Notes under the pieces: generated by a model
What the model was told of the DNA's origin: nothing
What the model saw: the letters and a program-made list of their open reading frames with translations, nothing else
Database searches by the model: none
Shown: in pieces, positions 1 to 25,073 of the stretch
Layout: the number at the start of each line of letters is the position of its first letter
How positions within the stretch are numbered: position 1 is the first letter of the stretch
Virus record (IMG/VR): IMGVR_UViG_3300017759_000066
Span: 1-25,073 of that record
From: a virus
Length of the DNA: 25,073 bases
Direction: 5' to 3' (one strand)
Position numbers and translations under genes: made by a program

Positions 1-3000
1 AGCAAGTCAAGACTTAGCTTTGTTTCACAGTTCAGATGATTCTACAATTCGCTCATCAACAGGCGACCTTATATTATCTAACACTGCTTCGGACAAAGAC
101 ATAATTTTTAAAGGCAACGATGGTGGGTCAACTATTACAGCCCTCACCCTTGATATGTCAGCGGCAGGTGCGGCTACGTTTAATGTAGGTGCTACGTTTG
201 GTGGCAATGTGGGAATTGGCGTAGCTGACGGTGACGTAACAAGTGATGGCAATGCCGCGAGAACTTATGTGAGCATTATTGGCTCTGGCAACAGAGGCAG
301 ACTAAACCTTGGCTCTACAGCATCTAATGGTGCTGATGCAGGAACTTTAGCTTTTACAAACGGTGCAAACACACTTGCTGATATTACTGTAGACACTGCA
401 TCAGGAGCGCAAACTACAGGAACAATGTTCATAAATAGCACTGGGAACCTTGATATTCAAGCGGCGGCAAACTACGGTGTTATATTTAACGAAGATAGTA
501 TAGACGCAGACTTCCGCGTTGAGTCTAACGGCAATGCTAACGCTCTTTTTCTAGATGCAGGAAACGAAACCATAGAATTTGGAGTGGTTCCATTTACATC
601 ATCAGCAGGAACCTCTAACGTACGCTTTGGTGCAACCGCAGGTAACAGCATTGTCTCTGGCGCACAATACAACACTTTAATAGGAGATAATGCAGGTACT
701 GCGATTACTACTGGAGATAGGAATGTAGCCGTAGGTTTTGGTGCTTTACAATCTGAAGATGCTAACGGCTACAACGTAGCAATTGGCTATGCTTCATTAG
801 ACAGTTTAAATGCAGGAGTTGATGCATATAATACTGCTGTAGGTTATGCATCAGGTAATGTAATGACCACAGGCGTTAGGAATACACTAATAGGTAGTAC
901 AGCAGGAGATGCTTTAACAGATGCTGACTACAACATAGCAATAGGATATGGGTCATTGACTACTGATACTTTAGGAAGTAGAAGTACAGGGGTAGGTTAT
1001 GCAACTTTAGCTAATCAGAATTTTACAAGCGCAACAGATACATATAATACTGCTTATGGATTTAATGCAGGTAATCAAGTAACCACAGGTCAATACAACA
1101 CCTTGATAGGTGGTCTAGCAGGTGATGCACAAACCACCGCAGACCACAACGTAGCTTTGGGTGTAAGCACTTTAACTACAAACACCAAGGCAAATAAAAA
1201 TGTTGCAATAGGAAGTAACGCATTAAACACCTTTAATGTTACTAGCGACACCGACACATACAATACTGCTGTAGGATATTCCGCAGGTGGAGTAATGACC
1301 ACAGGCACATTTAACACTTTACTTGGGGGATTATCAGGAGATGCTTTGACTGATGCTGATTTTAACACTGCTCTTGGGTATGCGACATTATCTTCAGATA
1401 CTTTAGGAAGCAAAAGTGTAGCGATAGGCTCCAAGGCTTTATTTTCACAAAACTTTACTTCAGCTACCGATGCGTACAATGTAGCGATTGGTGTTAATGC
1501 AGGACAGCTTGTAACCACAGGTGTTCAAAACACCTTAGTGGGTAGTTTGGCAGGTGATGCTTTAACAGATGCTGATTTTAATGTGGTTATGGGTACATCT
1601 ACTCTTAGCTCAGATACGAAAGGAAACAGGGCGGTTGCAATAGGTACTTATGCTCTATTTGCTCAGAATTTTACTTCTTCAACTGACAATTACAATGTCG
1701 CTGTAGGTTATTCAGCAGGTAATTTGATAACGACAGGGGTTCAAAATGTAATTTTAGGAGGCTTGGCAGGTGATGCTCTAACTGATGCTGACCAAAATGT
1801 AGCAATTGGTTATGCCGCTTTAAGTTCTGACACTCTAGGCAGTAACTCAGTTGCTATTGGTAATTTAGCTTTAGCAGTGCAAAATTTTGATTCAGCAACA
1901 AATACTTACAATGTTGCGGTTGGCGATAATGCAGGAAAAGCAGTAACCACAGGCGTTCAAAATACCCTCATCGGTGGTCTTGCAGGTGATGCAATCACAA
2001 CAGGTGCTGAAAATACCGCAGTTGGTTTTTCTGCATTAAGTGCTAACACAACAGCATCCAACAACACAGCCGTTGGTAAATCAGCCTTAACCGCAAACAC
2101 CACAGGTTCTGGTAATTCTGCTTTGGGTTCAGTTGCAGGTCTAGCTGTAACAACTGGTAATAATAATTCTTTATTTGGGTTTGGTGCAGGTGATGCAATT
2201 ACCACAGGTTCTTCAAATATAGCTGTCGGAGCATTTTCTTTAAGTGCTTCAACTACAGCTAGTTTTAATACAGCATTAGGAACTTCAACTTTAACCAATA
2301 ATACTTCTGGTGCTTCAAACCTAGCAACAGGTTATGGAGCTTTAACACTAAACACCACAGGTAATGAGAATACAGCAGTTGGAGCAGATGCCTTAGACGC
2401 TAATACTACTGGTGCTTCAAATACTGGTTTAGGTAAAGGTGCTTTAGGTGCTAATACTACAGCATCTAACAACACTGCTGTTGGTAAAGATGCTTTAGCC
2501 GCAAACACTACAGGCGCAGAAAACGTAGCAATCGGCTCGGGTGCTTTAGACGCTAACACTACCGCTTCTAATAACAACGCATTAGGCTCAGGAGCTTTAG
2601 GCGCTAATACAACTGGTTCAGCTAATAATGCTTTTGGTTTAAACGCACTTGGAGCAAATACCACAGCTAATCATAATACTGCTATGGGTTCTAGTGCGGC
2701 AGGTGCAAATACAACAGGTACTCAAAATACAGCATTTGGTAGTAATGCTTTATTATTAAACACTACAGGTGTAACAAATACAGCATTGGGTGCTTTTGCA
2801 TTAGACGCTAATACTACAGCTTCTAACAACACCTCAGTTGGTCACAATGCTTTAGGCGCAAACACTACAGCAAGCAACAACACAGCTTTAGGAAGTTCCG
2901 CTTTAGCCACAAACACTACAGGAACAAATCTAGTAGCGGTAGGTTATTTATCTTTATATTCAAATACCACAGGTACTTCTAACGTGGCAGTGGGTAATAC

Positions 3001-3811
3001 CACTTTACAAAATACTACCACAGGAGCTAATAACACAGCCGTTGGTCATACGGCTTTGACCACAAACACCGAAGGCGGTTCTAATGTTGCAATAGGTCAA
3101 GGCGCACTAGATGCTAATACGACAGCAAGTTCTAACGTGGCGGTTGGTGCGCGTTCACTTACTGATAACACCACAGGTACTTCTAACACAGGAGTAGGCA
3201 AGGATGCTTTATTTGCAAACACTACCGCATCTAACAACACAGCACTGGGTCAATCAGCAGGTGGTTCAATAACCACAGGTAGCAATAACATAGCAATAGG
3301 ACTAGACTCTTTAAAAACTGGAAGTCCGGGAGGTAACATTACCACAGGAAGTAATACTGTTGGTATTGGAGATGAAAACATTACTTCCTTAAATGCACAA
3401 GTTTCATTAACAGTTGCATCTGACGAGCGAGATAAGACAGACTTTACAGACTTAGATGTTGGTTTAGATTTTGTTAAACAACTCAAGCCTTATACTTATA
3501 AGTGGGACAAGCGTTCTAAGTATGGCGATAATACAGCAGATGATTATGACTTAGATGCACAAACACCTGATGGCACTCACAAAGAAGATTGGTTAGATAT
3601 AGGTTTCAAAGCACAAGAAGTTGAAGCACTTGAGCAAGCCGCAGGTTATGACAAAGCAAACAAAACGAATCTTGCTGTAACAATGTCAGGAGATGGCAAG
3701 CAGTATGGTATGCAGTATGAAAAACTTGTACCCATTTTAACCAAAGCGATTCAAGAGCAACAAGCATTAATTGAATCATTAACCGCAAGAATAGAAACCT
3801 TAGAAGGATAA
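1..3811 (+). CDS. Tail fibre / receptor-binding protein with YadA-head-like repeats and C-terminal S74 chaperone (5' end outside window)
   Basis: The frame is open to the left edge (codons readable from base 2), so the gene starts upstream; the TTG at 20 is not its true start. The visible 1269 residues have three parts. The first about 220 are Gly/Ala/Thr/Asn-rich with beta-type patterns. Next come two repeat classes of the NxAVG or NTxIG kind, as in left-handed beta-roll YadA heads: a 72-residue compound repeat, then 26 units of 17 residues. The C terminus (from base 3419) is a Peptidase S74 intramolecular chaperone. It opens with SDERDK, containing the Ser and Lys of the known catalytic dyad, and ends in a coiled coil. 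In this family the chaperone drives trimerisation and then cuts itself off just before that Ser, releasing about 130 residues. The role as host-recognition fibre is inferred from the architecture and from position among virion genes. Confidence 0.9.
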   Translation, partial: ASQDLALFHSSDDSTIRSSTGDLILSNTASDKDIIFKGNDGGSTITALTLDMSAAGAATFNVGATFGGNVGIGVADGDVTSDGNAARTYVSIIGSGNRGRLNLGSTASNGADAGTLAFTNGANTLADITVDTASGAQTTGTMFINSTGNLDIQAAANYGVIFNEDSIDADFRVESNGNANALFLDAGNETIEFGVVPFTSSAGTSNVRFGATAGNSIVSGAQYNTLIGDNAGTAITTGDRNVAVGFGALQSEDANGYNVAIGYASLDSLNAGVDAYNTAVGYASGNVMTTGVRNTLIGSTAGDALTDADYNIAIGYGSLTTDTLGSRSTGVGYATLANQNFTSATDTYNTAYGFNAGNQVTTGQYNTLIGGLAGDAQTTADHNVALGVSTLTTNTKANKNVAIGSNALNTFNVTSDTDTYNTAVGYSAGGVMTTGTFNTLLGGLSGDALTDADFNTALGYATLSSDTLGSKSVAIGSKALFSQNFTSATDAYNVAIGVNAGQLVTTGVQNTLVGSLAGDALTDADFNVVMGTSTLSSDTKGNRAVAIGTYALFAQNFTSSTDNYNVAVGYSAGNLITTGVQNVILGGLAGDALTDADQNVAIGYAALSSDTLGSNSVAIGNLALAVQNFDSATNTYNVAVGDNAGKAVTTGVQNTLIGGLAGDAITTGAENTAVGFSALSANTTASNNTAVGKSALTANTTGSGNSALGSVAGLAVTTGNNNSLFGFGAGDAITTGSSNIAVGAFSLSASTTASFNTALGTSTLTNNTSGASNLATGYGALTLNTTGNENTAVGADALDANTTGASNTGLGKGALGANTTASNNTAVGKDALAANTTGAENVAIGSGALDANTTASNNNALGSGALGANTTGSANNAFGLNALGANTTANHNTAMGSSAAGANTTGTQNTAFGSNALLLNTTGVTNTALGAFALDANTTASNNTSVGHNALGANTTASNNTALGSSALATNTTGTNLVAVGYLSLYSNTTGTSNVAVGNTTLQNTTTGANNTAVGHTALTTNTEGGSNVAIGQGALDANTTASSNVAVGARSLTDNTTGTSNTGVGKDALFANTTASNNTALGQSAGGSITTGSNNIAIGLDSLKTGSPGGNITTGSNTVGIGDENITSLNAQVSLTVASDERDKTDFTDLDVGLDFVKQLKPYTYKWDKRSKYGDNTADDYDLDAQTPDGTHKEDWLDIGFKAQEVEALEQAAGYDKANKTNLAVTMSGDGKQYGMQYEKLVPILTKAIQEQQALIESLTARIETLEG
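902..1981 (+). repeat. 216-bp (72-residue) tandem compound repeat in the tail fibre
   Basis: The landmark GCAGG(A/T)GATGC and its variants recurs at 902, 1118, 1334, 1550, 1766 and 1982, which is exactly 216 bases each time. A further related copy starts near 692 with a 210-base spacing. Each unit divides into sub-repeats of 17, 21, 17 and 17 residues, so it is a higher-order version of the 17-residue repeat that follows. Confidence 0.9.
2012..3312 (+). repeat. 51-bp (17-residue) tandem repeat, 26 units, in the tail fibre
   Basis: Units of the pattern N-T-A-V-G-x-x-A-L-x-A-N-T-T-x-x-x repeat from the codon at 2012 to the partial last unit at 3287. The distance is exactly 25 x 51 bases, so no unit has gained or lost a residue. 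The pattern resembles the trimeric YadA head beta-roll but with 17 rather than 14-15 residues per turn. Confidence 0.9.
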
Positions 3812-3817
3812 ATAATT

Positions 3818-4081
3818 ATGAGTGAAGTAGTAGAGAGAACAGACGCTGAGAAAGCTGAGATGTACTCAGCAATGTTAGGAAGCGTCAGCGTAATTACAAA
3901 TTGTCTAGACGACAGCAATGAGTTTTGCAATGACATGACAAAAACCGAAAAGAAAGAAAGGGTTATGCGTAGCTCTGGATATCTTTCAGCAGGTGTTGCA
4001 CTAGATGATTGGGGTTCAGAGGATATGTCTTCTGTAAATGCCGCAATAACTGCCGCAACCGATTACGACCCAGACGCATAA
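3818..4081 (+). CDS. Small acidic phage protein next to tail fibre, paralogue of next gene
   Basis: This 87-residue protein follows the fibre stop by six bases and has GAAGGATAA upstream as ribosome binding site. No known domain was recognised. Its C-terminal half has DDWGSEDM followed by an Ala-rich AITAATDY segment. The same arrangement is in the next gene, so the two are tandem paralogues. It has two Cys residues (around 29 and 37) and no signal peptide or membrane segment. The position directly behind a fibre gene is typical of fibre-assembly or virion accessory genes, but that role is only inferred. Confidence 0.8.
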   Translation: MSEVVERTDAEKAEMYSAMLGSVSVITNCLDDSNEFCNDMTKTEKKERVMRSSGYLSAGVALDDWGSEDMSSVNAAITAATDYDPDA

Positions 4082-4093
4082 AAGGGGTAACAC

Positions 4094-4342
4094 ATGAACG
4101 AAGAACGTACAACAGAACAACTAGCACAAGACTACACAGCAATGGGTCATAGCATTGCACTTATTACAGACGTAATTGCAGGTAATGTGATGGCAGAAGA
4201 TGATGCCGCAGACCGACAGGATTGTGTTGATAGAAACGTAGCACACCTAGAACTTATGAAAGCTAAAGATGATTGGGGCAGTGAAGACATGACCGCTACT
4301 GACTCAGCTATTAGCGCAGGTAACGAATACACAGCATCTTAA
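4094..4342 (+). CDS. Small acidic phage protein, paralogue of preceding gene
   Basis: An 82-residue acidic protein preceded by AAAGGGGTAA as ribosome binding site. It shares with its upstream neighbour the order: charged N terminus, a Met/Ile/Thr helix, then DDWGSEDM and a closing Ser/Ala-rich AISAGNEY segment. The two differ strongly at the N terminus, so the duplication is not recent. No recognised domain. It probably belongs to the same transcription unit as the fibre. Function unknown. Confidence 0.8.
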   Translation: MNEERTTEQLAQDYTAMGHSIALITDVIAGNVMAEDDAADRQDCVDRNVAHLELMKAKDDWGSEDMTATDSAISAGNEYTAS

Positions 4343-4354
4343 AGGAGAAGCAAA

Positions 4355-4663
4355 ATGGCAGTAGTGTGGAGTATTACAAATTGTGAATACACAAACGACT
4401 CAGACAAAGGTGTGGTTCATGCCGCATGGTCTGCAACAGACACCGATGGTGATTACTCAGGTACAGTATCGGGCATGGAGTCCTATACACCTAACCCTAG
4501 CGATAGCGGTTATGTGGCTTGGGATTCACTTGATGAATCTACAGTTTTATCTTGGGTACAAGCTACTCTAGGTTCTGATGGAGTATCAGAAGTTGAAGCG
4601 AAAGCAACAGCAAAACTTAACGAAGCAAAAACACCTTCAACAGCTTGGGGTCTTGCTTGGTAA
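4355..4663 (+). CDS. Conserved small phage protein (DUF7936-like)
   Basis: A 102-residue protein with AAAGGAG eight bases before the ATG. It begins MAVVW, has a Thr/Ser/Asp-rich middle with several aromatic residues, and ends with an Ala/Lys-rich stretch and AWGLAW. This layout (MAVVW start, a segment around FVAY or YVAW, a WV.A.LG helix and a Trp near the end) recalls a small family often found beside tail fibre genes of marine and T4-like phages. The family name is from memory and should be treated as tentative. It has no membrane segment. A virion accessory role is inferred only from position. Confidence 0.75.
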   Translation: MAVVWSITNCEYTNDSDKGVVHAAWSATDTDGDYSGTVSGMESYTPNPSDSGYVAWDSLDESTVLSWVQATLGSDGVSEVEAKATAKLNEAKTPSTAWGLAW

Positions 4664-4681
4664 TACATAGAGGTATGTGTT

Positions 4682-4840
4682 ATGGAAGAAATAAAAGAAA
4701 TAACAGATGTAGTCGCGGCAAGCACAGGTATACTAGCTTTAATTAGTTGGTTGCCCCCGATTGCATCTTTGTTTACGATTGTTTGGTTAGGCATTAGAAT
4801 TTATGAGTCTGATACAGTTCAGGGCTTTATTAAAAAATAA
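4682..4840 (+). CDS. Small membrane protein (52 residues)
   Basis: A short ORF starting ATGGAAGAAATA, with AGAGGTATG as ribosome binding site, that fills the gap between the preceding gene and the 1548-residue gene. A short acidic N terminus (MEEIKEITDVV) is followed by one long or two short hydrophobic stretches: roughly residues 11-21 and 23-41, with a WLPP break between them. The tail is polar (YESDTVQGFIKK). Small proteins of this shape are common in marine phages. It could be a holin-like or virion-associated membrane peptide; the sequence does not decide. Confidence 0.75.
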   Translation: MEEIKEITDVVAASTGILALISWLPPIASLFTIVWLGIRIYESDTVQGFIKK

Positions 4841-4852
4841 AGGTAGGTAAGA

Positions 4853-7800
4853 ATGAAGAAAAAAACGCAAACAAATACTAAGTCTTTAAAGAAATCTTTA
4901 AAGCGTAAAAAGTATGTGAAAGGCAGTAGAACTACGGTTAAAAACCCATCACAAAAAGACTTAGAAAATATGCGAAAGAAGGGTTTATCTACTACTTTGC
5001 CTACTACACCTGCAAAGAAAAAGACCACGCCTACAACAATACCCGGCCCTTCAACGCCAAAAGGAGGATCAGTTCCGCAACCTTTGCAACCTTTGCAACC
5101 TATAAAAGAAAACACTAGAACAACTACACCAACAACAATTCCTGCTAGACAAAGAGATTTACTTAGTCCTTTTCCTTTTGTCGATACAAAATTACCTGAT
5201 CAACCAACTTCTGGTTCTATTAGAGAAAGTGTAGGTAGAGGAAGAGGTGTTCCAACAACAGGAAATCCAAGAGGTAATATAACTGAATCTCTTAGAGGAT
5301 TAGGTAGCAGAAGACCAAATATAGATTTTCAACAACCAACAGGTGTTGGTAGGACTCCTCCTCCACCCCCAAGAGTAACGCTTACTGCTGACCAAAGAAA
5401 ACAAGCAGAAGCTAGAAGACAAGAAGCAGTTAATGATTTCATTAGAAGACAAGAAGCAGTTAATGATTTCATTAGTAGAGGAAGGGATGCTACTAATGTA
5501 CAAAATGCTCCAGTAGAACAATTTGCTCCTTCATTTACTACACAAAATGCAAGTACTCCACAAACTTCAAACTCATTTTTATATACTAGGTCATCACCTA
5601 GAGATTCTGATGGTTCTCAAGAAGCAAGACGAGGACGTAGAAATGGTGATAAAACTACACCTACACCTACACCCACGCCTACACCTACGACTACATCTAC
5701 GACTACATCTATTCCTGCCCCTTGGTGGCAACAAAGAGGATATGGATCTAAGGAAGAAGCTTTTGCTGATGGTTGGAGGTTTGTCCCCGGAGAGGGTTGG
5801 GTACAAACTCTAGGAGATGGTGATCCGCCTGAAGGTGAACCTCCTGAAGGTGACCCTCCTGAAGGTGACCCTCCTGAAGGTGACCCTCCACCTCCTAGTG
5901 ATAAACCAAAAATAGAAACTGGATTACCTGATGATGCTCCTACAACTATAAGACAACAAGCACCTGAAGTAGTCTTAAAACAAATGAATGCTACATTAAC
6001 AGCCGGAGGAGCTTTAAGTCCCGGTGCTCAAAGGATGCTTGAAGACTTTATAAAAGAAGACCCAGATGGAGTTACAGGAAGACAAGCTAAATTAACTTTA
6101 CAAAAAGCAGGTCTTTCTACAGATGTAGAGCAACTAGGCGAAGCCCCCGAAGCAGAGATGACAGATGTTGATGCTAGAACTTTGGATGTTTCTCAAGGAA
6201 CTATACAGCAAGCAGGATTAGAAACTGGTGATCCGGCTAGAGGCTTTGAAGCAACCACCGTTAGCGGAGAACTACCTCCAACTGAAGCCGCCCAAGAAGA
6301 CACACTTAGAAGAGGTACGGCAGGTCAAGCGCAAGCTGAAGATGTAGATACAGCACAAAGAGATAAAGCCGCTGAAGAAGAGGCAAAGGGAAAAGCCGCA
6401 ACAAGACCAAAGGCTCGTGATTATGCGAAAGCCGCTACAACTGATGACAGGTTTATTGTAGGCCCAATTGATGGCCCTGATGTAGATACTCGTACAGGTG
6501 TAACAATACCGCAATCTAAAATTGATGAGCTTACAAAGCTTGCAAAAGATAGAGGACTTGATCCCACAGAGGCCATAAAAGAATATAGAGAATCTATGGG
6601 TGAAAGAGAAGTTCAAACAGCCGATGCCGCACAAAAAGTTTACACACCTAGACTTGGAGAATCCCCTGAAGAAACAGCGGCTAGGGCAGAATACTATGGT
6701 GCTGATTATACACCGCAAGGTGGTAAAACAGAAATAGATGATACTCCTGCATATAAAAAAGCCGCTACACGTAAAGCCGCAACTGGCGAAGCCGCACAGC
6801 GTATTGCAACTGAACTAGGCAATGCGCCTTCAACAGACTTAAAAGGTCGTGAAGCTATTACTGGCGAAGCACCTAGAGGAAATGCCGCACAGATTGGTGG
6901 TGTTCCTACAATGGCGGCCGCAACTAGACAGGCTGTAACAGGACAAGAAAGAAATGTAGCCGCTTCAGATATGAATGCGGTTGTTGCTGATTTACCTGAA
7001 GAAATAACTGCGGCTATTGCTCAAAATCCTGCTGAACCTAAAATAATAGAAGACCTAAATGCTGACCCACAAGTAACAGCCGCTGTAGCCGCACTACCTA
7101 CTGAAGCTTTAGTTTCTACACAAATGGAAAGCTTACTTGCAGGAATGGAAGAAGGAGAAACACCTGCATGGGCTAGACCTGCGGTTGATGCTATTAATCA
7201 ACAAATGGCTAGAAGAGGTTTATCTGTTTCGACAGTAGGTCGTGATGCATTGTTTAATGCTATTATACAAAGTGCATTACCTATAGCTCAAAGCAATGCA
7301 ACAGCACTTCAAACTAGAGCGCAACAAAATCTAAGTAATGAGCAACAAGCTAACTTAGCGACTGCTCAAAATACTATGCAAGTTCGTATGCAGAACTTAG
7401 CAAACCGTCAGACTGCCGCATCTCAAACGGCTCAAATGGCTCAACAGATTGCTGTACAACAAGGTACATTTGATCAACAAGCCGTAATGACAACTGCCCA
7501 ACAACAGCAAGAAACAAACTTAGCTAATGCTCAAATGGCACAGCAAAGGGCGCAACAAGAGTCTTCTCAGCGTCAACAAGCCGCTATAGCTCAACTTAGT
7601 ACTAATGCTCAAATGGACTTAGCAAACTTGCAAGCTCTTAATGCCGCAGGTTCAGAAAGAATGAGCGCAGATCAACAATCTAAATTAGCTACATATAATG
7701 CTCAAGTTGCTAAGATTATGCGTCAAGCTGAGTTAACTCAAGACATGGAAAAAGCTAATCTTTCTCCTGCATTACAAGTTGAGATGCAAAGAGTTTCAGA

Positions 7801-9499
7801 AATAAACGCGGCCGCAAGAGATACAATGACCGCAGAAAATCAAGAGCGTTTAGTAGAACTTCAAACTCTTATAGACTTCCGCAAGACTGATGCTACATTT
7901 GCTCAACAAATGGACATGGCTAATATGTCTAATGAGCAACAAATAGAACTTGCAATGCTACAAGAAAAGGCGGCTACTGATGCGGCTAACTTTACAGCAG
8001 ACAATCAATTTGAATTAACTAGATTAAATAATATTGTTGCTCGTTCTGTTCGCCAAGCAGAACTTAATTCTAGAATGGAAGAAGTTAATTTAGATGCTAA
8101 GTTAAAAGTAGAACTATCTGAATTGTCTGAAAGGAATACAACATCTCGCGCAAACATGACTGCTGAACAACAAACAAGACTTGCAAATCTTAATGTTCTT
8201 GTAGACTTCCGCAAAACTAATGCGGCTATGGCACAGCAAATGGATGTTGCTAATTTAGCTAACGAACAACAAATGGAACTTGCATTACTTCAAGAGCGTT
8301 CAAATGTAGATGCCGCTAACTTTACTGAAGATAATAGAACTAGAATGCAGTCTCTTAATACTTATGTTCAAGTTATGTCACAGAACGAACAACTTTTACA
8401 AAACTCTGACATGGCTAAATTATCAATGCAAGAAAAAATTAATCTTGCAAATCTTAATTCGCAGAGTCAAGCAGACATGGCTTCTATGACTGCCGAAAAC
8501 AGAGCAGAGCTTTTGTCCTATGAGAAAAGAATGCAAGCGGGTCAGGTTAATGCACAGCTTGCACAACAAATGGGATTAGCTGAATTAAGCAACGAACAAC
8601 AAGCCGCAATGTTTAATGCACAAATAGACGCAGGTTTAGATATGCGACAGTTTGATGCTAATCAACAAATGGAGTTAGCTAATAGTAAGTTCTTACAATC
8701 AATGACTATGACACAGTTTAATGCTGACCAACAATCAGCTATATCAAATGCAGTTAGATTAACTCAAGTTGATTTAGCAAATGCAGATGCAAGAACTAAA
8801 GTGTCAGTAGAAAACGCTAAAAACTTTTTAACTGTAGATATGGCTAATTTAAATAATAGACAGCAAGGAATAGTACTAGATCAACAAATGAGACAACAAG
8901 CTTTGTTATCTGACCAAGCCGCAGAAAATGCCGCAAAGCAATTTGGAGCAACATCTGCAAATCAATTAAATCAGTTTTTAATTAGTCAGTCTAATTCTAT
9001 GAAACAGTTTAATACTAGTGCTAGGAATGCTATGGAAAGTTTTAATGCTACCGAAGCTAATCGTATGGAAGCTATTGAAGCAGGTAATTTCTTACAGGCT
9101 GATACTTTTACCGCACAACTTGAAGCAGACATAAATAAGTTCAATGTACAAATAGATAATCAAAGAGAACAATGGAATGCGGCAAATGCGCAAGCCGTAG
9201 AGCAATCTAATATTAACTGGAGAAGACAGGCAAACACAATAGATACTGCCGCCCAAAATGCCGCAAATCAACAGAATGTTCAAAATGCTTATAACATATC
9301 TGCATTAGATCAAACTCAGTTATGGCAACAATTAAGAGATGAAGCATCTTATATTAGACAGGCTTACGAGAATAATGAACAAAGAGAAGCGCAGTTATTA
9401 GCTACAGCTATTGGTAATGAAGCAGGAGCTTCTGAAAAAACTAGTACAAGTACTTCTGCTTTATTGCAATTACTTAAAACTTATGGAGGAATAGAATAG
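4853..9499 (+). CDS. Giant Ala/Gln-rich coiled-coil structural protein (1548 residues)
   Basis: The start has AAGGTAGG as ribosome binding site. The N-terminal 340 residues are basic and low in complexity, with Thr/Pro runs, a Thr-Pro alternation near 270, and four (D/E)PPEG units near 325-345. The middle (about 370-780) is Ala/Glu-rich. From about 800 to 1540 the protein is almost pure helix-forming sequence rich in Gln, Ala, Asn and Met, with recurring NEQQ.ELA motifs and three copies of a 110-residue unit in exact register. No enzyme motif was recognised. Size and position among virion genes suggest a long fibrous or internal virion protein, possibly an ejection component; this is inference. 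The TAG stop shares its G with the GTG start of the next gene. Confidence 0.85.
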   Translation: MKKKTQTNTKSLKKSLKRKKYVKGSRTTVKNPSQKDLENMRKKGLSTTLPTTPAKKKTTPTTIPGPSTPKGGSVPQPLQPLQPIKENTRTTTPTTIPARQRDLLSPFPFVDTKLPDQPTSGSIRESVGRGRGVPTTGNPRGNITESLRGLGSRRPNIDFQQPTGVGRTPPPPPRVTLTADQRKQAEARRQEAVNDFIRRQEAVNDFISRGRDATNVQNAPVEQFAPSFTTQNASTPQTSNSFLYTRSSPRDSDGSQEARRGRRNGDKTTPTPTPTPTPTTTSTTTSIPAPWWQQRGYGSKEEAFADGWRFVPGEGWVQTLGDGDPPEGEPPEGDPPEGDPPEGDPPPPSDKPKIETGLPDDAPTTIRQQAPEVVLKQMNATLTAGGALSPGAQRMLEDFIKEDPDGVTGRQAKLTLQKAGLSTDVEQLGEAPEAEMTDVDARTLDVSQGTIQQAGLETGDPARGFEATTVSGELPPTEAAQEDTLRRGTAGQAQAEDVDTAQRDKAAEEEAKGKAATRPKARDYAKAATTDDRFIVGPIDGPDVDTRTGVTIPQSKIDELTKLAKDRGLDPTEAIKEYRESMGEREVQTADAAQKVYTPRLGESPEETAARAEYYGADYTPQGGKTEIDDTPAYKKAATRKAATGEAAQRIATELGNAPSTDLKGREAITGEAPRGNAAQIGGVPTMAAATRQAVTGQERNVAASDMNAVVADLPEEITAAIAQNPAEPKIIEDLNADPQVTAAVAALPTEALVSTQMESLLAGMEEGETPAWARPAVDAINQQMARRGLSVSTVGRDALFNAIIQSALPIAQSNATALQTRAQQNLSNEQQANLATAQNTMQVRMQNLANRQTAASQTAQMAQQIAVQQGTFDQQAVMTTAQQQQETNLANAQMAQQRAQQESSQRQQAAIAQLSTNAQMDLANLQALNAAGSERMSADQQSKLATYNAQVAKIMRQAELTQDMEKANLSPALQVEMQRVSEINAAARDTMTAENQERLVELQTLIDFRKTDATFAQQMDMANMSNEQQIELAMLQEKAATDAANFTADNQFELTRLNNIVARSVRQAELNSRMEEVNLDAKLKVELSELSERNTTSRANMTAEQQTRLANLNVLVDFRKTNAAMAQQMDVANLANEQQMELALLQERSNVDAANFTEDNRTRMQSLNTYVQVMSQNEQLLQNSDMAKLSMQEKINLANLNSQSQADMASMTAENRAELLSYEKRMQAGQVNAQLAQQMGLAELSNEQQAAMFNAQIDAGLDMRQFDANQQMELANSKFLQSMTMTQFNADQQSAISNAVRLTQVDLANADARTKVSVENAKNFLTVDMANLNNRQQGIVLDQQMRQQALLSDQAAENAAKQFGATSANQLNQFLISQSNSMKQFNTSARNAMESFNATEANRMEAIEAGNFLQADTFTAQLEADINKFNVQIDNQREQWNAANAQAVEQSNINWRRQANTIDTAAQNAANQQNVQNAYNISALDQTQLWQQLRDEASYIRQAYENNEQREAQLLATAIGNEAGASEKTSTSTSALLQLLKTYGGIE
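5414..5473 (+). repeat. 30-bp perfect tandem duplication (2 copies)
   Basis: The 30-base unit beginning AGAAGACAAGAAGCAG occurs at 5414 and again at 5444 with no difference visible. It duplicates the ten residues RRQEAVNDFI inside the low-complexity N-terminal region of the 1548-residue protein. Perfect identity suggests a recent slippage or duplication event. Confidence 0.9.
7712..8701 (+). repeat. 330-bp (110-residue) repeat, three copies, in the coiled-coil protein
   Basis: The codon for Met in the MTAE(N/Q) motif falls at 7826, 8156 and 8486, exactly 330 bases apart. TAGACTTCCGCAA, encoding the (I/V)DFRK motif, occurs at 7872 and 8202. Copies one and two are clearly alike (RQAEL, then MTAE, DFRKT, AQQMD, NEQQ.ELA.LQE, DAANFT). 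Copy three keeps MTAENR, AQQMG and LSNEQQ but has diverged. Confidence 0.85.
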
Positions 9500-10698
9500 T
9501 GGGATTTTTCAGTAAAGTTTTTAAAAGCGTTGGGAAAGTTTTTAAAAAAATAGGAAAAGGTATTAAAAGTGCTTTTAAAAGATTTGGTAAATTTATGAAC
9601 AAAATAGGTATAGTTGGAAGAATAGCTATGATGTTTATATTGCCGGGAATTGGAGATGCTTTAGCTTCAGGAATAGGAAGTGCTTTAGGGTTACAAGGAG
9701 TTCAAGGAATGTCAACTCTTGTTTCAGGATCATCTGGAGCCGGAGGACTTTTAGGATCAAGTAGTGCTATTCTTAAAGGAGCAGGACATGTTTTAAAATA
9801 TGCAGGTAAAGTAGCTAGTATGCCCGGAAAAGTTTTTAGTTCTATTACTAACGGACTAACAACAACTATTAAAGAATTTTCAAAAACTCTAGGAAGTAAA
9901 TTAGGACTTAAAGGAGATTTTTTTGCAGACGCATCTAAAAACTTTTTTGGAGAAGGCTCTGCGTTTACAAAAAGTTTAGATTCTTTTAAATCACCTTTTA
10001 CGGCAGAACAAGTTGCTTCAGCGGCTGAAAAAGTAACTAATGAAGTAGATGCACCTATTAAACCTGTAGTTGAAGAAGGTAAGTTTATAAAAGCAAGTCA
10101 AACAATAGATGATCCTAGCTTTTCTTTAGGAAAAGAAACAATAGAATCAATATCTCAAAAAGATTTTGAAGCTTTAGGATTTTCAACAAAAGGAAATGTT
10201 GGAGATATTGCTTATAATTTTGGTGATAAAGAAATGTTTGCTGATGTTAATGTAATATCAAATTTAAATAAAAGCGGATTAGGTAAAGTATTAATGCCCT
10301 TTCAAACAGGAGAAAGAGTTCAAAAAAGTTTACTTTCAAGAGTTGGAGATATTGGAACAGAAATAGTTAAGGGTGTAAAAGGACTTCCAGAAAAAGCTCT
10401 TGAAGAAACTAAAAGTTTTTTTGATGACCCTTTTGGTGATATTAGCGATAAAGCTACTATGGGATTACAAAGTAAAACATTACAAACTTTAGGTCTTGAA
10501 GATAAACCAATGGCTCCTGTATATAATAGATATGATTCTTATATACCACCTTTTGAAACTGCACCTCAAGAATCTTATGGTGCGCCTGAAATTATGAATG
10601 CAAGAGCTTTTGAACAACAAGTAACTACTAATCCTAATCCTTTTGGATTTACTGCTTTTCAGTATAACCAGTACATGAATAGGTTTACAACAGCTTAA
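9499..10698 (+). CDS. Putative virion protein with cationic amphipathic N terminus
   Basis: A 399-residue protein that starts at a GTG sharing one base with the previous stop; GGAGGA eight bases upstream supports that start. The first 35 residues are a dense Phe/Lys/Gly amphipathic stretch (FFSKVFKSVGKVFKKIGKG and on), like membrane-active peptides. A hydrophobic Gly-rich segment follows (about 38-60, with MMFILPGIGDALASGIG), and then Ser/Gly- and Lys-rich sequence to about 150. The C-terminal half is ordinary polar sequence ending in a Phe/Tyr/Asn-rich tail. No known domain was identified. The membrane-interacting N terminus and the position between large structural genes suggest a virion protein involved in membrane penetration or DNA ejection; this is inference. 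Confidence 0.8.
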   Translation: MGFFSKVFKSVGKVFKKIGKGIKSAFKRFGKFMNKIGIVGRIAMMFILPGIGDALASGIGSALGLQGVQGMSTLVSGSSGAGGLLGSSSAILKGAGHVLKYAGKVASMPGKVFSSITNGLTTTIKEFSKTLGSKLGLKGDFFADASKNFFGEGSAFTKSLDSFKSPFTAEQVASAAEKVTNEVDAPIKPVVEEGKFIKASQTIDDPSFSLGKETIESISQKDFEALGFSTKGNVGDIAYNFGDKEMFADVNVISNLNKSGLGKVLMPFQTGERVQKSLLSRVGDIGTEIVKGVKGLPEKALEETKSFFDDPFGDISDKATMGLQSKTLQTLGLEDKPMAPVYNRYDSYIPPFETAPQESYGAPEIMNARAFEQQVTTNPNPFGFTAFQYNQYMNRFTTA

Positions 10699-10711
10699 AA
10701 GGTTTTAAATT

Positions 10712-11287
10712 ATGGCAACAGCAGAAGAAGAATATAATAACATTGTAGCTAGTGGTCAAAGACCCATTCCCGGACAATCATTTTCTAATGATCCTAATAA
10801 CCCTTGGCCTTGGGAAAGACCCCCTGAATATACTTCAGTACATGCGGCTTCTGAATATATGTTTGGTAAATTTATAGAACCTGATACTTATGTAAGTTTA
10901 ATGACAGCTATTTCTAAGGGTACTCCTATTATGGATATCGTTCAAACTTTATTATTTATAGAGTTTAAAAATGGTAAATTTAATCCTGACTTAATGATTA
11001 TGATGGTTGAGCCAACTATATATATGTTAATTGCTTTAGCCGAAAATTTAGATTTAGATATGGTAGTTTATAGAGGAGAAGAAGAAGATCAAAATGAAGA
11101 AGAACAAATTTTAGGAGTTTCTTTTTCAGAAGAACGACTTAAAAAACTTCAAGAAGCAGGTCAAACAGGAATAGTTCCTAAAGGAGCTATAAGACCAGAA
11201 ATGCAACAACAGATTGAAGAACTTCCTACAATACCGGAATTAGAAAACAAACAAGAAAGTTTAATGTCTAGACCAGAAGGAATTTAA
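10712..11287 (+). CDS. Conserved marine-phage structural-region protein (191 residues)
   Basis: The start is supported by AAAAGG upstream. The N terminus carries a Pro-rich patch (PIPGQSFSNDPNNPWPWERPPE), then an aromatic helix (EYMFGKF.EP). A central hydrophobic block (about 70-115, PIMDIVQTLLF and MIMMVEPTIYMLIALAE) is followed by a very acidic stretch and a Gln/Glu/Pro-rich tail. I recall proteins with the same PGQS..NDP and MDIVQ.LLF pattern in many marine phages, where they sit among virion genes, but no biochemical function is known to me. The hydrophobic block could be a membrane segment or a buried oligomerisation core. Confidence 0.8.
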   Translation: MATAEEEYNNIVASGQRPIPGQSFSNDPNNPWPWERPPEYTSVHAASEYMFGKFIEPDTYVSLMTAISKGTPIMDIVQTLLFIEFKNGKFNPDLMIMMVEPTIYMLIALAENLDLDMVVYRGEEEDQNEEEQILGVSFSEERLKKLQEAGQTGIVPKGAIRPEMQQQIEELPTIPELENKQESLMSRPEGI

Positions 11288-11291
11288 TAAC

Positions 11292-13073
11292 ATGGGTATT
11301 AGAGACTACGGAGAATCGCTCCTCGAAGATGTTCGTAAAAGAAAAGATAAGTTAGCTAGTGAGAGCAGAAAAAGAGAAAGAAAAGGACATCTTCTTGGTC
11401 TTGCAGGTGCAGTCCTTGCTAACATAGGAAATAATAAATTAAGAGAACAATATCAAGATTTTAGTCAAAATCAAGATATTTTAAATACAAACATTATGTT
11501 AAATCAAGCAAATGGTGTTAATAAAACTTTAGAAGATTTAACTAAAAAAATTTCTGATAGTAATAAAAGCGTAAATGATTATTTTTTAGATAAAACTGTA
11601 GAAGAAACATTAGATAGCTTATTACAAAAACCAGAAAATGTAGGTTTTTTAAGAGATGAAAACTCTCAAAATGCATTTAGAAATGCATACAAATCACAAC
11701 TTTTACAACTTGAAGAAGTTAAAAATGCTTCTGATATTTATGCACAAAACTATAAAAAAGCTTTAGAGTTCCAAAACAAATTTAAAGTTAGTGGGACTAA
11801 AGAAGACGCAGAAAAAGTTGCAAAATCTAAATTTGGAGGAACTTTTAGTGGATTATTTAACCAAGGCGATAAACAACAAGAAGCTATTGATTATTATAGA
11901 AACTCTAAATACGCTAAAAGTTCAAAAGACCTTGCAGTATTTGATCAAATTTTTAAAGAGTCTGGTGGGGATTTTGTAAAGGCTATAAATATAGAACAAG
12001 AATTAAATAAAAATGCATTAGATAAGTTAGCTAAAGTTGAAACTTTAAGTGAAGCACGAAATGGGATAACTTATGTTATTGAAAAAAGAACAAATCAACA
12101 AGATGGAACTACTAGTATTACACAAAAAGAAACATTAGATTTAAGAGGGGAGGCTGAAAGAGTACAAGATTCATTAATAGTTTTTGATGCTAGAAACGAA
12201 TTAGAAAGCATCAATGAAGAAGGTTTTAAAATAGCAAAGGATAAAGGGTTTTCAATGAATCCTACAACTGTAGAGGCTGTAAATAAAAACAATGAAATTT
12301 TTAACGAAATTTATTTTGAACATCGTTCACTTGTATTAAGCGAAACGGACAAAGCAAGAATAGCAGAAGGAGTTCAATTTAGAGCATCAGGAGAATATAA
12401 AGACCTAATAGCTGAGAATACCAGAGCAGAAATAATAATTGAAAAGAAAAAAGAAGCTATAAAACAAGAAAACCCTAAACAAGAAACAGAAAATGAAAAA
12501 CAATATGAAGAAAGATTAAAGCCTCTTTTTAGTAATGATAAAGACATTACTCAAAGTGCGCAAGAAATAGCTACTAATAATTTAATTATTAAAAATAGAA
12601 TAGATGATATAAATCGAAGTTACTCATATACAGAACTACAAGCAGAAGACATAGGTATTGAAGGCACAACAGGTACAACAGGTACAAAAGGTACAAAAGG
12701 TACAACAGGCACGACTGGCGGCAACAATGAATATGTAATTTTAGAAATTACCGATGAAGAAGTTGCAAACTATAAAAATCGTTTTGCTCTTACAGATGTG
12801 TCTAATGAAGATATTCGTGAAAATGATAAAGAAAGGTTAGAAAATTATACAATAAAAAGAAGAGAAATAGAAGAATATAATAAACAATCAAGAATAAGGG
12901 TAGCTGATAGAGAATTAAATATTGAAATAAATAAAGCTAGAAAAGAATTGAATATTAAAATTCAAAAAGAATTAACTAGAGGAGAGAAAAAAATATATCG
13001 TGAAACAGGACAATATCCGTCTAGAATTTTAGAAAAATATAAAAAAGAATTTGACGATTTAGGACAAATTTAA
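11292..13073 (+). CDS. Putative internal virion protein with charged coiled coils (593 residues)
   Basis: A 593-residue, highly charged protein (Lys, Glu, Asn, Gln). The N terminus MGIRDYGESLLEDVRKRKDK is followed by a short hydrophobic Ala/Gly stretch (about 35-47, LLGLAGAVLANIG). Most of the rest is predicted helix. Near residues 458-475 a Gly-Thr repeat interrupts the helices, and another charged helical region follows. No catalytic motif is visible. It lies directly upstream of the 1299-residue ejection-type protein, as the T7 gp15-like and gp16-like genes lie side by side in podoviruses. That comparison rests on order and size, not on sequence similarity I can verify. Confidence 0.8.
   Translation: MGIRDYGESLLEDVRKRKDKLASESRKRERKGHLLGLAGAVLANIGNNKLREQYQDFSQNQDILNTNIMLNQANGVNKTLEDLTKKISDSNKSVNDYFLDKTVEETLDSLLQKPENVGFLRDENSQNAFRNAYKSQLLQLEEVKNASDIYAQNYKKALEFQNKFKVSGTKEDAEKVAKSKFGGTFSGLFNQGDKQQEAIDYYRNSKYAKSSKDLAVFDQIFKESGGDFVKAINIEQELNKNALDKLAKVETLSEARNGITYVIEKRTNQQDGTTSITQKETLDLRGEAERVQDSLIVFDARNELESINEEGFKIAKDKGFSMNPTTVEAVNKNNEIFNEIYFEHRSLVLSETDKARIAEGVQFRASGEYKDLIAENTRAEIIIEKKKEAIKQENPKQETENEKQYEERLKPLFSNDKDITQSAQEIATNNLIIKNRIDDINRSYSYTELQAEDIGIEGTTGTTGTKGTKGTTGTTGGNNEYVILEITDEEVANYKNRFALTDVSNEDIRENDKERLENYTIKRREIEEYNKQSRIRVADRELNIEINKARKELNIKIQKELTRGEKKIYRETGQYPSRILEKYKKEFDDLGQI
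12663..12716 (+). repeat. 9-bp microrepeat encoding a short collagen-like Gly-Thr-(Thr/Lys) run
   Basis: Six consecutive 9-base units of the form GG(T/C)AC(A/G)A(C/A)(A/G/T) encode GTT, GTT, GTK, GTK, GTT and GTT, followed by GG. The Gly-X-X periodicity is collagen-like but only six triplets long, so it is more likely a flexible linker than a stable triple helix. Near-identical units are prone to length change by slippage. Confidence 0.85.
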
Positions 13074-13075
13074 TT

Positions 13076-16000
13076 ATGCCAAAAACTAGAGTAAAAATGC
13101 CTAACGGAGATTACATACAAGTTGAACATCTTGAAGGTGCAACAGATCAAGAAATTATAAATCTAGCTAAATCTCAAACTTCAAACATAAAAAAAAATGA
13201 CGTTAGCATAGGAACAGATTTAAAGCGTGTATTATTAGATACACAAAGAGATGTCGTCAGTCTTATTGACTATCTTCCGGGAGATGCTTTTGATACTGAC
13301 GAAATGAGCGAACTTAGCAAACAAAAAAAATTAAGTGAACTTGCAGGTTTTGGTTATTTAGATACTGCTAAACATATAGATCCAGTAACAGGTAAAATAA
13401 AAGCTCCTGAAACTGGTGTAGGCATGGCGGCTTCTATTATTCCTTATATTGCAGGTACAGGTGCGCTTGTAAAAGCAGTTCCTAAATTAGCTATGAAAAT
13501 ATCTCCGAAACTTGGTGGCGTTTCTATGCCTAAAATAGCTCAATATACTTTAGCAGGTGCAGGAGCTTCTCAAGTATTAACCGATTTAGACGAAAACTTA
13601 TTTAATACTGTATCTGAAATTTTTCCAGAAGGAACTGAAAATACAGTAATACAAGCACTTAAAGCAGATGCTAATGATACTCAAACAGCTAAAAGACTTA
13701 AACTATTAATAGGAGATTTAGGAGTAGGTGTTGTAGCTGAAGGTTTATTTAAAGTTGCTCCTGCAATGAAAAACATTATAACCGCAAAAAAACCTACAGC
13801 GGATGACATTACTAATGGTTTAATGGGTAAAGCTGAAGAACTTACTAAAATGAGTTTACGGAGAAGTGATGCTGAATCTAGAGCAAGCGGTGTTGAAGTT
13901 CCAGTAAGAACAGATTTACCTACTGAAAAAGAAATATTTCGACAATCTGCTAAAGACTTAGAACAAATAGAAGCTCAAAAAACAGAAGGTAAAAAAGGAA
14001 TAGATTTTGCTAAAGCTAAGTTAATGCAAGTAAAACAACAACTGTTTACTTCAAGGGGCTATGCACCTTCTAAAATGTTTGACATATTTAATCAAACACA
14101 AACTCAACAACGCTCTATGATTACTGAATCTACTCAAGTTGCACAAAGACTTAATAACTCTTTAAAGTCTTTAGCAGACACAGCAGTTCAAACAGCTAAT
14201 AGAGATAAAGCACAAAAACTTTTAACTAGTAATATTTCTAAATATACTTCTCTTCCTTTTGAAGAACAAGTAAAAGCTTTATCGACAGGAGAAAATATTA
14301 CAGAAGGAGTTGCCGAAGCCGTTTTAGATGCTCGTTATTTAATAGATAAACTATCTAGACAAATTGCAGGAAGTAAAGGATTTTTAAAAGAAACTCAAGA
14401 AAGTATACAAGAAAATATGGGAGAGTATTTAAGAACTTCATATAAAGCTTTCGATGACTCTGCTAATTTTGTTGTTGATGATGTATTAAAAGAAAGTGTT
14501 ATTAAAGATTTAACAGAATCAAAAATTAGTGCCGCTTTAGAAAAAGGAACTACTTTAAGTGCGGCTAAAGCAAAGCGTTTAGCTACCATAGAAATAGACG
14601 GTTTACTAGGAAAGACAAACAAAAAAACTTTAGATTTTTTAGCACAAGCTAAAAGAGTAGGAAAGTTTCATAAAAAAAATCCAGACCTTGATCCAAAAAT
14701 AAAAGAATTATTAGGGGAAATTAAAGACCCTTCTGAAAATATTATTCTTAGTGTTAGTAAAGCCGCAAGAATTTATGAAATGAATAACTTTTATCAAATA
14801 GCTAATGCATTAGGTAAAAGCGGAAAATATATACAGGGGCCAAAAAGCCAATCTGTACAAGAAAAAAGACTTACTACTAAAATAAAAGGAACCAATTCTA
14901 TATTAGACGGTAAATTTACTACTCCTGAAGTAGCTAAATTTTTAAATCGTCAAGAAGAAACATTTAGTTTTTTAAGTAAAAATACTGACGGAGCCGCTGA
15001 AGTCTATAAAGTATTTTTAAAATATAAAGGTGTTACACAGGCTTCTAAAACTGTATATAGCCATGTTACAGCTTTAAGAAATATATTAGGCGGTATGCAA
15101 TTTGCTGTAGCTAATGGAAATTTATCTGCATTTAATCCTTTATCTAAAAATAGAGGACAAATGAAAATTCTATACAATCAAATAAGGGGTTTAGGAGATA
15201 AAGAGTTAGATGAAGTTTATAAAAAATTTGTAGATTTAGGAGTAATTAATACTAATATTAAAGTAAATCAATTTAGAGAGCTTATAAAAATATCTTCTCA
15301 AGACTTTGGAACTAAAACAGTTACTAATTTTATGAGAAACAATCCTATTTTAAAAGGCATGGAAAATTTTTATTTAGCAGGTGATGACTACTTTAAAATG
15401 TCTGGATTTGTAAAAGAATTAGAAATTTTAAAAAAAGCACGACCTAATGTTTCTATAGATATTTTAGAAAGAGAAGCCGCTGACATTATTCAAAATACAA
15501 TACCAAATTATGACAGGGTTTCTAAAGGTTTAAAAAAATTAAACTATTTACCGTTAGGTAACTTTATATCTTTTCCTGCTGAAATAGTAAGAACAAGCTA
15601 TCATATTGTAAAACAAGCTAGTAAAGAAATAAATTCAGGAAATACTTATTTAAGAAACAGAGGTCTTCAAAGACTTGCAGGTTTTACTTCTGCTATGGTA
15701 GGAATTAATGAAGCTTCTAAATTATCTGCTAATTTATTGGGTTGGACAGAAGAAGAAAGAATGTACAATACAAAATTAGCTGAAGGTAAATATGAAAAAA
15801 ATAGTAATTTTATATGGTATCGTAAAGATGATGGACAAATCGCAAAAGTATCTACTAAATATTTAGATTCTTATAATACAATAAAAGAGCCTGTATTAGC
15901 TGTTTTAGATAGAATTATAGACGGAGAGTTAAAAGGAGAACAGTTAGATGATTATATTCTTAATGCGGCTACTAGTGGATTTTTAACTTTAGGAACTCCT

Positions 16001-16975
16001 TTTTATTCAGAGTCAATATCTACTAAAGCAATATCAAATGTTTTAGAAGCTATACGTTCTCCAGAAGGAAGAACTTCAGACGGTAAATTGCTTCTTCCTC
16101 CTAGTATGCCTACAGATGATAAAATATTAGCAATAGCAGATTTAATGTATAAATCTGTAGAGCCGGGAACATTTACAAGTCTTGGAAAATTAATAGATTA
16201 TGTAGATGACTATACAGGAGAAGAACAAGAAAAACTTGGCCCTGTTAACAAGCAAGCTTTTATAACAAATATAACAGGACTTAGATTAACTAATCATAAT
16301 CCTGATACTCAATTAAAGTTTGCTGTTTCAGACTATAATAAAAAAACAAGGAATAACATTAAACCATTTTTAAAAATAGGAGAAGATTCTTCTATTTCAA
16401 TGTTAGAAACATACATAGCTCATCAAAGTAAAAATTATGAATATCAACAAGAACTTTTTGAAAAGATAAATGCATATTCTGCAATATACGGAAGATATGA
16501 AACTTATAATATTTTAAAAGATAGTGGGCTAAGTAAACCTGCGGTACTTAGTTTAATAGAGGGTGAGTTTAAACCTTCAAAGCCTCCAGTACTTGACGAT
16601 AGAGCATTAGAGGTTATAAAAAATTCTATGCTTGAAGACGATAATATATATGAAGAAATGCGTAAAACAAAACAAGAATTTAAATCTATATTTGAATCTC
16701 TTCAAAATTTAACTTTATATAATGAAGGATCTTTAAATCCTTTTGATTTAAAAGAAGAAACATTTGATAGGCTTGACAAGAATATAGGCGGTGAGGTATC
16801 TACAACTATTCCTAATGCCCCTACAGAGCCAGATGAGCGTGTTAACAAGCTTACTGGACTCCCCTACAATGAAACCGCAGGAACGGCTTATATGGACTTT
16901 GATGACCCTGTAAGGCCATTGAGTATGTCAAAGGGCGGTAAAGTACTAAAAGTATTAAAGAGGAAATGTGCTTAA
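13076..16975 (+). CDS. Large putative internal virion / DNA-ejection protein (1299 residues)
   Basis: The ATG lies three bases after the preceding stop. The N terminus reads MPKTRVKMPNGDYIQVEHLEGATDQEI, a short beta-type head of the kind that opens many large podovirus internal core proteins. Hydrophobic Gly/Ala-rich segments appear around 115-170 (GMAASIIPYIAGTGALVKAV) and near 205-225. The remainder is mostly Lys/Glu-rich helix. The C terminus ends VNKLTGLPYNETAGTAYMDF and then a basic tail (KGGKVLKVLKRKCA), a closing pattern I recall from other marine-phage giants. I see no lytic transglycosylase motif, although gp16-type proteins often have one. The assignment as a gp16-like ejection protein rests on size, head motif and position. 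Confidence 0.75.
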   Translation: MPKTRVKMPNGDYIQVEHLEGATDQEIINLAKSQTSNIKKNDVSIGTDLKRVLLDTQRDVVSLIDYLPGDAFDTDEMSELSKQKKLSELAGFGYLDTAKHIDPVTGKIKAPETGVGMAASIIPYIAGTGALVKAVPKLAMKISPKLGGVSMPKIAQYTLAGAGASQVLTDLDENLFNTVSEIFPEGTENTVIQALKADANDTQTAKRLKLLIGDLGVGVVAEGLFKVAPAMKNIITAKKPTADDITNGLMGKAEELTKMSLRRSDAESRASGVEVPVRTDLPTEKEIFRQSAKDLEQIEAQKTEGKKGIDFAKAKLMQVKQQLFTSRGYAPSKMFDIFNQTQTQQRSMITESTQVAQRLNNSLKSLADTAVQTANRDKAQKLLTSNISKYTSLPFEEQVKALSTGENITEGVAEAVLDARYLIDKLSRQIAGSKGFLKETQESIQENMGEYLRTSYKAFDDSANFVVDDVLKESVIKDLTESKISAALEKGTTLSAAKAKRLATIEIDGLLGKTNKKTLDFLAQAKRVGKFHKKNPDLDPKIKELLGEIKDPSENIILSVSKAARIYEMNNFYQIANALGKSGKYIQGPKSQSVQEKRLTTKIKGTNSILDGKFTTPEVAKFLNRQEETFSFLSKNTDGAAEVYKVFLKYKGVTQASKTVYSHVTALRNILGGMQFAVANGNLSAFNPLSKNRGQMKILYNQIRGLGDKELDEVYKKFVDLGVINTNIKVNQFRELIKISSQDFGTKTVTNFMRNNPILKGMENFYLAGDDYFKMSGFVKELEILKKARPNVSIDILEREAADIIQNTIPNYDRVSKGLKKLNYLPLGNFISFPAEIVRTSYHIVKQASKEINSGNTYLRNRGLQRLAGFTSAMVGINEASKLSANLLGWTEEERMYNTKLAEGKYEKNSNFIWYRKDDGQIAKVSTKYLDSYNTIKEPVLAVLDRIIDGELKGEQLDDYILNAATSGFLTLGTPFYSESISTKAISNVLEAIRSPEGRTSDGKLLLPPSMPTDDKILAIADLMYKSVEPGTFTSLGKLIDYVDDYTGEEQEKLGPVNKQAFITNITGLRLTNHNPDTQLKFAVSDYNKKTRNNIKPFLKIGEDSSISMLETYIAHQSKNYEYQQELFEKINAYSAIYGRYETYNILKDSGLSKPAVLSLIEGEFKPSKPPVLDDRALEVIKNSMLEDDNIYEEMRKTKQEFKSIFESLQNLTLYNEGSLNPFDLKEETFDRLDKNIGGEVSTTIPNAPTEPDERVNKLTGLPYNETAGTAYMDFDDPVRPLSMSKGGKVLKVLKRKCA

Positions 16976-17329
16976 ATGGAAAGTTTTAAATATTTTAAAT
17001 TAGAAGATTTTAACTGCCAAGAAACAGGCGAGAACGGAATGCAAGAGTACTTTATTCGTAGGTTAGACTGCTTACGAGAGGCTTGTGGTTTTCCGTTTTA
17101 TATTACTAGTGGTTATAGAAGTCCAAATCATAGCATAGAAAAAGCTAAGAAAACTCCGGGGCAACACGCTAAAGGTATAGCGGCTGACATAGCAGTTAAA
17201 GATGGAGTACAGAGAATGCAGGTTGTAAAACAAGCATGTGCTTTAGGGTTCACAGGTATTGGCGTTGCTAAAGGCTTTGTGCATGTAGATATAAGAGAGA
17301 CAAAAACCCCTGTATTGTGGGGATATTAA
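16976..17329 (+). CDS. Peptidase M15 family endolysin (D-Ala-D-Ala carboxypeptidase-like)
   Basis: A 117-residue single-domain Peptidase_M15_3 protein. The family's zinc site and signature are visible: SGYRSPNHS (45-53), GQHAKGIAAD with His64 and Asp71, and HVDIRE with His103 and Asp105, then a C-terminal Trp-Gly-Tyr. Members hydrolyse peptidoglycan peptide bonds (carboxypeptidase or endopeptidase) in the periplasm and act as phage lysins. It starts immediately after the stop of the 1299-residue gene. It lacks a signal peptide, so release by the holin is expected. Length fits a lone catalytic domain with no cell-wall-binding module. Confidence 0.93.
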   Translation: MESFKYFKLEDFNCQETGENGMQEYFIRRLDCLREACGFPFYITSGYRSPNHSIEKAKKTPGQHAKGIAADIAVKDGVQRMQVVKQACALGFTGIGVAKGFVHVDIRETKTPVLWGY

Positions 17330-17341
17330 TAGGAGCATATT

Positions 17342-17641
17342 ATGAGTGATTCAATTAAAGTGCCTACATGGGCTTTGCCTTTGATAGTTAGTTTGTTTGT
17401 TGGTGCTATTAGCTATGGTGCGGCCCAAGCAAATGCACAAGCAACCGCAAAAGAAGTAGAGCGTGTAGAAAAGATTGTAGAAAAAGTACAAGAAAGTACA
17501 ACCGACAATTCAAAGAAAACCGCCTTAAATGAGCAAATGATACAGCAGATAGCTGATGGTTTATCTCAGCAAGTAGAAATATCTAAAGCTACTGATGAAA
17601 AACTATCTAGACTTATAGATTTAATGATTGAAAAAAGATAA
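17342..17641 (+). CDS. Single-TM coiled-coil protein, possible inner-membrane spanin or holin accessory
   Basis: A 99-residue protein with AGGAG before the ATG. A short cytoplasmic N terminus is followed by one hydrophobic segment (about 10-28, WALPLIVSLFVGAISYGAA), then a long charged helix rich in Gln, Lys, Glu and Val with heptad-like spacing (VERVEKIVEKVQES). That shape, directly behind an endolysin, is typical of inner-membrane spanins and some one-TM holins. No sequence family was recognised, so the role is inferred. The stop overlaps the next start by one base (TAATG). Confidence 0.8.
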   Translation: MSDSIKVPTWALPLIVSLFVGAISYGAAQANAQATAKEVERVEKIVEKVQESTTDNSKKTALNEQMIQQIADGLSQQVEISKATDEKLSRLIDLMIEKR

Positions 17642-17832
17642 TGGAAATGGTATTCGCCCTTTTGTTTTTAGTTAATGGTGAAATAGTAGAAGATAGAACA
17701 CTTTATTATTGGAAAAAATCACATTGTATTTATATGTGTCAAGAACTATCAAGACCAAGCATAAACTACGAACCAGTTGAATGCATATGTCAAGTCCAAT
17801 GGGTAGATGAAACAGACAAAGATATAAAGTGA
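17641..17832 (+). CDS. Small Cys-containing phage protein, related to the next gene
   Basis: A 63-residue protein; a second Met codon two codons in (17647) is an equally possible start. It opens with hydrophobic VFALLFLVNGEIVEDRTLYYW, followed by C-I-Y-x-C and, 19 residues later, C-I-C. I recall small proteins with FAL..LVNGE..EDRTLY starts from other marine phages, without a known function. The four Cys and hydrophobic start suggest either a small exported disulphide protein or a metal site. It shares a pattern with the downstream gene. Confidence 0.75.
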   Translation: MEMVFALLFLVNGEIVEDRTLYYWKKSHCIYMCQELSRPSINYEPVECICQVQWVDETDKDIK

Positions 17833-18071
17833 AACAGTTGGTATTTGCATTAATGTTAGAAACATTGAGTGAAAAAGGTCTTGTTACAGAAGAAGAAGAA
17901 TACGGTGTGTGGGCTGACTTAAATAAGTGTATTTATTTTGCTAGAAGTATTAGTTTACAAGGTATTCAAGGAGAAGGTCACATTACATTTAGCGAAGCTT
18001 TTCCTATACCAGTTAAAGCTTATTGTAAGCCTAAGTATGTAAACCCCGATGAAACTGTAATATTTGATTAA
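17829..18071 (+). CDS. Small phage protein, likely paralogue of preceding gene
   Basis: An 80-residue protein with a GTG start whose TGA overlaps the stop of the previous gene (GTGA). It begins KQLVFALMLETLSEKG and then has W..LNKCIYFARSI, matching the order VFALLFLVNGE then W..SHCIYMCQEL of the preceding protein. A second Cys lies near the C terminus (AYCKPKYVNP). No known domain. The tandem layout points to an old duplication inside the lysis region. Function unknown. Confidence 0.75.
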   Translation: MKQLVFALMLETLSEKGLVTEEEEYGVWADLNKCIYFARSISLQGIQGEGHITFSEAFPIPVKAYCKPKYVNPDETVIFD

Positions 18072-18086
18072 TTATTGGAAAAAAAT

Positions 18087-18455
18087 ATGATAGTAGAACA
18101 ATTAATAGCACCTGCATCAGGACTACTAGATAAGTTTATTCCTGACGTAGATCAAAAAGCTAAGTTAGCCCACGAGATAGCTACACTTTCTGAAAAACAA
18201 CATCAGGAAATAATGCTTCAACAAATAGAGCTTGCAAAGATAGAAGCACAAGGCAGTATGCTACAGCGAACTTGGCGGCCGATGATTGGCCATTGCTGTT
18301 GGATTGGCTTAATGTACAATGTAATTATAAGTCCATTTTTAGGTATATGGTTACCAGTTCCAGAGATACAGTCTGACTTGCTTTATCCTGTATTATTAGG
18401 TATGTTAGGTATGTCAGGTATTAGAGGTGTAGAAAGAGTTAAGGGGAAAGCATAA
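18087..18455 (+). CDS. Holin, GTA_holin_3TM family
   Basis: A 122-residue protein read from the ATG at 18087, preferred because TTGGA lies seven bases upstream; an in-frame TTG at 18075 would add four residues. The N-terminal helical, charged half (KLAHEIATLSEKQHQEIMLQQIELAKIEA) leads into AQGSMLQRTWRPMIGH, the hallmark RSWRP-like junction of the three-TM gene-transfer-agent holins. Hydrophobic segments follow (about 74-94 and 102-116), then GIRGVERVKGK. Family members open the inner membrane to release the lysin. It fits with the M15 endolysin 760 bases upstream. The stop shares a base with the next ATG. Confidence 0.88.
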   Translation: MIVEQLIAPASGLLDKFIPDVDQKAKLAHEIATLSEKQHQEIMLQQIELAKIEAQGSMLQRTWRPMIGHCCWIGLMYNVIISPFLGIWLPVPEIQSDLLYPVLLGMLGMSGIRGVERVKGKA

Positions 18456-18640
18456 TGGCTGTTAAAAAGAAAAAATCTACAGTAAATAAAGCAGGAAACT
18501 ACACTAAGCCTACAATGCGTAAAAGATTATTTAATAGAATTAAAGCAGGATCAAAGGGCGGTAAGCCGGGTCAATGGTCAGCGCGAAAAGCACAGATGTT
18601 AGCTAAAGAATATAAAGCCAAAGGGGGCGGTTACAAGTAA
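18455..18640 (+). CDS. Small Lys/Arg-rich phage protein (DUF5872-like)
   Basis: A 61-residue, very basic protein with an ATG overlapping the holin stop (TAATG). It reads MAVKKKKSTVNKAGNYTKP, then MRKRLFNRIKAGSKGGKPGQ, W, SARKAQMLAKEYKAKGGGY. The same RLFNRIKAGSKGG.PGQWSARKAQ.LAK.YK..GGGY segment is widespread in environmental phages as a domain of unknown function; the DUF number is from memory. The charge suggests nucleic-acid binding, but nothing in the sequence proves it. Confidence 0.85.
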   Translation: MAVKKKKSTVNKAGNYTKPTMRKRLFNRIKAGSKGGKPGQWSARKAQMLAKEYKAKGGGYK

Positions 18641-18652
18641 GACAACAATATA

Positions 18653-18702
18653 CGTTCATCCTTATTTAAGGACGGAAGTAGGCATGGGGCCGAAGGAACG
18701 CG
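18653..18702 (+). ncRNA. Glutamine riboswitch aptamer (glnA / Downstream-peptide class)
   Basis: The sequence has the characteristic conserved blocks CGTTCATCC (18653-18661), GGACGGAAGTAGG (18670-18682) and CCGAAGGAACG (18690-18700). Folding fits the class: stem P1 pairs 18653-18657 with 18696-18700 (five pairs), P2 pairs 18659-18663 with 18668-18672 around a four-base loop, and P3 pairs 18681-18683 with 18689-18691. The class binds L-glutamine and is known from cyanobacteria and marine metagenomes, upstream of nitrogen genes or of a small downstream peptide. Here it sits in the only long non-coding gap of the plus-strand block, directly before a small YRGV-containing ORF. Confidence 0.9.
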
Positions 18703-18725
18703 ATTGATTAACAGTCAATTACGTT
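18697..18725 (+). promoter_or_regulatory. Candidate riboswitch expression platform (anti-P1 hairpin)
   Basis: AACG (18697-18700) can pair with CGTT (18722-18725). This continues inward through one mismatch, a G-U pair and the five-pair ATTGA/TCAAT stem (18703-18707 with 18715-18719), closing a seven-base loop. The first four bases are also the 3' strand of aptamer stem P1, so P1 and this hairpin exclude each other. The hairpin ends two bases before the GGAGG ribosome binding site (18728-18732). A translational switch is inferred; direction of control is not certain. Confidence 0.7.
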
Positions 18726-18737
18726 ATGGAGGTTAAT

Positions 18738-18854
18738 ATGACTAAACAACAAAACACGCAAAAAATATATAGAGGTGTTAGATACAACGCAGTTAGAAAA
18801 GAAACTTCTCAATTAAACCAAGGTGTTTATCGCGGAGTTAAGTGGAGTAAATAG
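18738..18854 (+). CDS. Downstream peptide with two YRGV motifs, under glutamine riboswitch
   Basis: A 38-residue peptide with a strong GGAGG ribosome binding site six bases before its ATG. It is basic and polar, and carries Tyr-Arg-Gly-Val twice: YRGVRY at 11-16 and YRGVKW at 31-36. YRG motifs are typical of the short proteins found after Downstream-peptide riboswitches and of the cyanobacterial DUF4278 proteins, which I cite from memory. Cyanobacterial small proteins under glutamine riboswitches include inhibitors of glutamine synthetase, but this peptide does not visibly share their sequence. The product is therefore best described as the riboswitch-linked YRG peptide. It may affect host nitrogen metabolism, which is inference. 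Confidence 0.85.
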   Translation: MTKQQNTQKIYRGVRYNAVRKETSQLNQGVYRGVKWSK

Positions 18855-18863
18855 GAGAGTAAC

Positions 18864-19016
18864 ATGAAAGTAAAAGCCCCCTCTGGTTATCATTGGATGA
18901 AGCAAAAGAATGGAGCATATAATCTAATGAAACATACTGGTAAGTTTGTACCGCACAAAGGTGCATCTTTAGAAGCTAATTTTAAAATACAAAAGTTACA
19001 TGACAAAAAGAAATGA
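18864..19016 (+). CDS. Small basic phage protein (50 residues)
   Basis: An ORF with GGAGAG as ribosome binding site and a stop overlapping the next start as ATGA. The protein reads MKVKAPSGYHWMKQKNGAYN, then LMKHTGKFVPHKGASLEANF and a Lys-rich end. I recall the P.GYHWM....Y.LMKHTGKFVPHKGAS pattern from many marine phage genomes, usually in this same cluster of tiny genes; no function is known to me. There is no membrane segment. It follows the riboswitch peptide by nine bases, so both may be on the same message. Confidence 0.85.
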   Translation: MKVKAPSGYHWMKQKNGAYNLMKHTGKFVPHKGASLEANFKIQKLHDKKK

Positions 19017-19303
19017 AAAGTTTTTTATTATGGGTACATGAAAGTTGGGAACTAGTAATGAATGCAAAAGTAAACCCACTTAGATACATTCCTGATCCTA
19101 GTCTACAAGCATATTTTACTATTGTTTTATTTACAATGTGGAGTTGTTTCTTTGGATTACTTTGTTCATATTGGGGTGGGTTGTTTGCAAGCTATGATAC
19201 TTTTACAAGCATAGTTGTTCATTTATTAATTGTTGTTCCTATTATTATAACTAATGCTGTATTTAAAGAAGCAGAAAAATATAGGATAAAAGATGGCACT
19301 TAA
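19013..19303 (+). CDS. Two-TM membrane protein
   Basis: A 96-residue protein whose ATG overlaps the previous stop. The N terminus (about 1-30) contains HESWELVMNAKVNPLRYIPD, then two hydrophobic segments: about 33-58, Phe/Trp/Cys-rich (YFTIVLFTMWSCFFGLLCSY), and about 66-84 (SIVVHLLIVVPIIITNAVF), ending in a charged tail. No domain recognised. With two membrane segments inside the lysis region it could be an accessory holin or antiholin, but it could also be a superinfection-exclusion protein. It overlaps the next gene by eleven bases. Confidence 0.8.
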   Translation: MKSFLLWVHESWELVMNAKVNPLRYIPDPSLQAYFTIVLFTMWSCFFGLLCSYWGGLFASYDTFTSIVVHLLIVVPIIITNAVFKEAEKYRIKDGT

Positions 19304-19538
19304 AAAATCTCAAAAGTCTTTAAAGTCTTGGACAAAACAAAAGTGGAGAACTAAGAGTGGTAAAAAGTCTTCTAAAACTGGCGAAAGATATCTCCCCGAA
19401 AAAGCTATAAAGGCTTTAAGTGCTAAAGAATATGCGGCAACTACGCGCAAAAAAAGAGAAGATACAAAGAAAGGAAAGCAACATTCAAAACAACCAAAGC
19501 GAATAGCTAAGAAAACGAGGTCATACAGAAAGAAATGA
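19293..19538 (+). CDS. Conserved Lys-rich phage protein (81 residues)
   Basis: A highly basic protein: LKKSQKSLKSWTKQKWRTKS at the start, a middle GERYLPEKAIKALSAKEYAA, and a Lys/Arg-rich tail. The WTKQ.WRTKSGK.S..TGERYLPEKAIKAL pattern recurs in many phages and environmental sequences as an uncharacterised family. About a third of residues are Lys or Arg, so nucleic-acid binding is plausible. It overlaps the genes on both sides (eleven bases upstream, four bases as ATGA downstream). Confidence 0.85.
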   Translation: MALKKSQKSLKSWTKQKWRTKSGKKSSKTGERYLPEKAIKALSAKEYAATTRKKREDTKKGKQHSKQPKRIAKKTRSYRKK

Positions 19539-19744
19539 GAAACATGTTTTTAATTTTATTATTTATAGGTGGATGCTCTAATATTAATCAACCTAAGTTT
19601 GAGGGTGAGTCTTTATTAAATGTAGATACATTTTATTGTCCTAAAGACACGGTTAAATATTGTGAAGGAAGAAATAAAAATAATTTAGAATGTGGATGTG
19701 TGACTCAACAATCTTTAAGTCAAGCTTTTGAATTTTTAAGATGA
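19535..19744 (+). CDS. Small lipoprotein, possible outer-membrane spanin or exclusion protein
   Basis: A 69-residue protein starting MRNMFLILLFIGGCSN. The hydrophobic stretch ends in IGGC with Cys at 14, which fits a signal-peptidase II lipobox, so a mature lipoprotein of about 56 residues is expected. The mature part has four more Cys (YCPKDTVKYCEG and LECGCV), enough for two disulphides. Lipoproteins near holins and lysins are often outer-membrane spanins, but those are usually Pro-rich and Cys-poor; this one may instead block superinfection. The start overlaps the previous stop (ATGA). Confidence 0.78.
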   Translation: MRNMFLILLFIGGCSNINQPKFEGESLLNVDTFYCPKDTVKYCEGRNKNNLECGCVTQQSLSQAFEFLR

Positions 19745-19875
19745 GTTGGTTAGAAGACTACAACGGAGATGGGACTAGGTGGTGGCACGTTATAGTTTTA
19801 CTTGTACCAATAATTAGTTTTATTGTTTATGTTCTTTTGTTTGGTGGTGAACCAGAGGTACAGATAAATGAGTAA
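19741..19875 (+). CDS. Single-TM protein (44 residues)
   Basis: A short ORF whose ATG overlaps the lipoprotein stop (ATGA) and whose 3' end overlaps the next gene by eight bases. It reads MSWLEDYNGDGTRWWHVIVL, with a hydrophobic segment at about 16-34 (HVIVLLVPIISFIVYVLLF), followed by an acidic tail. Tight overlap on both sides supports it being a gene. Possibly a small holin-type or accessory membrane peptide; unknown function. Confidence 0.75.
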   Translation: MSWLEDYNGDGTRWWHVIVLLVPIISFIVYVLLFGGEPEVQINE

Positions 19876-20158
19876 AAAGAAAGATTCTAGGTTATCAAGG
19901 GCAGGAGTCAGTGGATACAATAAACCGAAGCGTACCCCTAGTCACCCTAAGAAAAGCCACATTGTTGTGGCAAAAGAAGGTGACAAAATTAAGACGATTA
20001 GATTCGGTCAACAAGGAGCCAAAACCGCAGGTAAACCCAAGGCAGGTGAATCATCTCGTATGAAAAAGAAGAGAGCAAGTTTTAAAGCAAGACACGCTAA
20101 GAATATAGCTAAAGGCAAAATGTCTGCGGCATATTGGGCGAACCGTACCAAGTGGTGA
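19868..20158 (+). CDS. Conserved basic phage protein (DUF6321-like)
   Basis: A 96-residue, strongly basic protein with a segment RAGVSGYNKPKRTPSHPKKS, then HIVVAKEGDKIKTIRFGQQG, AKTAGKPKAGESSRMKKKRA and SFKARHAKNIAKGKMSAAYW. This nearly invariant layout occurs in a great many phages as a domain of unknown function; the number is from memory. It has a Lys/Arg/Gly composition that suits nucleic-acid binding, and no membrane segment. It is preceded by AGAGGTAC as ribosome binding site. Confidence 0.87.
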   Translation: MSKKKDSRLSRAGVSGYNKPKRTPSHPKKSHIVVAKEGDKIKTIRFGQQGAKTAGKPKAGESSRMKKKRASFKARHAKNIAKGKMSAAYWANRTKW

Positions 20159-20161
20159 GAG

Positions 20162-20323
20162 ATGAAGAAGTTCTGGAGTCTGTGGGCATTGAGCCTAGGA
20201 GAAAATGTGGAAGAAGCAGACTCAGAAGCTCATAAAGTTGCTGTCATTAAGACAGTTATTGTTGTAATAAATCTAATATGTTGTTTCTGTATTATACTAA
20301 ATACTTTAGTTCGTTATACATGA
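20162..20323 (+). CDS. Small membrane protein closing the plus-strand block (53 residues)
   Basis: The ATG lies three bases after the previous stop (TGAGAGATG). The protein reads MKKFWSLWALSLGENVEEAD, then SEAHKVAVIKT and a Cys-rich hydrophobic helix (about 31-51, TVIVVINLICCFCIILNTL). The FW.LWA..LGE...EAD..AV.(K/R)T start is one I associate with small membrane proteins of marine phages. It is the last gene on this strand; its final ten bases overlap the end of the opposing 73-residue gene. Confidence 0.8.
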   Translation: MKKFWSLWALSLGENVEEADSEAHKVAVIKTVIVVINLICCFCIILNTLVRYT

Positions 20324-20535
20324 CTCAAAGATTTTAATTCTTTTTCTAAATAGACATGCATTTCTTCTAACTTAGGTTTTGCAAGACCTACTAGTTTTTT
20401 CATAATATTTAATTCATTATCTTTAAAGACTCTAGACAAATGATTCTCAGGGACACTACTAAGTTCTGTTATAATAGTGCCACTAGAATCTATAATGACT
20501 TTAAAGCTTATGAGATTAGCTTCATTGTATTTCAC
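20314..20535 (-). CDS. Hypothetical protein after ribonucleotide reductase (73 residues)
   Basis: The GTG start lies within the last codons of the reductase gene (14-base overlap), with GGAAC seven bases upstream. The protein reads MKYNEANLISFKVIIDSSGT, suggesting a short beta hairpin, then a Lys/Glu-rich helical half (LNIMKKLVGLAKPKLEEMHVYLEKELKSL). No known family. Coding status rests on overlap spacing, orientation and ordinary composition. It is the last gene of the minus-strand block and runs into the opposing gene's stop. Confidence 0.65.
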   Translation of the reverse strand: MKYNEANLISFKVIIDSSGTIITELSSVPENHLSRVFKDNELNIMKKLVGLAKPKLEEMHVYLEKELKSLSHV

Positions 20536-22402
20536 AAGATGTTCCTACACACGCCAACTCCTGAGAGCCTACCGTATTATCTTCTGTTTCAAAAGCTTGT
20601 AACTCTACAGCCCAATCTACATCTTTAGGCATTTCTTTTAAAAGCTCTTGATATTTACTTCTATCTATTTCTTCATAAGGTGCTTGCTGATAAACATGAT
20701 CACTATATGGTAGTAGCGATATGCCAGAACAAACATCAAAGTTCTTCCATATCCATTGAGCAACCTCAAGAAACTCGTCATCAGTATAATAAATAGTAAT
20801 ACTAGGTTTATGTTCGCACCAAGCATCTTGATACATTTTCCAAAGATTTAATTGTTCCATTGCGCCTGTTTGTTTAACAGTTACACTAGACTTTGGAGCC
20901 TGTACAGGAAAGCTAAATACTTTAGACTTAGGAGACATTACATCCTGCTCAACAGGAAAACCCCTATCAGACATAAACACAGAAAGAGGGTCTTTCTCGT
21001 CCGCACGAACTCTACGAATATAATACTGAGAAAAACGAGGATGGATACCACTAGCACTATTAACAAGTTGACTAACAGTACCGCTTGGTTTAACACATGT
21101 AATAGCCGTTGATTGATTAATGTCAAGTTTCTTTGCCCATGTTTTATTAGTTTTGATAGCAACATATTTCATCTCTCCTAACCATAGTTCTGTTTTATCA
21201 CATGGTTTTCCAAGAACAGGATGATCCATAATGCCTGTTAAACTTACTCCAAGCAATGCTTCTTCTTCTGTATTCTTTTTCCAAACACTTCTTAAATACC
21301 TAAAGTCCGTTAAAGTAGCTTGAAGGGTTCCTATAATAGCGGCTACTTTTACTTTTTCTTTTAAGGTTTCTAGGTTATCGTCATTTCTAATAACTACTTC
21401 AGATAAATTACAAAATTGATTTGACCTAAGTATAATCTCAGAACAAGGATTAGTTCCAAAGTCTTGATTAGGATCTCTTCTATCGTTTCTAGCGGCTATC
21501 TTTTGAGCCGCAACCCTGCTAAAGATACCGCGCTCTCCGGCCTTAGATTCATACATGTTCTGCATCTCACTAAGAAAGGCTTCAAAGTCAGGCTTCTCAG
21601 TATAGGCTACACTATTGTTAGCTAATCTTCTTTGACCCTCATTGCGCCACCAGTCACCCATCTTAGCTTTACCCATTCTTTGATCCGAAAGATTAGATAA
21701 ACTAATTAAAGCAGAACGCCTAACACCACCGACAACCACAATGTCTGCAACCTTACAAACAACATCGTGACACTCTATAGAAGTAAGCTTACGTCCTTTT
21801 GCTTTTGTAAATATACCAACACAAAAATTAAACAAATCATCTAAGGGTTCAGGGCCAGAAGCTCTACCGCCAAAAGTTTTTAGTCTATCTCCGGCAGGTC
21901 TTACTTTACTTAAATCCCACTTAGGAATCTTACCTGCATAAAGTAAACTAATTAACTCTCTAAATGCAGAAGACCACCCTATCTTACTATCTGCTACAAC
22001 AATCATCGTATCAGTTGGATGAAAAGATTCAGCAACTTCCGGGAGTTTATTAATAAAGTTTCTTTCTACACTAAAGCCAACACCAGTGCCGCACATAAGA
22101 ACATACATGAGTTCATCAAAAGACCTTGGAGAATCTATATGCAAATAACTACAATTAAATCCTGCTACATTATCTCTATCTAATGCTTCTCCGGCTGTCA
22201 TAATACAACGCATAGATGGCATAACATCTAAGTTATAAACAGCCTCATATATTTTCTGTCCTTCTGCTACAGTTATTTGTTCTCTGTCTCTCCAAAATTG
22301 TACATAACGATAAACAGTTTCTGCCCATGTTTCTCTTCTTTTATGTTCAGGAAGCCACCTAGCATAACGACTTTTATGTATAAACTCTTGATACTGATCC
22401 AT
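20522..22402 (-). CDS. nrdJ: Adenosylcobalamin-dependent ribonucleoside-triphosphate reductase, class II monomeric
   Basis: A 626-residue enzyme that reduces ribonucleotides to deoxyribonucleotides for phage DNA synthesis, using B12 as radical source. Key residues of the RTPR type are visible: Cys84 (GFNCS) and Cys331 (QFCNLSE) as the reducing pair; Asn318, Cys320 and Glu322 in NPCSEI as the radical site; the loop PSGTVSQLVNSASGIHPR; and the tail pair Cys618 and Cys623 in CVGTSC that re-reduces the site. Single-subunit RTPR enzymes are about 740 residues, so this is a compact phage version. No separate small subunit is present, as expected for class II. The start ATG at 22402 has AAGGATAG about 13 bases upstream. 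Oxygen-independent action would suit any host that makes or imports cobalamin. Confidence 0.95.
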   Translation of the reverse strand: MDQYQEFIHKSRYARWLPEHKRRETWAETVYRYVQFWRDREQITVAEGQKIYEAVYNLDVMPSMRCIMTAGEALDRDNVAGFNCSYLHIDSPRSFDELMYVLMCGTGVGFSVERNFINKLPEVAESFHPTDTMIVVADSKIGWSSAFRELISLLYAGKIPKWDLSKVRPAGDRLKTFGGRASGPEPLDDLFNFCVGIFTKAKGRKLTSIECHDVVCKVADIVVVGGVRRSALISLSNLSDQRMGKAKMGDWWRNEGQRRLANNSVAYTEKPDFEAFLSEMQNMYESKAGERGIFSRVAAQKIAARNDRRDPNQDFGTNPCSEIILRSNQFCNLSEVVIRNDDNLETLKEKVKVAAIIGTLQATLTDFRYLRSVWKKNTEEEALLGVSLTGIMDHPVLGKPCDKTELWLGEMKYVAIKTNKTWAKKLDINQSTAITCVKPSGTVSQLVNSASGIHPRFSQYYIRRVRADEKDPLSVFMSDRGFPVEQDVMSPKSKVFSFPVQAPKSSVTVKQTGAMEQLNLWKMYQDAWCEHKPSITIYYTDDEFLEVAQWIWKNFDVCSGISLLPYSDHVYQQAPYEEIDRSKYQELLKEMPKDVDWAVELQAFETEDNTVGSQELACVGTSCEIQ

Positions 22403-22406
22403 TGTT

Positions 22407-22538
22407 TTATTCTCTATCCTTTGGTTGATTGTCTTTGTGTTTTATTTTTTTTAACTTAGAAGAGTTTTCTATTTTGTTAAACTTTTTCTTACGTACAAAC
22501 CTATCTCTTCTTTCATCTTTTCTGCTAAAAGTAGTCAT
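22407..22538 (-). CDS. Tiny basic ORF between DUF3310 and ribonucleotide reductase (43 residues)
   Basis: The ATG overlaps the DUF3310 stop as ATGA and the stop falls four bases before the reductase start, so it exactly fills the gap. The protein is mostly Lys, Arg, Asp and Asn (MTTFSRKDERRDRFVRKKKF and on) with no hydrophobic core, so it may be disordered or nucleic-acid binding. No family recognised. The tight fit is the main evidence that it is translated. Confidence 0.65.
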   Translation of the reverse strand: MTTFSRKDERRDRFVRKKKFNKIENSSKLKKIKHKDNQPKDRE

Positions 22539-22876
22539 TTATTTTCTAAAAGCTCGACCATTTTATTTAAATACCATATAGCCTTTCGAGCGTCCTCTAT
22601 TGTTTTACCTTTATTAAACAATCTAGATCCTGTGTACTTTAACACATTACCGTGGCAATACCTAACAGCATATTCAATTCCTAACACATCAATTATATAA
22701 TCAATCGTTTCTATATCGCCTTGATTATAATGCGGTGGGTGGTTCACTGCTTCCGTAATAGCGGTTGAAGCCCTATTCCAATTTAATCTATCCCATTCTT
22801 CGGGGGTAGCATCATCTATACTATTTCTAGCCATATCACTTTGCATCCTTAAATAATCTTCTATTTCATTCGACAT
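22535..22876 (-). CDS. DUF3310 family protein
   Basis: A 113-residue protein read from the ATG at 22876, which overlaps the endonuclease stop by eleven bases; an in-frame TTG one codon upstream is less likely. The C-terminal two thirds match DUF3310: VNHPPHYNQGDIETIDYI, then YCHGNVLKYTGS, KGKTIEDARKAIWYLNKMVE. The family is common in phages next to replication genes and is sometimes annotated as a nucleotide kinase-like protein, without firm proof. The N-terminal 40 residues are acidic and unrelated to the domain. Confidence 0.9.
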   Translation of the reverse strand: MSNEIEDYLRMQSDMARNSIDDATPEEWDRLNWNRASTAITEAVNHPPHYNQGDIETIDYIIDVLGIEYAVRYCHGNVLKYTGSRLFNKGKTIEDARKAIWYLNKMVELLENK

Positions 22877-23342
22877 CAAAACTATCTCTTTTCTTTTCGT
22901 TTATCCAATCACTAGGCATACTGTCTTCACTAAACCATTTAAAACCATTAGCACTTGCCCACTCTCCATGACTTCTTTTAGTTCCATCTTTTCTCATTTT
23001 AGCTTGCGGCATTGGGGCATTAGGATTAGCAAATAAAAAAACTAACTCTGTATTTTCAGGAAGTGCTTTATTAATCCATACATATTTACTGTATTCAGCG
23101 TAGTCCCAAAACCTACCTTTAGCTTCAAGTAAAACAGTTTTGTTTTTTACTTCTTTAGTAAAGTCAGGTTCATAAGTATGTTCAACAACATATTTAATTT
23201 TATCAAAATGAAAGTCCCACGAATCTAAAATACCTGTATGTAATTCGTATTCCCAATTAGAGTCATATCCTTTTACAAGATCTTTTTCTACAGGTCTTTT
23301 AACTCTTGGTTTACGAAAACCTTTTTTTATTTTTTTAGTCAA
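22866..23342 (-). CDS. T7 endonuclease I-like Holliday-junction resolvase
   Basis: A 158-residue protein of the phage endonuclease I fold (PD-(D/E)XK). The catalytic set lines up with T7 gp3: Glu31 (SNWEYE), Asp60 (YEPDF), Glu73 and Lys75 (LEAKG), then the conserved C-terminal HGEWASANGFKWFSEDSMPS and DW. The enzyme cuts four-way junctions and branched DNA, resolving replication intermediates before packaging; in T7 it also helps degrade host DNA. The spacing between Asp60 and Glu73 is three residues longer than in T7. The start is a TTG that overlaps the upstream TGA, with AAAAGGTAA about nine bases before it. Confidence 0.92.
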   Translation of the reverse strand: MTKKIKKGFRKPRVKRPVEKDLVKGYDSNWEYELHTGILDSWDFHFDKIKYVVEHTYEPDFTKEVKNKTVLLEAKGRFWDYAEYSKYVWINKALPENTELVFLFANPNAPMPQAKMRKDGTKRSHGEWASANGFKWFSEDSMPSDWINEKKRDSFDVE

Positions 23343-23506
23343 TGTACAGTTACCTTTTGTTTTTTTTGTATTTCAAAATCAATTAATTGTTTTAGTTTTA
23401 TCCATACTTCTAAAGATACATTGTCAACATGGCCGCCATCCACAATCATCCAATGACTCAAAGAAAACACACAGTCTTGTAAATTTAATTTTTGTTCGTT
23501 ATCCAT
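23339..23506 (-). CDS. Hypothetical small protein (55 residues)
   Basis: The ATG lies inside the 3' end of the preceding 95-residue gene (22-base overlap), with AAAGGA about six bases before it. The stop TGA overlaps the TTG start of the endonuclease gene. The protein reads MDNEQKLNLQDCVFSLSHWM, then IVDGGHVDNVSLEVWIKLKQ and a Lys/Gln-rich end, giving a compact helical pattern. No family recognised. Fit between two genes and a good ribosome binding site support it. Confidence 0.72.
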   Translation of the reverse strand: MDNEQKLNLQDCVFSLSHWMIVDGGHVDNVSLEVWIKLKQLIDFEIQKKQKVTVH

Positions 23507-23772
23507 TCAACATCCTTTAAACTAATTGATTGTATTGGTTTAAAAGGTAGTAAATTTACAATCTTTTTTATTTTATTTTTAATCCATTTCGGATTGTAAG
23601 AATTTAAATATATAGTTCTGTTAGCATAGAAGTGTGTTTGTTCAGGTACAAAGTTTAAACAATTTTCTACAGATATTTTATCTGCTTCTTCTTGCGGCAA
23701 TAAAGTTTTAAGCCATTCTACTAATATAACTTTACATTGATTAGAAATTTTTTTAGATTTTTTACCATTCAT
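23485..23772 (-). CDS. Hypothetical protein (95 residues)
   Basis: The ATG overlaps the exonuclease stop (ATGA). The sequence is Lys/Asn-rich: a basic N terminus, a helix with CKVILVEWLKTLLPQEEADK, a segment with CLNFVPEQTHFYANRTIYLN and NPKWIKNKIKK, and a C terminus ending DVEWITNKN. The NPKWIKNKIKK stretch is basic enough for DNA contact, but I recognise no domain. It sits between exonuclease and endonuclease, so a role in replication or recombination is possible by context only. Confidence 0.75.
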   Translation of the reverse strand: MNGKKSKKISNQCKVILVEWLKTLLPQEEADKISVENCLNFVPEQTHFYANRTIYLNSYNPKWIKNKIKKIVNLLPFKPIQSISLKDVEWITNKN

Positions 23773-24623
23773 AATATTTCTTCTACCTGTGGTTCTGATG
23801 CAACGTGAGTTAAATAAACAAGACTATTAGAATACTTAAATGTTCTAAGCCCTGCTCCATCATTAGCATCATTATAACAATCGAATTTATACTTACACCA
23901 AGCACAAGACTTAGGTAGTTTGTAGTTACCTTTCTTACCTTCTGGTACAGGATCATAACATCTTTCTGGTTTATCATCTAAATCTAAAGATGCTATAAGA
24001 TTGTTTATTTTATTTTTAATATTAGGTTTGTCTAACTCTTCTGGGCGATGTAAACAAAGCTCTCCTGATTCTTTATTAATAACTAAAAATCCACCGTTGT
24101 TAGTACCTTCCGCTTCTTCGTATCCTGCAAGCTGTCCTAAGTATCCGAAAGGATCGTCATCAGCTAATCTTCCTTGTTGAAACTTTTTAAAAGCAAAGTT
24201 AGATGCAGATTTAATATCAACCACTTCACCATTAATTTTACAATCCATATGTCCTGTAATGTTATCTACTTTAACTTCTTTCTGTTCATCAGTAACATCA
24301 TGACCTGCCATTCTAACTAACATTAAAACTATTTCTTCTAAGACATGCCCATACAAAAACTTTATTTGAGATATAGCATCAACAGTATTACTTGAAGTAT
24401 CTCTTTTCTGATACCACAATTGTCTAGCAGGTCTACCTATGTTAGACATTCTTAGTGAAAAATCACTATCTCTTTTTGTAGGGTTAGACCACGATAGTAT
24501 AGCACCCTTTAAACCTTCCATAGTCTCGTCTAAGGCACTTTCTGTGATAGGTAGTGGTATCCCATTAGACAAGTCTTCTAAAGGCTTATATACGTCTTCT
24601 ATAAGGTTTTCAAGTTTTTTCAT
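23769..24623 (-). CDS. PD-(D/E)XK exonuclease, RecB/Cas4-like
   Basis: Read from the ATG at 24623 it has 284 residues; a TTG at 24638 would add five. The nuclease core is clear: YGHVLEE (first acidic site), GHMD (Asp near residue 127), then VVDIKSAS with the Asp-X-Lys pair. The C-terminal part has Cys followed by CAWCKYKFDC, which is the Cys cluster seen in RecB-like nucleases with a possible iron-sulphur or zinc site. Phage proteins of this type sit beside the polymerase and serve as the replication or recombination exonuclease, the counterpart of T7 gp6. Its neighbours here are two further nucleases. Confidence 0.88.
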   Translation of the reverse strand: MKKLENLIEDVYKPLEDLSNGIPLPITESALDETMEGLKGAILSWSNPTKRDSDFSLRMSNIGRPARQLWYQKRDTSSNTVDAISQIKFLYGHVLEEIVLMLVRMAGHDVTDEQKEVKVDNITGHMDCKINGEVVDIKSASNFAFKKFQQGRLADDDPFGYLGQLAGYEEAEGTNNGGFLVINKESGELCLHRPEELDKPNIKNKINNLIASLDLDDKPERCYDPVPEGKKGNYKLPKSCAWCKYKFDCYNDANDGAGLRTFKYSNSLVYLTHVASEPQVEEIL

Positions 24624-24939
24624 TTCTATGCTTTGCAAATTTACATTGTCTAGAGTTGATATTAAATACTAATATAACAACACCTTCTTTCTTTTGTTTG
24701 TCGGTTCTTCCACTAGAATAGCTACACCTATCTCTTCGTGTAGATTTAACATCTATGAGTTTTATTTCTTTATTTTTAACGGCTATTAAATCTATATACC
24801 CACTACCTCCACAATTTTTAAATACCTCGTATCCCTGATCCCAAAGCCAAGTTACTGCATGGTATTCAGCAAAGTCTCCTTTTCTTGTAGAATTAAAAGA
24901 CTTTCTTGCATCTCCTGATATTTTATTAATGTTTTTCAC
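24610..24939 (-). CDS. Small PD-(D/E)XK endonuclease-like protein
   Basis: The preferred start is the GTG at 24939, one base after the upstream stop and with AGGAAA seven bases before it; an ATG at 24975 would overlap that gene by 35 bases. The 109-residue protein shows RKGDFAEYHAVTWLWDQGYE, GGSGYIDLIAVKNKEIKLID and DVKSTRRD. That gives Glu25, Asp50, Asp63 and Lys65, the pattern of PD-(D/E)XK enzymes of the small resolvase or PDDEXK_5-like type. The substrate is not known; such proteins occur in archaeal Holliday resolvases and in homing-type nucleases. The 3' end overlaps the exonuclease start. Confidence 0.82.
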   Translation of the reverse strand: MKNINKISGDARKSFNSTRKGDFAEYHAVTWLWDQGYEVFKNCGGSGYIDLIAVKNKEIKLIDVKSTRRDRCSYSSGRTDKQKKEGVVILVFNINSRQCKFAKHRNEKT

Positions 24940-24940
24940 T

Positions 24941-25073
24941 TTAGTTTTCCTGTAGGTCAGGATAATACTTAGCATTAAACTTAGCTTGTTGTTCCTTTAT
25001 GTCTGCTAGTTCTTCGTCCATAAGAGCATCCATTTTTTGACCTACAAACTCGTTTTCGTCTGAGATAGCCTTC
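24941..25073 (-). CDS. C-terminal fragment of a gene continuing past the window edge
   Basis: The frame is open to base 25073, so only the last 44 residues are visible. They are acidic and helical (KMDALMDEELADIKEQQAKF, then NAKYYPDLQEN and a TAA stop). Nothing identifies the protein. By position, upstream of nuclease genes in a replication block, it could be a replication protein, but the tail alone cannot tell. Confidence 0.75.
   Translation of the reverse strand, partial: KAISDENEFVGQKMDALMDEELADIKEQQAKFNAKYYPDLQEN

Follow-up and report, generated by a model that had tools for sequence, protein, structure and literature searches.

The stretch of marine phage DNA analysed here, hereafter the window, comprises positions 1 to 25,073 (25,073 nt) of IMG/VR record IMGVR_UViG_3300017759_000066. 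As a preliminary description had stated, it encodes three PD-(D/E)XK nucleases within 2.1 kb on one strand, which is borne out by their coordinates in the window's list of open reading frames (all on the minus strand), by family matches and by intact catalytic residues. The third and smallest, N3, is additional to the endonuclease I and exonuclease pair, also as described. From the edge of the window inward, the genes are:

24941..25073, minus strand: 3' end of the KYA gene (120 aa, no function assigned), read in sister contig L090
24610..24939, minus strand: N3, an Hjc/I-Ssp6803I-like PD-(D/E)XK protein of 109 aa with a GTG start (Pfam Hjc, AlphaFold2 model, fold matches)
23769..24638, minus strand: RecB/Cas4-type exonuclease with a four-cysteine cluster (phrog_1990, E 8.2e-54)
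23485..23772, minus strand: 95-aa gene, no function assigned, member of the conserved module (phrog_37981, E 4e-29)
22866..23342, minus strand: endonuclease I of the T7 gene 3 type (PF05367, above cut-off)
22535..22879, minus strand: DUF3310 protein, downstream in the module (PF11753, E 4.7e-16)
20522..22402, minus strand: ribonucleotide reductase of the B12-dependent type, final gene of the module (phrog_367, E 3.2e-184)

Sister contig L090 is 99.6% identical to the window across 5698 nt, and there the KYA gene occupies positions 4336-4698. In the window's lineage this gene lies between the polymerase and N3; it leaves the window at the edge, with the polymerase beyond. An alternative ATG start at 24975 would extend N3 to 121 aa, and L090 indicates that the true start of the exonuclease is probably the ATG at 24623, overlapping the end of N3. 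The phrog_37981 gene separates endonuclease I from the exonuclease and is present in 59 of 81 loci. The ribonucleotide reductase matched the Pfam domains of that enzyme, with the B12-type insertion domain slightly under its cut-off.

Endonuclease I matched Phage_endo_I (PF05367; E 1.1e-8, 35.3 bits, cut-off 29.1) and, in phmmer searches, the T7 endonuclease I structures (E 3.4e-6 to 2.1e-5), and its catalytic residues E31, D60, E73 and K75 were invariant in 36 aligned sequences. Because the Pfam model found matches in only 3 of 24 records, our own alignment (A2) was used for this gene and identified it in 17 of 36 records, a set that includes many fragments. The exonuclease had no match among Pfam families or PDB sequences and belongs, through the Cas4-domain family phrog_1990, to the Cas4 type and not the T7 gene 6 type. 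Its RecB motifs and QxxxY (D132, D141, K143, Q169, Y173) and the cysteines C227, C245, C248 and C254, putative ligands of an iron-sulphur cluster, were invariant in 41 sequences.

N3 scored above the Pfam cut-off for Hjc (E 3.3e-5; 24.2 bits against 21.1) and under the Pfam cut-offs for PDDEXK_5 (E 1.9e-4), UPF0102 and NERD; it was far under the NCBIfam cut-off for Hol_resolv_Hjc (19.8 bits against 70). For its AlphaFold2 model (mean pLDDT 79) the top Foldseek match was archaeal Hjc (1gef, E 4e-6), a nuclease and not a non-nuclease fold, and the next family was the homing endonuclease I-Ssp6803I (2ost, the PDDEXK_5 family; E 1.8e-4). The two were tied in VIA-align (Z 9.8 and 9.6), where a SPARDA subunit scored Z 10.0; this match and one to tRNA-splicing endonuclease were treated as reflecting a common fold only. 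The catalytic residues E25, D50, D63 and K65 were intact in 51 of 51 aligned rows and in all 74 distinct slot copies, relatives thus showing no loss, and the nuclease match is therefore not due to chance. Although archaeal Hjc is the best match by sequence and by Foldseek, N3 has Asp where 1hh1 and 4tkd have Glu, and is inherited separately from its neighbours, as described below. I-Ssp6803I is encoded in an intron of a cyanobacterium, whereas N3 is free-standing with no intron seen, and no group I introns were found at Rfam's thresholds in 8 sources. One scan of bacterial genomes yielded two N3 loci, which are probably phage contigs, as a phage polymerase and a Cas4-type exonuclease adjoin N3 in both.

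In sister contigs N3 lies between the DNA polymerase and the exonuclease, and this slot was compared across 345 loci, of which 292 had both genes and 221 were non-identical. Slot labels came from our own profiles and motifs, with a Pfam check on samples; they take no account of the KYA gene or of open reading frames outside the classes, so that an N3-labelled locus may hold an additional gene. In one locus (L021) the label "none" reflects a truncated exonuclease; N3 is in fact present there, and the locus was excluded, leaving 220. Another, labelled HNH (L051), also has N3, missed for the same reason, and a third (L245), GIY according to its profile, was relabelled HNH-like by motif. An earlier picture of N3 in a constant three-nuclease module came from the first 80 relatives, which were fetched with N3; it was misleading because the N3 query biased that sample, and the exonuclease-based sample overturned it.

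The preliminary description had raised the presence or absence of the third nuclease in related phages, and we found that the slot holds N3 or unrelated genes. In other marine podophages the occupant is a T5orf172 GIY-YIG gene, an Endo VII-type gene with its motif at the C terminus, or a protein of phrog_13596, and HNH-like genes were found in the slot beside N3. The phrog_13596 protein, with an invariant E-x-K and a later invariant Glu, is a candidate nuclease; its AlphaFold2 model (mean pLDDT 54.7) was too poor for a fold search, its profile gave no useful match to the N3 profile, and its best match among PDB sequences was interleukin-18 (E 0.09).

Genes at the same polymerase-exonuclease position were also found in cultured Autographiviridae, where they are annotated as hypothetical or uncharacterised: P-SSP7 gene 18, Syn5 gp28 and P60 gp17 matched the N3 profile (E 4e-11 to 3e-8), and HTVC019P gp20 and HTVC120P gp16 the phrog_13596 profile (E 2e-37 and 3e-42). 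P-SSP7 gene 18 additionally matched PDDEXK_5 (E 2.2e-4). The exonuclease of Syn5 and P-SSP7 is recorded as being of the T7 gene 6 type, unlike the window's Cas4 type. No recognised nuclease was found at the slot in cultured CRP-114, CRP-403, CRP-804, SIO1 and kin, CRP-4 or HMO-2011. T7 itself has a nuclease directly behind its polymerase, gene 5.3, which is one of a set of several small genes and, unlike N3, is of the HNH kind.

A constant start codon (-11), within the 3' end of the polymerase gene, serves the first slot gene in 159 of 220 loci. This start is common to N3, GIY-YIG, phrog_13596 and other occupants and is mostly preceded by a ribosome-binding-like sequence, so that a gene placed in frame behind the polymerase stop should be translated immediately.

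Among near-identical phages N3, GIY-YIG, phrog_13596 and Endo VII-type genes replace one another while the flanking genes are unchanged. In 143 pairs of IMG/VR contigs with polymerases at least 97% identical, the slot DNA was non-homologous in 40 (41 in a second count), as against 0 of 143 for both the last kilobase of the polymerase and the exonuclease, 0 of 113 for the stretch from exonuclease to endonuclease I, and 2 of 113 for endonuclease I. The slot contents differed in kind in 24 of 40 swapped pairs and were diverged under the same label in 16. For example, L090 (N3) and L091 (GIY-YIG) have unrelated slot contents flanked by 3749 nt of 97.8% identity, ending at the polymerase stop, and 2997 nt of 98.0% identity, beginning slightly within the exonuclease, and L056 and L207 have 100% identical polymerase and exonuclease proteins and different slots. 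Beside swapped slots there was a weak footprint of gene conversion: on the polymerase side a comparison of 18 with 40 pairs gave a Mann-Whitney p of 0.011, and in the exonuclease the initial ~100 nt differed by 8.9% in swapped pairs and by 4.0% otherwise.

All of these pairs are metagenome contigs, and assembly errors at a variable site might in principle mimic such exchange. We consider this highly improbable, as 18 swapped pairs have no locus in common (9 of them differing in slot label), the slots contain open reading frames with a single start position fixed across occupants, and cultured complete genomes show varied occupants at the same place.

Consistent with exchange, N3 distances followed polymerase distances poorly (rho 0.22) in comparison with those of the exonuclease (0.74), endonuclease I (0.73) and 85-column controls (0.59-0.79). 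Slot type nevertheless tracks lineage in part: on a polymerase tree of 169 loci the slot state changed at least 24 times, compared with 81-94 changes in shuffles, and only 1 of 500 permutations gave an N3-polymerase correlation as strong as the one observed. One pair of loci (L017 and L020), retained in the count, has identical N3 and exonuclease and distant polymerases, with perhaps a damaged frame.

Since close relatives carry quite different nucleases in the slot, N3 is more suggestive of a rapidly exchanged homing or competition enzyme than of an established second resolvase, and we think it probable, with considerable reservation, that the slot is a turnover site for such nucleases with N3 as its present occupant. 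N3 itself may be a free-standing endonuclease that cuts at specific sites and acts in homing or interference. The preliminary description had offered a second resolvase, a host-DNA degrading enzyme or a homing-type nuclease that became fixed; the homing type is the best supported of the three, whereas fixation does not fit this lineage, N3 being exchanged with unrelated genes between phages whose polymerases and exonucleases are 97-100% identical. The turnover reading is favoured by slot folds that homing enzymes use (GIY-YIG, HNH, PD-(D/E)XK and the Endo VII motif, according to sections of PMC6083498; T5orf172 is a homing family in the parts of PMC10448857 drawn on here), by endonuclease I adjoining the slot (139 of 145 loci), and by traces of decay, namely a GIY stub of 66 aa in L124 and, in HTVC011P, half a copy (63 aa) that is 63% identical across 59 aa to HTVC041P gp16. 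Counting against it are the N3 active site, which is without decay in the 74 distinct copies, the partial lineage signal and weak conversion footprint, the candidate status of phrog_13596 as a nuclease, and the cultured relatives without a recognised one.

It is also conceivable, though in our view rather unlikely, that phage DNA metabolism depends on a step carried out by the slot gene, for instance the resolution or trimming of branched DNA in concert with the polymerase and exonuclease. Various small nucleases would then be interchangeable as occupants, and N3 would be a junction nuclease like Hjc, overlapping in part with endonuclease I in function. None of 163 loci from polymerase and exonuclease searches had an empty slot, as would be expected of a required function more than of a simple selfish gene, and this counts against turnover; the slot was empty only in HTVC103P, HTVC104P and HTVC115P, which speaks the other way. 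The Hjc-like sequence and fold of N3 and the occurrence of the same slot in Autographiviridae with a different exonuclease type agree with a needed function, but the neighbouring recombination enzymes, exonuclease and endonuclease I, show no such exchange. In the sections of PMC6083498 consulted, the family of the Endo VII-type occupants includes true resolvases, but the C-terminal position of their motif is that of the endonuclease clade and not the resolvase clade. Endonuclease I is missing from its usual place in 6 of 145 loci, all of which carry N3 (6 of 52 N3 loci against 0 of 93 others, Fisher 0.0018, the six being of few lineages and all fetched by the N3 query), but it stands beside N3 in the other 46. 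A second resolvase, as the preliminary description proposed, is conceivable in view of the Hjc-like fold and these six query-derived loci. N3 as a substitute for endonuclease I was rejected on the same counts.

Turnover as such would also be expected if the slot nucleases were aimed at changing targets in host DNA, host defence plasmids or phage satellites, and homing-related nucleases turned on satellites are described in part of PMC10448857. We judge this improbable: no target, host or satellite link was found, a PADLOC scan for defence systems gave only a weak match of N3 (HEC-02A, E 0.02), and nothing pointed specifically to degradation of host DNA by N3.

If the slot is a turnover site, as we prefer, N3 would cut the corresponding region of a co-infecting relative with a different slot, the phage exonuclease would widen the break, and repair would use the N3 phage as template. 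The N3 allele would then spread, or the rival's progeny would be lost, and other nucleases acting likewise in turn would produce the turnover.

Comparable arrangements are known. According to parts of PMC2988022, the seg and mob homing endonucleases of T4-like phages are intergenic genes beside replication genes, with one family replacing another at one place, and a title cited there refers to SegH and Hef in place of mobC and mobE. The slot described here differs in having at least four unrelated families that share a start codon inside the polymerase gene, a PD-(D/E)XK occupant in the window, and homing that is putative. Sections of Barth et al. (2023; PMC10448857) report T5orf172 and other homing endonuclease genes near polymerase, ribonucleotide reductase and terminase genes, often with other classes nearby, and note that such content may vary while flanks stay nearly unchanged, much as at this slot; that survey covers T5orf172 and IPA-HNH genes, and the slot, N3 and phrog_13596 are absent from the sections examined. 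The slot is likewise not described in the examined sections of PMC6083498, PMC9038755, PMC10580990, PMC11092137, PMC2988022 and PMC11620839, and a literature search, with subscription papers mostly outside its reach, found no description of it.

A more specific proposal, which we advance tentatively, is that the slot of these abundant marine podophages is a polymorphic weapon locus, in which unrelated nucleases are inserted after a start codon lying within the polymerase gene and displace each other through contests between co-infecting phages. If this is correct, the slot would almost never be empty, its allele would decide the winner between two co-infecting relatives, and N3 would be a free-standing phage PD-(D/E)XK homing or interference endonuclease. 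Near-identical phages differing at one small slot form a natural series, and the layout is found in cultured pelagiphages and cyanophages as well, which opens to direct testing whether slot nucleases are selfish, are weapons between phages or take part in the DNA metabolism of the phage. A family and a functional hypothesis are now available for genes so far listed as hypothetical, among them P-SSP7 gene 18, Syn5 gp28 and HTVC019P gp20.

The window is an IMG/VR virus record of 25,073 bases. On its minus strand the genes run in the order N3, exonuclease, a 95-aa gene, endonuclease I, DUF3310 and a B12-type RNR. The three nucleases of the preliminary description are genuine, with active sites intact in all three, and the third of them, N3, is the subject here:

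24610-24939, minus strand: N3, a Hjc-like PD-(D/E)XK protein of 109 aa, GTG start at 24939

The exonuclease belongs to the Cas4-domain type annotated in roseophage SIO1, and its closest cultured relative is that of HTVC115P (51% identity); the nuclease set therefore differs from the gene 3 and gene 6 pair of T7. Another exonuclease family, phrog_298, replaces the Cas4 type in part of the N3 loci (e.g., L074 3539-4354, E 2.9e-11) and was found in 15 of 221 loci, 14 of which have N3. Elsewhere on the plus strand, the window carries a glutamine riboswitch aptamer (RF01739, 18651-18704; 62.5 bits, cut-off 35), here in a phage and shortly upstream of two small ORFs, and a 1263-aa protein (20-3811) with many short NTAxGxxAL-kind repeats that looks tail-fibre-like by eye. 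Two very large plus-strand proteins of 1548 and 1299 aa (4853-9499 and 13076-16975) had no PHROG match at E 0.1.

By sequence N3 matched Hjc; a further match, to PDDEXK_5, the homing-endonuclease family that includes I-Ssp6803I, stayed below cut-off. With an AF2 model (mean pLDDT 79), Foldseek ranked Hjc nearest (1gef, E 4e-6; I-Ssp6803I 2ost, E 1.8e-4), while VIA-align tied the two (Z 9.8 and 9.6), so that the fold leaves the choice between resolvase and homing enzyme undecided. The window N3 had zero matches at E 1e-5 among 50,697 phage records. A viral contig scan yielded 269 relatives, from which 80 loci were kept; a diverged member matches Syn5 gp28 at 2e-5, and a profile built in this analysis detects Syn5 gp28, P60 gp17 and P-SSP7 gene 18.

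Most of these N3 loci whose sequence extends far enough have N3 between the DNA polymerase and exonuclease genes, a place we call the slot; L035 and L043 instead have it ahead of the polymerase. The window's own polymerase falls outside the window edge and was read in L090, a sister contig that matches the window at 99.6% identity across 5698 nt. Many loci retrieved with exonuclease or polymerase queries had another occupant in N3's place, and none of the 163 numbered loci from these queries had an empty slot. Among 221 non-identical loci, the slot was labelled with a single family in most cases (N3 80, GIY-YIG 62, phrog_13596 58, Endo VII 5, HNH-like 1), or with combinations: phrog_13596-like with N3 (6), HNH-like with N3 (3), GIY with phrog_13596 (2), and, once each, N3, a GIY stub or Endo VII with phrog_13596; the truncated L021 was left unlabelled. 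Pfam recognized T5orf172 in 5/5 full-length GIY occupants sampled, whereas the L124 stub gave no such match. All 4 Endo VII occupants sampled matched Endonuclease_7; of the HNH-like genes, L051 fell below cut-off and L245 had no match. The phrog_13596 occupants may also be nucleases.

Among cultured Autographiviridae, the slot holds N3-family proteins in P-SSP7, P60 and Syn5, and phrog_13596 proteins in HTVC019P, HTVC120P, HTVC031P, Eistla, HTVC041P and Gjalp. In HTVC011P there is a 63-aa half copy. The slot genes of HTVC200P, HTVC119P and S28-C10 are HNH-like by motif, judged by eye, and the last is annotated as an endonuclease; Pfam gave no support for HTVC200P and S28-C10, the two tested. 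Other slot genes, in which no nuclease was recognized, occur in CRP-114, CRP-403, CRP-804, the SIO1 group, CRP-4 and HMO-2011, and the gap holds no gene in HTVC103P, 104P and 115P; the slot is therefore widespread, not universal. Outside the slot, phrog_13596 occurs in HTVC115P (gp21, L085 1924-2307; gap empty) and HMO-2011 (gp19, L354 5914-6417; gap filled by another gene), and Celeribacter phage P12053L gp35 (L084 12368-12727), annotated as endonuclease VII and located after PhoH, matches the slot Endo VII profile at E 2.5e-21.

Slot contents are exchanged between close relatives. On either side of the slot L090 and L091 nearly coincide: the 3749 nt ending at the polymerase stop are 97.8% identical, and the 2997 nt beginning just inside the exonuclease 98.0%; between these stretches one has N3 preceded by KYA, a 120-aa gene of unknown function, and the other a GIY-YIG gene. 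Slot labels differed in 28 of 143 pairs with polymerases at least 97% identical; in four of these the smaller slot lay entirely inside the larger, indicating a gene added, not swapped. With less than half coverage taken as non-homologous, slot DNA was non-homologous in 40 pairs among the 143 (24 with unlike labels, 16 with the same label but diverged sequence) and half to nine-tenths covered in a further 17, whereas neighboring stretches were non-homologous in 0/143, 0/143, 0/113 and 2/113. Eighteen swapped pairs shared no locus (9 unlike, 9 like labels).

Slot type nonetheless partly tracks lineage, since a polymerase tree of 169 loci required fewer slot-state changes (at least 24) than 30 shuffles (81-94); changes in N3 presence numbered at least 15 (shuffles 42-56). 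Across 50 loci with all four genes, correlation with polymerase distances was 0.22 for N3, 0.74 for exonuclease and 0.73 for endonuclease I. When the longer proteins were randomly cut down to 85 columns, correlations of 0.59-0.79 remained, so the low N3 value is not due to short length; a weak link to the polymerase persists, reached by 1 of 500 permutations.

The entry point is at the polymerase 3' end. In 159 of 220 loci the last possible in-frame start of the first classified slot gene lies precisely 11 nt upstream of the polymerase stop codon (phrog_13596 55, N3 47, GIY 47, KYA 3, other 7), and the same distance follows from the coordinates annotated for HTVC031P, Eistla, HTVC041P and Gjalp. 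GGAG, AGGA or GAGG precedes the start in 162 of 172 loci with an overlapping start. Because of this common position, unrelated slot proteins have similar N-termini, such as VKHTK or MKPTK. In the window's lineage KYA separates polymerase and N3, and the N3 start (VKNIN) retains a similar leader.

Of 145 loci, 139 have endonuclease I next to the slot, and thus N3 need not be the sole resolvase in most of them; PMC6083498 reasons in the same way about podoviruses in which Endo VII-motif proteins occur together with endonuclease I. To a needed function served by interchangeable enzymes we give about one chance in four, because slots are never empty in the main sample, the N3 active site is unbroken, and all six loci without endonuclease I carry N3, although all six were fetched with N3 as query. 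The longest record lacking endonuclease I beside the exonuclease, L012 (30,861 bases, possibly incomplete), had none detected. We infer instead that homing-type behavior probably causes the exchange. PMC2988022 and PMC10448857 describe free-standing homing endonucleases in which one nuclease displaces another beside replication genes, and, according to PMC11620839, a homing endonuclease can be harmful to a rival phage in the same infection.
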